DNA of 64,000 bases from a virus. Below are positions 1 to 64,000 of this stretch, one piece after another. The notes beneath the pieces were generated by a model, which was given only the letters and a program-made list of their open reading frames with translations, ran no database searches and was not told where the DNA came from. Each line of letters opens with the position of its first letter. Within the stretch, counting starts at the first letter, position 1. Location: the IMG/VR virus record IMGVR_UViG_3300035670_000045, positions 1 to 64,000 of that record; one strand, written 5' to 3'. The translations under genes were made by a program, and so were the position numbers.

Positions 1-1100
1 GCAGATTTGGACGCGTCCGGCTTCATGCCCCCGAGGGAGAAGAGCTCCTCCTGCCGGTCGTACGGGGTAGGCGCGAAGATGCGCGGCAGGTTGAGCGGGT
101 GAAACACCGGGGGCTCGTTGGCGCTTGCCGACTCGAGGTACTTCGGATCCAGCGGGGTGTTCGTGAACCCCAGGATGACCAGACCGCCGCGTTTCCCAGT
201 GGCTGGGTCCTTGAGCTGCTTCATCTTGAGGTTGACGTCGAAGATGTCCGAACGGCGCGGCTTGCTGCAGTGCTTGCACTCGATCTCTTCCTGGAGGAAG
301 CCGACGTGGTCGCATTCCGCGCACTTCACTTCCTTCATGGACATGTCGAAGACCTCGTCCTGCGTCATCGTCGTGTTCTCGGGGTCGATGAGCGTGACGC
401 CGCACCCTCCGCACACCCACACGAGAGTGGAGATCGAGCCCTCCCCTCCCTTGCATGCGTCACAGGCGGTGCTGATCTGCTGGTTCGCTTCCTGGAGCAA
501 CTGGTGCTCGCGGTAGCCGAACACCATGGCGCCGAGGTAGTAGTCCCGGGTTTCGAGCCCGCGGTGCTCACCCCGCAAGAGCTGGCTGTCCGTCCGTTTC
601 CACGTGTAGTACGGCTCGTTGGTGTTGGGGTTGACCCGTTCCCTCCCGGCCTCGTCGACGTCCGGCACCTTGGCGTAAGGGTGGAGGTGGAGCGCGGTGT
701 ACGCGAACTTGTTCTGACGCCCCATGGACTCACGGTCCGCCCAGTGCTGGTCGCACCCGAGGCAGGGGTCGCGGCGGTTCTTCAGGTGTGCGAACGGCCC
801 GGCGCTGCAGATGGCGCTCCGGAACTGCCCGCCTCGACGCGTGCCGTGCTCCGTGTAGGGGTAGAACGAGAGGGTCTCGGTGACGACCTCTTCCCCCTTC
901 GCCACCTGCACGGGGTATGCGGCCCGGAACAACCGGATGACGTCCGCGGGGGCAGCCGAGCTGTCCGTGAGGCGGATGATGGACTTCCAGGGGGGAGCTC
1001 CACCCTTACCCTCGCCCCTCGGCGGACGTTGGATGGCGCGCTGCTGCTCACGGTACGAAGGGATGGCTGCGAGGGTCTGCTTGCTTTTTCCGTACGACAT
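1..1100 (-). CDS. Zinc-ribbon protein of unknown function (3' end outside window)
   Basis: The frame is open from ATG at 1100 to the left edge, giving at least 366 residues without a stop. Several Cys pairs look like zinc ribbons: CLGC near residue 120, a CDAC...CGGC pair in the middle, and CAEC...CKHC about 30 residues further on. The N-terminus is basic. A TAGGAA ribosome-binding site lies just upstream, and the gene follows the primase by 8 bases, so it is the last visible member of the replication operon. A DNA-binding role, for example as single-stranded DNA-binding protein, is an inference from position and zinc ribbons only; I do not recognise the family. The C-terminus is outside the window. 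Confidence 0.8.
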   Translation of the reverse strand, partial: MSYGKSKQTLAAIPSYREQQRAIQRPPRGEGKGGAPPWKSIIRLTDSSAAPADVIRLFRAAYPVQVAKGEEVVTETLSFYPYTEHGTRRGGQFRSAICSAGPFAHLKNRRDPCLGCDQHWADRESMGRQNKFAYTALHLHPYAKVPDVDEAGRERVNPNTNEPYYTWKRTDSQLLRGEHRGLETRDYYLGAMVFGYREHQLLQEANQQISTACDACKGGEGSISTLVWVCGGCGVTLIDPENTTMTQDEVFDMSMKEVKCAECDHVGFLQEEIECKHCSKPRRSDIFDVNLKMKQLKDPATGKRGGLVILGFTNTPLDPKYLESASANEPPVFHPLNLPRIFAPTPYDRQEELFSLGGMKPDASKS

Positions 1101-1108
1101 TGGTGTTC

Positions 1109-2077
1109 CTATCTATTGAATTTCCACGTGAGAAATGACTGTGCGTTCTGTACTGCGGTAACTACCTGAGACTCGTCCAAGTCACTGGGTTGCTCACCAT
1201 CGTAGTCCTGTGCGACCGCAACTTCCAGGTACTTCAGAAGCTCTGAACCTACAACCTCCGTACCCTTCTTTCCCGCCTCGTTTCTGTCCAGCATCAGCAC
1301 CACGGGGGCCCCGATGCGCTGGAGGATCCACAGCTGGTCTGCGGTCATCCTGCAGCCCAGGAGTGCCACCACGTTCTCGTACCCGCTGTCCCACACCCGC
1401 ATGCAGGCTTTGAACCCCTCGACAACGACCAGCGGCGTGTCCAGTGGGCCAAAGCACGCCGCGGGGTAGACGCGGTCTGCGTTCCACAGGATGGCGCCCT
1501 TTGGTACGTGCACCCCTGGAGGGATGCCGAACTCGGCGTACTCGTGGGTGTACACCTTGTACCTCGGCGTCTCGTCCACCACCGTTCGGCCGCTGATACC
1601 CACCAGGCACCCCGTGAGGTCTCTGAGCGGGAACGTGATACGGGCGTGCTTCTGATCGAAGCCGATCCCGAATCGCTGCAGCGTGCGCTCCGAGAAGTGG
1701 TCATCCTCGACGAGTGTCTCGGGGCACATGTCGAACTCCCCGAGGATGCGCTCCGGAATAGTGTCCTCCACCCGGACTACGGCGCCCGGGCGTAGGGGGT
1801 CGTACTTGGCGGGGTCGGAGCTTGACTTCCGCGCCTCGGTCAACTCCTCCTGGAACAAGTCGGGGTTGAGTCGAAGGCGTGTGATGAGCTGGTAGAGGTT
1901 CCCCTTCTCGTTGCAGGAGAAGCAGTTCCACACGCCCTTGGTCACAGAGAACGAGAACGGAGGCGTCTTGACTGGGCCCGTTCCTTGGTGGAACGGACAC
2001 CTGGTCAGTACGTTCTCCGACCCACACCCCTTCACGTCGCCGAGATGCTTGTTCGCGAACTCGAGGAGGCTGCTCAT
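1109..2077 (-). CDS. DNA primase (CHC2 zinc finger plus TOPRIM)
   Basis: This 322-residue protein makes RNA primers for DNA replication. The N-terminal CHC2-type zinc finger uses C27, H30, C52 and C55 (CPFH...CFSC). The TOPRIM core shows the conserved Glu in VVVEGFKA (E220) and an LMLDRNEAGKKG segment (D264). The second acidic position of the usual DxD is Asn here. It lacks the C-terminal helicase-interaction domain of cellular DnaG, as expected for a short phage primase. The ATG overlaps the stop of the DnaB-type helicase gene (ATGA), so the two are probably translationally coupled and work as a primosome. Confidence 0.92.
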   Translation of the reverse strand: MSSLLEFANKHLGDVKGCGSENVLTRCPFHQGTGPVKTPPFSFSVTKGVWNCFSCNEKGNLYQLITRLRLNPDLFQEELTEARKSSSDPAKYDPLRPGAVVRVEDTIPERILGEFDMCPETLVEDDHFSERTLQRFGIGFDQKHARITFPLRDLTGCLVGISGRTVVDETPRYKVYTHEYAEFGIPPGVHVPKGAILWNADRVYPAACFGPLDTPLVVVEGFKACMRVWDSGYENVVALLGCRMTADQLWILQRIGAPVVLMLDRNEAGKKGTEVVGSELLKYLEVAVAQDYDGEQPSDLDESQVVTAVQNAQSFLTWKFNR

Positions 2078-4533
2078 TTCCCGCCAACCAGTCCGAGTGC
2101 GATCTGCTGGATCTTGCTCGAGGCGCTGAGCTCCGTGGGCTTTCCGTCCTTGCCCTTCTCCTTCTTCTTCTTGGCCTTCTCGGACTCGTCATCGTCCGTG
2201 GCTTTCACGTTCTGCGCCTCCTTGTCGTCCAGTATCTTCTGGAACGAGAAGTCCGTGGAGGGCTCCGCGAAGATGCGGAATCCCGAGATGTTCCACTCTC
2301 GAGCTCCGGCCACTACGAGGGAGCACGTGTGCTTCCCAGTGTCGGGGTCGAGCACCTTGTCCTTGATCGTACGGATGGCGGCAGTGCAGTCCTGGGATAC
2401 GGCGTCCGACATCGCAATCTCGTCCATCTCCCCCTTCTCGTGCTTCGCGGCTTGCCGGTTCGCCTGGAGCGTACAGAACAGCGGGACTTTCGTGTCGAGG
2501 ATCATTTGCCTCGCCGCGCGTGACACGTTCTCGAGCCGTTCGTTCGTCTTCACGAGCTTCGAGTTCTCCGGGGTCATCAGGTACATGCCGTCGATGAACG
2601 CCACCTTCGGCTTGTACTTCTCCACCTTGCTGCGGAACCAGGAAATGGTGTCCCTGCCCGGCATGTCCTTGCCGGATAGCACCCAGAGGAGGTTGTCTTT
2701 CTCCCGCTTCCTCAGCATCTCGATGAAGTAGGCTATGTCCTTTCGGAACTTGGCCTCCATGATGGGATCGAGGCCACCGAGACGTACTGGCCCGTAGGGC
2801 ATCTCCGTGGCGATGCTCGCCAAGCGCTGGAACACGTTGTCTCGAGTCATCTCCTTCGTGTAGATGACCGTGGGCACCTGTTGCTCGAACACGCATGCGG
2901 ACGCCTGCTTCAGCAAGCACCACGTGTTGTGTGTGACGATGAAGTCGTCGGTGACGTAGAGGTGATCCGGAGCATCCACCGCGATGCACAGGCATTCCTC
3001 TTCCCCGTCCGGTTCGATGCTGATGATCTGCCGGTGCCGGGACTTCTCCGTGTCCTTCTCGGGCCGCAACTTGTCCAACCGTGAACGGATCGACACCGCA
3101 ACTGTACCGTCGAAGAAGCGGATGCTGGCGAGGTAGGATGGGTGACCCGCCAACTGCTTGCCCTTGTAGGTGTACACGGGGGCTTCCGTAACCCCAGTCG
3201 TAACGAGTGCACCCAACGAGCGGGCGATTTCCACCACCCCGTCGCGGAGCTGAACACTCGCGGAACTAAACTCGTACTTCAGACCGTCCGGATTCACGGT
3301 GCCGCCTGTATCGAGAAGTCCTCGGAGCAACTCCAGTCGGTCCTCGATGCTCGCCAGGAAATACTCACGAGGAATGAACTTCGTGAGCGCGCGGGTACCC
3401 AAAAGTCCGAGGCCTTCGATCGTGTGCTTGATGCCGGAGATGCGCATGGACGGGCAGTTCAGGGCCGTCGTGGATACGCGTGTGTGGCACCCAGGGGGGA
3501 GCCGGTCCTGTACCTTCTCGAAGAGGTCCATGTCCGGTTTGCTGATGGTGGTGTGTTTCCCCAAGTGACCATCGCCTAGGAGTGCGCCGAGCACATAGGG
3601 GTCGAGCGGGAGTTTTTCCCGCGGAGCGAAGTGCACGGGTTTCACGGTGGGAATGCTGTGGTTCGCACGGCCGCCTTCCCCTTTCAGTGTGCCGATCATC
3701 TCGCTCGTGATCTTCACGCTCCCAGGGCTCCCACGCCTTCGTTCGTTTCTAGTCTGCGTGAACCACAGGTGGTCCCCGCAGCATCGAGTAGACCCACCGT
3801 CGTTCATCGTGACCTTGAACATCGGGAGCTTACCCTGCGGGTAGACGCCTAGCACACGGGTAGGCATCCCGTTGGATCCGATGACGAGATCGCCCACCTT
3901 CACGTCTCCGTTTCTGATCCACCCAGAGGGCGTGAGCAGCTTCGCGGAGTTGGCGATCGCTTTCATGTTCTTCGGTCGCCCGTAGAGCACGATGTAGTCG
4001 TCGTCGTAGATGGGGCCGGTGAGTGCCCCGACGTCGTACCACGCCCAGTGACACACACCGGGGTCCAGCCCCTTCTTCCTCTTGTCGTAGATGTCGAGTG
4101 CAGTCGCAAACCCGTCGTGACCCGCCATGTCGTAGTTCTTGGTGTCACCGATGCGGTGGTACGCACCAAGAGCGTCGGAGATGCTGGACACCGCACCTCG
4201 AAGGTCTTTGCCATCCAGTTTCGGGATGGCCTCCGCAAGCGCCATGCGGAATAGAACACGGAGCCGGTTGCTCCTGACCTCGTGACAGAGGTGATCGACG
4301 GTGACGTGCTCGTCGACCTCGGTCCACGGAAGGTTAGGGAACACCTCCTTGGCGAGTGTTGGTCCAAGGACAGAGCCCGAGCTCTCCGCCCGCTGGTACA
4401 CCGACAGGATGCGCTCGTACATGGTCCGCGCCTCAGGGGAAGTGAAGTCCTCCGGGGCGAGTCCGAACTCCAGGACATCCCGCATCTTCCCTGTCTGGAT
4501 GATCTTGCAGACCAGCATCATCTCCGTGTTCAT
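2074..4533 (-). CDS. Replicative DNA helicase, DnaB type, with intein
   Basis: The 819-residue precursor contains a 345-residue intein (residues 192-536); the mature helicase is about 474 residues, normal for the family. It has an N-terminal helical domain followed by a RecA-like ATPase core. The P-loop reads GRPKNMKT after splicing, with Met where DnaB normally has Gly (GRPxxGKT). The Walker B strand is KVAFIDG. The C-terminal tail after about residue 780 is Lys/Asp/Glu-rich and probably disordered. It unwinds DNA at the fork with the downstream-encoded primase. The intein sits between the P-loop Lys and Thr, so the unspliced protein should not hydrolyse ATP. The assignment is firm; activity with the altered P-loop is an inference. 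Confidence 0.93.
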   Translation of the reverse strand: MNTEMMLVCKIIQTGKMRDVLEFGLAPEDFTSPEARTMYERILSVYQRAESSGSVLGPTLAKEVFPNLPWTEVDEHVTVDHLCHEVRSNRLRVLFRMALAEAIPKLDGKDLRGAVSSISDALGAYHRIGDTKNYDMAGHDGFATALDIYDKRKKGLDPGVCHWAWYDVGALTGPIYDDDYIVLYGRPKNMKAIANSAKLLTPSGWIRNGDVKVGDLVIGSNGMPTRVLGVYPQGKLPMFKVTMNDGGSTRCCGDHLWFTQTRNERRRGSPGSVKITSEMIGTLKGEGGRANHSIPTVKPVHFAPREKLPLDPYVLGALLGDGHLGKHTTISKPDMDLFEKVQDRLPPGCHTRVSTTALNCPSMRISGIKHTIEGLGLLGTRALTKFIPREYFLASIEDRLELLRGLLDTGGTVNPDGLKYEFSSASVQLRDGVVEIARSLGALVTTGVTEAPVYTYKGKQLAGHPSYLASIRFFDGTVAVSIRSRLDKLRPEKDTEKSRHRQIISIEPDGEEECLCIAVDAPDHLYVTDDFIVTHNTWCLLKQASACVFEQQVPTVIYTKEMTRDNVFQRLASIATEMPYGPVRLGGLDPIMEAKFRKDIAYFIEMLRKREKDNLLWVLSGKDMPGRDTISWFRSKVEKYKPKVAFIDGMYLMTPENSKLVKTNERLENVSRAARQMILDTKVPLFCTLQANRQAAKHEKGEMDEIAMSDAVSQDCTAAIRTIKDKVLDPDTGKHTCSLVVAGAREWNISGFRIFAEPSTDFSFQKILDDKEAQNVKATDDDESEKAKKKKEKGKDGKPTELSASSKIQQIALGLVGGK
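2926..3960 (-). other. Class 3 intein with LAGLIDADG endonuclease in the DnaB P-loop
   Basis: This is residues 192-536 of the helicase precursor. It begins with Ala192, not Cys or Ser, and ends VTHN before Thr537. It carries the class 3 WCT triad: Trp257 in block B (GDHLW), Cys516 at the block F position (CLCIAVD), and Thr534 in block G (VTHN). Class 3 inteins start splicing from the block F Cys instead of residue 1. Two LAGLIDADG-type motifs, LGALLGDG near 315-322 and LLRGLLDTGG near 402-411, indicate a homing endonuclease domain with its acidic residues kept. Removing the insert restores a continuous P-loop. Confidence 0.9.
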
Positions 4534-4536
4534 GTG

Positions 4537-4833
4537 CTACTTCCGCTCTTGCAAGTACTCGTCGAGGCCGATGGGTGTACGTTGATCGGGAGCTACCAGG
4601 CTTGGGTCCAGTGTAGGGCCTTGGTCCTGGACCAGTGTGAGGAAGTCCCGGGCCATGGCCGCACGGAACGCCTCGAGCTTCTCGTACGTGTCCGGTGACC
4701 ATGCTTGAAGTGTGACGGCGCCGTAGGTGGTCCCCGTTCGGGTACTGACGTATGACGCCGTTGCTTTCAGTGTTCGGCTGCGGAAGTCGATCTCCACGGT
4801 AGCCGGCTGCACCTCATCGAACTTCGTCTTCAT
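4537..4833 (-). CDS. Hypothetical 98-residue protein
   Basis: A small protein not recognised. It shows alternating hydrophobic residues in its first half (TVEIDFRSRTLKATASYV) compatible with a beta sheet, then a helical second half ending in a charged tail. Its ATG overlaps the stop of the upstream gene (ATGA), and the DnaB-type helicase starts 3 bases after its stop. It is therefore part of the tightly coupled replication operon, and a small accessory role in replication is possible but only by position. Confidence 0.75.
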   Translation of the reverse strand: MKTKFDEVQPATVEIDFRSRTLKATASYVSTRTGTTYGAVTLQAWSPDTYEKLEAFRAAMARDFLTLVQDQGPTLDPSLVAPDQRTPIGLDEYLQERK

Positions 4834-5255
4834 GGGACCTGCACGGGTGCGGGGCGTTGAATGACGTACTTGGTGGTGCGTGCCATCTCCGCGATGTCGG
4901 GTGCGAGCTTCTTCGTGGCAACGGCCATGTCCACGAGGGTGCGGTCGATCGTGTAGACCGTCTTCTCGGTCTTCTTCCCGCCGAGCTCGAGGAACATGTC
5001 CTCTCCCACGATGTCGAGGAGCTTCGTGGGGTCATACCCGAGCTGCGTCGACGTAATCTTGAGCATGCCCCCGTCATCTCCGGTCGTTCGGACGTACTTC
5101 TCGGCGGCTTCGAGCGCCGAGTTGAACTCGGGCATCAGGGCCTCCAGGTCGGCGAAGACGCGCGGGTTAGCCGCACGAAGGTTCGACAGCTTTTGGTAGG
5201 CGTCGACCATGGCTTGAAGTGGCTCGGGCAGGGTGCTCTCGGTGCTGTCGCTCAT
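4830..5255 (-). CDS. Hypothetical 141-residue protein
   Basis: The protein is not recognised. The N-terminal two thirds is acidic and helical, with a run resembling a coiled coil between about residues 15 and 60 (LQAMVDAYQKLSNLRAANPR region). The C-terminal part includes a predicted beta stretch KTVYTIDRTLVDMAVATKK. Start and stop both overlap the neighbours by ATGA, downstream of the uracil-glycosylase-like gene and upstream of the 98-residue gene. It is conserved in operon architecture only; no catalytic motif is visible. Confidence 0.78.
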   Translation of the reverse strand: MSDSTESTLPEPLQAMVDAYQKLSNLRAANPRVFADLEALMPEFNSALEAAEKYVRTTGDDGGMLKITSTQLGYDPTKLLDIVGEDMFLELGGKKTEKTVYTIDRTLVDMAVATKKLAPDIAEMARTTKYVIQRPAPVQVP

Positions 5256-6079
5256 ACGTCCAGATCCTCCGCGTCGTCGTACATGGGTTCAGGGGTTTCG
5301 ATCTTGTCGTCCCGGGTCAAGTCCAGGGAGTGGGTGTAGAGGTTGACCGCTTCCCGCACGTGCTCCTTGAGCTGCACAGCGGGGGAAGTTGGGCGGTGGT
5401 CCGCGGTGGCTTTCAGCGCAATCTCCGGCTCGTAGGTCGGGATCATGAGGTAGCTGACCGGCGCAGGCTCGGTGGGGTAGATCATCTGCCCTTGGAACTT
5501 GCGGCCCCATACTTGTCGCTTCTCGGTGACACGGGGCCGAATCCCCGCACCTGGGACGGTGAAGTGCGTGGGGTTACCCACGAGACTCGCGGTCGAAACC
5601 GCCTTCCCCATCAAGCTTTGGATCGCCACATCACCGCACGCGAGTACGATGACTGGATCGACCAGGTACACCTCCTCGAGCAGTCGATCGCTGCACGCTT
5701 TCCGCTGCTCGTGGCTGGGCGGGATGTCTCGGTACATCGGGACGAGGCCGCGCCGAGTGCTCCTCATCTTTTGCTGCCCTGTATCCTCGTCGATGATCGG
5801 GCTGCAGGACCGGCACGCCGTGGTGTACGTGACGTAGATGTGCTCCATCGCGTCGTACGCCCGGATGAGTGCGTAGAGAAACTCTTCCCCGTCGGTGGGG
5901 ATCCCCTCTTCTGTCTTCCACGTCGGACTTCGAAGGACGACAAGGATCTTCCCCTTTGCCCCCGTACCCGCAACCACGGGCTTGCCCTCCGCTGACCGAA
6001 TCTCGCCAAGACTACAGCGCGTGCAGTCCCCCCACTGTTCCCACATTCGGGCGAGGGACTTTCGACCGTCAACGGCCAT
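5252..6079 (-). CDS. Uracil-DNA glycosylase family 4-like protein, probably with Fe-S cluster
   Basis: The 275-residue protein has the layout of family 4/5 uracil-DNA glycosylases: an N-terminal CTRC pair (C19, C22), then a Cys-rich region CRSC near residue 110 and a later KACSDRLLEEV helix, followed by the VILACGDVAIQSLMG strand-loop typical of the fold. These Cys residues could hold a 4Fe-4S cluster. The uracil-binding motif that normally reads GEAPG is replaced by RSPTWKTEEG, and the C-terminal HPS-type motif is PTYEPE, so classic glycosylase activity is doubtful. An extra loop of about 30 residues follows the third Cys. Position in the replication operon suggests repair, or a structural or processivity role as in some viral glycosylase homologues; that part is inference. 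Confidence 0.75.
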   Translation of the reverse strand: MAVDGRKSLARMWEQWGDCTRCSLGEIRSAEGKPVVAGTGAKGKILVVLRSPTWKTEEGIPTDGEEFLYALIRAYDAMEHIYVTYTTACRSCSPIIDEDTGQQKMRSTRRGLVPMYRDIPPSHEQRKACSDRLLEEVYLVDPVIVLACGDVAIQSLMGKAVSTASLVGNPTHFTVPGAGIRPRVTEKRQVWGRKFQGQMIYPTEPAPVSYLMIPTYEPEIALKATADHRPTSPAVQLKEHVREAVNLYTHSLDLTRDDKIETPEPMYDDAEDLDV

Positions 6080-6082
6080 GTA

Positions 6083-6457
6083 CTACTTCTCCGGGGTTAG
6101 TGGGGCAGTGGTCGGGGGAGTCGTGGCATCCGCCGCTTGCTGCACATGTGCGATGACCTTCGTGTACGCGGCAAAGTCTTCGCTGGACAACGCACGCAAC
6201 GGCAGTACGAAGTCGGTGTATACCGACGTGCTTACTTTGGGGCTCCGCAGGAGGCCGTAGGGGTAGGCCACGGGAACTCGTTGGTGTACCGCACGCGTCC
6301 CAGAGCTGTCCACCACCACGCGGATGTCCACGAGGATGAGCCCGGAAATGTGCACATTTCCGACCACGGGTGCAGTTCGGTCGGTCGGGAGGATGAGGCA
6401 GTGCGGGCCAACACCTCGGACAGAGGCGATGCACCATTCCGCAAGTTCAGTGCTCAT
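6083..6457 (-). CDS. Hypothetical 124-residue protein
   Basis: The protein is not recognised. It is mostly beta-strand-like (HCLILP, HISGLILVDIRVVVDSSG, TSVYTDFVLPLRAL) and ends in a Thr/Pro-rich tail. The ATG overlaps the stop of the SF2 helicase gene (ATGA) and the glycosylase-like gene follows after 3 bases. It may be a small partner of one of these, but no motif supports a specific function. Confidence 0.75.
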   Translation of the reverse strand: MSTELAEWCIASVRGVGPHCLILPTDRTAPVVGNVHISGLILVDIRVVVDSSGTRAVHQRVPVAYPYGLLRSPKVSTSVYTDFVLPLRALSSEDFAAYTKVIAHVQQAADATTPPTTAPLTPEK

Positions 6458-8166
6458 TGGAACTCAGCCCATACGCTTTCTTTGGCTGGGACTCGGGTGA
6501 AGTACTTCACGGGGCCACCGTCCTCTACCTTCCGGTCTCGAAGGTAGCTGCGGAGCTTCTTGCACATGCCACGGACGATCCCGATGTTGTCCTCAAGGAA
6601 CATCGCGACGGGCGGACGCTTTCCTGCGGATGAGCGCAGCGCTCGCCCAAGGATCTGGTAGAGGCCCCCATCCTGAGCGATAGGGTTCAGCACGAGGATG
6701 CTGTCGAGCGACCGCTTGTTGAGCGCCTCTTTCCCGTACCGCATGATGCCGAAGATGACTTTTCGGGTGGCCAGCATTTGCATGCGAGCGGCCAGGGGGA
6801 CATCTGCGATTAGTAGGCCCGCCCGACCGGCCATGTTCCGGGCTATGATCCCCTTGAGGAAGTCTACCTGCCGTTTCTCGTACGCACGCTCAATGGCGAG
6901 GTACGACTCGTGGGCCGCAAACTCGAGCTCCACCTGGGCTAGCGAGAACTGCACTTCTTTTCTCCGCTCAGGTGAGACGGTTTGCAGTAACTGGAACAGC
7001 TTCCCCCGGTTCTTCTTCTGGTGAATGATGCGCCGGGGCGACATCATGCAGGGGGGTGTGGTCAGGTTGAGCTCTTGCGGGGTTGGCCTCGGGATGTCGG
7101 AGAACAGAGTAGTTTCGCCGCTGTACATCCCGTACAGATTGAGGAGCTCCACTTTTGAATGGGACAGCACCAAGATCTCTCGGCCTGCAGCCTCCGCATC
7201 TTTGATCTGCTTCATGGCCAGCTCGAGGCGAGCCTTCTTACGCCCAAGTGCGGCACATAGTAGCCCGTAGTGCAGCTCTTTGGCGGAGTCGATGACCTCC
7301 TTCATCTCTTCCGTGTCGGACAAGTTCAAGGAGACTCCGGTCTCGAGGAACACCACACGGGGCTCGAGCTCGGTCTTCAAGTCCTTGTACAGGATCGGCC
7401 CGAGGAACGACGTGTAGAGCCGCGTTGCGCCGTCGGCCCTCTCTGGGGTGGCCGTCAGCCCGTACCGCCTCCCGGGGAACAACCCGGCGGCGCGGATGTA
7501 CGTGTCCGCTCCGAGGTGGTGCGCCTCCTCGAAGATGACGGTGGAGAACTTGGTCAGAACGTCCGGTGGGAGCTCGTCGGCATACGCGGCCAACGTGGCG
7601 TACGTGGTCAAGACCAGGTTCTTGCTCCACGCGTCCTGCTGCTTGCCGCGGACCACGCCCACCCCGCCGGGGACCTCGAGCCAGCGTTCGATCTCACCCA
7701 CCCACTGACCGAGTAGCTGCGTGTTGTCCACCACGATCAGCGTAGGCCCGCCAATTCGGACGGCTGCCTCCAGCGCAATGATCGTCTTGCCTTTTCCGCA
7801 GCTCAGTTGGAGGATGCCCCCCTCCGACTCGACCAGACGGCTGACCGACTCCTTCTGGTAGCTGAGGTGTGGGTACATGGCGTCGAGTTGGATTTTCGAC
7901 GTGATGCCCGTTACGGCGTACGTCTTTGGGCGCACGTCATAGATCGGGAACATCTCGCGGAAGTCCTCCAAGTTGAAGAATCTACGTGGGACAATGAGGT
8001 GGTCGCTTGTCTCCTTCCACGCGAACACGTAGGTCTCGACCCCCTTGCCACGCTTCAGGGGTACGGTGAGTGCTCGGCGCACACTCTCGACGTTCACCTT
8101 GGACTTCGGCAGCCAAAGGGCGGAGGAGTAGTACCCCACGTCGGGGTTACGGCGAACTACGTGCAT
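6454..8166 (-). CDS. Superfamily 2 DNA helicase (UvsW/XPB-like)
   Basis: The product of 570 residues is an ATP-dependent helicase or annealing motor. Motif I is SCGKGKT (122-128), motif II is FEEAHH (E213-E214-A215-H216, a DEAH variant), motif III is LTATPER (237-243), and motif VI is QILGRALRSS near the C-terminus. The region of about 100 residues before motif I resembles the N-terminal part of UvsW-type recombination helicases. I chose ATG 8166 because AAAGGA lies six bases upstream; the same frame extends much further with shadow-like composition. T4 UvsW rescues stalled forks and drives recombination-dependent replication; the same role here is inferred. Confidence 0.88.
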   Translation of the reverse strand: MHVVRRNPDVGYYSSALWLPKSKVNVESVRRALTVPLKRGKGVETYVFAWKETSDHLIVPRRFFNLEDFREMFPIYDVRPKTYAVTGITSKIQLDAMYPHLSYQKESVSRLVESEGGILQLSCGKGKTIIALEAAVRIGGPTLIVVDNTQLLGQWVGEIERWLEVPGGVGVVRGKQQDAWSKNLVLTTYATLAAYADELPPDVLTKFSTVIFEEAHHLGADTYIRAAGLFPGRRYGLTATPERADGATRLYTSFLGPILYKDLKTELEPRVVFLETGVSLNLSDTEEMKEVIDSAKELHYGLLCAALGRKKARLELAMKQIKDAEAAGREILVLSHSKVELLNLYGMYSGETTLFSDIPRPTPQELNLTTPPCMMSPRRIIHQKKNRGKLFQLLQTVSPERRKEVQFSLAQVELEFAAHESYLAIERAYEKRQVDFLKGIIARNMAGRAGLLIADVPLAARMQMLATRKVIFGIMRYGKEALNKRSLDSILVLNPIAQDGGLYQILGRALRSSAGKRPPVAMFLEDNIGIVRGMCKKLRSYLRDRKVEDGGPVKYFTRVPAKESVWAEFQ

Positions 8167-8202
8167 GGTGCATCCTTTACTAGCTAAACAATGGGAGGGA
8201 TC

Positions 8203-8222
8203 GGCCGCCCCGTGGGGCGGCC
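8203..8222 (-). terminator. GC-rich hairpin between two minus-strand genes
   Basis: A perfect 9-bp inverted repeat (GGCCGCCCC, two-base loop, GGGGCGGCC) lies 5 bases beyond the stop of the minus-strand gene at 8228 and 36 bases before the helicase ATG. No U-tract follows on the minus strand, so it may attenuate transcription or stabilise the 3' end and not act as a strong intrinsic terminator. Confidence 0.5.
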
Positions 8223-8227
8223 ATCCG

Positions 8228-8767
8228 TCAGTGTCGGTCGTCGAACCAGGGGGTGGTGTCGATGATGTGCGCGATGCCGAGCGCCGCACCTTTGAAGGCG
8301 GCTCGAGCTGCCGCGCGTAGCATGAGGGTGTACCAGGGCTCCCCTCCTCCTCGCGGTTCCGGGGTGGATAGGAACGGAGGTACCGGGTAGTTCGCGAAGT
8401 TGCCGGGGGATGCAGAGGTCGGCACGTACACCGTGGCGGGTTGGGACTGTACCGGGCGGGTGAACTCGGCTGAACGGTACGGCTGCGTCTCGGGTCTTCG
8501 TGGCGGGTACAGCGTGGGTGTAGTGGTTGGCTGGGTTCGTAGGGGCACGTGCTCGGGTGCTCGGGGTAGAAGTAACTTCGCGGTCTCGGTGGCTTGGCAA
8601 CGTGCACCACATGCCCGGTAGAACGGGCACTCCGGTCGACGTCGCTCGTTGGTGGTGGGGTCGAGGTACGCGGGATCCAGTCCCCCTCGACACTCTAGGT
8701 CCTGTGTGCTCCACTGCTCGGAGCCGAAACACCCCGGAGTCAGTTTTTCCAGTGCGGGTATGCCCAT
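8228..8767 (-). CDS. Hypothetical Cys-containing, Pro-rich protein
   Basis: The protein has 179 residues. The start was chosen at ATG 8767 because GGAGG sits seven bases upstream; the longer open frame upstream reads antisense through another gene. The N-terminal 60 residues contain a Cys cluster (CFGSEQW, CRGG, CPFYRACGARCQ) that may bind a metal. The middle is Pro/Thr-rich and probably disordered. The last 30 residues form an Ala-rich helix. It heads the minus-strand replication operon. I do not recognise it. Confidence 0.7.
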   Translation of the reverse strand: MGIPALEKLTPGCFGSEQWSTQDLECRGGLDPAYLDPTTNERRRPECPFYRACGARCQATETAKLLLPRAPEHVPLRTQPTTTPTLYPPRRPETQPYRSAEFTRPVQSQPATVYVPTSASPGNFANYPVPPFLSTPEPRGGGEPWYTLMLRAAARAAFKGAALGIAHIIDTTPWFDDRH

Positions 8768-8796
8768 TGGCCCTCCGGTTCTCTTATGACCTGCGG

Positions 8797-8802
8797 TAGG
8801 AT
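8797..8802 (+). promoter_or_regulatory. Candidate -10 box TAGGAT
   Basis: TAGGAT fits the TANNNT consensus seen before several plus-strand genes of this phage. A start site about seven bases downstream would give a short leader containing GAGG ahead of the ATG at 8822. No clear -35 box is visible. It lies in the 54-base divergent gap between the minus-strand gene and the first plus-strand gene. Confidence 0.4.
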
Positions 8803-8821
8803 GTGTTTGCGAGGTACCTGC

Positions 8822-10135
8822 ATGCAAACCGGTGGATTGGTTCTGGATATCTACGACGACCCCTCTGCGGTGGGGCCGCGTGTCGCGCGTAGCGCCCCGA
8901 CCGAGGCGGTGAAGACCGCCTCCGCGTTGAGCCCGGAGACGCTTCTGGCTCTGCCGGATCGCGTCTTCGCGTTGTGCGTGTACGAGGGGGATGCCCCGGC
9001 GTTTCGCAAGTACGCGTGCGTGGATCAAGGCCACACGGAGCTCCACCTCGCGGCGTTCCTGGAGAACCGACACAAGCTCGACGTCGAGGTCCAGGCGCAC
9101 ACGGCGGAGAACCTCAAGCTCGCCTGCGCGTGGTACGGCATGGAAGTCCCCGAAGAGCTCGAGAAGGTGAGTGGGGTGCTTGGGGCGCTACAGAAAGCCA
9201 ACACCCTCGCTGCCATCCCGTCGATGGCGGGTGGGGTGCATGGGGAGATCAAGCGGAACCTCTCCGCCGTTCGGCAGGGGGAGCAGGCGCACGGATCTAC
9301 CTCCGGGGGGCTCGCTGCGATGGCGGCGCAGAAGTTGGCGGAGACAAGCTACCGCGGGATCAACGAGGCCAGCGTCGTCAAAAACGAGCCGGCCAACCTG
9401 AAGCCTGTCGTCAAGTCTGCGATGACCTCGCTTCGACGGGACTGCGCCCCGCCCGCCCTCGAGAAGAAAGCCGCTTCGGTCCGGACCGCCATTCCAGGCG
9501 TCCCGCTCGACTCGTACGCCGAGGTGAAAACCGCAGCCGACCGGTTCGAAGCGGAGTGGTCCAACCTTCCGCTCGCCGACCGTCGGGTGTACGGCCTTCA
9601 GCTCGTCAAGCGTGCGGCCGAGCTCCGAATCCCCGTGGGCCCGGTCGCCTTGCACTACGGGTCCAACAAGTGTGCGAGCGAGGAGGAGTGGGGCGCGGCG
9701 TACGCCTCCCGTCGAGCCATGCTCGACGCCGACTTGCACGCGGACTTCGACAAAGTGGCGGCGTGCCGCGACGAGCTTCCCCCGGTGAAGTTCGCTTCGT
9801 TGCTCGAGGCGTTCGACCAGATCACCGGGCTCGAGTACCACTACGGTCGGATCCCAGACCCGTACCTCTCCGCGTTCGGGAAGCTCGCCTCGGTACTCGA
9901 TCCCCAGGACGAGTACGAGGAATCCGCACCCAACGGTGTCCCGGTGACCGAGTCTCGTCTCAAGCGGCTTGCTCTTCGTCGGCGTAGCGATGTGGCTGCG
10001 TACTTCGGGGACAAGTTCGCGGACGAGTTCGCCCGGCGTCCTGTCGAGGTGTACCGCGCGCTCCCTGACGACCGGAAGTGTGTGGTAGCGAACATGCAAA
10101 TCGACAACCACTCGGGAACCGGGGGCAACACTTGA
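8822..10135 (+). CDS. Probable virion or morphogenesis protein, unknown
   Basis: The 437-residue helical protein is not recognised. ATG 8822 is preferred over an in-frame ATG at 8786 because GAGG precedes it and the upstream codons look non-coding. It contains about ten K-x-A motifs, most followed by Ser or Ala (KTAS, KAAS, KTAA, KCAS, KFAS, KLAS), a pattern shared with the head proteins further along. It is first in a four-gene run that ends with the portal, which suggests a head or head-tail role. The next gene begins at an overlapping TTG (TTGA). Confidence 0.75.
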   Translation: MQTGGLVLDIYDDPSAVGPRVARSAPTEAVKTASALSPETLLALPDRVFALCVYEGDAPAFRKYACVDQGHTELHLAAFLENRHKLDVEVQAHTAENLKLACAWYGMEVPEELEKVSGVLGALQKANTLAAIPSMAGGVHGEIKRNLSAVRQGEQAHGSTSGGLAAMAAQKLAETSYRGINEASVVKNEPANLKPVVKSAMTSLRRDCAPPALEKKAASVRTAIPGVPLDSYAEVKTAADRFEAEWSNLPLADRRVYGLQLVKRAAELRIPVGPVALHYGSNKCASEEEWGAAYASRRAMLDADLHADFDKVAACRDELPPVKFASLLEAFDQITGLEYHYGRIPDPYLSAFGKLASVLDPQDEYEESAPNGVPVTESRLKRLALRRRSDVAAYFGDKFADEFARRPVEVYRALPDDRKCVVANMQIDNHSGTGGNT

Positions 10136-10830
10136 GCTCGCGCTCCGGTGTCGGGCCCGACACCGCAGGGGACACCCACGACGCGCTCGTGGTGGTGGAA
10201 TCCGCCCTCCCCGGGCCGGAGCCCACACATGATGGAGAACCCGTGCCCACCGCCACGGGTTTCTTGAACAGGCCGGATGCCCACCCCATCGCCATCAGCA
10301 TGTGGTTGATGCGGCGCCACGGACTGGACCCGCTCACGTGGGAGACAGGGACGATCGAAAAGGTGGTGGCACCGTCTGGGGGCATCAGCAAGGCCAACAT
10401 GCTGAAGTTCCAGGCGGTGCGATCCATGCTGCTTGTGGACTCGTTCTGGTCCCGGTGGGAGGTGTTCGTGTGGTGCACGATGGGCCTTCACGGGGTGCCT
10501 ATCGATCTGTCCGTCATGCAGGTGCCCACCGCTGCGCAGGCGGTAATGGCCGTGCGCATCGCCCGCGCGTTACGGGAAGACATCGAGTGGGAGAACGAGG
10601 TCAAGCTGTACCTGCAGACCCTGTTCGTCCACGAGCATGTGCACTACCTGCCGAAGCTGCTGTCGTTCGTGCCTATGCAGCCAGAGTTGTACGGGCTACC
10701 GAGTGAGCTCCCGGCTTCCACGTCCCCAGACAACCCGGCAACGGAGCAGCGACGTAGACGGGATGCGCTCGAGCAGCTACTACGCGACGACGAAACCCTC
10801 CTGCGCAACCAACTCAAGGCCATCGGATAG
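10132..10830 (+). CDS. Hypothetical 232-residue protein upstream of portal module
   Basis: The protein is not recognised. The start is uncertain: a TTG at 10132 overlaps the previous stop (TTGA) and is the natural coupled start, while GTG or ATG codons further in are possible. The first 40 residues look disordered; from about residue 45 the sequence is Trp-rich and helical (WLMRRHGLDPLTW, FWSRWEVFVWC). The C-terminal 30 residues are strongly charged (EQRRRRDALEQLLRDDETLL). Position two genes before the portal suggests a virion assembly role. Confidence 0.7.
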   Translation: MSSRSGVGPDTAGDTHDALVVVESALPGPEPTHDGEPVPTATGFLNRPDAHPIAISMWLMRRHGLDPLTWETGTIEKVVAPSGGISKANMLKFQAVRSMLLVDSFWSRWEVFVWCTMGLHGVPIDLSVMQVPTAAQAVMAVRIARALREDIEWENEVKLYLQTLFVHEHVHYLPKLLSFVPMQPELYGLPSELPASTSPDNPATEQRRRRDALEQLLRDDETLLRNQLKAIG

Positions 10831-10837
10831 GTGGAAT

Positions 10838-11758
10838 ATGTATCCAGTCCTCACACCCACCTCGATGCACTACTTCCATGACGAGCTTCGTAAGCTTGCC
10901 GCCGCTCCCCACATCCTCCCGGCTGCTGCATCCAAGGCGTTGATGTCCGCGGGCGCGCTTGGGGGAGTTGGGGCGGGTGTGGGTGCGGGGCTTGGTGCGC
11001 TTGCCGGCGGCGTTCGCGGGTACCGGGCTGCCCGGCAGGAGGGCGCTGGAGTCCTGGACTCCGTTCGGGCGGGCGGCGGCCAGGCGCTCCAAGGCGGCCT
11101 GTTGGGTGCTGGGGTGGGTGCTGGCGTGGGTGGCTTGGCCGGCGCTGTTGGCTCGCGCATGTCCCCTGACAAGATGGAGGCCATTCGGAGTCGGTTGACG
11201 GAGCGTTCCGGTCTTGCGCGGTTCGGGCAGCGTCAAATCCACGGGATCACTGGTGCGACGAACGCGGACGGCTTGAAGGGCCTTGGGATGGACTCCGAGC
11301 ACCGCAAAGCCACGCTGGACCAGCTCAAGGGCTCGGCACCCACCGCCAACCGTTGGGAGCAGTTCCGCGGGAAAACGCCGGAGCAAGTGGCGGCTCGTCA
11401 CCGAGACGACATCTCGAGGGCCTCTGAGGGCTTGGCGGCTGCGCGCCGAGCAGAGGCGATGGGGCTGACCAGCCTGCCGGGGATCGCACGGTCTGCGGTG
11501 AACGCTCCGTTGGACACGGCGCGTGCGGCCCTCGACCATCAGCTGAAGGGCACGGACGCGGGTACGCAGGGCCTGACGCTGGGCCTTTCCGGTCTGGGCG
11601 TTGGAATGGCTGCGCGGTCCCAAGAAGGGGATCAGCAGGGTGACCGCCTGAAGCGGGTGGGCCGAGCTGCGCTACACTCGGGGGCAGGGATCCTCACCGG
11701 CGGGTTGCCCATCCTCCCGAACATGCTGGCCAGCTCGATGCTGACGGGTAACTCATGA
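10838..11758 (+). CDS. Gly/Ala-rich, probably membrane-active virion protein
   Basis: The protein has 306 residues, starting at ATG 10838. After a 35-residue N-terminus that contains a KLAA motif, residues 40-110 are extremely Gly/Ala-rich with repeated GxGAGVGAG segments that could form small-residue transmembrane helices. The middle is charged and helical; a second hydrophobic Gly-rich stretch is at the C-terminus (LTLGLSGLGVGMAARS and GILTGGLPILPNML). The stop overlaps the portal ATG. Such glycine-zipper segments are common in ejected or membrane-contacting virion proteins; that role is inferred. Confidence 0.72.
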   Translation: MYPVLTPTSMHYFHDELRKLAAAPHILPAAASKALMSAGALGGVGAGVGAGLGALAGGVRGYRAARQEGAGVLDSVRAGGGQALQGGLLGAGVGAGVGGLAGAVGSRMSPDKMEAIRSRLTERSGLARFGQRQIHGITGATNADGLKGLGMDSEHRKATLDQLKGSAPTANRWEQFRGKTPEQVAARHRDDISRASEGLAAARRAEAMGLTSLPGIARSAVNAPLDTARAALDHQLKGTDAGTQGLTLGLSGLGVGMAARSQEGDQQGDRLKRVGRAALHSGAGILTGGLPILPNMLASSMLTGNS

Positions 11759-13722
11759 GCTTCTTCGGTCCGACTGCCTCGACGGTGAACCTGACCCCCC
11801 AGCGATACGGGGGGATGACCCAGGGGCGCATCTCCGGTGGCCTGCAGCCCGGCATGATGTACCCGTCGCCGTTCTTCGACGTGGCGCACACGTATCTGCC
11901 CACCACCGTGAAGCAGCTCTTTCGGTGGTCGAGGTACTACTACCTCACGAACGCCATCGTGGGGACGACCGCTTACCGGCTCTCGGAGTACCCCGTCACC
12001 GACATCTGGGTGAAGCACGAGGACACCAAGACGCGCGACAAGTGGCGCACGTTCCTGTTCAAGATCTTGCAGATCCGTACGTTCCAGATCGAGCTCGGTC
12101 TGGACTACAACGTGTACGGGAATGGGATCGTGACGATCGCTTTCCCCTTCGTGAAGCACCTCATCTGCATGAAGTGCAAGGCGCAAGGTACGGCCCGATC
12201 CCTTCGTCCGCATTGGACGATGTCGGAGTACACGTTCAAGCTCAAGTGCCCAAAGTGCGGTCATCACGGAAAGGCCGCTGCACGGGACATGTACGTGCGC
12301 AACTGGCGCCTCATCCGCCTCCTCCGCCACAACCCGGAGAACATCGATACGACGTACAACGAGATGACGGGACGGCAGACGTACTACTACAACCTACCGA
12401 CGTCGGTGAAGAACGACATCGTGCTTGGTCGGCAGGAGATCATCGAAGAGACGCCCCAGCTCTACCTGCAAGCGATCGCCGAGAACAAGGCGGTGGTGTT
12501 CAACCCGGACCTCGTCTTCCACATGAAGCGGCCGGGGTTGGCCGATTCTGACAGGGCGTGGGGTGTACCCTGTACGCTTCCCGTGCTGAAGGACCTGTTT
12601 CTCCTCCAGGTGATGAAGAAGGCGCAGGAAGCCGTCGCGCTCGAGCATGTCCTTCCGTTGCGCGTGCTGTTCCCGCAAGCGGGAAGCGGGTCGTCTGACC
12701 CCTACTCCTCCATCGACCTGTCCGACTGGAAGAACAAGGTGGCCACGGAGATTCAGCGGTGGAAACTCGATCGGAACTACATCCCGATCATGCCGCTGCC
12801 CATCGGAAACCAGACCATCGGCGGAGACGGCCGCACGATGTTCCTGACGCAAGAGATCACCCAGCAGATGGAGACCATCCTGGCTGGCATGGGTGTCATG
12901 CGCGAATTCGTGTACGGCGGGATGAGCTGGAGCGGATCGAACGCCTCTTTGCGGATGCTCGAGAACTCTCTCCTGCGGTACATGGAACGGCAGCAAGACT
13001 TCCGAGACTGGGTCGTCAAGAGCTGCGCGGACTACCTGGGGTGGCCGGAGGTGGAGACGGGTGCGCAGCCTTTCAAGATGGCGGACGACCTTCAGCGGAA
13101 GTCGCTCGAGCTCCAGCTGAACGCGTCTGGTTTGCTCAGCAGCACCACCTTCCTCAGCGGCATGGACTACGACTTCGAGAAGGAGGCGGTGCTTACCGAG
13201 AAAGAGACGGACCTCTCCATGCGAGCTCAACGTGCCAAGCAAGTGGCACAGGCAAAGTTGCAGGGGGAGCTGCAGGTCATCCAGGCAAAGTACACCCAAC
13301 AGGCCCAAGGGATGACGCAGCCTCCTCAACCGGAGGGTCAGCCCCCTCAGGCCGCCGCACCTCCGCCAGAGGGCGAGCAGCCCGCACAACCTCCGCCTTC
13401 TCCGGAGGAGCAAGCGGCTACAGAGGCCCCCGCGGGCGGGTCCCCTGCGGAGCAGGCATCTGCAAGCCCACTCGGCGCTCAGCCTCCTGGCGTGGACATC
13501 CGAGTGATCGCAGACATGACAGCAAGGGCGATCGAAGCGTTGCCCATCTCGGACCGGGCGGCGCGCATGGCTGCCGTGCAGTCCATGTCGGAGCCGTTGG
13601 CCGAGCTCGTGGGCCGCATTCTTGCGCAGCGTGGGGTACAGTTGGCGCCTGACCCCGTCGGGGTGGACAACCGGCCCTTGCCTGAGGCAGGTCCGCCGCA
13701 ACGGCTATCCGCGTCGGTGTAG
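11755..13722 (+). CDS. Portal protein with zinc-ribbon insertion
   Basis: The 655-residue protein has a portal-like architecture: an N-terminal wing, a core including the KNKVATEIQRWKLDRNYIPIMPLP region, then the stretch QEITQQMETILAGMG followed by FVYGGMSWSGSNAS, which resembles the crown/stem part of phage portals. A long Pro/Gln-rich disordered segment (about 510-580) precedes a helical C-terminus. Unusually, residues 137-170 hold a zinc-ribbon-like pair CMKC...CPKC. The portal is the dodecameric ring through which DNA is packaged and the tail attaches. It lies far from the terminase gene (32139) in this genome. Call by motif and size; not checked by structure. Confidence 0.8.
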   Translation: MSFFGPTASTVNLTPQRYGGMTQGRISGGLQPGMMYPSPFFDVAHTYLPTTVKQLFRWSRYYYLTNAIVGTTAYRLSEYPVTDIWVKHEDTKTRDKWRTFLFKILQIRTFQIELGLDYNVYGNGIVTIAFPFVKHLICMKCKAQGTARSLRPHWTMSEYTFKLKCPKCGHHGKAAARDMYVRNWRLIRLLRHNPENIDTTYNEMTGRQTYYYNLPTSVKNDIVLGRQEIIEETPQLYLQAIAENKAVVFNPDLVFHMKRPGLADSDRAWGVPCTLPVLKDLFLLQVMKKAQEAVALEHVLPLRVLFPQAGSGSSDPYSSIDLSDWKNKVATEIQRWKLDRNYIPIMPLPIGNQTIGGDGRTMFLTQEITQQMETILAGMGVMREFVYGGMSWSGSNASLRMLENSLLRYMERQQDFRDWVVKSCADYLGWPEVETGAQPFKMADDLQRKSLELQLNASGLLSSTTFLSGMDYDFEKEAVLTEKETDLSMRAQRAKQVAQAKLQGELQVIQAKYTQQAQGMTQPPQPEGQPPQAAAPPPEGEQPAQPPPSPEEQAATEAPAGGSPAEQASASPLGAQPPGVDIRVIADMTARAIEALPISDRAARMAAVQSMSEPLAELVGRILAQRGVQLAPDPVGVDNRPLPEAGPPQRLSASV

Positions 13723-13729
13723 CTAAAAA

Positions 13730-13755
13730 GACAGGAGGGCAATCGCCCTCCTGTC
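13730..13755 (-). terminator. Intrinsic terminator between convergent genes
   Basis: A perfect 11-bp stem (GACAGGAGGGC / GCCCTCCTGTC) with a 4-base loop. Read on the minus strand it is followed by TTTTT and lies directly after the stop of the VWA gene, a classical intrinsic terminator. On the plus strand it follows the portal stop by 7 bases but lacks a U-tract, so it may serve both directions with different strength. Confidence 0.85.
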
Positions 13756-13757
13756 GG

Positions 13758-15146
13758 TTACGCGTCTCCCACTGCGGGAGGCGCGCTCACCTCATCGTCC
13801 CCGTCCTCATCGTCCTCATCGTCATAAGCCAGGGAGGCCACGCCGATGACGGAGCGGGATGGGAACACGACGGGCCCCAGCTCACGAACCTGATGGCACA
13901 TGTTCTGTAGGGATTTCTCACGGGTCTCTTCCGACCCCACGGTGCAGACAACCACACAGGGCGTGGTTGGCCGGTGGTTCGCCCCAATTCCGCCGTCCGT
14001 GAGGATGACGTTCAAGTTGGAGCGCATGTCGATCTGGTCCACGAGCTTCAGTGCGTCGGTCAAGTCCGAGCCGCCGCCGCCGTGCACGATGTCTGGGAAT
14101 TCGTGCGTGGAGTACGTGCGGATTGCACGTACGCCCGTGTCCACCTCGATGAGCCGGTACTGTTGGATGCCGAGTCCGGACATCATGTCGAGTACCGTCT
14201 GTGCTGCGATCTGGTAGTCGGTCTCGCCCATCGACCCGGAGGTGTCGAGGATGACGTTGATGACCGGGTCTTGTCCGCACAGCCGCGGGTTGATGACGCC
14301 ACCGTACGCGTGGGAGATCCGAGGAGGAAGCGCGTAGCTGTAGTCGGTGGTGCCGGACGCAGCGCTGCTGACCGCAAGGGCCAGAAACTCGCGTACGACC
14401 TCCTCCCACGGCACCCTGTGGGGGACAGGGGCGAGCTTCAGTTGGACTTCGTTCCAAAAGTCGGAATCGTCCCCCGCGTGTATCTGCGTTTTACCCCGAG
14501 CGGCATGGGCGGTTTGTCGGACTGCTTCACGCACCTCCTTGGGCTTACGCCGCGTTCGTGGGTGGTACATGAACGCCTTCTCGAGCTTGTCCTCCATCTC
14601 CTTTGACTTCGGCGCGCACTTGGCCATTTGCTTGGCCAACTCCTCCATCACGCGGCGCAACTCTTCCGAAGCCTCGAGCTCCGCCTTGTGGGCGATGGCC
14701 CACTCCCGGATGAGGTGACTGTACTCCCCGGATGTTTGGTGCTTCATCCACCCCAGCATCTCGGGGAGTAGCGCGCCCCCACTGTCCCACCCGGTACTCG
14801 TGAGGTGGGTGTCGACGGCCATGCACGCGCCAAGCCGTGTGCAGTTCAGCCCGTGGGTGTCCTCTCCGTTGTCTTCCAAGTCGAACGTATGCCGACGGAT
14901 GACGTGGTGGAGGTCGTGGAGGAGCCGGTAGGCCACCTGCTCCCCCGTGGTCTCGGGATTGTCCAACCAGTCCGTGGACACCAAGCACTGCATGTGTTCG
15001 TTGGTGTACGTCGTGAACGCACCCCTCTCCGGCAGCACGCTCAGTTTGTGCAGGAGAGAGGAGTAGTAGTTGAACTTGCGCGTGATGAGCAGGCGGCCCT
15101 CGACCATCTTCCGGGACTGGGCCGCCGTGAAGTCCTCGACGCTCAC
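13758..15146 (-). CDS. VWA-domain protein, partner of MoxR-type ATPase
   Basis: The protein has 462 residues. The GTG at 15146 overlaps the ATPase stop (GTGA). The N-terminal half resembles the metallopeptidase-like domain found in VWA-containing DUF2201-type proteins, with HDLHHVIRRH (77-86), a degenerate HExxH. The C-terminal VWA domain has a complete-looking MIDAS start DTSGSMG (301-307) and a later GGGGSDLTD. It ends in an acidic DDEDDEDGDDE tail. In bacteria such VWA proteins work with MoxR ATPases as chaperones for metal insertion or complex assembly. Here the pair may remodel virion or host complexes; the target is unknown. A 5'-coupled operon and a strong terminator frame it. Confidence 0.85.
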   Translation of the reverse strand: MSVEDFTAAQSRKMVEGRLLITRKFNYYSSLLHKLSVLPERGAFTTYTNEHMQCLVSTDWLDNPETTGEQVAYRLLHDLHHVIRRHTFDLEDNGEDTHGLNCTRLGACMAVDTHLTSTGWDSGGALLPEMLGWMKHQTSGEYSHLIREWAIAHKAELEASEELRRVMEELAKQMAKCAPKSKEMEDKLEKAFMYHPRTRRKPKEVREAVRQTAHAARGKTQIHAGDDSDFWNEVQLKLAPVPHRVPWEEVVREFLALAVSSAASGTTDYSYALPPRISHAYGGVINPRLCGQDPVINVILDTSGSMGETDYQIAAQTVLDMMSGLGIQQYRLIEVDTGVRAIRTYSTHEFPDIVHGGGGSDLTDALKLVDQIDMRSNLNVILTDGGIGANHRPTTPCVVVCTVGSEETREKSLQNMCHQVRELGPVVFPSRSVIGVASLAYDDEDDEDGDDEVSAPPAVGDA

Positions 15147-16384
15147 GCAGCCCTCACGGTCAGCCGAGAGCGCTGAGCCGAGATGCGGTCTGCGACCTGG
15201 CGGAGGTTCGGGGTGACCACCTTCAGGTGGTGCACGAGCTCGTCGACCACGATCAGCGCCACGTCGAGGACGCCCGCCTGGTCCGCCTGGTCCATGAGCG
15301 TCCAGATGGTGTTGATCTCCTCCGCCGGTGCCGGAGTGCTCTTGGCCCTGTACTGGTACACCCGCTGACGCATCGCCGCGTACACCAGGTAGGCCACGTC
15401 GAGTTGCAGCTGGCTGGGCTTCCATTTCCCCGCCAGCACTTCGTCCATCGTGGGCAGGTTGAGCTCCTGGATGTACGTGCGAAGCTCCGAGATCGGCCCG
15501 AGGCCCACGGCGCCGGCCATGGCCAGGTCGATCACCTCCTCGGTCTCGTTGATGCAGACGCCGGTCGCCATGATGCGGGCAGCGGTCGACCACGAGCGAG
15601 AGGACGGCCACGCGCGCGAGGCCAGCGCCGGGTCGGAGGGACGGAGGTGGAGCTGCGTCTCGTTGCGTTTCAGGTACTCGGAGATGACGCGCACCGCCGA
15701 GCGGTAGTGGACTTCCCAGCCCGCCGCCACCTGCCCTTCCAGCTCCTGGAGCGTTTCGAGGCTCGAGTACGGAGCGAGCTCGCCGAGCTCGTACTTGCTC
15801 CAGGTCGACACGTCCGTGCGGGCGATCTCGAAGTGCAGGAGCCGGTTGGCGAACGGCGCACCAAGCCGGAACATGCCGCCCTGGTTCACACCGTTCGCCG
15901 CAGCGACGGTTCGCACGCCCTTCGGCAGCGGCAGGCTCCCGAACCGGCGGGTCAGGATGGCGCCTTGGATGGCCTTCTGCACGGAGGGCGGTGCATCACC
16001 GATCTCGTCGAGGAACAGGATGGACTCCTTGGCGTTGACCGCGTCTTGCACCTGCGGGAGAGCGGGCACACGCCGCACCTCGGGTTCGCGCTTTCCGGAT
16101 GGGTCGAGGATGGGGACCAGCGCGCCGCCGACGTCCGGCGGCTCGATGGAGGACCCGAACACCTCGAACGTCGGCAGGAGGAGCTCGGAGGCCACGCCCG
16201 TGATGCGGTCGGTCTTTCCGATGCCGGCCTCCCCCCACAGGATGACGGGCGCACCCCACGCACACGCGGGGTCGGCCGGGCCGCGACGCTTGTTTGGGGT
16301 GACGAAGGCCAGGCGAAGGATGCGCTCGAGGTAACGCGTGTTGTCCATCGCGTTGCCGTGGATGTCGAGATTCTTGATGTCCAT
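15143..16384 (-). CDS. MoxR-type AAA+ ATPase
   Basis: The 413-residue protein has Walker A GEAGIGKT (51-58), Walker B SILFLDEIGD (121-130), an AAANG sensor-1 region, and a conserved FEVFGSSIEPPDVGG segment before Walker B typical of MoxR proteins. The C-terminal lid domain is helical. AGGAG precedes the ATG. It forms an overlapping pair with the VWA gene, the usual arrangement for MoxR/VWA chaperone systems. MoxR ATPases form rings that unfold or remodel a partner delivered by the VWA protein. The presence of the pair inside a phage virion region is unusual. Confidence 0.88.
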   Translation of the reverse strand: MDIKNLDIHGNAMDNTRYLERILRLAFVTPNKRRGPADPACAWGAPVILWGEAGIGKTDRITGVASELLLPTFEVFGSSIEPPDVGGALVPILDPSGKREPEVRRVPALPQVQDAVNAKESILFLDEIGDAPPSVQKAIQGAILTRRFGSLPLPKGVRTVAAANGVNQGGMFRLGAPFANRLLHFEIARTDVSTWSKYELGELAPYSSLETLQELEGQVAAGWEVHYRSAVRVISEYLKRNETQLHLRPSDPALASRAWPSSRSWSTAARIMATGVCINETEEVIDLAMAGAVGLGPISELRTYIQELNLPTMDEVLAGKWKPSQLQLDVAYLVYAAMRQRVYQYRAKSTPAPAEEINTIWTLMDQADQAGVLDVALIVVDELVHHLKVVTPNLRQVADRISAQRSRLTVRAA

Positions 16385-16407
16385 GTTTCTCCTCTTTCTC
16401 TTTCTGT

Positions 16408-16884
16408 TCAGGTGCCCATTTCGAAGAGCTCTTCGACCCAGTCGGTGTACGAGTCAGCGGCGGGGGCGAAGCATTCCGTGCAGTACATGTCGGGTTTCGC
16501 GTTGCGTACGAAGGTGTAGTCCTTTCGAGTCTTCGAGACGTTGATCTCGCCCTCCGTCACGCGGACGACCCGGGTGTCATCGTCGAAGATGCGGAGGCAT
16601 GACGCGCAGTGCGGGAGAGCGGGCTTGTCTCTCGCCAGCGGTGGGCTGTCGGCGTTGCTGCGGCGAATAGCTTCGAGCCCCTCGCTCTCCCAGCACGACT
16701 TGTGCGCGATGTAGGGCTCGAAGTAGTACCCGTCTGCCACGTTCAACACGACTTCGGACGCGCGGTGTCGGTAGGCATCTACGACCTCGAGCACCACCGT
16801 GTCCGACTCCGTTTGGAGCGGGTCAGTGCAGTGAGGGCACTCGATGTCTTCGATGTCCCTGTCCGGGCGGCTGACGTGTCTCAT
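16408..16884 (-). CDS. Cys-rich zinc-binding protein, unknown function
   Basis: The product has 158 residues, starting at an ATG that overlaps the previous stop (ATGA). Three Cys clusters, CPHC near residue 17, CASC in the middle and CTEC toward the end, plus a lone Cys near HKSCWE, suggest two zinc-ribbon-like sites. The rest is mixed alpha/beta and acidic. It precedes the MoxR gene by 23 bases and could be an adaptor or substrate for the ATPase-VWA pair; this is guilt by association only. Confidence 0.75.
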   Translation of the reverse strand: MRHVSRPDRDIEDIECPHCTDPLQTESDTVVLEVVDAYRHRASEVVLNVADGYYFEPYIAHKSCWESEGLEAIRRSNADSPPLARDKPALPHCASCLRIFDDDTRVVRVTEGEINVSKTRKDYTFVRNAKPDMYCTECFAPAADSYTDWVEELFEMGT

Positions 16885-17450
16885 GCTCGCCTGCTCCGCT
16901 CTACCCGTTTCCAACGGGCGTCGATGTTCTGGATGCCGAGAGAGCTCGGGCCACGGTTTGCGGGCCCGTTCACCAGCGTCAGGATCTCGTGGAACACCGC
17001 GCCGGGCTCGGACTGGTAGGTGCGCTCGATCGTAGACCCTTCGGGCAATGGGTCCGGAAGGTCGCGGTGGATGAGCTCCCTGTCGTAGAGGTCGTCCTCC
17101 AGGTCGTCGTCGTCGCACACCAGTGCGTGAAACGAAGAGGAGCCTGGTGCGGGGTATGCGGACTGGGACCAGAGGCAGTACGACCCCGGCTCGGCAATCG
17201 AGAGCGCCACCTCGAGGTAGAGCTGCTCGACAAACGTCACCGCTTGGGTCATCGGGTTCGTGACTTTGACGCGGATACCCTGCGGCTTCCGGCCAGCGAT
17301 CGGCGCGTACACGCCGGAGATGAGCCACTTGCCGCCAGGAGTTTGCCGGTCCACGATTTCGTGGCCGATGAGGTTGAACGTCTCTTTGAGGATGCGGCTG
17401 CCCGGGATGATCCCCATCAAGTGGCGGTCACGCGTGGGGTGTACGATCAT
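16881..17450 (-). CDS. Hypothetical 189-residue protein
   Basis: Not recognised. ATG 17450 was chosen because GGGAGG lies just upstream; longer in-frame extension would run antisense into the RNA polymerase gene. The first two thirds look like a beta-rich domain (GKWLISGVYAPIAGRKPQGIRVKVTN), with an acidic stretch CDDDDLEDDLYDRE in the middle and a basic C-terminus. It overlaps the start of the Cys-rich gene and follows a tiny membrane peptide gene. It belongs to the MoxR/VWA operon. Confidence 0.7.
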   Translation of the reverse strand: MIVHPTRDRHLMGIIPGSRILKETFNLIGHEIVDRQTPGGKWLISGVYAPIAGRKPQGIRVKVTNPMTQAVTFVEQLYLEVALSIAEPGSYCLWSQSAYPAPGSSSFHALVCDDDDLEDDLYDRELIHRDLPDPLPEGSTIERTYQSEPGAVFHEILTLVNGPANRGPSSLGIQNIDARWKRVERSRRA

Positions 17451-17524
17451 GTGCCTCCCTTGTTGCGCGTGAGCCACGAGTGGAGTCCGAGCAGAACACC
17501 AAACAGCACGGCATACTTGAACAT
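17447..17524 (-). CDS. 25-residue putative membrane peptide
   Basis: A short frame from ATG 17524 with one hydrophobic segment (FKYAVLFGVLLGL) followed by HSWLTRNKGG. Its stop overlaps the ATG of the downstream gene (ATGA), the same coupling used by annotated genes in this genome, and AGGAG lies about 11 bases upstream of the start. It would be a single-pass membrane peptide and the first gene of the MoxR/VWA operon. Because it is so short, chance cannot be excluded. Confidence 0.42.
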   Translation of the reverse strand: MFKYAVLFGVLLGLHSWLTRNKGGT

Positions 17525-17571
17525 CTACTGAGTGCTCCTGCGTCATTCTTATCGAGGAATTTGCACGTCTA

Positions 17572-17600
17572 TTGCGTGCGCGCCCCAGGCCGCCTAGTCT
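17572..17600 (+). promoter_or_regulatory. Promoter for leaderless RNA polymerase gene
   Basis: TTGCGT, a 17-base spacer, and TAGTCT. The -10 box ends six bases before the GTG at 17607, so transcription should start at or next to the start codon, giving a leaderless mRNA. No ribosome-binding site is visible. This is the best -35/-10 pair among five similar sites in the window. Confidence 0.65.
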
Positions 17601-17606
17601 TGGCCC

Positions 17607-20600
17607 GTGGCATACTCCGACCCCAACTCCGCCTTCGATCACCTGCACACGGAGACCTCGGAGGCCCTCGCCTCCCACTTCCCTATCGTCGGGAAGAAGT
17701 ACACGGTGCGGCTCGCCGGAACGACGCTCGGTCAACGGCTTGACCCCAACGACATCCGCTCGCAGTACCAGAAGCGAGTGGACGGTGGGTCGTACTCCGT
17801 CCCGCTTTACGGGAACCTGCAGCTCGTGGAGAACGAGACTGGAAAGGTCATGGAAGAGCGCAAGCTCCATCTCCTCGACCTTCCACAGATGACGAATCGG
17901 TTTTCGTACATCGTTGGCGGCAAGGAGTACCAGGTAGCCAACCAGTGGCAGTCCCGCGCGGGTGCGTACACGAAGCGCGGACAGAACGGCGAGCTCTCCA
18001 CCAGGTTCAACGTGCTGAATCGCAACCAGTTCGACCTGACCTTCCACCCAGAGACCAGCAACGTGGAGATGGAGGTCAAGTCTGCGCGCATCCCCGTGTA
18101 CCCGCTCCTCAAGGCACTGGGCGCGTCGGACTCGGAAATCGAAAAGCGTGTGGGCAAGGTGGCGTTCGAGTCCATGCGAGACGCCCGCGGTGTCGGGTCG
18201 GCACTGCGCCAGTTCTACAAGACGACCACGCGGAAGGACGCGGAGTCAGACGAGGCAGCGCACGCACACTTCGTGGACCAGATGAAAGAGTCCGTGATGG
18301 ACCCGCAGGTCACGAAGCACACACTCGGCGCGGAGATGTCTCATGTCACCGCGGACACACTCCTTCGTAGCATCGAGAAGCTGCAGAAGGTACACGGTGG
18401 AGCTCCCGAGGATGACAAGGACTCCCTCGTATTCAAGGGCCTGCGTTCCATCGGGGACTTCGCTGGTGACAAGATCCGAGCCCACGGTAAGGCCGTGCGG
18501 GAGCGCGTCGGTCGGCAACTCACTTCGGGGACTACACTTCGCCGCATCATCCCGCCCGGTCTGTTCAACGCGCCGCTGCGTGAGACATTCACGGACAACG
18601 CGGCGTCGGAGCTCGCAGCACAGATCAACCCGGTCGAGATGATCGGGAAGAACTTCCAGACAACGGTGCTCGGCCCAGGTGGCATCACCAGTGAGGACAA
18701 GATCCTCGACTCGGTGAAGCTCATCAACCGGTCGCACTTGGGCTTCCAAGACACGGTCGTCACCCCGGAATCCGGGCGTACAGGGGTAAACCTACGTCTC
18801 CCTCTGGGGCTTCAGAAGGTGGGCAAGGACGCCAAAATCTCGGTGTACAATCTGCGCACGGGTGCGCCCGAGATGGTGGACACCGGAACGTTCCTGACTT
18901 CCCACGTGGTCCTTCCGGACCAGGTGTCGTGGAAGAACGGCACACCGGTCCCGGTCGCTGCGGACGTCAAGGTGGCGGGCAAGGACAACGAGATTGAGGT
19001 GATGCCTTTCCACAAGGCGCACTACGTGATGCGGCACCCGAGCCAGGTGTTCTCCACGACCACCAACCTGATCCCGTTCCTGGCCAACGTGTCGGGTAAC
19101 CGGGCCTCGATGGCGACTCGTCACATCGAGCAGGCGATATCGCTCACGGACCGTGAGCCCCCGCTCGTGCAAGCAGCTTCGGGGCATCCGAATCCTCACC
19201 TTCGGACGTTCCACGACGTCATTGGGCGGCAGAGCGCACACATCTCGCCGTTCAACGGGAAAGTCGTGGCGGTGAAGCCGGACGGCATCCACATCCAGAC
19301 AGAGGCGGGGCTGAAGGAGGTGCAGATCTACAACCACTTCCCACTCAACGACGCGAAGTCGACCCTGCACTCCACCCCGGTGGTGAAGGTCGGGGACGAG
19401 GTGACGAAGGGCCAGCTCCTTGCGGACACGAACTACACGAAGAACGGCACGCTGGCTCTTGGGAAGAATCTGCGGGTGGCCTACCTGCCCTTCCGGGGCC
19501 TGAACTTCGAAGATGGGGTGGTCGTGTCCGAGACGGCAGCGAAGAAGCTGACCTCGAACCACATGTACAAGGACCAGCTCACGGTCACTCCGGAGACGAT
19601 TCTCGACAAGAAGAAGTTCCTGTACCACGTCGGCGGAGGGTACCGAAAAGACCAGGTCGAGAACATCGGCGATGACGGTGTTGTGCGGGTGGGCAGCAAG
19701 CTCCGGCCCGGAGACCCCATGATCCTCGCGATGTCTCCGTACGACCTCAAGTCCCGAATGGATGCGAGGTCGATCAATCGTGCGCTCACGGGGGCGCACA
19801 ACGACAAGTCCCTGCGGTGGCATGGGGACGTCGAGGGTGAGGTCGTAAGCGTGCACCGGTCGAAGGACGGTGTGCACGTGCATGTGAAGACCACGGAAGC
19901 GGCGAGGGTCGGGGACAAGCTGTCGTCCGCGAACGCAAACAAGGGCGTCATCTCGATGATCGTCCCTGACCACATGATGCCTCACACTCCAGACGGATCG
20001 CCCATCGAAGTAGCGCTCAACCCTTGCTATGACGACAAGACCGAGTTTTTGACCCGACGCGGTTGGGTCCGAGGCCCGGAGCTGGTCAACGAGGACATCT
20101 TTGCCACGATCAACCCGATGACGCTCCGGCTCGAGTACCAGCGTCCGGTGCAGGGCGTGTACCGCTGGAGGTACACGGGAAAGATGTACCGGCTGAAGAA
20201 CGCGCAGCTCGATTTGTGTGTGACCCCCAACCACAAGAACTTCGTCGCGAAGCGGGTACCTGGGGCACTGGGTCCTATCGACTTGGGATCCGTGCCGCCG
20301 GGCACTTTCCAGTTGGAGGAGGCGCAGGCAGGCTTTGGTCAGCCGCGCCGGCACCTGAAGGCTGCCGCGTGGGAAGGCACCCCCGTACATACGGTGCACG
20401 TACCCGCCGGGTCTCAGTGCGTCACAGGACCGAAGAACCAGCCACTGAATTTGTCGGAGAGTGACTACGCCGAGCTCATGGGGTGGTACCTGTCGGAGGG
20501 GTACTGCCAAAAGACCAAGTCGGGTGGGTACGTCGTGGCCATCTCTCAGTCGCGTACGGCCAACTCGGAGAAGTACGAGCGCATCGTAGCCCTCCTGACA

Positions 20601-23600
20601 CGCATCGGGCTTTCCCCCATCTTGGGCGACGAAGACATCCGAGTTCACCACAAGGGCCTCTTCGAGCTTTTGAAGCCGCTTGGGTATCAGCACGAGCGAT
20701 TCATCCCGGAGAGTGTTCAGTCCCTCCCTGCGGCTTCCCTGCGCGTGTTCCTCGACGCTTACCTCATGGGGGATGGGAGCCGACGGGATCGGCCGTCGGA
20801 CGGGCACCACGGCACGATGCGGTTTAGCACGACGAGTCGAGCCCTGGCGGACGGGATCCAGCTCGTTGCATTCAAGCTTGGCAGGGTCGTCAACGTTCAT
20901 CCGCCAAAGGTGCGCATGCGCAGCCAGATGGAGCGCCCGTGCTACGAGCTCTCGATTGGGGCGCGTCACCGTGCCCCTTGGGCGAACTGGTCGGAAGAGA
21001 CGAAGAAGAACCAGACGGAAGAGTGGGTGGACTACGACGGCACGGTGTACTGCACGGAGGTGCCGAACGGCGTCCTCGTGGTACGACGCAACGGCAAGGT
21101 AGTGATTTCGGGCAACAGCGGCGTGCCCGGTAGGATGAACCCCTCCCAGTTGTTGGAGACAGCGGCGTCAAAGATCGCGCTCAAGACGGGCAAGACGTTC
21201 ATCGTTCCGAACTTCAAGCACGGATACGATGCTGTGGCGCACGTACAGTCGGAGCTCGAGAAGCACGGGCTGACGGACACGGAGGAGCTCATCGACCCGG
21301 TTAGCAAGCAGAGCCTCGGGAAGGTCATGGTGGGTCACCAGCACATCCTCAAGCTGGTACACCAGTCGGACAAGAAAATCGGAGTGGCTTCTGGCATGAC
21401 GTTGCCAGGTGTACCGTCCGACGAGAAGTACGACGCGAACCTGCAGCCGAAGGGCGGCTCCCGTCTTGGGTCCCTCGGCACGTACGCGCTCTTGGCGCAT
21501 GGTGCGGTACACAACCTTCGTGAGTTCCAGACGTTCAAGGGGGAAGGAGAGGACCGTGAGGCTGACGGGTCCAAGCGTTGGCCGTCCCAGCACGTCGACG
21601 TGTGGAACGCCATTCAAACGGGGGCCCCGCTTCCTCTGCCCAAGAGCTCGTTTGCTTTCCACAAGTTCACGGAGATGCTCAAGGGGTCAGGCATCAACGT
21701 CGAGAAGAAGGGGCACGAGATCATCGCCAGCCCGCTGACCGATGCGCATGTCCTCGAGCTCGCTGGGAACCGAGTGCTCCCCAAGCCTGGTGACATCGTC
21801 AACGCCAAGATCGACAAGGCGACCGGAGAGCTCCAGCCTCGACCTGGGGGACTGTTCGATGTCAAGCTCACGGGCGGGCACAACGGGAAGAAGTGGTCGC
21901 GCATCGAGCTTCACGAGCCGATGCCAAACCCCATCTTCGAGGGGCCGATTCGCGCGTTGACCGGACTGAGCGCGGAGCACTTCCACGGCATCATCTCCGG
22001 CACCCACGGGGTGTCTGCCTCCGGCAAAGTGACCCCGGTCAAAGACGCGGTTCACCATGGGGGGCACGCCATCGCTCACCTTCTGAAGGGGATCGACGTC
22101 AAGAAGGAGCTGGAGGCTACCACCCAGGCGTTGAACAACGCCCCGCCCTCGAAGGTCGATGGCATCCTCAAGAAGGCCAAGTACCTCCGCGCACTCGATG
22201 GTCTTGGGCTCAACCCCCACGACGCGTACATCATGAAGAACGTGGCGGTCATCCCGCCCGCGTTCCGGCCCGTGTCCGTGCTGGGGGACGGCAAGAACAT
22301 CAACGTGGGTGACGTGAATCGCATCTACCGAGATGTCGGCATCCTGAACGAGCGCATGGGTCACTCTGCGCTGGACCAAGCGCCGGAGGTGAAGGCTGCC
22401 GTACGAAAGGACCTGTACGAGAGCATCCGGCAGATCAGTGGCGACGGCATCCCTTACGCAGATGCAAAGCACAAGGGGTTGCTGCATTTGCTGGCGGGGC
22501 CCGCGCCGAAGCAGGGGTTCATCCAAAAGCGACTGACCCAGAAACGGCAAGACTTGTCGCTCACCGCTGTCATCACACCGGAGCCCGCGCTCCATCTCGA
22601 TCAAGTCGGGCTCCCGAGGGACAAGGCGCTCGAGCTCTTCCGGCCGTTCGTGGTGCAGAAGCTTCAAGAGATGGGCTACGCCAAGCACCCCCTCGAGGCA
22701 CGAGCTGTACTGGCAAAGGCGGGGCCGGAGTCGTTCGCGGCACTGGAGAAGGTTGTTGCCGACCGCCCCGTACTCATCAAGCGTGACCCCGCACTCCACA
22801 AGTACTCCGTGCAGGGATTCGATGTGAAGCTCGTCGAGGGCAACACTATGAAGCTTCACCCGCTAGTTTGCGGGGGATTCACCGCTGACTTCGACGGGGA
22901 TAGTGCCCTAGGTGAGGTTATCGTTGTAGCTGCTGGGGGTGATGCGTGTCAGGGTGATCCGAAAGGGTTCCATATGCCGCACACGGGAGATGTCGCTTCA
23001 GCACGGGTGGTCGACCTCGCTGACTTTCCGAGGATCGAGGAGACCGCGCGCACCAATTCTCGCGGGGTGGTGGAGTACGACGTCCCTTCTGGGACGTACG
23101 TGCCCGCGTTCCACGAGGGGCGCATGCAGATGATGGCCGTGTCGGAGTACTCGGTGCACCCCAACTGTCGAGAGTGGAAAGTCACGACCCACCGCGGTCG
23201 GGAGCTACTCTGTTCCGAGAACCACAGCTTGGCTGTATTGGACCCGGACACGCTTGAAGTTGTGAAGAAGTCTCCTCGTGACGCGGAAGGCCTCGGCATC
23301 CCTGTGCTGCGAGACCTGGGGGAAACTACTGCGACCTGGGCCCTTCCTGGTGTCGCAGCAACGCACCACCGGGCGAAGCCCATGGTTGGGGAGGTCCCGC
23401 TCGACCGGTCCGTCGGGTGGTTCCTTGGGGCCACACTCGGAGACGGCTGGGTGTCCGACCTGTCACGTGGCCCGACGCAACAAGGGCGCTTCACGGGAAA
23501 GCTCAAGGAGCGTTCGGAGTGCAAGTCCCGGCAAGTGTGCCTGTCGTACGGAAAGGGCGAGGCCAGCGCGGCTGTTGCCGCCCACTGGGCCAAGGTTGCG

Positions 23601-26600
23601 GAGTCGCTAGTGAGTGACTCCATGTGCGGAGTGGCACACCTGCCTCACGAGTTCGAGGGCAAGCCCTGCACTTCGTACCGACTCACGCTGGCGAACACCA
23701 GCTTGGGTCTGTGGGTCGAGGAATTGATCGGTACGGGTGCAGAGCGAAAGCACTTGCCCGCCGACTTCCTCACGTACCCGCTGGAGTGCCGTCGGGGTCT
23801 CTTCTGCGGGCTGATGGATACGGACGGGACGGTGAACTGGGTGACTGCGAAGTCGAAGTCGACACCCCAGTTCCAGTGCTCGATCACGACGATCAGTCAG
23901 GAGCTCGCGGATGGTCTGCAGCTGTTGGCGGGGTCGGTAGGGGTGGTTTCCAACCGTACCGTGTACACCAACCGGGGCAAGCCTGTTTACCTGGTCAGCT
24001 TCTCCACACGCTCCATGCAGGATGCTGGGTGGGTGGAGTTGATCCATACGGGCAAACAAGCCAACCTGTCGAAGTTGTGGGCGACTGCTGGGGTCATGCA
24101 TGGGCGTGGGGACGTGGTCCCGATGCCGCCACGTGCACTTGAGGAGCTGCTCGAGCACCTGCGGGCGCTTGGTGCGGCTAAGAAAGACAAGGACGATTCC
24201 GAGAAGTCGGCGTTTGCGACCTACGCTGCACTGAAACGCACCACTCAGTACGTCACCCGTACCATGGTGGAAAAGCTCCAAGGACAGCTGCAGGGTCGAG
24301 AGCTGAGCGGCTACTTGTCGAAGTGGCTCCAGCTGGCCACTAACGCATCGTTGGGTTGGGACATCGTCACGTCGGCTGCAGCCACGGGCGAGACAAAGAC
24401 CATGTACGACCTCACGGTCCCCGATGCGTGGACCTTCACGATGGCGAATGGCGCGGTTGTATGGGACACAATGCGCGCTTATGTGCCGATCTCCAAGGAG
24501 GCGGTGCAGGAAGCACACCGCATGAAGCCCTCTCAGAACCTGTTCGCAGAGAGCACGGGCCAGATCATGTACGTACCCTCGCTCGACTCAGCGCTTGGGC
24601 TCTACAAGATGTCCCTGCCTGGGGCGAAGACCGACCACAAGTTCACTTCCACCCAAGACATCCTGGCAGCCGCCAAGTCTGGGAAGATGGGCCCTCGTGA
24701 CATCGTACAGTTGAACGGGAAGCCCACCACTGCAGCTCGTGTGTTGCTCGCTGACGCGTTGCCGGAAGCGATGCGGCCCAAGATGTTGCATGGGGTGGAC
24801 GATCACATCAATGGGAGCCGGCTCCGCGATTTGTACACGGAGATCGGAAAGTCGCATAAGGCCGAGTTCGCCAAATCCGCCGACGCCTTGAAAGACATCG
24901 GGAACCATGCCGCGTTCGGTACTGTCCCCATCCCCAACTCCAAGGATTACCTGACCATCGGCGCTCACTCCCTTTCCCTGGCGGACATGAAGACGCTGGC
25001 GGAGGTGCGTGACCCCGTGGTCAACGCCGCACATCACGACGTTGCCGAGATCCGGAAGAAGTTCGGGAAGACCCCGGATGCGGACGCGAAAGTCGTGGCG
25101 AGGTACAAGGAGGCGGAGAAGCAACTTCGCGCCCACATCGCTGCCATCCCACACGAGAAGGGCAACAACCTCCACACGATGTACCTGGCGGGGGTCAAGC
25201 CGGGGTGGGACCAGTACAAGCAGCTGATCTTTGGCCCGATGCTGCTCGAGGACTCCACGGGAAAGACCATCACCACGCCGGTGACGCGCAGCTACTCGGA
25301 AGGACTCGATGTCGCGGGGTACTGGACCCAGATGCACGGCGCACGTAAGGGTTCCGTGCAGAAGGTGCAGGAGGTCAGCGAGCCCGGCGCACTCACCAAG
25401 CTCATCATGCAGTCCACCCTTAACACGGTGGTGGCTGCGCCCGACTGCGGCACCTCCAGGGGCGTGTTGCTGCCGGTGAGTGGCGCGGCTTCGGACGTGC
25501 ACGACCGGGTACTTGCACGTGACTTCTCTCACGGAGGGCTGCATGTCCCGGCGGGGACTATCCTCGACCCCAGGGTCGTCGACAAGATCCGTGCGGCCAG
25601 CCCTACGGCACAGGTGCTCGTGCGCTCCCCGTTGAGGTGCGAGCACGGCAACGGGGTATGCCAGAAGTGCGCTGGGCTGTCGCCCAACGGGCACCATCAC
25701 CCGTTGGGGACAAACATCGGGGTCATCGCGTCCCAGACGGTGGGCGAGCGTGCGGTGCAGCTGATGCTCAAGAGCTTCCACTCCGGAGGTACCGCCTCCA
25801 TCGGCGGAGGGCCCACGCTCATCGGCGGGTTCAAGCGGCTCGAGCAGCTCACTACCCTGCCGGAGAAGGTACCCAACCAGGCCACGTTGGCGATGCGCTC
25901 GGGGACGATCAGCAAGATCGAGCACAAGCCTACGGGTGTGGACGTGTACGTCGACGGGCACAAGCACTTCGTGGGCAAGGACCCGTCCGGACAGGAGCTC
26001 CACAAGCCCCACGCTGGCTCCCAGTGGACGGGCCTGGCCGTGGGCCAGACCGTGAAGGCCGGGGATCACCTGTCGGATCCGACGCGTAGCATCGTGAACC
26101 CCCGGGACCTCTACAAGGCCACGGGCAGTATCGAGGTCGTACAGAATCACCTGGCGGACGAGATGCACAAGCTGTACGCCAGTGAGAACGTGAAGCGTCG
26201 ACACTTGGAGACCGTGGTGCGTGGCCTCACCAGCGTCACGAAGGTGGTGGACCCCGGCGGTGCCAGCGGGATCCTACGCGGTGAGTTCAAGCCGTTGGCG
26301 TCCGTGCACAGCCTCAACAAGGAGCTGCAGAAGGCGGGACGTCCACTCATCGAGCACACGCCTACCCTCCGCGGAGTGGAGACCGTCCCGCACGACATGC
26401 AGGACGATTGGATCGCCAAGCTGCAGCACCGACGCATCATCGACACCCTGACGGGCGCGGCTGCGCTAGGATCGAAGGCGAACATCCATGGCACCCACCC
26501 GATCACGGGGTTGGCGTACGGTGCACGCTTCGGATTGACGAAGCGGCACTCGGCGCAGCCCGGGCTTCACGACCACAAGGACGTACCGGAGCACTACTAC

Positions 26601-26603
26601 TGA
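17607..26603 (+). CDS. Fused beta-beta' RNA polymerase with two inteins
   Basis: A 2998-residue precursor, about 2112 residues after removal of two inteins. The first part is a beta subunit: NPVEMIG...LGPGGI (about 342-360), SGNRASMATRH (about 496-505, cf. ANRALM), LPFRGLNFEDGVVVSE (about 627-642), GDKLSSANANKGVIS (about 769-783) and, across intein 1, LNP/SGVPGRMNPSQ. The second part is beta': TADFDGD (1759-1765), the Mg-binding catalytic loop interrupted by intein 2, then bridge helix YWTQMHGARKGSVQ (about 2572), zinc site CEHGNGVCQKC (about 2680) and GVIASQTVGERAVQ with FHSGG (about 2705-2730). It is one open frame with no internal stop. No alpha, omega or sigma gene is seen in the window. 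It starts with GTG, probably leaderless. It should transcribe phage genes; promoter specificity and assembly partners are unknown. Confidence 0.95.
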   Translation: MAYSDPNSAFDHLHTETSEALASHFPIVGKKYTVRLAGTTLGQRLDPNDIRSQYQKRVDGGSYSVPLYGNLQLVENETGKVMEERKLHLLDLPQMTNRFSYIVGGKEYQVANQWQSRAGAYTKRGQNGELSTRFNVLNRNQFDLTFHPETSNVEMEVKSARIPVYPLLKALGASDSEIEKRVGKVAFESMRDARGVGSALRQFYKTTTRKDAESDEAAHAHFVDQMKESVMDPQVTKHTLGAEMSHVTADTLLRSIEKLQKVHGGAPEDDKDSLVFKGLRSIGDFAGDKIRAHGKAVRERVGRQLTSGTTLRRIIPPGLFNAPLRETFTDNAASELAAQINPVEMIGKNFQTTVLGPGGITSEDKILDSVKLINRSHLGFQDTVVTPESGRTGVNLRLPLGLQKVGKDAKISVYNLRTGAPEMVDTGTFLTSHVVLPDQVSWKNGTPVPVAADVKVAGKDNEIEVMPFHKAHYVMRHPSQVFSTTTNLIPFLANVSGNRASMATRHIEQAISLTDREPPLVQAASGHPNPHLRTFHDVIGRQSAHISPFNGKVVAVKPDGIHIQTEAGLKEVQIYNHFPLNDAKSTLHSTPVVKVGDEVTKGQLLADTNYTKNGTLALGKNLRVAYLPFRGLNFEDGVVVSETAAKKLTSNHMYKDQLTVTPETILDKKKFLYHVGGGYRKDQVENIGDDGVVRVGSKLRPGDPMILAMSPYDLKSRMDARSINRALTGAHNDKSLRWHGDVEGEVVSVHRSKDGVHVHVKTTEAARVGDKLSSANANKGVISMIVPDHMMPHTPDGSPIEVALNPCYDDKTEFLTRRGWVRGPELVNEDIFATINPMTLRLEYQRPVQGVYRWRYTGKMYRLKNAQLDLCVTPNHKNFVAKRVPGALGPIDLGSVPPGTFQLEEAQAGFGQPRRHLKAAAWEGTPVHTVHVPAGSQCVTGPKNQPLNLSESDYAELMGWYLSEGYCQKTKSGGYVVAISQSRTANSEKYERIVALLTRIGLSPILGDEDIRVHHKGLFELLKPLGYQHERFIPESVQSLPAASLRVFLDAYLMGDGSRRDRPSDGHHGTMRFSTTSRALADGIQLVAFKLGRVVNVHPPKVRMRSQMERPCYELSIGARHRAPWANWSEETKKNQTEEWVDYDGTVYCTEVPNGVLVVRRNGKVVISGNSGVPGRMNPSQLLETAASKIALKTGKTFIVPNFKHGYDAVAHVQSELEKHGLTDTEELIDPVSKQSLGKVMVGHQHILKLVHQSDKKIGVASGMTLPGVPSDEKYDANLQPKGGSRLGSLGTYALLAHGAVHNLREFQTFKGEGEDREADGSKRWPSQHVDVWNAIQTGAPLPLPKSSFAFHKFTEMLKGSGINVEKKGHEIIASPLTDAHVLELAGNRVLPKPGDIVNAKIDKATGELQPRPGGLFDVKLTGGHNGKKWSRIELHEPMPNPIFEGPIRALTGLSAEHFHGIISGTHGVSASGKVTPVKDAVHHGGHAIAHLLKGIDVKKELEATTQALNNAPPSKVDGILKKAKYLRALDGLGLNPHDAYIMKNVAVIPPAFRPVSVLGDGKNINVGDVNRIYRDVGILNERMGHSALDQAPEVKAAVRKDLYESIRQISGDGIPYADAKHKGLLHLLAGPAPKQGFIQKRLTQKRQDLSLTAVITPEPALHLDQVGLPRDKALELFRPFVVQKLQEMGYAKHPLEARAVLAKAGPESFAALEKVVADRPVLIKRDPALHKYSVQGFDVKLVEGNTMKLHPLVCGGFTADFDGDSALGEVIVVAAGGDACQGDPKGFHMPHTGDVASARVVDLADFPRIEETARTNSRGVVEYDVPSGTYVPAFHEGRMQMMAVSEYSVHPNCREWKVTTHRGRELLCSENHSLAVLDPDTLEVVKKSPRDAEGLGIPVLRDLGETTATWALPGVAATHHRAKPMVGEVPLDRSVGWFLGATLGDGWVSDLSRGPTQQGRFTGKLKERSECKSRQVCLSYGKGEASAAVAAHWAKVAESLVSDSMCGVAHLPHEFEGKPCTSYRLTLANTSLGLWVEELIGTGAERKHLPADFLTYPLECRRGLFCGLMDTDGTVNWVTAKSKSTPQFQCSITTISQELADGLQLLAGSVGVVSNRTVYTNRGKPVYLVSFSTRSMQDAGWVELIHTGKQANLSKLWATAGVMHGRGDVVPMPPRALEELLEHLRALGAAKKDKDDSEKSAFATYAALKRTTQYVTRTMVEKLQGQLQGRELSGYLSKWLQLATNASLGWDIVTSAAATGETKTMYDLTVPDAWTFTMANGAVVWDTMRAYVPISKEAVQEAHRMKPSQNLFAESTGQIMYVPSLDSALGLYKMSLPGAKTDHKFTSTQDILAAAKSGKMGPRDIVQLNGKPTTAARVLLADALPEAMRPKMLHGVDDHINGSRLRDLYTEIGKSHKAEFAKSADALKDIGNHAAFGTVPIPNSKDYLTIGAHSLSLADMKTLAEVRDPVVNAAHHDVAEIRKKFGKTPDADAKVVARYKEAEKQLRAHIAAIPHEKGNNLHTMYLAGVKPGWDQYKQLIFGPMLLEDSTGKTITTPVTRSYSEGLDVAGYWTQMHGARKGSVQKVQEVSEPGALTKLIMQSTLNTVVAAPDCGTSRGVLLPVSGAASDVHDRVLARDFSHGGLHVPAGTILDPRVVDKIRAASPTAQVLVRSPLRCEHGNGVCQKCAGLSPNGHHHPLGTNIGVIASQTVGERAVQLMLKSFHSGGTASIGGGPTLIGGFKRLEQLTTLPEKVPNQATLAMRSGTISKIEHKPTGVDVYVDGHKHFVGKDPSGQELHKPHAGSQWTGLAVGQTVKAGDHLSDPTRSIVNPRDLYKATGSIEVVQNHLADEMHKLYASENVKRRHLETVVRGLTSVTKVVDPGGASGILRGEFKPLASVHSLNKELQKAGRPLIEHTPTLRGVETVPHDMQDDWIAKLQHRRIIDTLTGAAALGSKANIHGTHPITGLAYGARFGLTKRHSAQPGLHDHKDVPEHYY
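20025..21116 (+). other. Intein 1 of RNA polymerase (LAGLIDADG), in the beta GVPSRMN block
   Basis: Residues 807-1170 of the precursor, 364 residues. It begins with Cys807 (CYDDKTEF) and ends SGN before Ser1171; the penultimate residue is Gly instead of His. Block B contains TPNH. LAGLIDADG-like motifs are LMGWYLSEG near 957 and LDAYLMGDGS near 1049. The flanking host sequence joins as VALNP/SGVPGRMN, matching the nearly invariant beta motif LNPxGVPSRMN, so the borders are well supported. Confidence 0.9.
22902..24467 (+). other. Intein 2 of RNA polymerase (LAGLIDADG), in the beta' catalytic loop
   Basis: Residues 1766-2287, 522 residues. It is inserted right after TADFDGD, whose three Asp residues bind the catalytic Mg, and before TMRAYVPIS; the spliced product DFDGDTM matches the beta' family. 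It starts with Ser1766 and ends VVWD before Thr2288, so both terminal residues are non-standard (Asp for Asn, Trp for His). Block B contains SENH; block F reads MYDLTVPDAWTF. Endonuclease motifs are LGATLGDGW near 1940 and GLMDTDGT near 2069, both with acidic residues. It is longer than the other two inteins. Confidence 0.88.
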
Positions 26604-27781
26604 TGCCTCTGAAGCCATCTCCCCCGCCCCTACCGTCCCGGTTTCGTTCGTCCTACACGCACAAGGAGGGGGCGAACCCGGGTCAGGTGGAGATGCTGGA
26701 GTGCCGTGTCGTGAACGTCGACATGGTCAACTGGACGGTCGACGTGTACGCCGTCTTCGACCAACGTCGTTTTTTCCACGTGCAGGTAGGCGCCCCTTAT
26801 CTGCACCACTCCAACGGGGAAGGCATCTACGTCATGCCGGAGCTCCATGCGAAGTGCATGCTGTGCCTGCCGGCGGACAGCTCCCCTCCGCATGTCGCGT
26901 ACTTCTTGATGGCGTTCGAGAACGTGGACACCGCGTCGGAGGAAGCTCCGGAAGGTACCGTGTCTCGAGGAGTTACGGGCATGAAGCCGTCGGGTGCCTC
27001 GTTCGCCGGGGGGCGTCCTCGGCACAACCCCGGGGACATCGTGCTACGGGGCAGGGACGGGAACTTCGTTGTCCTCCGGCGTGGCGGGGTGCTGGAGATC
27101 GGCTCGACGGAGCTCTGCCAGCGCATGTGCATCCCCCTGTCGAACACCATGGTGGACGTGTCCGAGAACTACTACCACCACACACCCGGCGGCACGGAGT
27201 ACTGGGGCATCCTGCCTGGGCGTAATGAGGGGAAGTCCGCCACGGAGCACTTCCAGAGTTTTCGCGTGTGGGCCGAGGACAAGTTCGCCGACGTCCGCGT
27301 CAAGATCGGAAAGGTCGGCGACCCCGCGAAAGGCCTCACTGGGAATGGGGTAGTCGGCGATGTGGTCTACGAGGTGTCCGTAGCCCCACAAGGCATCGAT
27401 CCGGAGAGCGGCGCGTACCACGACGTGAACAAGCTCGTGTACCGGATGACCGTGGACCGAGAGGGCAACACCGTGTTGGGGGCGAAGCAAGACCTGACGG
27501 TATACGCAGCTCGACGGCTGCGGCTCGAGTCGGGCGGGTCGATGACCATCCAGGCAAAGGCGGACATCGACATGAAGGCCAGCAGCGGTGTCACCGTCGA
27601 TGGCGGTGCGTTCACGACGATTCGAGGCAGTGTTGTGAAATTGGGGCCGGGTGCTAAGCCCGTGGCGACTCAGGGCAGCATGGTCCGCCTCACGTTCCCG
27701 TTCACCCCGATGGTGGCTGCCCCCGTCCCCATGATCCTCAACGGGATCATCATCACTGGCTCACCCACGGTTCTGGCGTAA
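26603..27781 (+). CDS. Baseplate spike / gp5-VgrG-like protein candidate
   Basis: The 392-residue product starts at an ATG overlapping the RNA polymerase stop (TGATG). The N-terminal part includes an OB-like region (ECRVVNVDMVNWTVDVYAVFD). The C-terminal third has regular short alternating strands typical of triple-stranded beta-helix spikes (LTVYAARRLRLESG, SMTIQAKADIDMKAS, VTVDGG, TIRGSVVKLG), as in T4 gp5 and VgrG tail spikes that puncture the outer membrane. The call rests on this repeat pattern. A myovirus needs such a protein. The next gene may supply the spike tip or a partner. Confidence 0.68.
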   Translation: MPLKPSPPPLPSRFRSSYTHKEGANPGQVEMLECRVVNVDMVNWTVDVYAVFDQRRFFHVQVGAPYLHHSNGEGIYVMPELHAKCMLCLPADSSPPHVAYFLMAFENVDTASEEAPEGTVSRGVTGMKPSGASFAGGRPRHNPGDIVLRGRDGNFVVLRRGGVLEIGSTELCQRMCIPLSNTMVDVSENYYHHTPGGTEYWGILPGRNEGKSATEHFQSFRVWAEDKFADVRVKIGKVGDPAKGLTGNGVVGDVVYEVSVAPQGIDPESGAYHDVNKLVYRMTVDREGNTVLGAKQDLTVYAARRLRLESGGSMTIQAKADIDMKASSGVTVDGGAFTTIRGSVVKLGPGAKPVATQGSMVRLTFPFTPMVAAPVPMILNGIIITGSPTVLA

Positions 27782-27783
27782 CG

Positions 27784-28419
27784 ATGTACAACGGCGCAGT
27801 TTTCGGGGGGGACATCGGGTCGGTCAACGTCGGGCTGTTCGCCGCGGTTGGCCTACTCGGCCCACTCTTGGCCCAGATCGACCTGATGCTGTACGGCTCG
27901 ATCGGCATCGGTGCACTTCACGCAGACTTCTCCCTGCAACTCAGCGCAGCACTTCAGGCGTCCCTCGACATCGGGCTGAACTTGTCGAATCCGTTCATCG
28001 GGTTCTCGCTAGCCCTCAGTGCGATTGCCACGCTGCAGGCACAGATTGCACTGGCACTGTCTGGGCAGATCTCGTTCTCGTTGGACGTATCCCTACAGTT
28101 GAGTGCCAACGCCTCGTTCTCTGCCGCTTTGAGTGCGCGGCTCGGCGGACTGGAGCTCGTAATCCAGGCGGCGATCGCCCTCAAGATTCCTGCGATCGAG
28201 TTCCTCGCCCGGCTGAACCTGTCCGCGGGGCCACTACTGGTCGCGAGCTGGGAGGACATGCGCCTGGACCAAGCTGCTGCACAGTTCCAGTTCGACGCTG
28301 CCAACGGTATGAGCTATGGCCCCACCACGATCAACGCGTTCGACATGACGTACGGTGTGGTCATCTTCACGAAAAGCCCGGTTGCCTGGGCAAGTCTGCG
28401 CGCTGTGCTTGTGACGTGA
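27784..28419 (+). CDS. Leu/Ala-rich repetitive protein following the spike gene
   Basis: A 211-residue protein made largely of short Leu/Ala/Ser-rich alternations (SLQLSAALQASLDIGLNLS, FSLALSAIATLQAQIALALS), either amphipathic strands or long helices. It has almost no charged residues between about 40 and 150. The C-terminus is more globular. There is no clear ribosome-binding site; the gene starts 3 bases after the spike gene. It could be a membrane-interacting or fibrous baseplate component. I do not recognise it. Confidence 0.68.
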   Translation: MYNGAVFGGDIGSVNVGLFAAVGLLGPLLAQIDLMLYGSIGIGALHADFSLQLSAALQASLDIGLNLSNPFIGFSLALSAIATLQAQIALALSGQISFSLDVSLQLSANASFSAALSARLGGLELVIQAAIALKIPAIEFLARLNLSAGPLLVASWEDMRLDQAAAQFQFDAANGMSYGPTTINAFDMTYGVVIFTKSPVAWASLRAVLVT

Positions 28420-28445
28420 CCTTTTCCACAAATCGCATCTATACT
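28416..28445 (+). promoter_or_regulatory. Candidate promoter GTGACC-N18-TATACT
   Basis: TATACT is the most consensus-like -10 box in the window, 11 bases before the ATG at 28457; GTGACC lies 18 bases upstream. A start about seven bases downstream of the box would leave a leader of only about five bases before the ATG. It sits in the 37-base gap between two plus-strand genes. Confidence 0.5.
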
Positions 28446-28456
28446 CGGTGAGTCCC

Positions 28457-30478
28457 ATGCGAAACCTCTACCTCCCGAAGCCCGTGTACAACATCCCCTC
28501 CTTCGCGAAGGAGGCGGCGGCGCTGGTGCCCTTGTCGGAGCACACGGAGAGCTGGCCGGAAGAGATTCTCCGGGAGGTGCACAAGCAGCTCCCTTACGTC
28601 GCGGACTACAACCTCGACGTCGAGATGAGCCGCATGGACGCCGAGCTCGGGTACGCCTTCGGTCATGTGACCGTCAGCGGACGGTCCGAGGTCACTCCGC
28701 GGCCGGGGGCCGAGTCCTTCTCTGGAGTCCAGAAGGTCCGGATCCCGCTCATCGTGAAAGAGCGGAAGCTGTACCCGCTCGATACGCTGGTCACCTCCGA
28801 CGCGGTGATGCTGCCGCTGACCGAGTCTCGCCTCCGTCAGGCCCTGTTCCGCCCCCAGATGTTCGATGTCACGGCGACGCCTCCGGCCGACCGCAGCCTG
28901 ATGTCCCAGCTCTATCCGCCGTACCGCCAGAACCTGGGCGCGATCTCCGCGGGTAGCGCCGGCGGCGACATGCACCTCGTGGGCAAGATGGCGTCGGAGA
29001 GCTCCGCAAAGCTGCGGGAACAGGTCGAAGCGGCACTCGAAGCCAAGAAGAACGCGGGCATCCCCAACTCGTCGAACCCCAAGGCCCCTGCGGGACCGTC
29101 CATCAAGCAGCAGCTGCAGAAGTCCGCGTCCATCCTCGAGGCGGTCCAGTCCCAGGTCCCGCCGGAGCTCGTCATCGAGATGGCCCCTCTGCTCGTGGGG
29201 CTGACCGAGAAGAACGCTGCAGCGGCCCAAGCCGTGGCGGCCATCACCCGGTTCGAGTTCTCTCCGGACCCGCAGAAGACCGCGAGTGAGGGCCCGGAGA
29301 TCGATGTCTGGCAGGTGCGCCAACGCGAGGACGGGGACGGCTATGTGCTGAAGGTGGCGGATGTCACCGGGGGCGTCTCCGAGTCCGTGATCGACCGCCG
29401 CCAGCTGGTGAGCCTCCTTGGTGCCAAGATCGCGATGGAAGTCGACACCGCGGGCGCAGTGACGGGGGCTACGTCGGAGCCCGAAGCGCCTGCCGACGAG
29501 CCCGAGGCCTCGGTCATCACCGAGGCGGGCACGTACAAGGTCATGGATCTCCAGGGGAAAGAGGTGACGGGCCTCGTGTTCCCGAACCTCCTCGACCCCA
29601 CTCAGGGCAAGGCGGTGCCGAGCTCCCTGTTCCTGAACGGGTCGATCACCTCGTACCAGCCGGACATCGTCGGGGTACGGGTGGGTGACGTCACCGAGCC
29701 CCCTACGGGGGAGCCCGGCGGCATGGGCTCTTGGTACATCCCGGACGGCCAGGACGGACCCACCATGACGGTTCCCCTGAAAGTCCTGGGGCACCTCCCT
29801 GGCGGCTTCCTCGTCGAGAAGGCGGATGGGGAGCAGGCCACGGTGGAGCTTCCGCCGAGCGCGAAGTTCGTGCCCTTCGGGCAATCCGACACGACGAGCC
29901 TGCTCAGTTCGGAGGAGTCTGCAGCCCTCGCGAAGAGTGCACAGCTCGGAGTCGAAATTCGGGCGAGCTCGTCCACCAACATCGAGTTGGCCCCGGTGGT
30001 CGGCACGAAAGAGGCGGGGGCCCGGGAACGCTACGACTACGACGGCGCGCTGTTCGAGCTTGCTCGAGCGGGCGTCCGGCTCGAAGAGGCTTCCACCAAG
30101 ATTGCCTCGTCTCTGGCGGGAAACCAGACGACCTTCGTGGCAGCCCACCCCCGCCCGCGACAAGTGATGGCGGCGGAGAAGACTGCGGCGCCTGCGGCGT
30201 CCGAGCTCCGGCGCATCCTGGTCAAAGAGGCGGAGGACATCCCCGACCCTCAAGCGGTGGACACCGTGCTCTCCCTCGGGTTCATCACCCCGGACAACGA
30301 GGCCACGTACATGTCGTACCTGCCGCAGCTGGAAAGCGTACAGAGCAAGCTCTGCGAGCTCCTGATTGCGTCACGGGTAGGCCTCCGTCAGGTGCCGCCC
30401 ACCCCGGTGGAGAAGTGCGTGCGTGCCCTCGAGGAAGTGATCGATGGCTTGAAGGTCATCGCATTTCGGAATAACTAA
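28457..30478 (+). CDS. Large virion-associated protein of unknown function
   Basis: The protein has 673 residues from ATG 28457; an in-frame GTG at 28448 is possible but lies directly behind the -10 box. The N-terminal domain of about 170 residues is mixed alpha/beta. It is followed by a helical region with K-x-A motifs (KMAS, KSAS, KTAS), a beta-rich central domain (about 270-500) with SH3-like short strands, and a helical C-terminus with more K-x-A sites (KEAG, KIAS, KTAA, KEAE). The density of these motifs groups it with the head proteins. No catalytic motif is visible. Confidence 0.75.
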   Translation: MRNLYLPKPVYNIPSFAKEAAALVPLSEHTESWPEEILREVHKQLPYVADYNLDVEMSRMDAELGYAFGHVTVSGRSEVTPRPGAESFSGVQKVRIPLIVKERKLYPLDTLVTSDAVMLPLTESRLRQALFRPQMFDVTATPPADRSLMSQLYPPYRQNLGAISAGSAGGDMHLVGKMASESSAKLREQVEAALEAKKNAGIPNSSNPKAPAGPSIKQQLQKSASILEAVQSQVPPELVIEMAPLLVGLTEKNAAAAQAVAAITRFEFSPDPQKTASEGPEIDVWQVRQREDGDGYVLKVADVTGGVSESVIDRRQLVSLLGAKIAMEVDTAGAVTGATSEPEAPADEPEASVITEAGTYKVMDLQGKEVTGLVFPNLLDPTQGKAVPSSLFLNGSITSYQPDIVGVRVGDVTEPPTGEPGGMGSWYIPDGQDGPTMTVPLKVLGHLPGGFLVEKADGEQATVELPPSAKFVPFGQSDTTSLLSSEESAALAKSAQLGVEIRASSSTNIELAPVVGTKEAGARERYDYDGALFELARAGVRLEEASTKIASSLAGNQTTFVAAHPRPRQVMAAEKTAAPAASELRRILVKEAEDIPDPQAVDTVLSLGFITPDNEATYMSYLPQLESVQSKLCELLIASRVGLRQVPPTPVEKCVRALEEVIDGLKVIAFRNN

Positions 30479-30483
30479 AAGGG

Positions 30484-31473
30484 GTGATCCGTCGCAGCCC
30501 GGCAGAGCGGTACCTCAAGTACTTGCTCTGCCTCCCCAGCACGCAGAGTATCCAGGCCGTCCTCGAGCTGTGTGAGTTGAAGCAAGTCGACTCGGTCGGG
30601 GAGGACTACCTGCGGCGGTTGTCCCTCAGCCTCGAGTTGCCCATGAGCTTTGCGCCGCAGGACCCCCGGCACTGGGAGTCCCAAGCGACGCTGATGCGGC
30701 TTGGGATCTACGAGCTCTTCCAGCAGAACTCTGACACCAAGGCGATGTGGGAGATCTTGGAGTCCCCACGCGCCAAGGAGTTCGTCGAGTCCATGGCGTT
30801 ACTCGGGGCTCCGACGGGTGTAGTGGCCGACCAAGTCGCCGCGAAGTACGAGATCCAGTGCACGGAGGAGTCCCTTCGCCTGTACCTGAAGTTCTTCTGG
30901 GACCTGACGTTGGTCGACTCCACCGAGACTCGCGCGCTGCTCTCCCTGCGGTGGAAGACGACGAGCATGAAGCCGGTGGTGACTGGGCGTGCGCCGGATG
31001 GGTCCCCCATCACTCGCGAGCATGACGCAGTTACCCACCTCGAGGCCCTGGGGAAAGCGATGCACGGGGATCCGAGGCATATCGCTTCGTCACTCCCGTC
31101 TTCCCCGTACACCGCGCTGGTGGCCCAAATGCGCATGGGCATGCTGCCGAACAAGCTCGACACCCGGAAGACGCTCGAGACCGCCGAGAAGATGCTGGCG
31201 CTTAGGTTGCTCGAGTCCGCTTCCGGGACCGGCCCGTTCGATGCGGAGCGGTCGGGCCAGTGGACGTCGAGCATCAAGAACTTGCGGGAAGTCATCTCCA
31301 ACATGTCGCCTCCGGAAGAGGCCCTTGCCCGTCAGATCAACGCGTTCGCCATCGAAGTGTCCAGCGACCCCGTACCGGGAATCCACTCGCTGACGGGTGG
31401 GGATCACACAACGCAGCTGCTCCCCGACAGCCTCCTGCAGGGGCATGGTGAGGACGATGGTGAAGTACCTTAA
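30484..31473 (+). CDS. Hypothetical 329-residue helical protein
   Basis: The protein is not recognised. GTG start at 30484, preceded by AAAAGG. Almost entirely alpha-helical with an N-terminal basic stretch (RRSPAERYLKYLL). It lies between a virion protein and the genes before the terminase, so a packaging role (small terminase or adaptor) is conceivable, but no helix-turn-helix is obvious. The C-terminal 28 bases overlap the start of the next gene. Confidence 0.72.
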   Translation: MIRRSPAERYLKYLLCLPSTQSIQAVLELCELKQVDSVGEDYLRRLSLSLELPMSFAPQDPRHWESQATLMRLGIYELFQQNSDTKAMWEILESPRAKEFVESMALLGAPTGVVADQVAAKYEIQCTEESLRLYLKFFWDLTLVDSTETRALLSLRWKTTSMKPVVTGRAPDGSPITREHDAVTHLEALGKAMHGDPRHIASSLPSSPYTALVAQMRMGMLPNKLDTRKTLETAEKMLALRLLESASGTGPFDAERSGQWTSSIKNLREVISNMSPPEEALARQINAFAIEVSSDPVPGIHSLTGGDHTTQLLPDSLLQGHGEDDGEVP

Positions 31474-31897
31474 CGAGCGGGTCGCCTCTCCGGGAGATTT
31501 GGCTCAGCTTGCCACGGAGGGTGCGCACGGCATCGACAACGTCACGGCCCCGCAGTTCAAGTGGGACAACCGGTACACAACGTTCGAGGCGGAGTACCAC
31601 ATCTGTGAGTACACGGGCGACGTGACGATCCACTTCTTCCCGAGCTCGCAAGACAACCTGTACCTGAAGGTCTGGGTCCAAGAATTCGGGCCCATGCTCG
31701 AGACGTGCGTTTTGCGGGAGTGGCATCCCGACCCAAGCCGGTTCCGTGCTGCGTGGACCGAGGAGCTCAGCTCTTGGTGGCTTCGGGCGTATGGGTTTGG
31801 GCGGGGGCTTGGGGTGGAGGCTCTTCGCGAGCGATTTTTTGATGCGTTGGACGCGGCCATGGACCTACGGTTAGCCCCACCTGCCAAGCGTGGTTGA
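31445..31897 (+). CDS. Hypothetical 150-residue protein
   Basis: The protein is not recognised. ATG 31445 or ATG 31457 may be the start; the second follows GAGG closely. The sequence is aromatic-rich (YTTFEAEYHICEYTGDVTIHFF, SSWWLRAYGFGRG), suggesting a compact beta-rich fold. The last 131 bases overlap a minus-strand gene in antisense. It lies two genes before the terminase large subunit. Confidence 0.68.
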   Translation: MVRTMVKYLNERVASPGDLAQLATEGAHGIDNVTAPQFKWDNRYTTFEAEYHICEYTGDVTIHFFPSSQDNLYLKVWVQEFGPMLETCVLREWHPDPSRFRAAWTEELSSWWLRAYGFGRGLGVEALRERFFDALDAAMDLRLAPPAKRG

Positions 31898-32120
31898 CCA
31901 GCCGGATGTCCCACGTGCGTAGCTTGACCCCGACATCCCGGAGATGGTCCCGCAGTACGGCACGGAGCGTGTTGGTGTTGCACGTGCGCCGTACGACGAA
32001 CCCGTACTCGCCTCCCCCGTCTTCCCCTCGCCGGGCGTACCTGCCTGTTGGGAGGAATTCCACCCCAGCGCGCTCTGCGGATAGTAGTGCGGATTCCAAC
32101 TCATTCTGGAACGGGACCAT
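31767..32120 (-). CDS. Minus-strand hypothetical protein in the packaging region
   Basis: 117 residues. It fills the 240-base gap between two plus-strand genes and overlaps the end of the first. Third codon positions are GC-rich as in genuine genes of this phage, and the protein looks globular (GVEFLPTGRYARR, EYGFVVRRTCNTNTLRAVL, VGVKLRTWDIRLVNH) until a Pro-rich tail. It lacks an obvious ribosome-binding site close to the ATG. Lone reversed gene; function unknown. A regulator is possible. Confidence 0.6.
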   Translation of the reverse strand: MVPFQNELESALLSAERAGVEFLPTGRYARRGEDGGGEYGFVVRRTCNTNTLRAVLRDHLRDVGVKLRTWDIRLVNHAWQVGLTVGPWPRPTHQKIAREEPPPQAPAQTHTPEATKS

Positions 32121-32138
32121 CTTCGGAGCATACCTCGA

Positions 32139-33968
32139 ATGAGCCAGCCCTTCTCAGCCTCTGACACGTTGGACGACGACAACGAGGAGGTCCAGCTTCT
32201 CTCAGACGACGAGATGCGTCGTATCCATGAGGGTGGGATCTGGTTCCCCGAGCCCGAGCCGATCGAGTGGCTCTACGACGGTTCGGAGGAGGAAGACGCC
32301 GGCGTCCGCGGTACCGTGCCTCTGAAGCTGTCGGACTTCACCAAGTTCGCGTTCCGTTTGCCCTCGGGGGACACCGGGGAGTTTGCGCCGTTCTCCTTCG
32401 AGGGTCGGCGTCACATGCTTCGGATCTACGACACTTCGGCCAAGAAGATCCTCCTCATCTGCGCCCGCCAGACGGAGAAGAGCACGTCCCTTGGGAACAA
32501 GTCGATCGGGCGTAGCTGCCTGATTCCTGGGCACAAGACGCTATACGTGTCGCCGTCCGCTCTGCAGTCCAAGACGTTCTCGATGGACCGTATCAAGGAC
32601 CCCATCGAGACGAGCGAGATTCTGAGGGGCTACACCACCAGGCACCTCAGCCAGAACGTCTTCCAGAAGCAGTTCGTGAATCGCAGCCAGATCATGCTGC
32701 GTTACGCGTTCCTCAACGCGGACCGGGTACGCGGTACGACTCCCTGGTCGATCATCCTCGACGAGTTCCAGGACTTCCTCGCGGACACCATCCCCGTCAT
32801 CGAGCAAGCGTCCTCCCACGCTCCGGCAAACCACCGCACGTTCATGTACGCGGGGACCCCGAAAGGGGCGGACAACCCCATCGAGTACCACTGGTCGGGG
32901 GTCACCCGGCTGGGTAAGCCGATGTCCACGATGTGCGAGTGGGTGGTGCCGTGCGAGGGGTGCAGGCACTGGAACATCCTCGGCGAGAAAAACATCGGGA
33001 AGAAGTTCCTCATCTGTGAGCGGTGCGGGAAGCAGATCCACCCGCAACACGATCGAGCCCAGTGGGCGGCAGGAAATGCGAACGCGGAGTACGAGGGGTA
33101 CCGCATCAACCAGCTGATGGTCCCGTGGCGAAAGTGGGACGACATCCTGGCGGACTACGGCAAGTACACCCGGGACAGGTTCTACAACGAGGTGCTCGGC
33201 ATCTCGTTCGACTCCGGTATCCGTCCTCTCACGCTCGCGGAGCTCAAAGCGAACTGCAACAGCAGCGTCAGCATGGCGGAGCTCCGGCTCGAGGCGTTCC
33301 GCAAGCAGCTCATCTCCGACAATGCGCCCGTGTTCGCCGGGGTGGACTGGGGGCAGGACGGCTCGAGTTACACGGTTTTGACCTTGGCGACCTACGTCAA
33401 CAACCGGTTCCGCGTGTTCTTCATCCACCGGTTCGAAGGGGCGGACTTGGAGCCGGATGTCCAAGTGGCGAAGATCATCCGCATATGTCGGGCGTACCGC
33501 GTCAAGGTCATCGGTGTGGACTACGGCGCGGGGTACGTGCAGAACAAGCAGCTCATCCACGCCTTTGGGGCGACGGTGGTGCAGCAGTACCAGTACGCGG
33601 TGCGTCTTCGGGCCAAGCTCGCTCGCGAAAAGAACAATCGACGCTGGATCGTGAACCGGTCGGAGATCATGAGCGACATGTTCTCTGCGCTCAAGCGTAA
33701 GAACGTGTTCGAGCTGCCACGGTGGGAGGAGTTCGGGACGCCTTACGGCCAAGACATCCGAAACATCTACACGGAGTACAACGACAAGCTGCGCATCATC
33801 GTGTACCAGCACCGGCCGGACCGGCCGGATGACAGCTTCCACTCCATCACGTTCTGCTTCCTGGCATCGATGCTGGTTCGTCCACGCCCGGACATCATCA
33901 CTCCGCGTCGTGAGCTTTTCCCCGAGCCGATCCTTTGGAGCTACGACGACGGTGCTTCTCAAGGTTGA
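32139..33968 (+). CDS. Terminase large subunit
   Basis: The 609-residue packaging ATPase and nuclease. ATPase: Walker A-like CARQTEKST (about 108-116) and Walker B WSIILDEFQD (about 202-211). RNase H-like nuclease: FAGVDWGQDGSSY (about 400), VIGVDYGAGY (about 457) and a DDSFHS segment (about 564) supply acidic residues. Between them lies a zinc-ribbon-like pair CEGC...CERC (about 270-295), as in GpA-type terminases. It cuts and pumps the genome through the portal. The gene is flanked on both sides by single minus-strand genes; the downstream one overlaps its 3' end by 71 bases. Confidence 0.93.
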   Translation: MSQPFSASDTLDDDNEEVQLLSDDEMRRIHEGGIWFPEPEPIEWLYDGSEEEDAGVRGTVPLKLSDFTKFAFRLPSGDTGEFAPFSFEGRRHMLRIYDTSAKKILLICARQTEKSTSLGNKSIGRSCLIPGHKTLYVSPSALQSKTFSMDRIKDPIETSEILRGYTTRHLSQNVFQKQFVNRSQIMLRYAFLNADRVRGTTPWSIILDEFQDFLADTIPVIEQASSHAPANHRTFMYAGTPKGADNPIEYHWSGVTRLGKPMSTMCEWVVPCEGCRHWNILGEKNIGKKFLICERCGKQIHPQHDRAQWAAGNANAEYEGYRINQLMVPWRKWDDILADYGKYTRDRFYNEVLGISFDSGIRPLTLAELKANCNSSVSMAELRLEAFRKQLISDNAPVFAGVDWGQDGSSYTVLTLATYVNNRFRVFFIHRFEGADLEPDVQVAKIIRICRAYRVKVIGVDYGAGYVQNKQLIHAFGATVVQQYQYAVRLRAKLAREKNNRRWIVNRSEIMSDMFSALKRKNVFELPRWEEFGTPYGQDIRNIYTEYNDKLRIIVYQHRPDRPDDSFHSITFCFLASMLVRPRPDIITPRRELFPEPILWSYDDGASQG

Positions 33969-34461
33969 GGTAGTACATGCCCCTCACCGTGTCGACCACC
34001 GCCTCTCCGTCCGTGGTCTGGTGATCCAGTTGGACCTGACCACCAGCCGCGAGAAAGGCCGTTTGCCGGCACACGTTTGCTGTGTGTTGCAGGCGAGCGC
34101 GGAGGACGGGGTCTTCCGTTGCGATGTACATGCGACGAAACAGCTCGATGAACACGCCCCAGGGGCGGGATTCCCCCGTCAGCAAGGCGGAGAGTCTCCA
34201 GTACGCATCTGTCACTCCCGCGAACGACTTGATGAGCATTTCGGCCACGTCATCCGGGAGGTGACCGCCCTTGCAGCCGTCGGTAGCCAGCTTCCGAAGG
34301 CGACGGATCTCGTCCTCCTCCGTACTCAGTGGGGTGACGTCCAGGGCAAGGATGCGGAGGAGCCCATCGAGCATCGCGGCGTTCTGCCTGGCCAGGTGAA
34401 GCGCGGTGGACACGTCGAGGAGGAGTTTTTTCGACTTTCTTCCGCTGGGCTGTTCTCGCAT
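33898..34461 (-). CDS. Minus-strand hypothetical helical protein after terminase
   Basis: 187 residues, helical, with a basic N-terminus (REQPSGRKSKK) and basic C-terminus (KHRRRSSKGSARGK). AGGAA precedes the ATG. It overlaps the terminase 3' end by 71 bases in antisense. Not recognised. The basic tails could bind nucleic acid. A lone reversed gene between terminase and the head module is an odd arrangement and could be a separately expressed regulator. Confidence 0.7.
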   Translation of the reverse strand: MREQPSGRKSKKLLLDVSTALHLARQNAAMLDGLLRILALDVTPLSTEEDEIRRLRKLATDGCKGGHLPDDVAEMLIKSFAGVTDAYWRLSALLTGESRPWGVFIELFRRMYIATEDPVLRARLQHTANVCRQTAFLAAGGQVQLDHQTTDGEAVVDTVRGMYYLNLEKHRRRSSKGSARGKAHDAE

Positions 34462-34481
34462 GGTATTCCTGGGGTACAGAG

Positions 34482-35696
34482 ATGAGCAGCAGATTCACGG
34501 ACTTTTTGGACCGTCAGCAACGTCACTCCAAGCCGGTCAGCGGCTCGGAGTTGGAGTGCTTCGGGAAGTCTGCTGCTGCGGATTGGGTAGCGGGTAGGTT
34601 CCCCACTGTCCACGACGCCGTAGTCTCGTCCGTCAAAGAGGCGCGTCTCTCTCCGGAGCAAGTGCGGCGTGTGGTGGAGTTCGCGAACATCAACTCGTAC
34701 CTAAACCTCTTCCGAAAAGAGGGTGGGGTCAACAAGTACATCGACTTCGGTGAAGCCGGGCCGGCAGACCCGTCGGATGTACTTCGGGACCTGAACGACG
34801 GCGGCAACACGGTGTCCGACATGGGAGGCAGCGAGAAGATGGGACAGATCACCCCGGAAGGGCATCACGTAGGTCAGGTCTCGGAGGCGCAGCTGTTCGC
34901 CGCCCTGTTCCCCGGTGCAGGTGCGGAGAAGACCGCGAGCGTGGAGGCGCGGCTGGCGTCATCCACCGCCGAGCTCTGGGACGTTCACACGAAGCTTTCT
35001 CACGCCATCTCCGAGGCGCAGGGGCAGTTGGGGCTCCTGCAGCACTACGCGGCCCCTGTGGTGGAGGAGTTCACCTCGAACATCAAGGAAGCGACCCGCG
35101 CCGGGCACTCCTTGGGAGAGCTCGTCTCCGTTCTCCAGCAATTCGGACAAGACGGCCACGTCAAGTCCGCGATGCTCGCCGTCATGCCTCGCTTGTCCTC
35201 GGAGGTGTTCCACACCTCGGAGGAGGTGGCCGAGAGCTTCCGAAAGGAGGCGTCGAGTGTGGGGCGGCCGGACCCGGATCACCCGCTGATCCAGTCGTTC
35301 CATGGGCTCGTGGCCTCGCTCGAGAAACTGGCAAGCGCTCGGGAAGAGCTCGAGGAGCTCACTGGTGCGCAGGCTCGAGTCCGCGCACAGCTCAAGGTGG
35401 CGTCCGGCGGTCTCGTGGGGAAAGGGTGGCATGCCCTCAAGAGCACCGCGGACTGGGCCGGCAAGGGCGGAGAGGCCGCAGGGCGTGCGCTCTTCGGCGG
35501 GGACGGGAAAGCGGTCGGACACGCGGCTCGAGCTTTGACCTACGCTGCTCCGGTAGTGGCGGGGCACGAGGTGTACCGCCGGGTCCTCAAGAACTCCCCC
35601 GTGATGTCCGCCGCGCGGTCGGTCGTTCCTGGGACGAACGAGTACTACGCGGCTGAGATGGACGGAAACCCCTACGCCATGATGGGTGGATACTGA
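34482..35696 (+). CDS. Head-module protein with K-x-A motifs, unknown
   Basis: 404 residues, mostly helical. K-x-A sites recur: KSAA, KTAS, KEAT, KEAS, KLAS, KVAS. The region 150-320 looks like coiled coil. Residues 330-380 are Gly/Ala-rich and weakly hydrophobic. The stop overlaps the ATG of the next gene (TGATG). First of the capsid-assembly module; possibly an internal virion or core protein processed by the protease two genes later. Not recognised as a family. Confidence 0.72.
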   Translation: MSSRFTDFLDRQQRHSKPVSGSELECFGKSAAADWVAGRFPTVHDAVVSSVKEARLSPEQVRRVVEFANINSYLNLFRKEGGVNKYIDFGEAGPADPSDVLRDLNDGGNTVSDMGGSEKMGQITPEGHHVGQVSEAQLFAALFPGAGAEKTASVEARLASSTAELWDVHTKLSHAISEAQGQLGLLQHYAAPVVEEFTSNIKEATRAGHSLGELVSVLQQFGQDGHVKSAMLAVMPRLSSEVFHTSEEVAESFRKEASSVGRPDPDHPLIQSFHGLVASLEKLASAREELEELTGAQARVRAQLKVASGGLVGKGWHALKSTADWAGKGGEAAGRALFGGDGKAVGHAARALTYAAPVVAGHEVYRRVLKNSPVMSAARSVVPGTNEYYAAEMDGNPYAMMGGY

Positions 35697-36415
35697 TGAG
35701 CACCAAGTACCGCGACCTGCTGACACAGTACAACGAGTCCGCGACCGGCGCCGTGCACGACTTTCTTGCCGCGCGCAAGGAGGCATCTGCACGCAAGGTC
35801 ATGCAGAACTTCGCTACGGGCGTCGGGAACGCGACCATGGCGGGGGTTGGTGGGGCCATCGCCTCCGCCGCCGTCACAGGCGTGGCGATGGGGGCTCAGA
35901 AGGCCTACCAGGCGCTGACCCGGGAACGCGACATGCGCAACATGCTCGAGGCCAACGCGGAGTTGGCGGAGCACCACCAGAGCAACCCCAAGGGGTTCAA
36001 CCTGGCGTACAACTCGCTTCGCGCGATGAACCCGGAGTTCGCGGCCGACCCCGTCATCGCCGGCGCCTACATGCGGAAAGCCATGGAGAATCCCGGTGTC
36101 GCAGGCGGCATCTTCGGCGAGCTCGGGCTGCAGTCGAAGCGCACCCCCAACCGGTTCATGGACTCGATCCAGTCCAACGCGGCGTCCTCGTTCCGGATGC
36201 CCCGGGAAGAGGGACCCATGGAGGGCCGGAGGGGCCCTGTCCCGATCGACTCGAACGCCGAGCTGACACCCACGACCCTCACCGGGGAGGGGTACTCCCA
36301 CGGGAAGGGACGCGTGCACGAGGGCCGCATGAAGGTGAAGGTCCACAAAGACCCGATGGGCCCCGGCGTGGGCGGTGGCGAGCGGTGGAACACCCACAAG
36401 CCGCGAGACTGGTGA
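35696..36415 (+). CDS. Head-module protein with hydrophobic segment
   Basis: 239 residues. A helical N-terminus leads into a Gly/Ala-rich hydrophobic stretch (GVGGAIASAAVTGVAMGA, about 50-67), a possible membrane-spanning or glycine-zipper helix. The C-terminal 80 residues are Gly/Pro/basic and probably disordered. It lies immediately before the protease gene. It resembles the previous gene in layout (helical plus small-residue hydrophobic segment), which suggests related internal virion proteins. Confidence 0.7.
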   Translation: MSTKYRDLLTQYNESATGAVHDFLAARKEASARKVMQNFATGVGNATMAGVGGAIASAAVTGVAMGAQKAYQALTRERDMRNMLEANAELAEHHQSNPKGFNLAYNSLRAMNPEFAADPVIAGAYMRKAMENPGVAGGIFGELGLQSKRTPNRFMDSIQSNAASSFRMPREEGPMEGRRGPVPIDSNAELTPTTLTGEGYSHGKGRVHEGRMKVKVHKDPMGPGVGGGERWNTHKPRDW

Positions 36416-36430
36416 GAGGCTCGGGCCGCG

Positions 36431-38038
36431 ATGATCGTCAAAGAGTGCCTGTTCTCCGGTTCCACGGAGCTCGGTCCCGCGGTCCTGCCTCTATTCCAAC
36501 GAGGTACGGACGCCTTCTTCGAGAAGACGGCGTCCTTCATCGTCCCCGAGGTCGTGAACTTCATCGCAGGTGTGCGCCCGGAGAACGGGGCGATCTACAC
36601 CTTGGTGAATGCGCTCGGTGCGGGTGAGTACTTTGGCAGCAACGCCAACGCCGACTACTTCGACGAGTCTGGCCTCATCCATCGACCCGACCAGTGGGCG
36701 GGCGACCCCGCACTGGATGCGGAGGTTGGCCGAAAGTGGGGGTACGGGTTCCCCACGTTCTATGGCGCCCACGTGTTCCCTCACCACCGGAATCAGGACC
36801 CCGCCAAGTCCATTGGGGACGTGGTGTTCGCCGCTTGGAACCCTCGGATGCGGCGGGTGGAGCTCGTCACGAAGACCCACGAGGTGCGTTGCCGCGCCCA
36901 GGGTGTCACCTCGATCTGGGACAAGCTCAAGGCCCTCGAGTACGCGGACGTGTCGATGGGTGCGCGCGTACCCGGCGACCTGTGCTCCTGTCACGCAGAC
37001 TGGTCTGCGTTCGAGGCTGCCAAGAAGACGTACAACCCGCGGGTGCACGCCAACGAGGGTGTGGCCGTTGCCGAGTACCACAAGCGGTCCCCCATCCGCG
37101 GATGGGCCAAGACCCGCAAAGAGTACTGCGAGAACATGCTTCGGAAGCCCAACGCCATCCTGCCCGACGGCAAGAAGGTGTTCGTGCACAACCACTACCC
37201 GAAGTTCTTCGACATCTCGTACGTGTTCGTGGGCGCGGACCGCACCGCCAAAGCGATGATCCACATTCGCACGGTGGCTACGATCTCCACGCCCTCCGAG
37301 AGCTACAAGCTCGGGTGGGATTCCACGTTCGGTGGAGAGGAGAAGACCGCGGCCCGCAAGCACGGAGAGATCCAGAAGTCGGACATCCCAAGCCACTTCG
37401 TGCCGTCCGCGATCCGCCACACCTTCCGTGGGGAGCCCGACCTTCCCCGGGAAGTACTCCACGAGATTGCGCGTCACCCCGAGCGGCCGGCCCTTGCGAC
37501 CGTGTCAGGCTTGGGTATTGTGCTCCGTCCACGTGAGTTCCAGCGCATCACTCTCCATCGTGCAGGCAACGGTCAACTGGCCGACGCACTCGACGCCAAC
37601 GGGATGGTGTTCTCGAGAGGAGAGGCGGAGTCCCCCTGGGAGACCACTCCGGAGTTCATCCCGGAGCTTCTTCGGGTGCTTGCCCCGTTCTTGGCGCGAC
37701 GTTCCGCGTTGCACGAGCCGCTCACTTCCCGAGTCCTCATCGCGTACTCCGGAGGGGATTCCGTGCCCTACAAATCGGGTGTGGCCTCTTCCTATCTTTT
37801 CGAGCCGCTCAGTAAGATGGGCTCCAGGTACTCGGAGTACCGACAGTCCATCATGCAACAACTCCCGCACGCCCCCCACCTGCTCTCCGAAGTCGATGGC
37901 GGGCCTGTTGCGCAAAAGTTGGGGTCTGCCCCTCTCCACGAGCTGTTCTCGCCGCTGACTGTCGAGTATCTTCAGTCAGCATTCTGGGAAGAGGCACCCC
38001 TCGACCCCACCACCACTCGGGCGAAAGCCGGCGCGTAG
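36431..38038 (+). CDS. Capsid maturation (prohead) protease with C-terminal extension
   Basis: The N-terminal 200 residues match the herpes/HK97-type prohead protease pattern: a catalytic-His segment HVFPHHRNQDPAKSIGDV (about 113-130), a strand pair RRVELVTKTHEV, and a catalytic-Ser segment YADVSMGARVPGD (Ser about 176). Position before an acidic scaffold-like gene and the major capsid gene supports the call. The protein then continues about 330 residues further than usual family members, including a Cys-bearing region right after the Ser and KTAS/KTAA sites (about 36 and 302) that might be self-cleavage sites. It should cleave scaffold and head proteins during maturation. Confidence 0.8.
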   Translation: MIVKECLFSGSTELGPAVLPLFQRGTDAFFEKTASFIVPEVVNFIAGVRPENGAIYTLVNALGAGEYFGSNANADYFDESGLIHRPDQWAGDPALDAEVGRKWGYGFPTFYGAHVFPHHRNQDPAKSIGDVVFAAWNPRMRRVELVTKTHEVRCRAQGVTSIWDKLKALEYADVSMGARVPGDLCSCHADWSAFEAAKKTYNPRVHANEGVAVAEYHKRSPIRGWAKTRKEYCENMLRKPNAILPDGKKVFVHNHYPKFFDISYVFVGADRTAKAMIHIRTVATISTPSESYKLGWDSTFGGEEKTAARKHGEIQKSDIPSHFVPSAIRHTFRGEPDLPREVLHEIARHPERPALATVSGLGIVLRPREFQRITLHRAGNGQLADALDANGMVFSRGEAESPWETTPEFIPELLRVLAPFLARRSALHEPLTSRVLIAYSGGDSVPYKSGVASSYLFEPLSKMGSRYSEYRQSIMQQLPHAPHLLSEVDGGPVAQKLGSAPLHELFSPLTVEYLQSAFWEEAPLDPTTTRAKAGA

Positions 38039-38089
38039 GAGAGGGACACCTCCCCGAAGACCGCGCGGAAACTTGAAAGAAGAAAAACC

Positions 38090-38755
38090 ATGTCCCTCTC
38101 CGATCTCTTCGCTGCGTACGCCACCGAAACCCAGGACGAGGCCGCGCTCGAGAAGCAGGCCCAAGAAGAGCTCTACGTGAAGATCGCGTCGGAGTACTGC
38201 GCCGCCAACGGCGTCGACTTCGACAACCTCTCGCAGGAGCAACACAGCATGCTCTGGGACGCCATCTTCACCTCCGAGAAGTCCGCCGAGGAAGAGGAGA
38301 AGAAGGACGACGACAAGAAGGAAGAGTCGAAGTCCGAGAAGAAGGACGACGACGAGGAGAAGGCGAAGGAGGAGTTCGCCAAGGAGAAGCAGGCGGCCGA
38401 CTCGTACGCCATGTCGGAGGCCCTCGGCCGTTCGATGGCCCGCGCCTTCGACGAGGAGCTCCAGAAGATCGCTTCGGAGCGTGCGCAGGAGGAGGCCAAG
38501 AAGGAGGCCTCGGCTCGCCAGTCGACGCTTCGCCGCGTCGAGGCCCCGATCTCGGCGATCGACAAGGTCGCGGCCCAGGCGGCGGTCAAGATCGCGTACG
38601 ACCAGGGCGGGTACGACCCGGAGGACACCGAGCGTCGCCTCGTCGCGCTCCTGACCCTCGGCGCGCCGGAGACGGCGAAGCTCGCCTCGGGCACCTACGA
38701 GGAGCGCGTCCAGGCGCGCGCGCTCGAGCTCCTCGTGGCGGCCGGCTACCGCTGA
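38090..38755 (+). CDS. Scaffold-like capsid assembly protein
   Basis: 221 residues. The centre (about 65-105) is almost purely Glu, Lys and Asp, the type of charged helical rod typical of phage scaffolds. Nine K-x-A sites (KQAQ, KIAS, KSAE, KQAA, KIAS, KEAS, KVAA, KIAY, KLAS) are spread along it, more than in any other protein of this length in the window. Gene order protease, scaffold, decoration, major capsid fits. A strong terminator follows. Function inferred from composition and position. Confidence 0.75.
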   Translation: MSLSDLFAAYATETQDEAALEKQAQEELYVKIASEYCAANGVDFDNLSQEQHSMLWDAIFTSEKSAEEEEKKDDDKKEESKSEKKDDDEEKAKEEFAKEKQAADSYAMSEALGRSMARAFDEELQKIASERAQEEAKKEASARQSTLRRVEAPISAIDKVAAQAAVKIAYDQGGYDPEDTERRLVALLTLGAPETAKLASGTYEERVQARALELLVAAGYR

Positions 38756-38765
38756 CCCACCCGGA

Positions 38766-38790
38766 GGGGGCCTTCGGGCCCCCTTTCCCT
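38766..38790 (+). terminator. Intrinsic terminator after scaffold gene
   Basis: A 7-bp GC stem (GGGGGCC/GGCCCCC) closed by a TTCG tetraloop, followed by TTTCCCT, starting 11 bases after the scaffold stop. It ends the protease-scaffold transcript or lowers read-through into the next gene. Confidence 0.8.
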
Positions 38791-38843
38791 CCCTCTCCAT
38801 CCCAGTTTCTTTCGGCGGGGTTCCGCCACCATCCTCCGAGGCC

Positions 38844-40262
38844 ATGATGAACTACCAAGCCCGCCGTTTGACCCAGGACCTCGTCGCCGCGGCCCTCGAG
38901 TCGTCCGCTCACCACGAGAAGCTCGCCGCGGAGTCCCGACGTCTGGCGGGGACCGAGAAAGTGGCGTCGGAGTCGCAGCCGATGGACGACTCGTACTCGA
39001 CCGAGCTCGTCGAAAAGCTCGCCTCCGCCGTGGAAGAGATCCTCCCCGAGGTCGAGCTCAAAGAAGCCGGAGCCCTCGAGAGCATCGGTGACACGGTGGC
39101 CCGCGGCGCGACGCGCGCGGCCGACTTCGCCTCGAAGCACAACACCGGTGCGGGCGCGGCCATCGCGCGGAACCTTCAGAAGGTGCAGGGCGTCGACAAC
39201 CGTACCCTCGGCAAAGCGGCGCTCGGCGTTGCCGGTGTCGGAGCTGCGGGCGTGGGTGCCGGTATGGCCGCCCACAAGGCGATGGGCAGCAACGAGAAGA
39301 AGGCCGCGGAAGACGACGCCAAGGTGGCTGGCCTGGCGGACAAGCTCAAGGGCGTCGCCGACAAGGTGCGTGGCGCGGCTGGCAAGGCTGGCGACAAGGC
39401 AAAAGAGGTTGCCGGCAAGGCCAAGGACAAAGCCGTGAAGGCGAAGGATACGGCGAAGGAGGTCGTGAACACCGCGTTGGATGGGCCGGATGCTAGCTGG
39501 CTCCGTCGCAAGGGTTTCCCCGCACGCGGGGATGCTTCCGCGACTGGCCATCGGCACGGCCTTGTGACTGGCCTCGGTGTTGGGTTTGGGTCCAGTGCCG
39601 CGGCTGCGAACGTCGCCAAAAAGTCCAAAAAGTCCAAGAAGGAAGCCAGCGTCGATCCCGAGAAGCTCGCTGGCGCGGTCGAGAAGATCAAGTCGGGCCT
39701 CAAGCGTGGCAAGGAGCTCCTCTCCGGATCGAAGCTCGACGCGCTGAAGGACAAGGCGTCCAAGATCCAGGACCCGGTGCGAAAGATCGAACACGAGGTG
39801 ACTCGCCTTTCGCCGGAGCACAAGAAGGTCGTCGGTGCGCGCGCGGCGGCTGGCGTCGGTGCGGCAGCCACGACGGCGGGTGCGGGGCTCGCGGCTCACA
39901 AGGCCATGAGCAACTCGAAGGAAGCGGGGCTCGCCACCTTCCTCTCCAGCAAGCGCGCGTCGCTCGTGGAGATGGCGGAGGGCAAGTCCTTCCAGCAGTC
40001 GCCTCCGAGCAGCAACCCGCAGCCCACGGTGACGGATGTCGACCAGAAGCCGACGAACGCTTCGGGCAACCACCTCCCGACCAACGAGAGTGCGGTGCAG
40101 TTCTCGAACCGCAAGACTCTTCCCGAACGACGTGCGTCGATGCGAAACTACTTCTCGCAGCCGATGAACGACCAACACGACGTCCCCGAGTTCTCGCACA
40201 AGACGGCGTCCGCGTCGGACGAGGCTCGCGCGCTTCTCAGCCAACTCGCGGAAGGTAAGTGA
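38844..40262 (+). CDS. Ala/Lys-rich internal virion protein candidate
   Basis: 472 residues, very rich in Ala, Lys and Gly. Two similar hydrophobic segments occur: TLGKAALGVAGVGAAGVGAG with AAHKAM near 125-150, and VVGARAAAGVGAAATTAGAG with AAHKAM near 340-365, an internal duplication. Between them, residues 160-210 form Lys/Ala repeats (KLKGVADKVRGAAGKAGDKA) like amphipathic LEA or apolipoprotein helices. K-x-A sites are abundant, including KTAS near the end. It could be packaged with DNA and processed by the maturation protease. Not recognised as a family. Confidence 0.7.
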   Translation: MMNYQARRLTQDLVAAALESSAHHEKLAAESRRLAGTEKVASESQPMDDSYSTELVEKLASAVEEILPEVELKEAGALESIGDTVARGATRAADFASKHNTGAGAAIARNLQKVQGVDNRTLGKAALGVAGVGAAGVGAGMAAHKAMGSNEKKAAEDDAKVAGLADKLKGVADKVRGAAGKAGDKAKEVAGKAKDKAVKAKDTAKEVVNTALDGPDASWLRRKGFPARGDASATGHRHGLVTGLGVGFGSSAAAANVAKKSKKSKKEASVDPEKLAGAVEKIKSGLKRGKELLSGSKLDALKDKASKIQDPVRKIEHEVTRLSPEHKKVVGARAAAGVGAAATTAGAGLAAHKAMSNSKEAGLATFLSSKRASLVEMAEGKSFQQSPPSSNPQPTVTDVDQKPTNASGNHLPTNESAVQFSNRKTLPERRASMRNYFSQPMNDQHDVPEFSHKTASASDEARALLSQLAEGK

Positions 40263-40264
40263 TC

Positions 40265-40624
40265 ATGCCCACGAAAATCAGCCAGGCTGCCGTCCAGGCC
40301 ACGCTGCGGGAAGTCCCCGTGGCCCTTCGCAAGGTCGCGTCCGAACGCGACTTCTGGAAGGAGAAGGCGCTGGCCATGATGGCGGAAGACGAGGTCCAGA
40401 AGGTGGCCTCGGAGATCCGTGACCGCGGGCTCGACAGCGGGCGTGACCCGGACGAGCTCTTGGAGGACCTCCGCAAGGCGGCCTCCCAGAACAAGCTCGC
40501 GACGATCCGAGAGGGTCTGTCGTGGGTGGGCCCGAACATGGGCGAGAAGATCGCGTCCCTGGGTGACCGCCCCGGGAAGGGAACGACCACGATGGAGCGA
40601 CTCGAAGCGGCCATCTTGGAGTGA
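40265..40624 (+). CDS. Hypothetical helical protein of head module
   Basis: 119 residues from ATG 40265 (a GTG at 40259 overlaps the previous stop and is an alternative). GGAAGG lies upstream. It contains four K-x-A-S motifs in 119 residues (KVAS twice, KAAS, KIAS), the highest density of the exact tetrapeptide in the window. Helical and charged. It lies between the Ala/Lys-rich protein and the decoration candidate. Possibly a small internal or assembly protein. Confidence 0.68.
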   Translation: MPTKISQAAVQATLREVPVALRKVASERDFWKEKALAMMAEDEVQKVASEIRDRGLDSGRDPDELLEDLRKAASQNKLATIREGLSWVGPNMGEKIASLGDRPGKGTTTMERLEAAILE

Positions 40625-40683
40625 TGCAGCACCTGTAGGCGTAGCGTCGCTCCGCCGATTCAAAATCTCGAAGGAGTTTCTCA

Positions 40684-41193
40684 ATGTCCACCACCGCTCA
40701 GCGCCCGAACTTCGACATCAAGTCGGACCTCTTCATGGTTCAGACCCGCGACTACCCCCTCGCGGACACCACCCTTCTCGACCCGCGCCTTTCGACGTGC
40801 CTCGTCGACGGGGAGTGGGTGCGGCTCACCGACGCGCGACTTCTCGTCCGCGCCACCAACGTCGCGTCGGCGGGTGACCCGGCGACGGTGAAGTCGTTCC
40901 CGCTCTGGAACGAGCCCGGGCGTTCGGACACGCAGGCGATTCGCAAGATGACGGGCATCCGCTTCGGCTCGTGGGAGGCGGACACCCGCATCTTCGACGC
41001 GGCGGCGGTCGTCGGTGGTGGTGCGGCCATCACGGAGATGGACCAGCCCCTCAAGGTCGCGACCATCACCCTCGGTGGACGCAACTACTCGGGTCTCGTC
41101 GGCGCTGGCGCGTCGGACATCATCGTCGCCCGCGTCAGCAAGCTCCCGGCGAACAACGGGGGCCGTCTCGGAATCGTGGCCGTCGCACCCTGA
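40684..41193 (+). CDS. Putative capsid decoration protein
   Basis: 169 residues, beta-rich, with a well-placed AAGGAG ribosome-binding site. Located directly before the major capsid gene, the usual site of decoration or head-stabilisation genes, and with a similar strong translation signal, implying high expression. The sequence shows no K-x-A-S motif. Function inferred from position, size and expression signal; no family signature recognised. Confidence 0.6.
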   Translation: MSTTAQRPNFDIKSDLFMVQTRDYPLADTTLLDPRLSTCLVDGEWVRLTDARLLVRATNVASAGDPATVKSFPLWNEPGRSDTQAIRKMTGIRFGSWEADTRIFDAAAVVGGGAAITEMDQPLKVATITLGGRNYSGLVGAGASDIIVARVSKLPANNGGRLGIVAVAP

Positions 41194-41240
41194 TCGGTTC
41201 GCGGCGTCGTAGCAAATCGATCAGCAAGGAGAATCCAATC

Positions 41241-42371
41241 ATGACTGCCATCCCCGTCACTTCCCTCAACCAGGCCTTCATCCAGAAGGTCGCGACCCAA
41301 GAGGGACGCGAGAAGATCGCCGCCACGACGGACGACTTCATCCGCGACCGTCTCCGCGAAAGCGCGTTCGTCCGCCAGATCCTCGACGTCGAGGACGTCA
41401 AGCCGGGCGATCCCGGGGTGCAGGTCAGCCTCACCCAGGACACGATCTACAAGGTCGTGGAGGTCGAGCCCCGGACCCGCGCGCTCGCGATGAGCTTCCG
41501 CGGTCAGCCGGAGATCAACTACATCTCGGCGCCCCGTCTCGCCGTCGGCTTCTTCAAGATCTCTTCGGAGAACATCCAGAAGAGCGAGGAGGAGCTCATG
41601 GCCTACCGGTACCCGATCACCAAGATCTTCGAGGACCAGAGCCTCAAGGATCTCCAGGACATCGAGGACCGTGAGTTCTGCATCCACCAGGAAGCGGCCG
41701 TCCAGGCCTACCAGGCGGAAGCGAACGGCGGGTCGGTCGTCGCGCTCACCTCCACGGCGGTCCGCGCGAACTCGGTGGTCCAGTACTCCGTCTTCAAGTC
41801 GGACATGGCCCTCGCCCAGACGGTCGACAACGCGGTCGCGATGCCCATCCAGCGCCAGGACATCCCGAAGCTGAAGCGCGCGATCCTCAGCCGCCGCCTC
41901 TCGTACGAGTGCATGCTCATCACGGAGTCGGACCTCACGTCGACCGACACCTGGACCATCCAGGACCTCGGCCTCCAGCTCACCTCGGACACCGCGATCG
42001 AGGGCTGGAAGCAGAACAAGCTCCTCGGCGTCCGCCTCGTCCGCACCATCAAGACGGACATCCTGCGCAACGGCAACGTGTACCTGTACACGGCGCCGAA
42101 GTTCTTCGGGAAGATGTTCATCCTGAACCAGCCCAAGTTCTGGATCGACAAGAAGTACAACATCATCTCGTTCCAGGTCTGGGAGAACATCGGCATGGTG
42201 CTCGCGAACATCGCCAGCATCGTGAAGCTCGAGACGTACTCGGGCGACGCCACGACGGTGAACACCAACGGCATCCTCGCCAGCGTCACGCCGGTGCCCG
42301 AGGCGTCCATCGGCGCGCTCAACAACCGGGTCGCGCAGGGGCTCAACTTCCCCTCGATCCAGCTGTACTGA
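41241..42371 (+). CDS. Major capsid protein
   Basis: 376 residues starting at ATG 41241 behind AAGGAG. It lies between the decoration candidate and a strong terminator, right after protease and scaffold. The architecture fits a major capsid protein: an N-terminal arm with KVAT and KIAA sites (about 16 and 25), a helical spine domain, and a C-terminal beta-rich domain (FFGKMFILNQPKFWIDKKYNIISFQVWENIGMV region). Composition and codon use are strongly biased to C-ending codons, as expected for the most abundant virion protein. Called from context and layout; no named family motif. Confidence 0.8.
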   Translation: MTAIPVTSLNQAFIQKVATQEGREKIAATTDDFIRDRLRESAFVRQILDVEDVKPGDPGVQVSLTQDTIYKVVEVEPRTRALAMSFRGQPEINYISAPRLAVGFFKISSENIQKSEEELMAYRYPITKIFEDQSLKDLQDIEDREFCIHQEAAVQAYQAEANGGSVVALTSTAVRANSVVQYSVFKSDMALAQTVDNAVAMPIQRQDIPKLKRAILSRRLSYECMLITESDLTSTDTWTIQDLGLQLTSDTAIEGWKQNKLLGVRLVRTIKTDILRNGNVYLYTAPKFFGKMFILNQPKFWIDKKYNIISFQVWENIGMVLANIASIVKLETYSGDATTVNTNGILASVTPVPEASIGALNNRVAQGLNFPSIQLY

Positions 42372-42396
42372 CCCGCCCTTCGGGTCCAACGCACGG

Positions 42397-42432
42397 CGGG
42401 CGAGCTACTTCGGTAGTTCGCCCGTTCGTTTT
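42397..42432 (+). terminator. Intrinsic terminator after major capsid gene
   Basis: A 12-bp stem (CGGGCGAGCTAC paired with GTAGTTCGCCCG, one G-T wobble) with a TTCG loop, followed by TTCGTTTTC. It starts 25 bases after the capsid stop. The same TTCG tetraloop closes the terminator after the scaffold gene. Confidence 0.88.
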
Positions 42433-42450
42433 CTCCCACCCATTTCCTGG

Positions 42451-42462
42451 TAGAGTACCCAC
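42451..42462 (+). promoter_or_regulatory. TANNNT box six bases before a leaderless start
   Basis: TAGAGT at 42451-42456, then six bases, then ATG 42463. TGG directly before the box could act as an extended -10. There is no ribosome-binding site between box and ATG. The site follows the capsid terminator, so it restarts transcription for the connector and tail genes. Confidence 0.6.
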
Positions 42463-43110
42463 ATGACCGACGAGCTCACGACCCAAGAGTCCCCCGCAGT
42501 TCAACCCGACCCGCTCGACCAAGCGACGGTGACCGTCGAGAACGTGTCCCACCTCCCCTACGGAGGCCGCACGCGGGAGACCAACTTCCACTTCCCGCCG
42601 ACGCAGGTGCGCTGCGTCCCTGGGCGATCGGTCGCCGTCCCGTTCTCGGCGTTCCGCACCCATCATGCCCTCTTCGCCAACTTGGTGCGGGAGGGCTACG
42701 TGCGCCTCTCGGGGAGCTCGGACGTCCTGACCGCGGTCCAAGGGCTGCTCGCGCAGGACAACGCCGAGGCGGCGGTTCCCGTGGTGGTGGACCCGCCCGA
42801 GCCCAACTTCCCGATGGATTCCGCTGCACGGGACATGACCCCCACCTGGGACAAGGCGACGCTGCAGGACCCCGCGCAGCCCGAGCCTCCTGCGGACTTC
42901 ACCATGCCCGTGGCGCCGCCCCCGGCTTCGCATGACGCGGAAGACACCGCGGCGGAGGACACTGCGCCCGAGACGCCTCCTGCGCCTCCGGCAACGGAAG
43001 GTGACGACGAGTCGTTGGTCGGGATGTTCCCGGACAAGGGCGTGGACGCCGCCCCGGCGGAGGACACTGCGCCCGAGACGCCCCTGGCGAAGAAGAAGGG
43101 CAAGAAATGA
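42463..43110 (+). CDS. Virion protein with Pro/Ala-rich tail, unknown
   Basis: 215 residues. A folded N-terminal domain of about 100 residues (VENVSHLPYGG, FHFPPTQVRCVPGRSVAVPF) is followed by a long Pro/Ala/Glu tail with a repeated AEDTAPETP unit, which comes from a 27-base direct repeat. It ends KKKGKK. Start is leaderless-type. First gene after the capsid terminator; head-tail connector or decoration role possible. Not recognised. Confidence 0.68.
   Translation: MTDELTTQESPAVQPDPLDQATVTVENVSHLPYGGRTRETNFHFPPTQVRCVPGRSVAVPFSAFRTHHALFANLVREGYVRLSGSSDVLTAVQGLLAQDNAEAAVPVVVDPPEPNFPMDSAARDMTPTWDKATLQDPAQPEPPADFTMPVAPPPASHDAEDTAAEDTAPETPPAPPATEGDDESLVGMFPDKGVDAAPAEDTAPETPLAKKKGKK
42951..43082 (+). 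repeat. Two 27-base direct repeats inside a gene
   Basis: Identical 27-base copies at 42951-42977 and 43056-43082 both encode the AEDTAPETP unit in frame. They are 78 bases apart and allow expansion or loss by slippage or recombination of the disordered tail of this protein. Confidence 0.8.
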
Positions 43111-43355
43111 GCAAGCAGATCCGACTTTTCTGCCTCACGGACGTGGCAAGCCCCACGTCGACGGAGCGCGGGTTTGTCGGGATTCCCGTGACGGTCGGGC
43201 GCTACATCCTGGCGCCCGGCCAAGAGCTGGTGGTCCCGGACGACGAGCTCCTTCAGCGGCAACTACCTGACCTCGTGGCGGCGGATGCCGTGGCGGTCGG
43301 GAGCCAGCCGGCCTGGTATCGTGTGGCGAAGGAACGCAAGAAGGCGAAGGGCTGA
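43107..43355 (+). CDS. Small hypothetical protein of the connector region
   Basis: 82 residues, beta-rich N-terminal part (RLFCLTDVASP, GFVGIPVTVGRYILAPGQELVVPDD) with a basic C-terminus (KERKKAKG). Its ATG overlaps the upstream stop (ATGA). The first gene of this set and this one both have a valine/proline-rich strand pattern; a small structural partner is likely. Not recognised. Confidence 0.7.
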   Translation: MSKQIRLFCLTDVASPTSTERGFVGIPVTVGRYILAPGQELVVPDDELLQRQLPDLVAADAVAVGSQPAWYRVAKERKKAKG

Positions 43356-43357
43356 CC

Positions 43358-43867
43358 ATGGCGGACGGGCTCGAGGGTATTCCCGGCATCACCCCCACCA
43401 CACGGGCGTTCGTTGCATTGGTACGGGAGTTCACTCGGGACTACCCCGAGCTCAACCGCCTGGTCGCCGGCACGGAGTCCAGCAACCGACAGATTCTGTG
43501 GGCGATCTTGGACGCCCTGTCCGACTTCAACGGAACCCCTCCCCTCATCCGGAAGGTGTCCCTCGAGGACCTGCTGGCACAGGGGCACCAGTACCTTCTG
43601 CTGCGAATGGTCACGTGCTCGCTGATCGAAAGTGTCGGGCTACTCCAGACCCGAAACCACATCGACTACAGCAACGGCGGATTCTCCGTGGGGGTCAACA
43701 ACAAGACGCCCATGCTCCAGAGCTGGCTGCAGCTCTTTCGTCAGATCACCGAGCAGCGAAAGGTCGCTGTGAAAGTGTCCATGAACATCAGCCAGCTTCT
43801 CGACGCCTCTCACGCGGGCGTGTACACCGAGCTCTGGGCTGTGAACCAAAGCTACTTCCTCTTCTGA
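43358..43867 (+). CDS. Hypothetical 169-residue protein, possible head-tail adaptor
   Basis: Helical N-terminal half (FVALVREFTRDYPELNRLV, ILWAILDALSDFNGTPP) and a beta-like centre (HIDYSNGGFSVGVNNK). Begins 2 bases after the preceding stop. Small helical proteins after the capsid gene in myoviruses are often head-completion adaptors; that is a positional inference. Confidence 0.65.
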   Translation: MADGLEGIPGITPTTRAFVALVREFTRDYPELNRLVAGTESSNRQILWAILDALSDFNGTPPLIRKVSLEDLLAQGHQYLLLRMVTCSLIESVGLLQTRNHIDYSNGGFSVGVNNKTPMLQSWLQLFRQITEQRKVAVKVSMNISQLLDASHAGVYTELWAVNQSYFLF

Positions 43868-43877
43868 GGGCCACACC

Positions 43878-44348
43878 ATGCCGAAGATCTCCATCAAGAA
43901 GTTTGCCGCCCAAGAGGACGCCGAGACGTTCCTGAACGGCGGCGTGGTCATCGCGTGCCCCTCGTTGGGCGCGCTCGTGTACGGGCTCGTCGGGAAGACG
44001 CTCATCTTCACCCAACCCTCGAGTGTGACCGTGACCTTCACCAGCTCCGAGCCCAACGGCGCGATGACCATGAAGCAGATCTTGGAGCAGATCGCGGCAG
44101 CCATCCCGGCACTGGCGCTGTCCATGCGGGGGGCCAATATCCACCTCGTCGAGAAGAACCCGACCAACGGGGTCACCGTGTCCCACACGTCGACCGCTGC
44201 GGCGTTCTTCGGGCTCAGCACCGCTACGGCTGCGGACGGTACGATCTTTCCGCCGGCGACTGCCACCCCCTCCGCCCCGTGCCTGCTCCAAATCCTGGGC
44301 GACGGTAGCGGTGCGGTTCAATGCGTGATCTACGAGGTGACCCCGTGA
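43878..44348 (+). CDS. Hypothetical 156-residue virion protein
   Basis: Beta-rich, with Thr/Ser/Ala-dense strands (FTQPSSVTVTFTSSEP, GVTVSHTSTAAAFFGLS). It does not match a family I recognise. Its stop overlaps a GTG start of the long ferritin-like protein gene (GTGA), so both are probably co-translated. Confidence 0.7.
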   Translation: MPKISIKKFAAQEDAETFLNGGVVIACPSLGALVYGLVGKTLIFTQPSSVTVTFTSSEPNGAMTMKQILEQIAAAIPALALSMRGANIHLVEKNPTNGVTVSHTSTAAAFFGLSTATAADGTIFPPATATPSAPCLLQILGDGSGAVQCVIYEVTP

Positions 44349-47300
44349 GCTCGAACATCCCTTTCATCGACATGGCCGAGTACTTCCGTGGGCTCAAGAC
44401 GGCGGAGGACGCGAAAGCACCTGCGCCCGCTGCAGCTCCGCCTCCCGAGCAGGTCCTGCCGATGTACGCCCAGCTCGCGAACCTCAAGACCTCGCTGGCG
44501 ATGGCCTACCGCGTCTACTCCGAGTCGCTCCGCGGGGAAGCCAACACGGCTCTCGGCGAGCACTTCAAAGAGCACTCCGAGCACCACCTCGAGGACGCCG
44601 ACTGGTTCATTCGCCGGTGCTCGGTCCTCGGAGGCCCGACCGACTTCGGCGAGATCCAGCTCCCGCCGCCCGCCACGGACACCCAAACCATCGTGCGAAC
44701 GCTGGCCTCGTTGGAGGAGCAGAGCATCGCTGCGCTCAACGAGCTCCGCCCGCTGGTGGAGGGCAGCCCCTCGCAGTACGAGCTCGAGGGCATGCTGTCG
44801 CGGGACCAGCACCACCTCGACGACATGTGGCAGCACATCCCGGACACCCCGGCGACGAGCGCGGTGCAACCCGCTGGCCCCCCTCCGCCCCCCGCCCCCG
44901 CGGAGTCCGTCCCGAAGCAAGCAGGACTCGATAGCCCGATGGGCATCGACAAGATCGACCCTACACTCGCAAAGACCCTACACGCCCTACTGAACCCGCT
45001 TCCAGGCTCCACCGCTGGCGCATTTTTCCATGGGGACACCCGAAAGTCCAACATGCGGGATGCGACGATCCAGGGCGCTGCACGCGGCGCGATGGCGGGT
45101 GCGGCCTATGGCGTACTCACCTCCATGTTCAAGCCCAATGAGGTTGCGGCTCGGGCGGCTAACGCTGCGGTGGGTGGCGCCATCAGTGGTGCGATGGTCG
45201 GACGCACCGAAGCTTACGACCACAAGCAGCGGGCAAAGTTGAAGAAGCAGGCCAATACCGTGGGTGCAGTTGCTGCCACCGGGAAGCACGCCCCCGTGCA
45301 GGCCCCTCCGGCGCTGCAGGGTGCGGCTGCGGGTCAGCATCCGGTGAAGATGGCGTGGACCAAGACCGCTGCGCGTACGTACGACCTCGGGGAAGGCACC
45401 GCGCGCGACGGTAACGCCTTCGCTGTGAAGTCGGAGCCGTCCCAGCTCGAGCTCGCCATGGCTCTCCAGGGCAAGATGGATGGGGACTTCCACGCGGCCA
45501 AAGGCCACGGCAAGCACCTCACGATGTTCTCCCCCGCTGCGCTCGGCGGAGGTGGGGCGATCGAGCTCGGTGCGCACAACCACGGCACGCTCATCCCCGC
45601 GGGGGGCGCCACTCGGGGGCACCTCCTCAAGCAGTATGGGAAGGGCCCAAGCATCTCCCCCGCGATGATGGACAGCATCGAGCGGAACGACGGGGATGTG
45701 CGGGAGCAGCTCGCCATGAACGGCGTGAAGGTCGGTCGGAACCTCCGACTCGAAGCCGCTTTGGGGCACATCAAGAAGGCTGCGTTCCGCACCGACGAAG
45801 AGAACGTCGAGACGGGGCGTCAGCGCGCCATCGCGAACCTCTCCTCGGGGTTCACCTCCGACAGGTACACCTCCGGTGAACGCCACGGTCAACTCCTCGG
45901 CAAGCTCACCGGTGCGGGTGCGGGCGCACTGGCGGGAGCCATGGCCGCGCGCAAGGAGTCGATCCCCGTCCGCCTGGCCGCGGGTCTCGGGGCAGGGGCG
46001 CTCGGTGGGTCGCTCGGCGGAGCTCTCGGGAAGGTCGTGGGGCAGGACCGTGACGCCACGAACTTCTACCGGGAGCACTCGAAAGAGGCGGCATGCCTCG
46101 GTGACGTGGCGGAAGAGATGCGCCCGGCGGGCCGCACCCTGGCCGACGCACAGAAGCTCACCCAGGGTCTGGGGGAGTCGTTCGAGCTCGGTGGTCGAAA
46201 CCCCAAGGATGCCAAGAGCTCTTGGAATCACCCGAAGCGACACCCCAGCGTGAAGGAGGCATCGCTCAAGGAGAAGGCAGTCGAATTCGGGAAGAAAGTG
46301 ATCGGCGGAAAGAGTCGGGAAGCGCTACTCGAAGCTTCGGGCCGAGCTGCTGCCAAATCGGATAGGCATTTCGACAAGGCTGGGCTCCTGAGGCGTGGAA
46401 TGGCCCGGTCCAACGACACCTCCAGCAAACGATACGTGATTGCCCGGGAAGGGCACGCGGGCCACTTTCAGAAAGGCAGAATCGAAGGTCTGGAGGCCAG
46501 GGCACTAAAGGGGGACGCGGACCGCCTGGTCGGCGACAGAATTGAAGGGGGTGCAAAGGTGCTCGGTGTCCTTGGCTCCACGGCTGGTGCTGCAGGCCTA
46601 CTAGTGCACCAGACAAAAAATGGGGGCCAAGGGGGGGCCAAGGAAGCCTCCGACCCGTTCACCCGGATGATGCAGGGGTGGGCCAAGACGGCGAACGCCC
46701 TCGTGCACGAGCCTGACCCTGCCGTCGCGGAGTACATCGCCCGTGAAGAGCAGGCGCGGATGCAGCAAGAGGCCCAGGAGTCCGAGTACCTTCGGAGCCA
46801 GCTGCAGGCGGCGCACGCGGAGCTCGAGTCGAAGGACCAGGAAGTCCAGCAGCTGCAGCAGAGCGTGGGCCAGCTCCAGGAGCAGACCCAGATGCAGCAG
46901 GACACGATCGCCACCGCCCAAGCCACCACGGAGGGGGCGATGGGGTCGGTCGTACAGAAGTCAAACGAGCTCATGAAGCAGATGCAGCTCACTTCGAACC
47001 TGTCCCAGGCGCACCAGATGATGAAGGAGCAGCTGCAGTCCCTGGCCCAGATGCCGTCGCCCCCGCTGACGGGGGGAGAGTCCGCCGCGACCGACCAGGC
47101 CGCGTCGGACGAGCTCGCCATGCAAGACCAGGCCGCGGCCGAGCAGGAAGCCGCGGCGGCGGGTCAACAGCCCGGCGTCCCGGCAGAAGGCGGCTCACCC
47201 CCACCGGGCGGGCAGGGCGAGGCGGGTCCCCCGAAGGTGGCCGGTCTGCCCCACGGCCTCCTGGGCGGTGGCCTTGGCGCCCTGGCCGGGGCGGGGTCGG

Positions 47301-47569
47301 TGTTGTTGGCCAGCAAGGAGCGGGCGAAGATCGACGAGCTCATCGGCAAGATGGAGCAGTCGGACAGCAAGGGCTTCTCCCACGCCATGGCCCTGGCCCA
47401 CCTCAAGCATCAGTCGAACCTCGCCCAAATCGCCGCAGACCACCCGGGCAGGTCGGCGCTGGTGGCTGGTGTTCTCGGCGGACAAGCCGGCATGGGCGTC
47501 GAGTCCAACATCCGGCACCTGCTGAAGGGCGAACCCTACCATCCGCTGCACAACGCGGAGCTCAAGTGA
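44345..47569 (+). CDS. Long virion protein with N-terminal ferritin-like domain
   Basis: 1074 residues from GTG 44345. Residues about 40-170 look like a bacterioferritin-type four-helix bundle: a helix containing EHFKEHSEHHLEDADWFIRR, then SVLGGPT as in the ferritin loop, then a second pair ending LEGMLSRDQHHLDDMWQHI. The equivalent first-helix Glu ligand is not evident. Next come Gly/Ala-rich hydrophobic stretches (about 250-310 and 520-570), a charged region, a Gln/Glu coiled coil (about 800-920), a Pro/Gln linker, and a Gly-rich C-terminus. K-x-A motifs occur at least nine times. It could be an internal or ejected virion protein; iron binding is unproven. Confidence 0.72.
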   Translation: MSSNIPFIDMAEYFRGLKTAEDAKAPAPAAAPPPEQVLPMYAQLANLKTSLAMAYRVYSESLRGEANTALGEHFKEHSEHHLEDADWFIRRCSVLGGPTDFGEIQLPPPATDTQTIVRTLASLEEQSIAALNELRPLVEGSPSQYELEGMLSRDQHHLDDMWQHIPDTPATSAVQPAGPPPPPAPAESVPKQAGLDSPMGIDKIDPTLAKTLHALLNPLPGSTAGAFFHGDTRKSNMRDATIQGAARGAMAGAAYGVLTSMFKPNEVAARAANAAVGGAISGAMVGRTEAYDHKQRAKLKKQANTVGAVAATGKHAPVQAPPALQGAAAGQHPVKMAWTKTAARTYDLGEGTARDGNAFAVKSEPSQLELAMALQGKMDGDFHAAKGHGKHLTMFSPAALGGGGAIELGAHNHGTLIPAGGATRGHLLKQYGKGPSISPAMMDSIERNDGDVREQLAMNGVKVGRNLRLEAALGHIKKAAFRTDEENVETGRQRAIANLSSGFTSDRYTSGERHGQLLGKLTGAGAGALAGAMAARKESIPVRLAAGLGAGALGGSLGGALGKVVGQDRDATNFYREHSKEAACLGDVAEEMRPAGRTLADAQKLTQGLGESFELGGRNPKDAKSSWNHPKRHPSVKEASLKEKAVEFGKKVIGGKSREALLEASGRAAAKSDRHFDKAGLLRRGMARSNDTSSKRYVIAREGHAGHFQKGRIEGLEARALKGDADRLVGDRIEGGAKVLGVLGSTAGAAGLLVHQTKNGGQGGAKEASDPFTRMMQGWAKTANALVHEPDPAVAEYIAREEQARMQQEAQESEYLRSQLQAAHAELESKDQEVQQLQQSVGQLQEQTQMQQDTIATAQATTEGAMGSVVQKSNELMKQMQLTSNLSQAHQMMKEQLQSLAQMPSPPLTGGESAATDQAASDELAMQDQAAAEQEAAAAGQQPGVPAEGGSPPPGGQGEAGPPKVAGLPHGLLGGGLGALAGAGSVLLASKERAKIDELIGKMEQSDSKGFSHAMALAHLKHQSNLAQIAADHPGRSALVAGVLGGQAGMGVESNIRHLLKGEPYHPLHNAELK

Positions 47570-48468
47570 TTCAGGTCCAGCGACTCCGAGTTCGCTCGCT
47601 CGACGTGAGGACGTACACCTTGGCCTGGGAGATCCAGGACACCACCGAGGATGTGTACGACTACACGTTCGTGATCGAGCGCTCGGAGTCGCAGGCCGGC
47701 CCCTGGGACGAGCTCAGCCATCCGTTCCGCGACCGGTACCGATTTCGGGACACCACGCTTCCGTTGGCGTCGCCAACCCGCACGATGTTCTACCGTATCC
47801 GCGTGACCCACACCCCAAGTGGGGAGGTCACGTACTCCGATGTGGTGGACGCCCAGCCGGAAGCGGACCTCATCACGAAGGAAGTCCGTCGGCACATGGG
47901 GCTCCTCATCCGGGAGTTCACAGGCCGTCGTGCTTGGCTGCTACCCACCCGGACTTTCGGGCAGAAGTGCACGAACTGCCGCAACACCGTGCTGGCTTCG
48001 AAGCGCACGGGTCGGTGCCTCGACTGCTACGACACGGGGTTCTTGCGCGGGTTTCTCGCCCCCATCGAGCTCTGGATTCAAGTCGATCCGACGAGCCCGC
48101 TCACGAAGCAGGCGTCGGGGTTCGGCGACATGTCCGCGGCCGTGACTACGGCACGGTGTGTGGACGTAGACGGGATCAAGCCGCGCGACGTCCTTGTCGA
48201 AGCGGAGAACCGTCGCTGGCGTGTGCTCGCGGTGAACAACACGGAGCATGGCCGGTCGCCGATTCACCTCGAGCTCCAGCTCCGTGAGATTCCGAAGTCC
48301 GACGTGGAGTACGAGTACGAGCTCAAACTGGACACGGCGTTGGAAGACTTGGCGCTGAGCCCGGCCCGGAACTTCACGAACCCGCAGAACCTGACGAACT
48401 TTCAGGACGAAGAGATCCCGTCTATCCTGTCGCTGTACCCCTACGTGACCCGACCTCCGAGGACCTGA
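47566..48468 (+). CDS. Putative neck or connector protein with FN3-like and zinc-ribbon parts
   Basis: 300 residues; GTG overlaps the upstream stop. The first 90 residues resemble an immunoglobulin/FN3-like sandwich (TLAWEIQDTTEDVYDYTFVIERSES, GPWDEL, TMFYRIRVTHTP). Residues about 140-160 hold CTNC...CLDC, a zinc ribbon. The rest is beta-rich with an EYEYELKLDTALED segment. It may be a structural joint in the neck or tail; no named family identified. Confidence 0.65.
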   Translation: MIQVQRLRVRSLDVRTYTLAWEIQDTTEDVYDYTFVIERSESQAGPWDELSHPFRDRYRFRDTTLPLASPTRTMFYRIRVTHTPSGEVTYSDVVDAQPEADLITKEVRRHMGLLIREFTGRRAWLLPTRTFGQKCTNCRNTVLASKRTGRCLDCYDTGFLRGFLAPIELWIQVDPTSPLTKQASGFGDMSAAVTTARCVDVDGIKPRDVLVEAENRRWRVLAVNNTEHGRSPIHLELQLREIPKSDVEYEYELKLDTALEDLALSPARNFTNPQNLTNFQDEEIPSILSLYPYVTRPPRT

Positions 48469-48806
48469 TGGACCAGCGTGTCTTCCAGATTTGCCTGTCC
48501 GAGCTCATGCCCAAGGAGGCGGAGGCGCCGCCCGTTCGTTCGGAGCACCCTTACTGGGACAAAACGAAGATCGTCGGGAAGGCCGCTCTCGGGATTGGCT
48601 TGGGAGCGGCTGGCGGCTACGCCCTCGGGGAAGGGCTCAACCGGGCGTACCAGAAGACCATGGGTAGCCCGCCGTCGGCGGAGCACTTGGGGCGCGCCAT
48701 GGCTGCAGTCGGGATGCTATCCGGGGTAGCCTACACGATGTACAAGCGCAAGCTGGACGAGGAGCTCGCCAATGTCGACGGACCCGCGCCGCACGCTGTT
48801 CCCTGA
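48468..48806 (+). CDS. Small membrane-type protein
   Basis: 112 residues. Two hydrophobic segments: KAALGIGLGAAGGYALGEGL (about 36-55) and AMAAVGMLSGVAYTMY (about 77-92). One K-E-A site near the start. Its ATG overlaps the preceding stop and its 3' end overlaps the next gene by 35 bases. The layout is compatible with a holin-like or virion membrane protein, but no other lysis gene was identified nearby. Confidence 0.65.
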   Translation: MDQRVFQICLSELMPKEAEAPPVRSEHPYWDKTKIVGKAALGIGLGAAGGYALGEGLNRAYQKTMGSPPSAEHLGRAMAAVGMLSGVAYTMYKRKLDEELANVDGPAPHAVP

Positions 48807-49887
48807 GGCCCCGCTCGAGTACGTCAAGCAGATCTACTGCGGCTTCGTGCAAGGCCTCTTCGGGAGCTTGAGCCGAGAGTCCGGGTACCACTGGGACGCG
48901 GACGAGAACCTGAACCAGATCGTGGTCAAGGACAGCAACTCGATCATCGGGCAGGAGCTCAACTACCGGCCAGGTGTCCTGTTTGCCCGCGGACCAGTGC
49001 AGTCTCAAACGCTCGGCTTCAACGACCGGATGGGGTACGACCCGTCCACCGGGCAGGTCACCAAGTCGATCCTCATCCCGGGGACCATGAACATCAACGT
49101 CGTCTCCCGAATTCCACAGGAGGCGGAGAACCTCGCTTGGGTCATCAGCGAGGCGATTTGGGTCCACAAGCAGATGTTCATGGACGCGGGGTTCATGGAC
49201 ATCGGACGCTTTGTGGTGGGCGCTCCGACCGCTGCAGGGTCCCTCGTAGAGGGGGATGGCGGGGACGAGTGGTACGCCGTAGTGGCGAGCTCCCCCTTCC
49301 AGTTCTTTCGCACAACGGTCATCACTCCGTTGGGCCACAAGATCGCGGACAACTTCAAGATCTCGACGGGTTCGGGGTCTCAGGCGGGGGTACGGCCCCA
49401 CCCGTTCCTGCCGGGACAACTGGTCACCGCTCGCCGTGTGAGCTCGGGGCATGGGGTCACCCCCGCGCCGGTCACGTACCCCAAGCAGCCCATCCAAGGT
49501 CCGCCTGGCCCGGCAGGCCCGCCTGGCCCGAGCGGGGGCTCTACCCTCGAGCGCACGGCGGATGCCACGCTGTCCGCGTACAAGGTGGTGTACGCCACCG
49601 CGGGTGACGGTGCCGCGTACGCGGATTCGTCCGTGTTGGCACACGGTCCGTTCGTGCTCGGGATCACCTCCCACGCCGCCAGCATGGGGACGATCGTTCA
49701 GATCATTCAGAGTGGGGAAGTGGAGGAAGCCACCTGGTCGTGGACGCCCAACCTTCCCATCTTCTGTGGGGCGAATGGTACTCTGACCCAAACGGCTCCG
49801 ACGTCTGGGTGGCTACGCCAAATTGCCTACGCCACGTCACCTACCTCGGTCATCGTGGACATCGGGCCCCTGTTTCAGCTGGCGTAA
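48772..49887 (+). CDS. Virion fibre protein with short collagen-like segment
   Basis: 371 residues. N-terminal domain of about 230 residues (GFVQGLFGSLSRES, QTLGFNDRMGYDP, SSPFQFFRTTVITPLG), then a short collagen-like Gly-X-Y segment (GPPGPAGPPGPSGG, about 244-257), then a beta-rich head of about 110 residues typical of capsid or tail fibre decoration domains. Collagen triplets trimerise fibre domains in many phages. The next gene carries a related C-terminal type of domain. Expected on the virion surface; host binding is possible. Confidence 0.75.
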   Translation: MSTDPRRTLFPEAPLEYVKQIYCGFVQGLFGSLSRESGYHWDADENLNQIVVKDSNSIIGQELNYRPGVLFARGPVQSQTLGFNDRMGYDPSTGQVTKSILIPGTMNINVVSRIPQEAENLAWVISEAIWVHKQMFMDAGFMDIGRFVVGAPTAAGSLVEGDGGDEWYAVVASSPFQFFRTTVITPLGHKIADNFKISTGSGSQAGVRPHPFLPGQLVTARRVSSGHGVTPAPVTYPKQPIQGPPGPAGPPGPSGGSTLERTADATLSAYKVVYATAGDGAAYADSSVLAHGPFVLGITSHAASMGTIVQIIQSGEVEEATWSWTPNLPIFCGANGTLTQTAPTSGWLRQIAYATSPTSVIVDIGPLFQLA

Positions 49888-49901
49888 AGGAGTGGGTCAT
49901 C

Positions 49902-50576
49902 ATGGCAAAGTATCTGAAGCTGGTCAGCGGTGTCATGTCGGAGGAGTCCACGGTGGGCACCTCCGCCGGTGCGGGAGACGCCGGCAAGGTCCCCCACCTC
50001 AACGGCTCGGGCGTCCTCGACCCGACGATCATGAACGCCGTGAACGCCTCGACGGGCGCCCCGGACGCGGGCAAAGTAGTTCGGCTCAACGGCTCGGGTG
50101 TCCTCGCCGCCAGCATCATCAACTCGGTCACTTCGTCGGCGGGTGCGGGTGACTCCGGCAAGATCCCTGCCCTCGACGGCTCCGGTCGCCTCGACTCCAC
50201 CTTCCTCCCGGTTGGTGTGGGTGCGGACACCGCATCGATCCAGGCCTCGGAGGCCCTTTCGGCGGGTGACTTCGTCAACGTGCACAACTCGGGTGGTGCG
50301 CGGATCCGCAAGGCGGACGCCTCGAGCGGGTTCCAGGCGCATGGGTTCGTGTCCGCCGCGGTCAGCAACGGCGCGATGGGGACGGTCTACTTCGACTCGG
50401 CCAACACCAACCTCTCGGGCATGACCCCCGGAGCCCCGCAGTACTTGGGCACCACGGGCGCCCGTACGGAGACGGCCCCGTCGACCGCCGGACACATCAG
50501 CCAGTACATCGGCGTCGCAACTTCCGCAACTTCGATGTCGTTCGAGCCCGCGCGACCGATTACACTCGCGGCATGA
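49902..50576 (+). CDS. Repeat-containing virion fibre or decoration protein
   Basis: 224 residues after AAAGGAG. Residues 20-103 are three imperfect repeats of about 28-30 residues with core GAGDAGKVPHLNGSGVLD, the shape of short tail-fibre shaft repeats. The C-terminal 115 residues form a beta-rich domain (EALSAGDFVNVHNSGGARIR, GTVYFDS, GAPQYLGTTGA) like small surface heads. Likely a trimeric surface fibre. Confidence 0.72.
   Translation: MAKYLKLVSGVMSEESTVGTSAGAGDAGKVPHLNGSGVLDPTIMNAVNASTGAPDAGKVVRLNGSGVLAASIINSVTSSAGAGDSGKIPALDGSGRLDSTFLPVGVGADTASIQASEALSAGDFVNVHNSGGARIRKADASSGFQAHGFVSAAVSNGAMGTVYFDSANTNLSGMTPGAPQYLGTTGARTETAPSTAGHISQYIGVATSATSMSFEPARPITLAA
49959..50210 (+). repeat. Three in-frame protein repeats
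   Basis: Three tandem units of about 28-30 codons in the fibre gene. Conserved positions are (A/T)GA.D(A/S)GK(V/I)..L(N/D)GSG.L. Nucleotide identity between units is only partial, so they are old. Confidence 0.7.
50561..50572 (+). promoter_or_regulatory. TANNNT box six bases before a leaderless start
   Basis: TACACT at 50561-50566, then CGCGGC, then ATG 50573. The box lies inside the 3' end of the preceding fibre gene. No ribosome-binding site precedes the ATG. The sequence TACACTCG also occurs at the 62466 site. Confidence 0.6.
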
Positions 50577-51070
50577 CCGTAGACATCCAGGCGTACCGAA
50601 ACTACTGCCACGACCGCCTCACCAAAGTTGGGTGCACCAGCTCCGAGGCCTGGCTTCTGATTCGGTACGCCTGGAACTGTCCCCCCAAAGACGTCGCACG
50701 GATCGAGTCCCTCGAGGGGCTCGTTCAGGCGGTCGAGCGAGCCCCCGGAATCAAAGAGGGGCTCGTGGCCATGGCGCATCAAGATCCGTTCACGAAGAAG
50801 CGGATCGCCGAGCTCGCCCGTCTTCAGCAGGTCGAGCTCCCGAAAGCCAACAAGTACTACCCGGACCCCAACGCACACTTGGAGTTCGTACTCGAAGCAA
50901 AGCGTACGCTACGCGACATCTGGCCCAATGTGGACGAGGGCCGAATCAACGGCGCGATGGTCGTGTCCATGAGCGCTGGTCTCGACGAATGGGGCAAAGA
51001 GTGTTGGAAGTTCTCCATCGAGAACTGTGACCGCATCATGCGCGAGACGGAGTCGGTAGATGGCTGGTGA
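50573..51070 (+). CDS. Hypothetical 165-residue protein with leaderless start
   Basis: Mostly helical (RNYCHDRLTKVGCTSSEAWLLIRYAW, DVARIESLEGLVQAVERAPG). Not recognised. It is the only helical, soluble-looking protein within a run of beta-rich surface proteins. It overlaps the previous gene by 4 bases and the next by 11. Its own promoter-like box suggests separate control. Confidence 0.68.
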   Translation: MTVDIQAYRNYCHDRLTKVGCTSSEAWLLIRYAWNCPPKDVARIESLEGLVQAVERAPGIKEGLVAMAHQDPFTKKRIAELARLQQVELPKANKYYPDPNAHLEFVLEAKRTLRDIWPNVDEGRINGAMVVSMSAGLDEWGKECWKFSIENCDRIMRETESVDGW

Positions 51071-51926
51071 AGCGATTGTCGACTGGTCCCGGTTGATCTA
51101 CTTGGCCACCCACACGACGGCGGAGCTCGTGAGTGGGTTCAAGCACCCACGCACGGGCGGCACTGCAGCCGTAGCGACCGTGGTGGGCCAGTGGACGACG
51201 CTACGCCGGTTCGATGGGTTTCCCGGAGGGACCGGCTCCTTCACGCCCACTACATCCGCGGCACTATCGAACACGACCAACGGGGCTTGGCATTTCACTC
51301 CCCCCGCCGCTGGGGCGCGGAAACGGCTCTCCGCGGTCACGATGTCGGTGCTCAACGCCGGTGTGCTTTCCATCTACGACCGACTGAACGAATCCGGTGG
51401 CCTCAGCGGTACTACGCCTGTGAGCCCTACGGCGCAGACCGCCAACCTGCCGACAGCCGCCCTGACCCGTCACACCACCGGCGTCGGTGTGCGCCCATGG
51501 GTCGACATCTGGACTGCGATCGGGACAACGGCCCGAACCCTCGCGGTCAATTCCTACACCAACAGTGACGGGACTTCTGGGCGTGTAGGTCCCGGCCGAA
51601 CCTTCGGCTCGGCTGGGTGGAACAACCTGAACCGCACGCTGCCCCTACCTCTCCAGGCGGGGGACAAAGGGGTCCGAGTGGTGACGAACTTGATGCTGAG
51701 CGCTAGTACGGGCACCGCCGGAAACTACGGTGTCTCCCTGAAGAAGCCCATCGTCATCATTCCGGCTGCAGCCGCAGGTATGGGGGTTACCTACTCGTTC
51801 GTGATGAAGAGCGGAGGGCCCTTCGATCTGGGGGTGGACTCCGACGCGTGCCTGAGCCTGGACTGGCAATCTGGGGTCACCACGGCTCCCGAGGTCAACA
51901 TCGACATGCTGTTCGTGGAGCAGTGA
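51060..51926 (+). CDS. Surface virion protein, paralogue A
   Basis: 288 residues. Beta-rich. Its C-terminal part resembles the next gene: SYTNSDGTSGRVGPGRTFGS versus SYTDAINGGGRVGPGVTIGS, then GDKGVRVV versus GDRGVSSV, then LSASTGTAGNYGVSL versus LTASTTTVGDFGIVL. Both look like trimeric adhesin or jelly-roll shell proteins. GGAG lies before the ATG. Likely a tail or baseplate surface component; specificity unknown. Confidence 0.7.
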   Translation: MAGEAIVDWSRLIYLATHTTAELVSGFKHPRTGGTAAVATVVGQWTTLRRFDGFPGGTGSFTPTTSAALSNTTNGAWHFTPPAAGARKRLSAVTMSVLNAGVLSIYDRLNESGGLSGTTPVSPTAQTANLPTAALTRHTTGVGVRPWVDIWTAIGTTARTLAVNSYTNSDGTSGRVGPGRTFGSAGWNNLNRTLPLPLQAGDKGVRVVTNLMLSASTGTAGNYGVSLKKPIVIIPAAAAGMGVTYSFVMKSGGPFDLGVDSDACLSLDWQSGVTTAPEVNIDMLFVEQ

Positions 51927-51927
51927 C

Positions 51928-52761
51928 ATGGGGACGCAAATCCCCAACATGGCGTCGTACCAAGCGATGGTCGCAAACCCAACTCAACAGGTGGAGTTCA
52001 GCAAGAGCTCGGTCACCGTTGTCGCTGGAAGGGAGTACACCCTGTGGCGTGCCGCTGGGTTTCCGAGTCCCGGTCTAGGATTTTATGGCACCACGCCTGT
52101 CACTTGCACCAGCGCGACGGTCGGCGCACTCCCGTTCATCAACTCCACGAACACCCAGCGAATCGTAGCCTGCTTCCTCCACATGGCGTCCGTGGGTGCG
52201 ATCGGAATGGTGCACCTGCACGACCGCTACATTCACAACTCTGGGTATTCCGGGACGGCAACGGGAAGCATCGCAGTGAACACCCCCGCGCTTCCCGCTC
52301 GAGCGGGTAGTGCCATCGGGGTACGGGCGGCTGCCGAGATCTGGGTCACGATCGGATCCGTAGCCACCACCATCTCCTTGTCGTCATACACCGACGCAAT
52401 CAACGGCGGGGGTCGAGTGGGCCCTGGAGTCACCATCGGGTCCACAGGATGGAGAGATCCCCCCCGGTGGATTCCGTTTACCCTGGCGCCCGGCGATCGC
52501 GGCGTGTCTTCTGTCGAGAATTACACCCTCACCGCGTCCACCACCACGGTGGGTGACTTCGGCATCGTGTTGTACCGGACGCTACTTTCCGTACCCATTC
52601 ACGCTGTCCCGCAGCGGAACTTGGAGGAGGAGGGCATTCTTGGCATGGCGCTGAACATGCCGATCGTCCCCAACGATGCCTGCTTGTTTCAAACCTTGGT
52701 GCTCAACACCACGTCTACCGGCGTTTTCATGGGGTACTACAGCGTCGCGGAGATGCCGTAG
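51928..52761 (+). CDS. Surface virion protein, paralogue B
   Basis: 277 residues, beta-rich, starting one base after paralogue A ends. Shares the RVGPG...GSxGW and GDxGV elements with A (about residues 155-200). The N-terminal part is different (QQVEFSKSSVTVVAGREYTLWR). Tandem duplication followed by divergence is the simplest reading. It lacks a signal peptide. Confidence 0.7.
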   Translation: MGTQIPNMASYQAMVANPTQQVEFSKSSVTVVAGREYTLWRAAGFPSPGLGFYGTTPVTCTSATVGALPFINSTNTQRIVACFLHMASVGAIGMVHLHDRYIHNSGYSGTATGSIAVNTPALPARAGSAIGVRAAAEIWVTIGSVATTISLSSYTDAINGGGRVGPGVTIGSTGWRDPPRWIPFTLAPGDRGVSSVENYTLTASTTTVGDFGIVLYRTLLSVPIHAVPQRNLEEEGILGMALNMPIVPNDACLFQTLVLNTTSTGVFMGYYSVAEMP

Positions 52762-53763
52762 ATGTTCGACTACCAGTTCCTCCCGTTCGACAATGCGTTC
52801 CGAGAGCTCGGGGCTACCCCACTCGAGTCTCCCGCGTGGGAGGCGGACCCGTCCCAGTTCCCGTTCGAGAGCGGCGTGGAATGGAACAAGTTGATCCTGG
52901 ACAGCTACACGTACGACATCGGTGGCCCCCCAGACGTACTGGACATCGCCGCGGAACCCGGCAGTACGTACACGGGGGCAGTGTCCCTGGCCGGTCCGAC
53001 CGTGGTTACCGAAGTCGCTAGGAACAGTGACTCGGCCGTGAAGTTCAACGGATCGGATGCGTTGTATGAAGACACGGACCCCACCTCCTCCACTTACGGG
53101 GACGGAACGGACTGGACCGTGTTCTCCGTAGTGTGCCCTAGGTCATTCGGATCTATCGGCGGAGCGGATGGCGACGGGCATGGGGTCTGGGCGTTCTCCG
53201 ACTACTTCGTGGGCCTCACCATGTTCAACGACGGCGGGGCGAACAAGCTCCGGCTCTATGCCTTCGATTCTGGGGGCTCAGTGGGGCACCCCATCGATCT
53301 GAACGTGCATGCTGGGCGATGGTGTGTAAGTACCTCAAGCCTTGGGAAAGACCTGGTGCTGCGCAGCCAGGTGGGCCTGGATCGGTTGGGTGAGGCAGCC
53401 ATGCCGTCTGGCCCGGTGACGGGAGCCACCGTAGTTCAGTTCGGGTACAACTCCGGGAGTCTGCAGTACGGCGAGATGGATTTGGCGGTGTACGCCGTTT
53501 CCCCATCCGGATCGTTGCCCGTTTCCCGTGTGAGAGACATCGTCCGGTACCTCGAGGCGGTGTACGGGCCACAGATCCCATGCCTGGTCTTGCTCGATGG
53601 GCAGTGGGCACAAGTCCCGTCAACCGCCCCGTACGGGAGTCGGATCTCACTGGCCAGCGGCGCATACGTGTGTGCGCCGAGCTCAGGGAGTTCCCTGGTC
53701 CTTTCTGCCGGAGCACTGAGCACTGCGGCGAACGAGGAAGATGTGAGGGTGCCGCCTCCTTAA
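52762..53763 (+). CDS. Surface protein with LamG/concanavalin-like domain
   Basis: 333 residues. The middle (about 90-255) has the sandwich signature SDSAVKFNGSDALYEDTDP, DWTVFSVVCPRSF, HAGRWCVSTSSL, VVQFGYNSGSLQYGEMDLAVYAVS, as in LamG/concanavalin A-like lectin folds often used for sugar binding. It begins directly after the paralogue B stop. A carbohydrate-binding tail role is inferred. Confidence 0.7.
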   Translation: MFDYQFLPFDNAFRELGATPLESPAWEADPSQFPFESGVEWNKLILDSYTYDIGGPPDVLDIAAEPGSTYTGAVSLAGPTVVTEVARNSDSAVKFNGSDALYEDTDPTSSTYGDGTDWTVFSVVCPRSFGSIGGADGDGHGVWAFSDYFVGLTMFNDGGANKLRLYAFDSGGSVGHPIDLNVHAGRWCVSTSSLGKDLVLRSQVGLDRLGEAAMPSGPVTGATVVQFGYNSGSLQYGEMDLAVYAVSPSGSLPVSRVRDIVRYLEAVYGPQIPCLVLLDGQWAQVPSTAPYGSRISLASGAYVCAPSSGSSLVLSAGALSTAANEEDVRVPPP

Positions 53764-53775
53764 CGGGTGTGGTTC

Positions 53776-53789
53776 CCATCCGCGGATGG
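53776..53789. other. Perfect 14-bp palindrome before tail sheath gene
   Basis: CCATCCGCGGATGG lies 12 bases after one gene and 48 bases before the sheath ATG. It could be a dimeric protein-binding site or a small hairpin in the leader. There is no U-tract. A weak TAGGGA box follows at 53803. Confidence 0.35.
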
Positions 53790-53837
53790 CCTGTGGAAGG
53801 ATAGGGATGTCCCACGAACCACCTCGAAGGAGCCAAC

Positions 53838-56800
53838 ATGGCGGCCGAGTCCCCCCGTCCCGGAGTCAACGTCTTCCAGAACTTCACGCGCGCACGGCCG
53901 GCTCCCCTCGCCCCGACGCTTCCGTCGGTCATCGTTGGTGTGGCGAAGCAGACCGTCAACGTCGTGAACCGAACGGCAACGGGGGCTTCCGAGCTCAACG
54001 ACCAGTCGCAAATCTCCCTCCCTGCGTCGGTCATCATGAAGGCCGCGACGGGGAGCCCTCTCGCCTACACGGGTCTCGACGGGCTTAAGCTCGTCGTGTC
54101 GATTCGTGGTGGAGAAGATGTCGACCTCGTCTTCACGGGGAACTCCCTCTCCCCGGCGGCGATCGCCGCGCAGGTGAACGATCTCCTCGCCGCGGAAAAC
54201 ATCGGAGAGGTGATCGCCGAAACCTACGGCGACGACCAATGGCGACTGGTGTCCGTCGGAAAAGGACCCTTCGAGTCCATCGAGATCCGTCCCACTTCGG
54301 ACGGTGCCGTCCTTACGGCGTTCGACCTGATCTCCGGGTACGTCTACGCGGGTGCGACCGAGTACACGCAAACCCAGATGCTGGTCCCGACCCCCGACTT
54401 CCCGGACCCGAACGGGAACCTGGACGAGCTCGCGATCGAGCCGGCTACGGTCAGGACCTTCCTGAGGCTCGGTGCCGACCTGAACCTCCTCGAGCTCTCG
54501 CGCACCGAGGCGTTTCTCCGTCGCGGTGGCGGGGGGTACGCGGCTACCCTCATCGGCACCGTGGCGGTCGGGACCGGCGGACTTTACGGCGGCGGCGGTA
54601 CCCTGAACGGGACAACCCTGACCATCATCGTCGACTCGGCCTCCCCGGTGAACGTGACTTTCGCGTCGCCGGCGGCGGCGGCGGCGGTGCGGGATGAGGT
54701 GAACGCCGCCCTCGGCTTCCCGCTCATGCGGCTCGGCACCAACTTCGAGGTGCTGTCCCCGACCACCGGTGCGGCCTCGAACATCACCCTCACCGGCACC
54801 GCGGCGCCGCTCCTCGGATTCGTCGCGCCGAACAACACCTCGGTGGGCGGGTACTCGGTGAGCTCCGTCTCCATCGGAACGGGCACGCTCACGGACACGG
54901 TGAAGGTCCTCGGGCAGGACTTCACGGCGGCCGGTACCGCGGCCGTCGTCACGGGCGCCTGGGACATCTCGGGCTTGGCCTACCCGGCCGACCTGTTGGG
55001 GGAGACCCTCACGCTGGACGTGAATGGGGTGGGCCCGCAGACCCTCACCTTCGGGTCCCTCGGCAACCAGGCCGCACTCCTGTCCGCGCTCAATGCCTTC
55101 TTCCCCGGCCTGACCGCATCGGTCGCGTCGACGAAGCTGGTGCTGACCTCGGACGAGCTCGGCACGGACTCCTTCATCCGCGTCGTCGGCGGGTCGGCAT
55201 GCGGGATCCTCGGGTTGGTGCCCTCGGTCACCGGCCGGTGGTCGTTGGCGACCATCTCCCCGGACCTCACCACCCTCAACTCGAAGAAGCTCAAGATCCA
55301 GGCCCCCGACGGGACCGTCGAGGTCACGTTCTCGGGTCTGAGCGGGACGACCCCGGCGGATGTGGCGACCTTCCTCAACGCCAACGGTCCGTTCGCGGCG
55401 GTGGCTCGAGCCACCATCGAGAGCGGCGCCCTCCGCATCAATGGGCTTCGTGGCGGCGAAGAGCTCTCCACGCCCCACGCCCTCACCGTGCTCGTGGCGA
55501 GCTCGGCGGATGCGGCTCCCTACCTCGGCCTGTCCAGGTACGACTCGGCGACGTTCCACGTCTTCGAGGGGGCCCCCAACCCGCCGCTCTCGGGTGACGA
55601 CCTCTACGTCGATGGCGTGCTTCTCGGGCGCATCATCAAGGTGGCCCCGACGGGCGCGGTGGACCGCCTCCGGCTCGACAAGAAGCTCACGGTCCGGGCC
55701 GACCAAGGCATGCGCTTCCACATCCGAGCTCGACAGCTCAGCGCAGGGTTGGCGAGCCGACCCGACCCCGAGCTCGTGGTCAGTGGGTCGGGGCGTCCGA
55801 CGCTCAAGCCCCTCGTCATCCGGGATGTGTCCGGTGCGCCTGTCATCGCTCGGACGCCGGTCCACGTGTCGTACCGCGCGGTCCGTATCGACCTCTCCGC
55901 CCGTGCTCGAGCACCCAAGCTCCTCACGGTGGGGTCGACGACCGAGCTCGACACCATCATGCCCGCGTCGACGGACAACCCGCTCGGCCTCGGCATGTAC
56001 CTCGCGCTCCTGAACGCCAACGGGGCGACCATCAGCGGTCTCGGCGTCGACGCGATCACCGACGATGCCCCCTACGGAACGATCGAGGCGTTCACGCGCT
56101 CCGCCGAGTTCCTCGAGGCGTTCGACATCTACGCCATCGCCCCGCTGACGAACGACGGCACGGTCGCGCAGGTGTTCTCGAGCCACGTCACCGCGATGTC
56201 CGAGCCGGAAAGCCGGTCCGAGCGGTGCGTGGTGTTCAACCATGCGCAGCCTACCCGGAAGCTCGACACGGTGGTCGCGTCGGGCACGGACGGCAACTCG
56301 GTGGGCGCGCTCGGCACCCAGTTCGACACGGGGATCCCGAACCTCTCGTCCCTCGTGCAGTCCGCCGGGGTCGACCCCGTGGGGACCATCCCGGCGACGG
56401 CGGGCCTCTTCCTCGATATCGCCACGGACGGGAAGCGGTACAACATCTCGGCGATCTCGGGCTCGGTGGTGACGGTTCGCAAGACCTTCATCTCGGGCGA
56501 GAACGACGACGGGTTCTACGCGACGACCGACCTCAACGACAGCCCTCTGCCTACGACGCTCATCAGCGAGCCGTACGCCGTGCGCGTTCGCGGGGCCTCC
56601 CTCACCCGCGTGGACGGTACCCCCGACAAGCTGGCGATGGCCGAGACCTACCAGGCACTCGGCCAGAGCATCAGCAACCGTCGGTTCCGTAACCTGGTGG
56701 TGGACCAGGTCACGGTCACCCTCAACGGGCTCGACCAGTCGATTCCGGGGTTCTACGCGGCTGCGGCTCGTGTGGGCATGATGGCGGGTCTCCCCCCGCA

Positions 56801-57266
56801 GCAGGGCTTCACGAACTACCCCATCGTGGGCATCAAGGCCGTGAAGGGTACGAGCAAGTACTTCTCGGACAAGCAGCTCAGCATCATCGCTGCCGGCGGA
56901 AACGACGTCCTCATCCAGGACGTCGATGCGGGTCCCGTGTTCTCGCGGCATCAGCTGACGACGGACATGAGCTCCATCGAGACGCGCGAGTGCTCGGTCA
57001 ACCGAGTGGTCGACTACTCGGCGAAGTTCCTCCGTCAGCTCATCCGCGGGTACATCGGCCGGTACAACATCACCCAGGGGTTCATCGAGACCATCAGCCA
57101 GGTCGCGCAGGGCGGCCTCGCCTACCTGACCGGGAACGGGATCCTCAACGGGGGTAGCTTGAACGAGCTCATCCAGGACGAGGACAACTCCGACTCGCTC
57201 ATCGGGGACTTCTCGCTCGACCCCCCGATCCCCTGCAACACGATCAAGCTCACCCTGAACATCTGA
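53838..57266 (+). CDS. Tail sheath protein, unusually long
   Basis: 1142 residues behind AAGGAG. The N-terminus starts with the sheath-typical PRPGVNVFQNF, and the C-terminal 300 residues match the sheath core: a domain beginning RRFRNLVVDQVTVTLNGLDQ, FYAAAARVGMMAGLPPQQGFT, then CSVNRVVDYSAKFLRQLIRGYIGRYN and a final strand KLTLNI. Sheaths are usually 400-700 residues; about 500 residues of beta-rich repeated domains are inserted between. It surrounds the tube and contracts at infection, proving a myovirus. Confidence 0.88.
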   Translation: MAAESPRPGVNVFQNFTRARPAPLAPTLPSVIVGVAKQTVNVVNRTATGASELNDQSQISLPASVIMKAATGSPLAYTGLDGLKLVVSIRGGEDVDLVFTGNSLSPAAIAAQVNDLLAAENIGEVIAETYGDDQWRLVSVGKGPFESIEIRPTSDGAVLTAFDLISGYVYAGATEYTQTQMLVPTPDFPDPNGNLDELAIEPATVRTFLRLGADLNLLELSRTEAFLRRGGGGYAATLIGTVAVGTGGLYGGGGTLNGTTLTIIVDSASPVNVTFASPAAAAAVRDEVNAALGFPLMRLGTNFEVLSPTTGAASNITLTGTAAPLLGFVAPNNTSVGGYSVSSVSIGTGTLTDTVKVLGQDFTAAGTAAVVTGAWDISGLAYPADLLGETLTLDVNGVGPQTLTFGSLGNQAALLSALNAFFPGLTASVASTKLVLTSDELGTDSFIRVVGGSACGILGLVPSVTGRWSLATISPDLTTLNSKKLKIQAPDGTVEVTFSGLSGTTPADVATFLNANGPFAAVARATIESGALRINGLRGGEELSTPHALTVLVASSADAAPYLGLSRYDSATFHVFEGAPNPPLSGDDLYVDGVLLGRIIKVAPTGAVDRLRLDKKLTVRADQGMRFHIRARQLSAGLASRPDPELVVSGSGRPTLKPLVIRDVSGAPVIARTPVHVSYRAVRIDLSARARAPKLLTVGSTTELDTIMPASTDNPLGLGMYLALLNANGATISGLGVDAITDDAPYGTIEAFTRSAEFLEAFDIYAIAPLTNDGTVAQVFSSHVTAMSEPESRSERCVVFNHAQPTRKLDTVVASGTDGNSVGALGTQFDTGIPNLSSLVQSAGVDPVGTIPATAGLFLDIATDGKRYNISAISGSVVTVRKTFISGENDDGFYATTDLNDSPLPTTLISEPYAVRVRGASLTRVDGTPDKLAMAETYQALGQSISNRRFRNLVVDQVTVTLNGLDQSIPGFYAAAARVGMMAGLPPQQGFTNYPIVGIKAVKGTSKYFSDKQLSIIAAGGNDVLIQDVDAGPVFSRHQLTTDMSSIETRECSVNRVVDYSAKFLRQLIRGYIGRYNITQGFIETISQVAQGGLAYLTGNGILNGGSLNELIQDEDNSDSLIGDFSLDPPIPCNTIKLTLNI

Positions 57267-57280
57267 AAGGCTCTACATCC

Positions 57281-58024
57281 ATGTCGAACTTCTCTCAGTG
57301 GAGCCCGTACACGAACTACGTGCAGGCGGGCAAGGTCGACGGGCAGTACGCCAACGGGGCTCACACCCTCTTGGCGGTCGGCCCGCCCCGTCTCGCGAAC
57401 ATCGGCGGTGCGGCGAGCCTGGCGGGCGCCATCACGGGTGCCGGTGCCAACCAGATCGTCTACCCGATGGGCCTGGTGCAGCAGTTCGCGAAGAGCGAGA
57501 ACCGCAACTTCGCTCGTCTCTTCGAGCTCGGCTCGGAGCGAAGCTACTTCATCGGTGGCCGCACGGTAGGTCAGCTGTCCATGTCGAACGTGTACTACCA
57601 CGGGGCGTCGCTGCTCCGTGTCCTGTACGCGTACTACCAGGACTTCCTGCCGCCGACGTTCGTCCCGCCCATGTTCCCGAACGCGGGGGCACAGGCGATG
57701 TCGAACCCTCACGACGTGATCATCCCTCCGGGGTACGAGAACATCTTCTACAACCTGGCGTCGGACCTCTTCACCCAGCCGGTGGGGATCCTGTTCTACG
57801 TCCGGGACATCAACCAGAAGACCCTCGGCGCGGTGTTCTTCGAGGCGTGCTACGTCCCGAGCCACTCGCTCTCGGTCGACGCGCAAGGTGTCCTCATCCA
57901 GGAGCAGGTGTCCATCCAGTACGAGCGCGCGGTGCCCGTCCAGGTGGCAGCCCTCACGCTCATCAACTCGAACAGCCAGAACTCGACCGGGGCCAACGTG
58001 ACGTTCCCCGGGCTGGTGGGCTGA
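57281..58024 (+). CDS. Tail tube protein
   Basis: 247 residues, immediately downstream of the sheath gene. The sequence is beta-rich with conserved-looking elements (GANQIVYPMGLVQQFAKSENRN, VGQLSMSNVYYHGASLLR, ILFYVRDINQKTLGAVFFEAC). Position after the sheath and high expression signals (C-ending codons) fit the tube. The tube conducts DNA and proteins. The call relies on synteny more than on a sequence signature. Confidence 0.72.
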   Translation: MSNFSQWSPYTNYVQAGKVDGQYANGAHTLLAVGPPRLANIGGAASLAGAITGAGANQIVYPMGLVQQFAKSENRNFARLFELGSERSYFIGGRTVGQLSMSNVYYHGASLLRVLYAYYQDFLPPTFVPPMFPNAGAQAMSNPHDVIIPPGYENIFYNLASDLFTQPVGILFYVRDINQKTLGAVFFEACYVPSHSLSVDAQGVLIQEQVSIQYERAVPVQVAALTLINSNSQNSTGANVTFPGLVG

Positions 58025-58027
58025 CCT

Positions 58028-58411
58028 ATGCCCACCCCGTTCAAAGGGAAGGCCTCGTTGGAGCTCCCCGGTACGCCGGGGTTGGCTTCCCAAGTCCTCG
58101 AGTTCCTCCTGGACAGCCAGTACACCTCGAAAGCCGAGTACGAGTACGAGCTCCCCGCGAGCTCGGGCACGCAGTCGGTCAACTTCGGGTCCATGCCGAG
58201 CGCGGGAGCGAAGGCCGTGCTCGTGCACTACGAGTCGAAGTCAGGGGCGCCTCCGGTGCTCCTCACGCTCAACGCCGGAAACCAGCCCGTCGAGCTCTCG
58301 ACGGGCGGTTCCCTGTTCCTCGGCTCCCCGGCCCCGGTCAATGGCATCACTGCCATGTCCATCGCGTACACCGGTGCTGGCCGCGTGCGCGTTTGGTTGC
58401 TAGGAGGGTAG
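58028..58411 (+). CDS. Small beta-rich tail protein
   Basis: 127 residues. Beta strands throughout (SVNFGSMPSAGAKAVLVHYESKSG, PVLLTLNAGNQPVELS). Three bases after the tube stop. Could be a tail terminator or baseplate component. Not recognised. Confidence 0.65.
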   Translation: MPTPFKGKASLELPGTPGLASQVLEFLLDSQYTSKAEYEYELPASSGTQSVNFGSMPSAGAKAVLVHYESKSGAPPVLLTLNAGNQPVELSTGGSLFLGSPAPVNGITAMSIAYTGAGRVRVWLLGG

Positions 58412-58413
58412 GG

Positions 58414-58950
58414 ATGTCCGAGTGGTTCGATCTCGCGAAGCAGGTGGTCCCTCCCTTCCTCACGGGCATCCTTGGGGTGGCTGGGACGTGGGCTGCAACC
58501 CGCCGGAAAGAGGCGAAGGATGCGGCGCGCCTGCTTCGTGAGACTCGAGCTCTCCGGGATGAGGTGGACGAGCTCGGGCATCAGCTGGGCGTTGCCCGAG
58601 AAAGCCTGGATGGTCTGCTGGGGGTCGACTTGCTGAAGGACAAGGCCACCACCCTGTCCGCCACCATCAAGGAGATGACGGCCAGCCTCGCCAGTCGAGG
58701 GACGGACATCCGGATTCTGCAGAGTGACATGGGGCTCCTCCGTGCGAGCACCTCGCAGCTCGAGTTGGCCCGCGATGAGTTGCGGAAGGCCGTAGAGCGC
58801 CTGGATACTTCGACAGCCACCTACACTCGGGAGAACGCGGAACAATGGCAGGACATCAATCGAGCGATCGGGCGGATCGAGGGGATCTTGCACTCCCTGC
58901 AACGCCGGCCAAGCAACGACGGTTTTCCGTCCCCGACGAGGCCGAGATAG
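58414..58950 (+). CDS. Membrane-anchored coiled-coil protein
   Basis: 178 residues behind GGAGGGTAGGG. One N-terminal hydrophobic segment (VVPPFLTGILGVAGTWAA, about 11-28) followed by about 140 residues of heptad-like coiled coil. This layout matches inner-membrane spanins and some holin-associated proteins, but no lipoprotein partner is present. The 3' end overlaps the next gene by 106 bases. Confidence 0.65.
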   Translation: MSEWFDLAKQVVPPFLTGILGVAGTWAATRRKEAKDAARLLRETRALRDEVDELGHQLGVARESLDGLLGVDLLKDKATTLSATIKEMTASLASRGTDIRILQSDMGLLRASTSQLELARDELRKAVERLDTSTATYTRENAEQWQDINRAIGRIEGILHSLQRRPSNDGFPSPTRPR

Positions 58951-59132
58951 CCGAGCGGGAGCGCATCCAGGAGGAGCGGGACGCCTTGTCCGCTCCCCCG
59001 GAACCGATCGCGCTGACGTTGCCGGAAGCGCAGGCCAAACAGGTCGAGCTCCGCCGGTCGACGTACAGTCGCCTGGCTGCAGTCGCCGAGACCCTCTCGA
59101 AAACGCCCATCCCTCCCCCCATGGACGGGTAG
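58845..59132 (+). CDS. Hypothetical 95-residue protein overlapping the coiled-coil gene
   Basis: A charged, helical 95-residue protein with a Pro-rich middle (DALSAPPEPIAL). It starts 106 bases inside the coiled-coil gene, out of frame. No signal peptide or lipobox, so it is not an o-spanin of the Rz1 type. The final two thirds lie outside the overlap and use the same codon pattern as other genes. Confidence 0.55.
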   Translation: MAGHQSSDRADRGDLALPATPAKQRRFSVPDEAEIAERERIQEERDALSAPPEPIALTLPEAQAKQVELRRSTYSRLAAVAETLSKTPIPPPMDG

Positions 59133-59141
59133 GATGCGGGC
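59130..59141 (+). promoter_or_regulatory. TANNNT box six bases before a leaderless start
   Basis: TAGGAT at 59130-59135, then GCGGGC, then ATG 59142. It overlaps the stop of the previous gene. No ribosome-binding site is available. The same TAGGAT box precedes the gene at 8822, where a leader with GAGG follows. Confidence 0.6.
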
Positions 59142-60257
59142 ATGACCACGAAGCTCTCGTACCCTGGCGTCGGCGGGGTCGCCAACGCTGTACTCCAGGC
59201 CGCACTCGCCCGTCAGCGACGGGCAGAGGACATGGCGGCGCGCGACGACTCGGTGGAGTTCAACGCGCGCATGCAGCAGCTCATCGCCATGCGTAGTGCG
59301 CAGATGCGGCAAAACCTGCAGCACACCCGTCAGCCCATCATCCTCCACGCGGGGCACCCACCGGACTCCGGGCGTGGGGATCTCCCGCTCCTCGAGGGGG
59401 ACCATGTCCCCCCGGGGTTCGACGAGGGGATGGTCCGGATGGCGTCCGACTTCGGTGCGGAGATGGCTCGGACGGCGATGGCTAAGGAAGCCGACTTCAT
59501 GGGGTCCCTGCGGAGGGGTCTTGGGTCGGCCGGTACGGCAATCCAGCAAGGTGCGAAGAACCTGGCGGGACGAGTCGGTGGAGCGATCTCGAATCGCTCG
59601 TGGAAGCCGTCCGTCCCCAAGCCCACGGTAGCTGCCGGTGTGGGTACAAGCCCCTCGGCGATCAACACGATCAAGAACAACGGCTCGATGCCGGGCAGCG
59701 GGAACTTCAAGACGTACGAGCCGGCGAAACCTCCGCCGACGACGGTACGTACTGGCCCCGCGCCCGTTGTCCCCGATTCGCACGTTACCCCCAAGGGGCA
59801 GCCGAAGGCACCATCGCAGGAAGCAACGTTCAAGACGTGGCAGCCCCAGCAGAGTACGTGGGGATCGAATCCTTTGGACAAGCCGGCGCCCAAGGCCGCA
59901 CCGAAGGTGGCCCCCCCTGCAGCGCCTGCAGCCCCTCCTACTCCTACAGCACCGGCCCCTCCGCCTTCGCCCACCACTGGCCCAGTACCCATGGCCGAGT
60001 CCGCGGCAAATGGCCCCCCCAAGTCGGGGAAGGGATTCCTCGAGCGTGCACAACAAGACCTCGGTAACGGCAAGTGGAAGCCGAAGTTGCTCGGTCTCGG
60101 CATGGTCGCGGCGGGTACATACGGCGCGTACCGAGGGGCTCAAGCACTTGCCAGGTGGGGCGCAAAGGCGCCGCACGAGCACGAAGGGAATGAGGGTGGA
60201 GTGATTCCCCCTGCAGCCGTAAACCAGTACGGTGTTCCTGACAGGAACATCACCTAG
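59142..60257 (+). CDS. Pro-rich virion protein with hydrophobic C-terminus
   Basis: 371 residues. Helical N-terminal 130 residues (KEAD motif near 118), then about 170 residues of Pro/Ala/Thr-rich disordered sequence (PAPKAAPKVAPPAAPAAPP), then a short Gly/Ala helix LGLGMVAAGTYGAYRG near the end. Leaderless-type start. Domain order resembles anchored structural or ejected proteins. Not recognised. Confidence 0.68.
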   Translation: MTTKLSYPGVGGVANAVLQAALARQRRAEDMAARDDSVEFNARMQQLIAMRSAQMRQNLQHTRQPIILHAGHPPDSGRGDLPLLEGDHVPPGFDEGMVRMASDFGAEMARTAMAKEADFMGSLRRGLGSAGTAIQQGAKNLAGRVGGAISNRSWKPSVPKPTVAAGVGTSPSAINTIKNNGSMPGSGNFKTYEPAKPPPTTVRTGPAPVVPDSHVTPKGQPKAPSQEATFKTWQPQQSTWGSNPLDKPAPKAAPKVAPPAAPAAPPTPTAPAPPPSPTTGPVPMAESAANGPPKSGKGFLERAQQDLGNGKWKPKLLGLGMVAAGTYGAYRGAQALARWGAKAPHEHEGNEGGVIPPAAVNQYGVPDRNIT

Positions 60258-60267
60258 GAGACTCACC

Positions 60268-60933
60268 ATGTCCGGATCGGATCTGTTCAAAGACGCACGC
60301 GGCCTCCGCCAACTCCCCCCCGTTCACGGTCCGGAAGGCGAAGTGACCGACCTCCGCAACGACGTCAAAAAGGCGCTCGCGCCGCTGGCGTGCGTCACCG
60401 TCGAGGAGTTCACCAACCCGGTGGCTGCTTCGACCAACGGTGTGCGCGCCGCCACGGCCGCGTCCCTCGCCGTCCAGTCGGGTTCGCTGGCGGTGACGCT
60501 TCCGTACCCCCGACTCCTCTCGGTCACGACCGCGGGCGGCACCCCCACGGACGCGCCGGCCTCGGTCACCATCACGGGCACCGACGTCGACGGCAAGGTC
60601 ATCTCGGAGACGATCTCCGTCCCGCAGACGGCCACCACCGCCAACGGCACCAAGGCGTTCAAGTCCGTCACCGGGTTCGCGTTCACCGCGGGCCAGGGTA
60701 CGGACGCCACCGTCGCGCTCGGCTGGGCTGCCCCGCTCGGCCTCTCGGAAGCACCGAAGGTGCGCGCGGGTGCGGCCATCCCGACCCTCGAAGTCGTGAA
60801 CGGCGCCCGCGTCACCACCGGCACGCTCTCGGACGCGGCCACCAACCCGCCGTACGGCGTGTACACTCCGGCGTCGGCTCCGAACGCCACGAGCGACTAC
60901 GCGGTCTACTTCGAGTGCGTCCCGCGCGGCTGA
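60268..60933 (+). CDS. Beta-rich virion protein
   Basis: 221 residues behind TAGGAG. Beta-rich with VTITGTDVDGKVISETISVP and TAGQGTDATVALGW segments resembling shaft or immunoglobulin-like modules. C-ending codons dominate, implying strong expression. The last 28 bases overlap a minus-strand gene in antisense. Not recognised. Confidence 0.7.
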   Translation: MSGSDLFKDARGLRQLPPVHGPEGEVTDLRNDVKKALAPLACVTVEEFTNPVAASTNGVRAATAASLAVQSGSLAVTLPYPRLLSVTTAGGTPTDAPASVTITGTDVDGKVISETISVPQTATTANGTKAFKSVTGFAFTAGQGTDATVALGWAAPLGLSEAPKVRAGAAIPTLEVVNGARVTTGTLSDAATNPPYGVYTPASAPNATSDYAVYFECVPRG

Positions 60934-61232
60934 TCCAGCCACCAGTACGGACGCTCTTCGGGTACTGATTCCACTGCCACAGGCTGGAGCTCTTCCATCA
61001 CAGCCCGCTTCTCCATCACCGGAGGGGCGGGCTGTGTGCGTACGGGCTGAAGAAGGTCGTACACCGCTTCATTCAGGAGAGCCCGCTCCGTCGGGGACGG
61101 GTTGCGGTGGATCGTTGGGCTCGACTCCAACAGGTGGAGCAGTCCGGGGCGGAAGTGCTCGGGGTTTGTGCGGACGGCCTTTAGGAGCTCGCTTAGGTCG
61201 GGGCTCAAATAGGCTGTGTAGACGTCCTTCAT
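60906..61232 (-). CDS. Small protein overlapping the gene upstream (possible frameshift partner)
   Basis: 108 residues from ATG 61232, helical (SPDLSELLKAVRTNP, HLLESSPT, RALLNEAVYDLL). Third positions are GC-rich throughout, as in real genes. The upstream gene in another frame continues past this point to 61069, but its composition after 61232 looks non-coding. Either this is an independent gene with an internal start, or the two frames are joined by a +1 shift near 61230. No strong ribosome-binding site precedes the ATG. Confidence 0.62.
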   Translation of the reverse strand: MKDVYTAYLSPDLSELLKAVRTNPEHFRPGLLHLLESSPTIHRNPSPTERALLNEAVYDLLQPVRTQPAPPVMEKRAVMEELQPVAVESVPEERPYWWLDQPRGTHSK

Positions 61233-61524
61233 CCCGGAGGACCTCGAGCCCGCTGTTCCCGTAGATGTAGGCTTCGAGGTCGTCGAAGAACTTGGGGTTT
61301 GCCCCTCGACAGTCCCGAAGTTGACGAGGGATCCGCTGAAGGTTTGCCCGCCGGATGTCCTGTTCGATTTCTTCACGGAATTTCTCCAGGAACCAGTGCA
61401 GTATGGCGTGGCGAAGAGCGGCCCGTGTACTCACGAGGGACACCCGCGATCGGTACGCTCCGATTCTTCGCAGAGCGTTCGCCCACTCCAGTAACAACGC
61501 GTCCGTGCTTGCCCGGGTACTCAT
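61069..61524 (-). CDS. Small helical protein, frame possibly broken after 61232
   Basis: The frame runs 151 residues from ATG 61524. The first 97 residues (61524-61234) look genuine and helical (EWANALRRIGAYRSRVSL, HWFLEKFREEIEQDIRRA, NPKFFDDLEAYIYG). The rest is Pro/Arg-rich and reads as the wrong frame of the overlapping gene. The natural product may therefore be a fusion by frameshift, a shorter protein, or a coupled pair. Not recognised. It is divergently oriented to the next gene. Confidence 0.55.
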   Translation of the reverse strand: MSTRASTDALLLEWANALRRIGAYRSRVSLVSTRAALRHAILHWFLEKFREEIEQDIRRANLQRIPRQLRDCRGANPKFFDDLEAYIYGNSGLEVLRDEGRLHSLFEPRPKRAPKGRPHKPRALPPRTAPPVGVEPNDPPQPVPDGAGSPE

Positions 61525-61550
61525 TCTTCATCACACCGTAGAACTTCCCC

Positions 61551-61579
61551 TTGAAGTACTCAAGTGCAGCAGTTATAGG
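61551..61579 (+). promoter_or_regulatory. Sigma70-like promoter TTGAAG-N17-TATAGG
   Basis: A -35-like TTGAAG and -10-like TATAGG separated by 17 bases in the 106-base divergent gap. The gap is more AT-rich than the rest of the window. Predicted transcription starts near 61586 and gives a leader of about 45 bases that includes a 10-bp palindrome. It differs from the leaderless sites and may be an early host-type promoter. Confidence 0.55.
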
Positions 61580-61586
61580 AAGAGAA

Positions 61587-61596
61587 CTTCGCGAAG
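61587..61596. other. 10-bp palindrome in the leader, possible operator
   Basis: CTTCGCGAAG lies at the predicted transcription start. A half-match CACTTCGCAC follows 7 bases later. Location at +1 is typical for repressor binding, but no repressor gene is seen. Confidence 0.35.
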
Positions 61597-61630
61597 GTGC
61601 ACTTCGCACAAGGAAAGGCTCTACAAGAAA

Positions 61631-62155
61631 ATGACTCTCGAAGAATTCCGCGCGGCCCTCAAGTCCGGTCAGTACGCCAGTGCCTCGAACGCCCGTCGCG
61701 GCGCCGGCAAGGCCTTCTCGAAGAACGAGGCCGACAAGGCGAAGGCGATGAAGCTCATCGACGCGCAGTTCGGTGCGGCGGAGGCGGCTCCGAAGGTGGC
61801 CAAAGCGCCGAAGGCCGCCAAGGCCCCGAAGTCGGGGAGTACGAAGTCGGACAAGGCCCCCGCCAAGCGCGGACCGCGCGCGGCCCGGAAAGTCGACGCG
61901 GCGGTCGCGGAGATCGGTCCGGTTCCCGAGGTCCACCGTGTGGAGGCCACCATCCACTTCGCGATCACGGCGCTCCAGACGCTCCACACCACCGGCCACG
62001 CGAACGAGATGGCCACCCCGCTCCGTCTGCTCGAGCGCGGCCTCAAGTACCTCGAGCGCGCGCTCCCCGTGCTCGAGGAGAAGGAAGTCGCGGCCGTCCT
62101 GAACGAGGCCTCGAGCATCTCCCTGGAGGAGATCGAGGAAGAGGCCGCCCAGTGA
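61631..62155 (+). CDS. Ala/Lys-rich, possibly DNA-binding protein
   Basis: 174 residues. A helical N-terminus (TLEEFRAALKSGQYASASN), then a Lys/Ala/Pro region (about 55-95; KVAKAPKAAKAPKSG) like histone H1 or HU tails, then a helical C-terminus (LQTLHTT, LRLLERGLKYLERALPVLEEKEV). The composition suggests binding to DNA or RNA. It follows the only clear sigma70-like promoter in its region. Function inferred; not recognised. Confidence 0.7.
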   Translation: MTLEEFRAALKSGQYASASNARRGAGKAFSKNEADKAKAMKLIDAQFGAAEAAPKVAKAPKAAKAPKSGSTKSDKAPAKRGPRAARKVDAAVAEIGPVPEVHRVEATIHFAITALQTLHTTGHANEMATPLRLLERGLKYLERALPVLEEKEVAAVLNEASSISLEEIEEEAAQ

Positions 62156-62463
62156 GTGGCCGGGGCGCCATCCTGCTCAGTGAACTGCTGACCAAGATGC
62201 GCCCCTGGTTCACCCACATCCGACGGGCCACCCACGCGTCTGACCTTCAGGTCGAGCCGGGTGCGCACGCTGGGGAGTTCGCCCTTCGGATTCGCGGTCT
62301 CGGCAAAGATGCACCCTGGGAGTACACGTCCGTGTTCTCTCAGGGTCGTGTCTTTGGCGCCACGTACCCGATGGGGCCGGAAGCGTGGTCGCCACATCAG
62401 CGGCCATGCGACTTCGCTCGCGAGGTGATTCGCGAGGTCCTGACCCACCGCGGGTTCCTGTAG
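62152..62463 (+). CDS. Hypothetical 103-residue protein
   Basis: GTG overlaps the previous stop (GTGA). Mixed alpha/beta: LLSELLTKMRPWFTHIRRA, FALRIRGLG, DFAREVIREVLTHRGFL. Not recognised. Probably co-expressed with the Ala/Lys-rich gene. Confidence 0.65.
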   Translation: MSGRGAILLSELLTKMRPWFTHIRRATHASDLQVEPGAHAGEFALRIRGLGKDAPWEYTSVFSQGRVFGATYPMGPEAWSPHQRPCDFAREVIREVLTHRGFL

Positions 62464-62465
62464 GG

Positions 62466-62477
62466 TACACTCGGCAC
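62466..62477 (+). promoter_or_regulatory. TANNNT box six bases before a leaderless start
   Basis: TACACT at 62466-62471, then CGGCAC, then ATG 62478. The box follows the preceding stop by 2 bases. No ribosome-binding site fits. Confidence 0.6.
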
Positions 62478-62855
62478 ATGGACATCACGCTGACAGAGCA
62501 GGAGTACTTGGCCCTGGTCGCCCTGGCGCGAGATGCGTTGAAAGGGGAGACCAACAAGACGCTGGCTCTCGAGGAGACCCTCAAGAGCATAGAGGCCCGC
62601 GCAGGTTTGCGCAGGTTTCTCCTGGTCGTGAGGTGGGAGGACCTTGGCCTGAACCCGCCGCCCTACTCCGCGGAGTTCATCGACTCGTACCCTGCGGCGC
62701 TGGAGGGGCGAATCGAGAGAGCGGATCGACCCATCGCCAAAGCGGACGTGGTCGCCTACGTGGCTACGAAGGCTCGACGTGCCGGAGAGATCTACGTCAC
62801 CCGGGACCCGGCGGGCCGGGCCGGGTGGTCGAAGCTGAGTCAGTTTTTCCCATGA
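62478..62855 (+). CDS. Hypothetical 125-residue protein with leaderless start
   Basis: The ATG at 62478 is preferred over longer in-frame starts because the TACACT box is placed exactly six bases upstream and the upstream codons lie in the previous gene. Helical N-terminus (LTEQEYLALVALARDALKG), then mixed. Its stop overlaps the next ATG. Not recognised. Confidence 0.65.
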   Translation: MDITLTEQEYLALVALARDALKGETNKTLALEETLKSIEARAGLRRFLLVVRWEDLGLNPPPYSAEFIDSYPAALEGRIERADRPIAKADVVAYVATKARRAGEIYVTRDPAGRAGWSKLSQFFP

Positions 62856-63148
62856 AATGCCTGAACTGCAGCCGTGAGATGTCGCCCGACGAGGGCAAGC
62901 TGTTCGCGCAGGTCCTTGTCTGCCCCGAGTGTTACACACTCGCGGTTCGCACAACGGAACGTATCGAGTCCGAGCTGCGTGCATGTCTTGCGCTGGTACG
63001 CGACCAGATTCGTGTGAAGCTCATTCAGGGGGAGCTCCGGGCCCCACCTCAGGTGGAGACTCCGCCAATGAGCAAGGCGGACCTGTTACGCGCCATGGCC
63101 GAACGATACAGTGCAGGTCATGCAAGTACTCGCGAACCAAACGACTGA
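62852..63148 (+). CDS. Zinc-ribbon protein, small
   Basis: 98 residues beginning MKCLNCSREM, then CPECY: two CxxC pairs about 25 residues apart, a zinc ribbon at the N-terminus. The remainder is helical. ATGA overlap with the previous gene. Small zinc-ribbon proteins in phages may bind nucleic acid or RNA polymerase, but no evidence here beyond the motif. Confidence 0.7.
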   Translation: MKCLNCSREMSPDEGKLFAQVLVCPECYTLAVRTTERIESELRACLALVRDQIRVKLIQGELRAPPQVETPPMSKADLLRAMAERYSAGHASTREPND

Positions 63149-63371
63149 CGCGCACCAGCTTCGGTGCACGTTCTGCGGCATGACACAGCAGGTGGTGTAC
63201 CCCCTTGGGTGCCGACTGCGTCCGGGCGACCCCGCCATTCTGATGGACGACGAACCTTCCGTAGGGAGATGCACCCGATGTTCGAGGACCGTGATGGTAG
63301 TGGAGGAAGCTCCGAGCCCGCCGCCGCCGGTGTCATACGACCCCGTTGGGATACACAAGAAAATCAGGTGA
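63120..63371 (+). CDS. Second small zinc-ribbon protein
   Basis: 83 residues from ATG 63120 (GTG 63111 is an alternative). CTFC...CTRC pairs at about residues 17 and 52 form a zinc ribbon. It overlaps the preceding zinc-ribbon gene by about 30 bases and its stop overlaps a GTG start (GTGA). The pair of adjacent zinc-ribbon genes is notable. Confidence 0.65.
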   Translation: MQVLANQTTDAHQLRCTFCGMTQQVVYPLGCRLRPGDPAILMDDEPSVGRCTRCSRTVMVVEEAPSPPPPVSYDPVGIHKKIR

Positions 63372-63772
63372 CCCTGCACCGGCGAGGTTGGGCCAGCTAC
63401 GTGGGTAGAACGGGCAACTTCCGGTGCGTAGCAGAGCGACTGGAGTGGGACTACGGCACCTTCACGGTGTACGAGGCGCGAGAAGTCCGTCTGAGCCAGA
63501 TCGCTGCCTTGACATTGCTGCAGGGGGGCAGCCTGGTCGACATATTCGATGGATCCTTCGCGCTGACGCCGGGGGCGGGAGGCAAGGCGAAGCCCATGCT
63601 GTTGGCGGGGGCAGACCCTCCAAGCCTGGTGCGTCCGATGCCGACCATCGCGAAGGTGGCGCTCGTCTCCGTGGTCAGCCTCACCGACGATGGGATCGAG
63701 CTCCACGTCCTGCGCGCCAAACTGTTCCACGATCTCGTGGCTCACAACCTGTTCCGTCCTGGTGTGACATGA
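63368..63772 (+). CDS. Hypothetical 134-residue protein
   Basis: GTG 63368 overlaps the previous stop. Beta-rich N-terminus (GWASYVGRTGNFRCVAE, YGTFTVYEAREVRL) and a hydrophobic middle (LTLLQGGSLVDIFDG, IAKVALVSVVSL). Not recognised. Its stop overlaps the next ATG. Confidence 0.65.
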   Translation: MTLHRRGWASYVGRTGNFRCVAERLEWDYGTFTVYEAREVRLSQIAALTLLQGGSLVDIFDGSFALTPGAGGKAKPMLLAGADPPSLVRPMPTIAKVALVSVVSLTDDGIELHVLRAKLFHDLVAHNLFRPGVT

Positions 63773-64000
63773 AAAAAGCCCCCGACCCGAAGATCGACCC
63801 GTCCGTCACGCTGAGCCCGGCGGCGATGAAGTACCTCCACAACCGCCAAGACCGTATGGCGGCAGGGGCCCCGGTACGGCCTGCCACACAGGGTCCTCCG
63901 ATTCCTCGGCTCGACCTGGCCCCCGAGGAAACGGGGGTTCCCATGTCCATGGCACAGCACGCCGCGATGCAGCGGCAGCACCTCCCCCAGGCGCAAGGTG
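63769..64000 (+). CDS. Hypothetical protein, cut by right edge
   Basis: The frame opens at ATG 63769 (ATGA overlap) and continues to the window end without a stop, 77 residues. Composition is Pro/Ala/Gln/Met-rich (RMAAGAPVRPATQGPP, MAQHAAMQRQH). It may be the start of a longer virion protein. Nothing more can be said. Confidence 0.55.
   Translation, partial: MKKAPDPKIDPSVTLSPAAMKYLHNRQDRMAAGAPVRPATQGPPIPRLDLAPEETGVPMSMAQHAAMQRQHLPQAQG

Follow-up and report, generated by a model that had tools for sequence, protein, structure and literature searches.

Introduction

Class 3 inteins are defined by a non-nucleophilic residue at position 1, by a Trp at B:12, a Cys at F:4 and a Thr at G:5, and by a Ser or Thr at +1 (PMC5222942, PMC5050341, PMC7664689). 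Such inteins are already known at the P-loop of DnaB, in the DnaB proteins of M. smegmatis (Msm) and M. leprae (Mle) (site b, PMC6195587) and in many phages. The mini-inteins Msm DnaBi1 and Mle DnaB occupy the same P-loop position, before Ser/Thr, in the same family of host proteins as the phage intein described here (PMC6195587). They share with it Ala1, the WCT triad and the HN end, and the splicing domains align. Both lack an endonuclease domain, whereas that of the phage intein is present but mutated in its active site, and their block B reads DxxH where that of the phage intein reads CxxH.

The sole deviation of the phage intein is the loss of one endonuclease residue, and there are precedents for degenerate intein endonucleases. 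In the P. horikoshii VMA (PhoVMA) intein, too, the splicing domain is accompanied by a LAGLIDADG domain that is folded but devoid of catalytic Asp (PMC8966425); this intein, however, is archaeal, does not belong to class 3 and has lost the Asp in both motifs rather than in one. Without its block C and block E aspartates the PhoVMA intein is inactive, and cutting was regained once the active sites had been grafted back (PMC8966425). In a class 3 intein, the endonuclease active-site aspartates have been mutated (D123A, D219A) to block the endonuclease (PMC3196547).

An intein inside the Walker A motif of a phage helicase

The window, a stretch of 64,000 nucleotides, is part of a 126,743-base virus record. 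It contains a helicase gene (4533-2074, minus strand) that forms a single open reading frame of 819 codons with no internal stop and is organized as follows:

2074 to 4533, minus strand: DnaB-like replicative helicase precursor, 819 amino acids, interrupted by an intein (open frame; Pfam DnaB_C; PHROG 19)
3961 to 4533, minus strand: N-extein, amino acids 1-191, its last residues (GRPKNMK) forming the first part of Walker A (alignment with intein-free relatives)
2926 to 3960, minus strand: class 3 intein, 345 amino acids, Ala1-Asn345 (residue alignment; AlphaFold model; PDB fold matches to PI-SceI and class 3 DnaB inteins)
2074 to 2925, minus strand: C-extein, amino acids 537-819, starting TWCLL (alignment with intein-free relatives)

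The host protein is a member of the DnaB-like helicases, with a DnaB_C domain that contains Walker A and Walker B motifs. The Pfam DnaB_C match is above cut-off (E 6.7e-9), and PHROG 19, the DnaB-like replicative helicases, matches both the C-extein (E 2.5e-21) and the N-extein (E 7.5e-8). FIDGMYLM is conserved between the helicase and its relatives. Its Walker A motif, GRPKNMK/T (the slash marks the insertion point here and below), is without the usual Gly before the Lys, and the same is seen in relatives (GRPKSMKS). A primase-like gene (2077-1109) with a CHC2 zinc finger and a Toprim domain follows the helicase.

We gathered helicase relatives from IMG/VR by the C-extein alone, or via records sharing another gene, so that the search for empty sites was independent of the intein. 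All 24 distinct related phage helicases (∼35-52% identical to the C-extein) are intein-free at exactly the same point and read [YF]GRPKxxK[ST]W uninterrupted, compared with YGRPKNMK-intein-TW in the window. The insertion therefore lies between the Walker A Lys and Ser/Thr, that is between Lys191 and Thr537 of the precursor (YGRPKNMK/TW), and thus Thr+1 (codon 2925-2923), as aligned with the intein-free relatives, would have to serve both as splicing nucleophile and as Walker A Thr. The computed intein extends from Ala1 (3960-3958) to Asn345 (2928-2926), residues 192-536 of the precursor. A sequence-only reading of this DNA had assigned positions 2926-3960 to the insert and put it between the P-loop Lys and Thr; these coordinates are exact, the frame is one 819-amino acid ORF without stops, and the uninterrupted loops of the 24 intein-free relatives confirm the position. 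When bacterial and archaeal genome contigs were searched with the helicase C-extein alignment, no relative was found.

The splicing domain carries the class 3 signature

We next give the residues of the splicing domain, counted in an alignment of the window intein with 88 related sequences (n = 89):

3763 to 3780, minus strand: block B, C61-G-D-H64-L-W66, with His B:10 and Trp B:12 of the WCT triad (alignment with solved class 3 DnaB inteins)
2986 to 2988, minus strand: block F Cys325 (Cys F:4), putative initiating nucleophile (aligned to the block F Cys of Msm DnaBi1)
2926 to 2934, minus strand: block G Thr343-His344-Asn345, that is Thr G:5, the penultimate His and the cyclizing Asn (alignment)

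Residue 1 of the intein is Ala, not Cys, Ser or Thr, as it is in 77 of the 89 sequences. Block B of the window intein reads CCGDHLW, in which His-64 is invariant (89/89) and Trp-66 nearly so (86/89). Cys325 stands in ECLCIAVDAPDHLYV, at a position occupied by Cys in 87 sequences, and block G is similarly conserved (Thr-343 87/89, His-344 88/89, Asn-345 87/89); the corresponding residues of the precursor are Ala192, W257, C516, T534, H535, N536 and Thr537. Among the few exceptions at these signature positions are rows that are truncated or plainly of class 1. Nearly all of the nearest intein relatives carry WCT; the trees we built included class 3-type sequences only. The family specializes in the P-loop, because position -1 is Lys in 81/89 and position +1 is Thr or Ser in 88/89 sequences.

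Among PDB sequences, the splicing domain matches gp41-1 and the class 3 DnaB inteins 6bs8, 6rix and 6riy best. In the phmmer alignment with the solved structure of Msm DnaBi1 (6bs8), Trp-66 falls on the Trp of that intein and the C-terminal CIAVDAPDHLYVTDD-FIVTHN on its CVEVDNPEHLYLAGPGMVPTHN; the Trp and the Cys of the window intein are thus found inside blocks B and F, respectively. An AlphaFold model of the intein, run without rows from the annotated phage collection, has a mean pLDDT of 96.1 and a pTM of 0.93 and shows the HINT fold. Its best fold match in the PDB is PI-SceI (E 1e-19, TMq 0.71-0.78). The class 3 DnaB inteins 6riy, 6rix and 6bs8 match the splicing domain and stand lower in the fold list (Foldseek E ∼4e-6 to 3e-7, TMt up to 0.82). 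Taken together, the aligned residues and the model make the class 3 assignment well supported, with splicing itself predicted.

The endonuclease domain is folded but lacks one catalytic Asp

The endonuclease domain comprises two LAGLIDADG helices:

3175 to 3624, minus strand: LAGLIDADG homing endonuclease domain, approximately intein residues 113-262 (weak Pfam, phmmer and fold matches)
3562 to 3603, minus strand: block C, first LAGLIDADG helix, DPYVLGALLGDGHL, with catalytic Asp130 (3573-3571, codon GAT)
3289 to 3330, minus strand: block E, second LAGLIDADG helix, LLRGLLDTGGTVNP, with Gly219 (3306-3304, codon GGC) in place of the catalytic Asp

Pfam matches to the domain remain below cut-off (Hom_end, E 5.6e-4; LAGLIDADG_3, E 0.0075), and phmmer aligns it to PI-SceI with E ∼2e-5. 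In the model it adopts the endonuclease fold, with the two LAGLIDADG helices at residues 121-130 and 205-219. The last Asp of the LAGLIDADG motif is one of two metal-binding acids. In block C (LGALLGDG) the Asp130 position is Asp in 89/89 sequences. Block E reads LLRGLLDTGG, and position 219 is Asp in 86 sequences, Asn in two and Gly in the window intein only (n = 89), so that an acidic catalytic residue ends the first helix and a Gly the second. The sequence-only reading, whose class 3 call is borne out by the alignment with 88 relatives and solved class 3 inteins and by the fold, had also taken the endonuclease domain to be intact; here it was mistaken, as Gly replaces one member of the catalytic Asp pair.

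A leave-one-out comparison covered 38 columns with conservation of 95% or more among the relatives; the window intein deviates at two of them, Gly219 and a mild replacement of Gly251 by Ala. Because the domain is otherwise well preserved, the missing Asp suggests either a recent loss of the endonuclease or a one-base assembly error. GGC differs from the Asp codon GAC by one transition and is seen in a single metagenomic assembly. A second copy of the helicase with which to check the Gly codon was not found, and the L226 record (35.9 kb, ∼95% identical to the window in DNA) contains no helicase match.

Cleavage is predicted to be lost: for the effect of a missing block E Asp we rely on the work on the PhoVMA intein (PMC8966425), on the class 3 active-site mutants (PMC3196547) and on general knowledge of LAGLIDADG enzymes, and our search of the open literature for PI-SceI Asp218/Asp326 mutants returned nothing relevant. 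With only one Asp gone, some residual activity or nicking could persist. The single-base nature of the change would also fit a class 3 intein that is still fully mobile and whose homing endonuclease is active, Gly219 being either tolerated or an assembly error. Such an intein would account for the conservation of the remaining endonuclease (Asp130, Lys194, full length) and its confident fold, and the intein-free alleles of the relatives indicate that targets are not exhausted. We nevertheless regard it as improbable: none of the other aligned sequences has Gly at 219 (n = 89), the family relies on an acidic residue here for catalysis, and the relatives' sites share only 23-30 of 48 bases with that of the window, leaving no obvious target among those found. 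Barring a one-base assembly error, the locus probably holds an intein that is able to splice but whose homing enzyme was recently inactivated.

Proposed mechanism and possible regulation

Our analysis very probably defines a class 3 intein that interrupts the P-loop of a DnaB-like phage helicase, is expected to self-splice and has an endonuclease predicted not to cut. We infer the splicing mechanism from class 3 biochemistry (PMC5222942, PMC7664689, PMC6195587). His64 and Thr343 would activate Cys325 of block F, whose attack on the Lys(-1)-Ala1 bond would give the block F branched intermediate, and the N-extein would then be transferred to Thr+1. Cyclization of Asn345, aided by His344, would release the intein, and an ester-to-amide shift would join Lys to Thr and rebuild the Walker A loop. 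Before excision, the helicase would be unable to bind ATP properly. Thr+1 doubles as the Mg-coordinating residue of Walker A, a role stated for Ser+1 in Msm DnaBi1 (PMC6195587). Because the intein sits in the P-loop, and by the argument published for DnaBi1 (PMC6195587), the precursor should be without ATPase activity; that the ATPase activity of the helicase depends on intein excision is a sound inference. The Gly219 endonuclease retains its fold and its first catalytic Asp but is predicted not to cut DNA, and the intein is now probably carried passively.

Rather than being a passenger, the intein might splice slowly or conditionally and act as a brake on the helicase, which would be produced as a precursor and activated only in certain conditions, for example by a redox switch that uses Cys60/Cys61 and Cys325. 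In Msm DnaBi1, which occupies the same P-loop site, a disulfide linking Cys48 to the catalytic Cys118 inhibits the intein reversibly (PMC6195587), and Cys60-Cys61 of the window intein lie in block B near His64. The CC pair is, however, common in the family (Cys60 nearly invariant, Cys61 in 48/89) and no special feature of the window intein, and every splicing residue is intact, which makes a brake quite unlikely. A regulatory gate has been proposed as a role for mycobacterial DnaBi1. It is very doubtful that the phage intein was retained after the death of its endonuclease because it had become useful, for instance by gating phage DNA replication according to redox state or timing. A class 2-like intein, with direct attack of Thr+1 on the N-terminal junction, has next to no likelihood: Ala1 alone is compatible with both classes, but we rejected the class 2 mechanism because of the full WCT triad, which together with the block F Cys is common to nearly all close relatives, and KlbA genes are the only ones from which class 2 has been reported (PMC3196547).

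The predicted self-splicing class 3 intein adds one more phage helicase to the P-loop proteins occupied by inteins of this class, and leaves current understanding unchanged. It provides a clean example of an early step of the homing cycle, with the splicing part intact, an endonuclease that is folded but one catalytic acid short, and relatives in which intein-free alleles are common.

Relatives and probable origin of the helicase intein

We located matches to the window intein in 553 phage records. The closest by identity is an IMG/VR phage DnaB intein (L083), 47-48% identical over its full length, which carries the full WCT triad and interrupts the P-loop IAARPSLGK/T. It keeps the second LAGLIDADG Asp (LLDTDG), and its host is an ordinary DnaB, not a helicase of the GRPKxxK clade. 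A related phage has, at locus L246 (142-2946, minus strand), a class 3 intein that is 44% identical and lies at Lys/Thr of the P-loop CGKGK/TVV in a ResIII/DEAD-type helicase. Block E of this intein reads LLVTDG, with the first Asp changed and the catalytic Asp kept, and the record that contains it also encodes a relative (L163) of the window's helicase. Its host gene looks like a homologue of the window's neighboring ResIII-type helicase (6454-8610), not of the DnaB-like gene; the neighboring helicase is intein-free at the matching point (CGKGKTII).

Inteins of the same architecture at the same P-loop site are also found in the large terminase subunit TerL (L003), Vibrio phage 1.244.A, Enterococcus phage 156 and Escherichia phage TL-2011a. 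These class 3 inteins of terminase large subunits and helicases are ∼33-38% identical to the window intein, have other exteins and keep the active-site Asp. Beyond the terminase, inteins at Lys followed by Ser/Thr occur in further P-loop ATPases and helicases. A quick tree modestly groups the window intein with that of L246 (support 0.907), but in a maximum-likelihood tree built without L246 the nearest kin of the window branch are poorly resolved. Movement of inteins between P-loop genes is plausible from these comparisons. The helicase intein probably arrived by horizontal transfer, because 24 of 24 helicase relatives have none and the nearest inteins lie at the same Lys/Ser or Lys/Thr of other P-loop proteins. 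At 3797-6283 in two further loci (L120 and L122), class 3-type intein matches are split over two frames by a stop or frameshift and represent a decayed copy or a split gene.

Other inteins of the virus record

A second gene of the window is interrupted as well:

17607 to 26603, plus strand: fused beta-beta' multi-subunit-type RNA polymerase, 2998 amino acids in one frame (Rpb2_6, Rpb1_1, Rpb1_2, Rpb1_5)

The fused beta-beta' RNA polymerase is common to a clade of phages whose records reach ∼195 kb, and the gene of the window carries two inteins. One (22902-24467, plus strand, 522 amino acids) is located directly after the catalytic DFDGD. It starts with Ser1 and ends AVVWD/TM, a terminal Asp and a penultimate Trp replacing His-Asn, and its second LAGLIDADG motif, GLMDTDG, is intact. 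The L226 contig, ∼95-96% identical in the flanking DNA, has a precise empty site, FTADFDGD/TMRAYVP (FTADFDGDTMRAYVP), in which only the 522-amino acid insert is missing. For the helicase intein, we have no evidence of recent movement as strong as this presence/absence difference.

The other polymerase intein (20025-21116, plus strand, 364 amino acids) is of class 1 type (Cys1 ... SGN/S) and is inserted at VALNP/SGVPGRMN. It is also present in L226 (NGKVVISGNSGVPGRMN), and some other relatives are uninterrupted at this point (VALNPSGVPGRMN). A fourth apparent intein of the record (L223, at ∼83.4-84 kb of G000:C1 and outside the window) interrupts the P-loop of a SNF2-type helicase, GLGSGK/T, and runs from Cys1 to YLHN/T.

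Follow-up and report, generated by a model that had tools for sequence, protein, structure and literature searches.

The DNA analyzed here (the window) is a stretch of 64,000 nucleotides from the virus record IMGVR_UViG_3300035670_000045, which is 126,743 bases long. A gene for an RNA polymerase in which the β and β′ subunits are fused occupies positions 17607–26603 of the plus strand. The frame starts with GTG, spans 2998 codons with two inteins included, and contains no internal stops. Near-complete bacterial-type β is followed by β′, and the landmarks appear in order as GLNFEDG (19497), GDKLS (19911), NKGVIS (19938), the first intein, GNSGVPGRMN (21111), and ADFDGD (22884–22901). After the second intein come DTMRAYVPIS (24465), CEHGNGVC (25638), and FHSGG (25776). 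Pfam matches were obtained to Rpb2_6 (3e-44), Rpb1_2 (5e-20), and Rpb1_5 (4e-18). The initial annotation had described a complete β–β′ polymerase in one uninterrupted phage frame, with approximately 2112 residues after splicing. Both statements hold: the landmarks, the Pfam and PDB matches, and the retention of most essential residues agree with the first, and intein boundaries at amino acids 807–1170 and 1766–2287 leave 2112 amino acids.

The surrounding genes, all on the plus strand, are those of a tailed phage. A portal protein is encoded upstream of the polymerase at 11755–13722 (a weak PHROG portal match of 7e-4 and a blastp match of 4e-86 to an ORF of phage Arash annotated as portal), which is also its position in Arash. 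A baseplate- or spike-like protein is encoded directly 3′ of the polymerase at 26603–27781, with weak PHROG baseplate matches of 1e-3 and 7e-3; a homologue occupies the same position in the related loci L007, L009, and L010. The large terminase subunit is found at 32139–33968 (PHROG 675, E = 1e-50; Arash large terminase, E = 5e-37) and the major capsid protein at 41241–42371 (PHROG 2522, major head protein, E = 9e-9). An ORF at 53838–57266 weakly resembles the sheath of a contractile tail (PHROG 279, E = 5e-5) and gave no Pfam match at 0.1.

The polymerase frame is divided into three exteins. Extein 1 (17607–20024) contains β through the lysines of the double-psi β-barrel (DPBB), to approximately residue 1100 of the E. 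coli subunit, and matches the β chain 8syi_C in a phmmer search with an E value of 1e-62. Extein 2 (21117–22901) contains the C-terminus of β (E. coli 1102–1340), a short linker, and the N-terminal part of β′ without the zinc-binding domain, including the clamp helices and the ADFDGD loop (phmmer to β′, E = 1e-40). Extein 3 (24468–26603) contains the C-terminal part of β′ with the bridge helix, zinc site 2 (CEHGNGVC), the trigger loop (FHSGG), and the C-terminal portion (phmmer to β′, E = 5e-47). Among the matches listed, the best PDB matches of the exteins are bacterial RpoB and RpoC (1e-40 to 1e-62), and the best archaeal β is far weaker at 1e-8. Chain 7s00_C, which we take to be the enzyme of phage AR9, matches the β part of the fusion at 1e-10.

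Intein 1 (20025–21116, 364 amino acids) begins with Cys, ends with Asn, is followed by Ser at the +1 position, and lies between LNP and SGVPGRMN. It is missing from relatives whose alignment runs through this point uninterrupted, and empty sites are found in L007, L008, L009, L011, L013, L014, and L016. Intein 2 (22902–24467, 522 amino acids) begins with Ser, ends with Asp, is followed by Thr, and interrupts the catalytic loop at DFDGD^T. It carries a LAGLIDADG endonuclease; the Pfam matches to the inteins are LAGLIDADG_3 (2e-14) and Intein_splicing (9e-7, with a bit score under its cut-off). The nearly identical contig L006 (extein identity of 99.3–100%) retains intein 1 and has a clean empty site, DFDGD-T-MRAY, at the position of intein 2. 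The boundaries of both inteins are therefore supported by relatives with empty sites.

Residues were tallied in E. coli numbering for 106 fused phage rows, the number remaining after removal of those more than 90% alike, and for 68 bacterial or MAG rows. D460, D462, K1065, K1073, R678, R1106, and R425 are kept in 106/106 of the fused rows. D464 is found in 104 (the other two have gaps), as is the trigger-loop residue H936, and E813/D814 are retained in nearly all. The cysteines of zinc site 2 are present in 104/106 (C814, C888, and C895) and 102/106 (C898). The possibility raised earlier that essential residues might have been lost is answered by these counts, with the Mg-binding Asp triad kept along with most other essential residues.

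At the fusion point, β is aligned to E. coli residue 1340, and after approximately 13 model columns β′ begins from about residue 30. The zinc-binding domain of β′ (C70, C72, C85, and C88) has no matching model columns, and E. coli β′ 64–144 is unaligned. The clamp-helix residues R275 and E295, presumably σ contacts, are found in 68/68 bacteria and in none of the 106 fused phages, a difference to which local misalignment may contribute. H526, which we take to be a rifampicin contact, is present in 63/68 bacteria versus 0/106 fused rows. The junction of the intein-free relative L008 (1093 amino acids, 52 sequences) was modeled using AlphaFold with a mean pLDDT of 88.6 and a pTM of 0.78. Bacterial β chains and bacterial β′ chains both match this one model, in each case over a portion of the length (TM of approximately 0.40–0.45 of the query). 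In the viral structure library none of the matches listed exceeds a TM of 0.41 of the query.

Three scans of the IMG/VR viral contigs, two of them taken as the best 80 of at least 492 and the best 80 of 283, provided 170 loci with polymerase matches, some of which share contigs. β, the middle part, and the C-terminal part of β′ lie in a single ORF in 153 of these. Sixteen of the remaining 17 end at a locus edge, and in the last (L180) the frame is interrupted by one TGA codon. Among the 100 ORFs that are complete from stop to stop, those without large inserts are 2051–2262 amino acids long, and the 18 with such inserts are 2408–3259 amino acids long. The same analysis was applied to 80 loci with matches in genome contigs, some of them truncated, and all three parts were found in one ORF only in the Helicobacter locus L235, which we take to be a known β–β′ fusion. 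Its detection indicates that the method is able to detect fusions.

The exteins of the window and of L006 differ by 247 synonymous versus 5 non-synonymous single-change codons, with four multi-change codons set aside. For exteins 1, 2, and 3 the values of pS are 0.20, 0.17, and 0.11, and those of pN are 0.001, 0, and 0.002. Judged by these codon comparisons, the exteins are under strong purifying selection.

Two other explanations of the fused gene were considered. An assembly chimera or a frameshift artifact might have joined separate β and β′ genes, and the contig is indeed metagenomic; the same fusion, however, recurs in the 153 loci from many metagenomes, 149 of which have both ORF ends inside the locus, and this idea, refuted by the relatives, can be virtually dismissed. 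Together with the clean empty site in L006 and the purifying selection, these relatives also settle the earlier concern that the frame had been wrongly assembled in favor of a genuine fusion. Alternatively, the copy in the window could be degenerating and losing function. It carries two inteins in the active-site region, lies on a long branch of the tree, and has two substitutions at near-invariant positions, N458T (N in 98/106 fused rows) and R352T (R in 105/106, the window alone differing). Degeneration is nevertheless very improbable, given that the 9-kb frame is intact, that locus L030 also has T at position 458, and that synonymous changes predominate so strongly against L006.

A FastTree phylogeny of 113 phage and 68 bacterial or MAG rows unites all phages in a single clade (0.925). 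Within it, the 106 fused rows are one clade (1.0) with seven two-piece rows as their sister (0.964). The same groupings were recovered using IQ-TREE with 36 taxa, with values of 94 (UFBoot, phage clade), 95, and 100, and a tree of 67 taxa calculated without bootstraps has the same topology. Phages and bacteria or MAGs alone made up the trees, and the phage clade is supported at less than the maximal value. The phage clan with the fusion in one ORF stands apart from all sampled bacteria. The initial annotation had called a fused enzyme in a virus unusual. The fused enzyme in a phage is real; it is no lone oddity, however, as a large clan of phages known from metagenomes generally has β and β′ in one ORF. 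That the gene was recently acquired from a host was rejected, since the tree sets the phage clade apart from the sampled bacteria. A short MAG contig (L187) that appeared phage-like by tblastn falls outside the phage clade.

Four of 50,697 phage records match at least 80% of the query, namely Salmonella phage Arash (OQ632216) and the Vibrio phages D69, D148, and D181; Arash and D69 were placed in the tree. In these two phages one ORF of approximately 1525–1546 amino acids contains β and β′ through the catalytic loop. The C-terminal part of β′ is a separate gene (gp216 in Arash), unlike in the window clan. D181 has the layout of Arash; in D181 and D148, again unlike the window clan, the gene is interrupted and a homing endonuclease lies between the pieces. 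Five more genomes, reached through the σ search described below, are also of the two-piece type. The break in L321–L323, whose ends are measurable, is located near E. coli β′ 550–570. The Arash-type phages share with the window clan the joining of β to the N-terminal part of β′, a homologous σ factor, a portal homologue upstream, and, in Arash, the GGTATAAG motif. Most simply, the fusion of β to the N-terminal part of β′ would be ancestral to the clan, and the state of the connection between the two parts of β′ would have changed once.

The initial annotation had reported that no α or σ gene is present. This is true of the 64-kb window; the same record, however, encodes a σ70-family protein of 253 amino acids at positions 89162–89923, outside the window. 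The protein was recognized by its homology to gp10 of Arash, which is annotated as a σ factor. Sigma70_r3 is above its cut-off (27.1 versus 25.3 bits), and regions 2 and 4 of Sigma70 gave no match in the record at an E value of 1. When an alignment of three sequences was used as the query, a σ homologue was found in 33 of 34 long polymerase-bearing records (30/31 with the three seeds excluded), the sole miss being G009, with zero matches. Sigma70_r3 is detected in 31 of the 34 and exceeds the cut-off in 21. The reverse scan provided 23 σ-bearing contigs. Fifteen of them, comprising every contig of at least 118,970 bases, also have the polymerase (three are shared with the set of 34 records), and the eight without it are 9.7–81.7 kb long. 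Among isolates, at E ≤ 0.01, the σ query matches the four polymerase-encoding phages and, weakly, S-LBS1. The two genes are thus inherited together.

A profile of 18 σ homologues matches SigA in the PDB with an E value of 2.4e-18 over positions 35–232 of 239. The Pfam regions are patchy among the 18 sequences (region 2 in five and region 4 in three). The AlphaFold model of one homologue is poor (pLDDT of 74.5, pTM of 0.36), and its structural matches, mostly σ factors, have rmsd values above 20 Å; the assignment is therefore based on sequence evidence. Profiles for α (PF01193 and PF01000) and ω (PF01192) gave matches in 0/34 of the long polymerase-bearing records, some of which may be fragments of virus genomes. 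The same three profiles were positive in 13, 13, and 14 of 14 control genomes, respectively.

Upstream regions in the record of the window are enriched for GGGATAAGA. The string GGATAAG occurs at 12 sites versus 1.4 expected, located at 72–74, 88–90 (around the σ gene), 109, 121, and 124 kb, and at none in the 64-kb window. Counts of GG[GT]ATAAG were compared with a second-order expectation. Ten sites are found in the record of the window versus 0.5 expected, 8 versus 0.2 in G015 (80 of 185 kb), 4 versus 0.2 in G007 (57 of 177 kb), and 22 versus 5.1 in Arash (100 of 181 kb). The enrichment is weaker, approximately 2-fold, in G005 (80 of 181 kb; 13 versus 6.2), and three altered patterns of the motif are not comparably enriched. 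GCAA is located exactly 20 nucleotides upstream of the motif at 9 of the 12 sites in G015 and G007 (background of 0.004 per position). Elsewhere this spacing is found at 2/10 sites in the record of the window, 1/22 in Arash, and 0/13 in G005 (3/13 within two bases). An exact recount found GCAA only in G015 and G007, and its role as a general −35 element was rejected. Many sites also have TG approximately 12 nucleotides downstream. From these patterns GG[GT]ATAAG looks like a candidate −10 element, accompanied in part of the clan by a candidate −35 element (GCAA).

The motif is absent from the window, and therefore from the DNA preceding the polymerase gene, and it is also absent from the polymerase neighborhoods of G015 and G007. 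Ten sites in Arash and four in G005 do lie near the polymerase gene, which speaks against confinement of the motif to non-structural regions with an early/late split, and this idea was rejected.

The preferred reading of these results is that the two inteins would excise themselves from the precursor to leave a single-chain, bacterial-type core of 2112 amino acids. The covalent connection of β to β′ would replace the assembly platform provided by the α dimer and make α and ω unnecessary. The phage σ70-family factor would bind this core and provide promoter specificity through recognition of GG[GT]ATAAG at −10, with GCAA 20 nucleotides before it in some relatives. By analogy with Arash, core and σ may be packaged together in the virion and injected, so that phage genes could be transcribed at once. 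In virion preparations of Arash, Gp206 was represented by 3516 spectra, the most of all proteins, Gp216 by 1210, and the σ factor Gp10 by 467 (PMC10585845). The authors of that work allow that the enzymes may be mere carry-over into purified particles (PMC10585845). Packaging and injection are plausible by comparison with the virion enzyme of phiKZ, and for the fully fused phages packaging would follow from the same analogy. For the phage of the window, a spliced core with its own σ, free of α and ω, acting at GG[GT]ATAAG promoters and perhaps virion-carried, is considered probable. The co-occurrence across the lineage of polymerase, σ, and a promoter-like signal suggests a compact transcription machine with few or no host parts. 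That the whole lineage uses such a two-protein, virion-carried holoenzyme of fused chain and dedicated σ, without α or ω, at its own GG[GT]ATAAG promoters (with GCAA in part) is proposed tentatively, at close to an even chance.

The identity of the motif and the autonomy of the enzyme are both open to other explanations. GG[GT]ATAAG could be an operator or a host-type −10 element rather than the promoter of the phage σ factor, as TATAAG resembles the −10 hexamer and GCAA is not general. This is somewhat unlikely: the same core occurs in phages of 49–64% GC, bacterial loci are depleted of the motif (36 sites versus 85 expected), and the spacing to GCAA is fixed in G015 and G007. In another scheme, the single-chain core would be active yet dependent on host α, host σ, or both, and the phage σ would serve the host polymerase or have another role. 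Phages that lack a polymerase often encode σ factors thought to redirect that of the host (PMC7824862, PMC13282480), and the region of the polymerase gene itself is without the motif. Dependence on the host is nonetheless unlikely, in that σ occurs together with the polymerase in both search directions and that the fused phages are without R275, E295, and any column for the zinc-binding domain. The suggestion in the initial annotation that the enzyme works without σ or borrows that of the host is accordingly revised in part: the phage has its own σ70-family gene, and borrowing becomes less likely with these elements lost. The phage σ acting on the fused core at GG[GT]ATAAG remains the preferred assignment.

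If correct, the two-protein holoenzyme proposed for the lineage would be the simplest σ-dependent, bacterial-type RNA polymerase known. It makes testable whether α is dispensable once β and β′ are covalently joined, how σ works with a core that has neither the zinc-binding domain nor the conserved clamp-helix residues, and whether the phage polymerases that branch beside bacteria reflect one capture followed by fusion. A polymerase of two genes, programmable by σ, would be a useful laboratory tool, and experimental work could draw on the sister-group isolates Arash and Vibrio phage D69.

Previously, Weinheimer and Aylward (2020) described the multisubunit RNAP-encoding Caudovirales (mReC), tailed phages with near-full bacterial-type β and β′ in a clade apart from cells (PMC7481178). 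A polymerase clade separate from cellular homologues was found here too, and the window clan probably overlaps the mReC phages. The mReC paper describes two subunits; its main text names a fusion for crAssphage only and never σ or an intein (PMC7481178). The motif NADxDGD served as a search filter in that work (PMC7481178). The window, with TADFDGD in place of the bacterial NADFDGD, fails this filter, whereas 98/106 fused rows have N. A passage in a paper on hydrothermal mats places near mReC a virus gene described as "encoding RNAP beta and beta prime" (PMC10159854), and therefore the fusion may have been noticed in passing before. In the literature searched, which consisted of open-license PMC papers, no description of the fusion was found. 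The single-chain architecture, the co-inherited σ, and the candidate promoter were likewise not found described there; the phage polymerase lineage itself is probably known.

The jumbo-phage polymerases of phiKZ and AR9 are likewise phage-encoded relatives of β and β′ without α or ω. The phiKZ-type enzymes are described as multi-polypeptide and without σ (PMC7824862, PMC13282480), with at least four or five polypeptides and also without α and ω (PMC13282480). They differ from the window, which has a single ORF and a σ-family gene. The similarity to 7s00, presumably the AR9 enzyme, is only distant, as the E value given above indicates. The crAss-like gp66, YonO, and gp64/gp96 of Thermus phage P23-45 contain both double-psi barrels in one polypeptide (PMC10770324), as does the window, and these single-chain polymerases are described as highly divergent and simplified (PMC7481178, PMC10770324). 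In contrast, a large part of β in the window aligns to bacterial subunits, as do the clamp helices, the trigger loop, and zinc site 2. These enzymes are not named among the PDB matches listed and are set apart here by their descriptions. The Helicobacter RpoBC fusion also has β followed by β′ in one ORF (L235); it differs in being cellular and in falling outside the phage clade.

The best PHROG matches of the polymerase, 24349 and 25354, were considered as separate phage β and β′ families and rejected, as their lengths point to cellular-like RpoB and RpoC. Many of the matching phage records (Listeria, Staphylococcus, Salmonella, and Acinetobacter) appear to be bacterial DNA entered under a phage label and were not used.

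Large inserts, defined as intein-like segments of more than 120 aa, were found in 18 of the 105 dereplicated long fused RNAP ORFs. Of the 27 inserts detected, 11 are located in the DFDGD loop, 6 in the GDK-NKG block of beta, and 4 each in the trigger loop and at beta ~564-575. The sites at beta ~1100 and beta ~1295 are each occupied once, the former in the window. Verification as inteins was confined to the two inserts of the window copy.

The RNAP gene of Vibrio phage D181 (locus L005) is interrupted at 9513-10411 by small genes that split beta, including a homing endonuclease gene. This interruption is possibly an intron. LAGLIDADG or Hint (intein-like) matches appear in the DnaB-like helicase gene at window 2074-4533 (- strand) and in the SNF2-type helicase gene at positions 83019-86963 of the record. 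The ORF adjoining beta'C in Salmonella phage Arash is a match of this SNF2-type helicase.

Two substitutions were identified in the window RNAP copy. Threonine occupies the position of E. coli beta' R352 (window 22563-22565), a change found in no other of the 106 aligned rows. Threonine is also present at the position of E. coli beta' N458 (window 22881-22883), as it is in the fused relative L030. Because N458 is a ribose-selecting residue, the sugar selectivity of the window RNAP could differ.

Two proteins of Arash are annotated as sigma factors, gp196 (L003, 2531-3568) and gp10 (L027, 11877-12593). The sigma family co-inherited with the RNAP is that of gp10. The promoter-like motif GG[GT]ATAAG is common to the window's record, Arash, and the related phage records G005, G007, and G015. 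In the window's record it appears at 72-74, 88-90, 109, 121, and 124 kb (L022-L025), all outside the window. As a candidate promoter, GG[GT]ATAAG forms one component of the explanation proposed for the RNAP. Within the window, TAGTCT/TAGGAT-like boxes, which resemble the -10 boxes of high-GC hosts, were noted by eye near gene starts, at 17595-17600 for the RNAP gene and ahead of some other genes.
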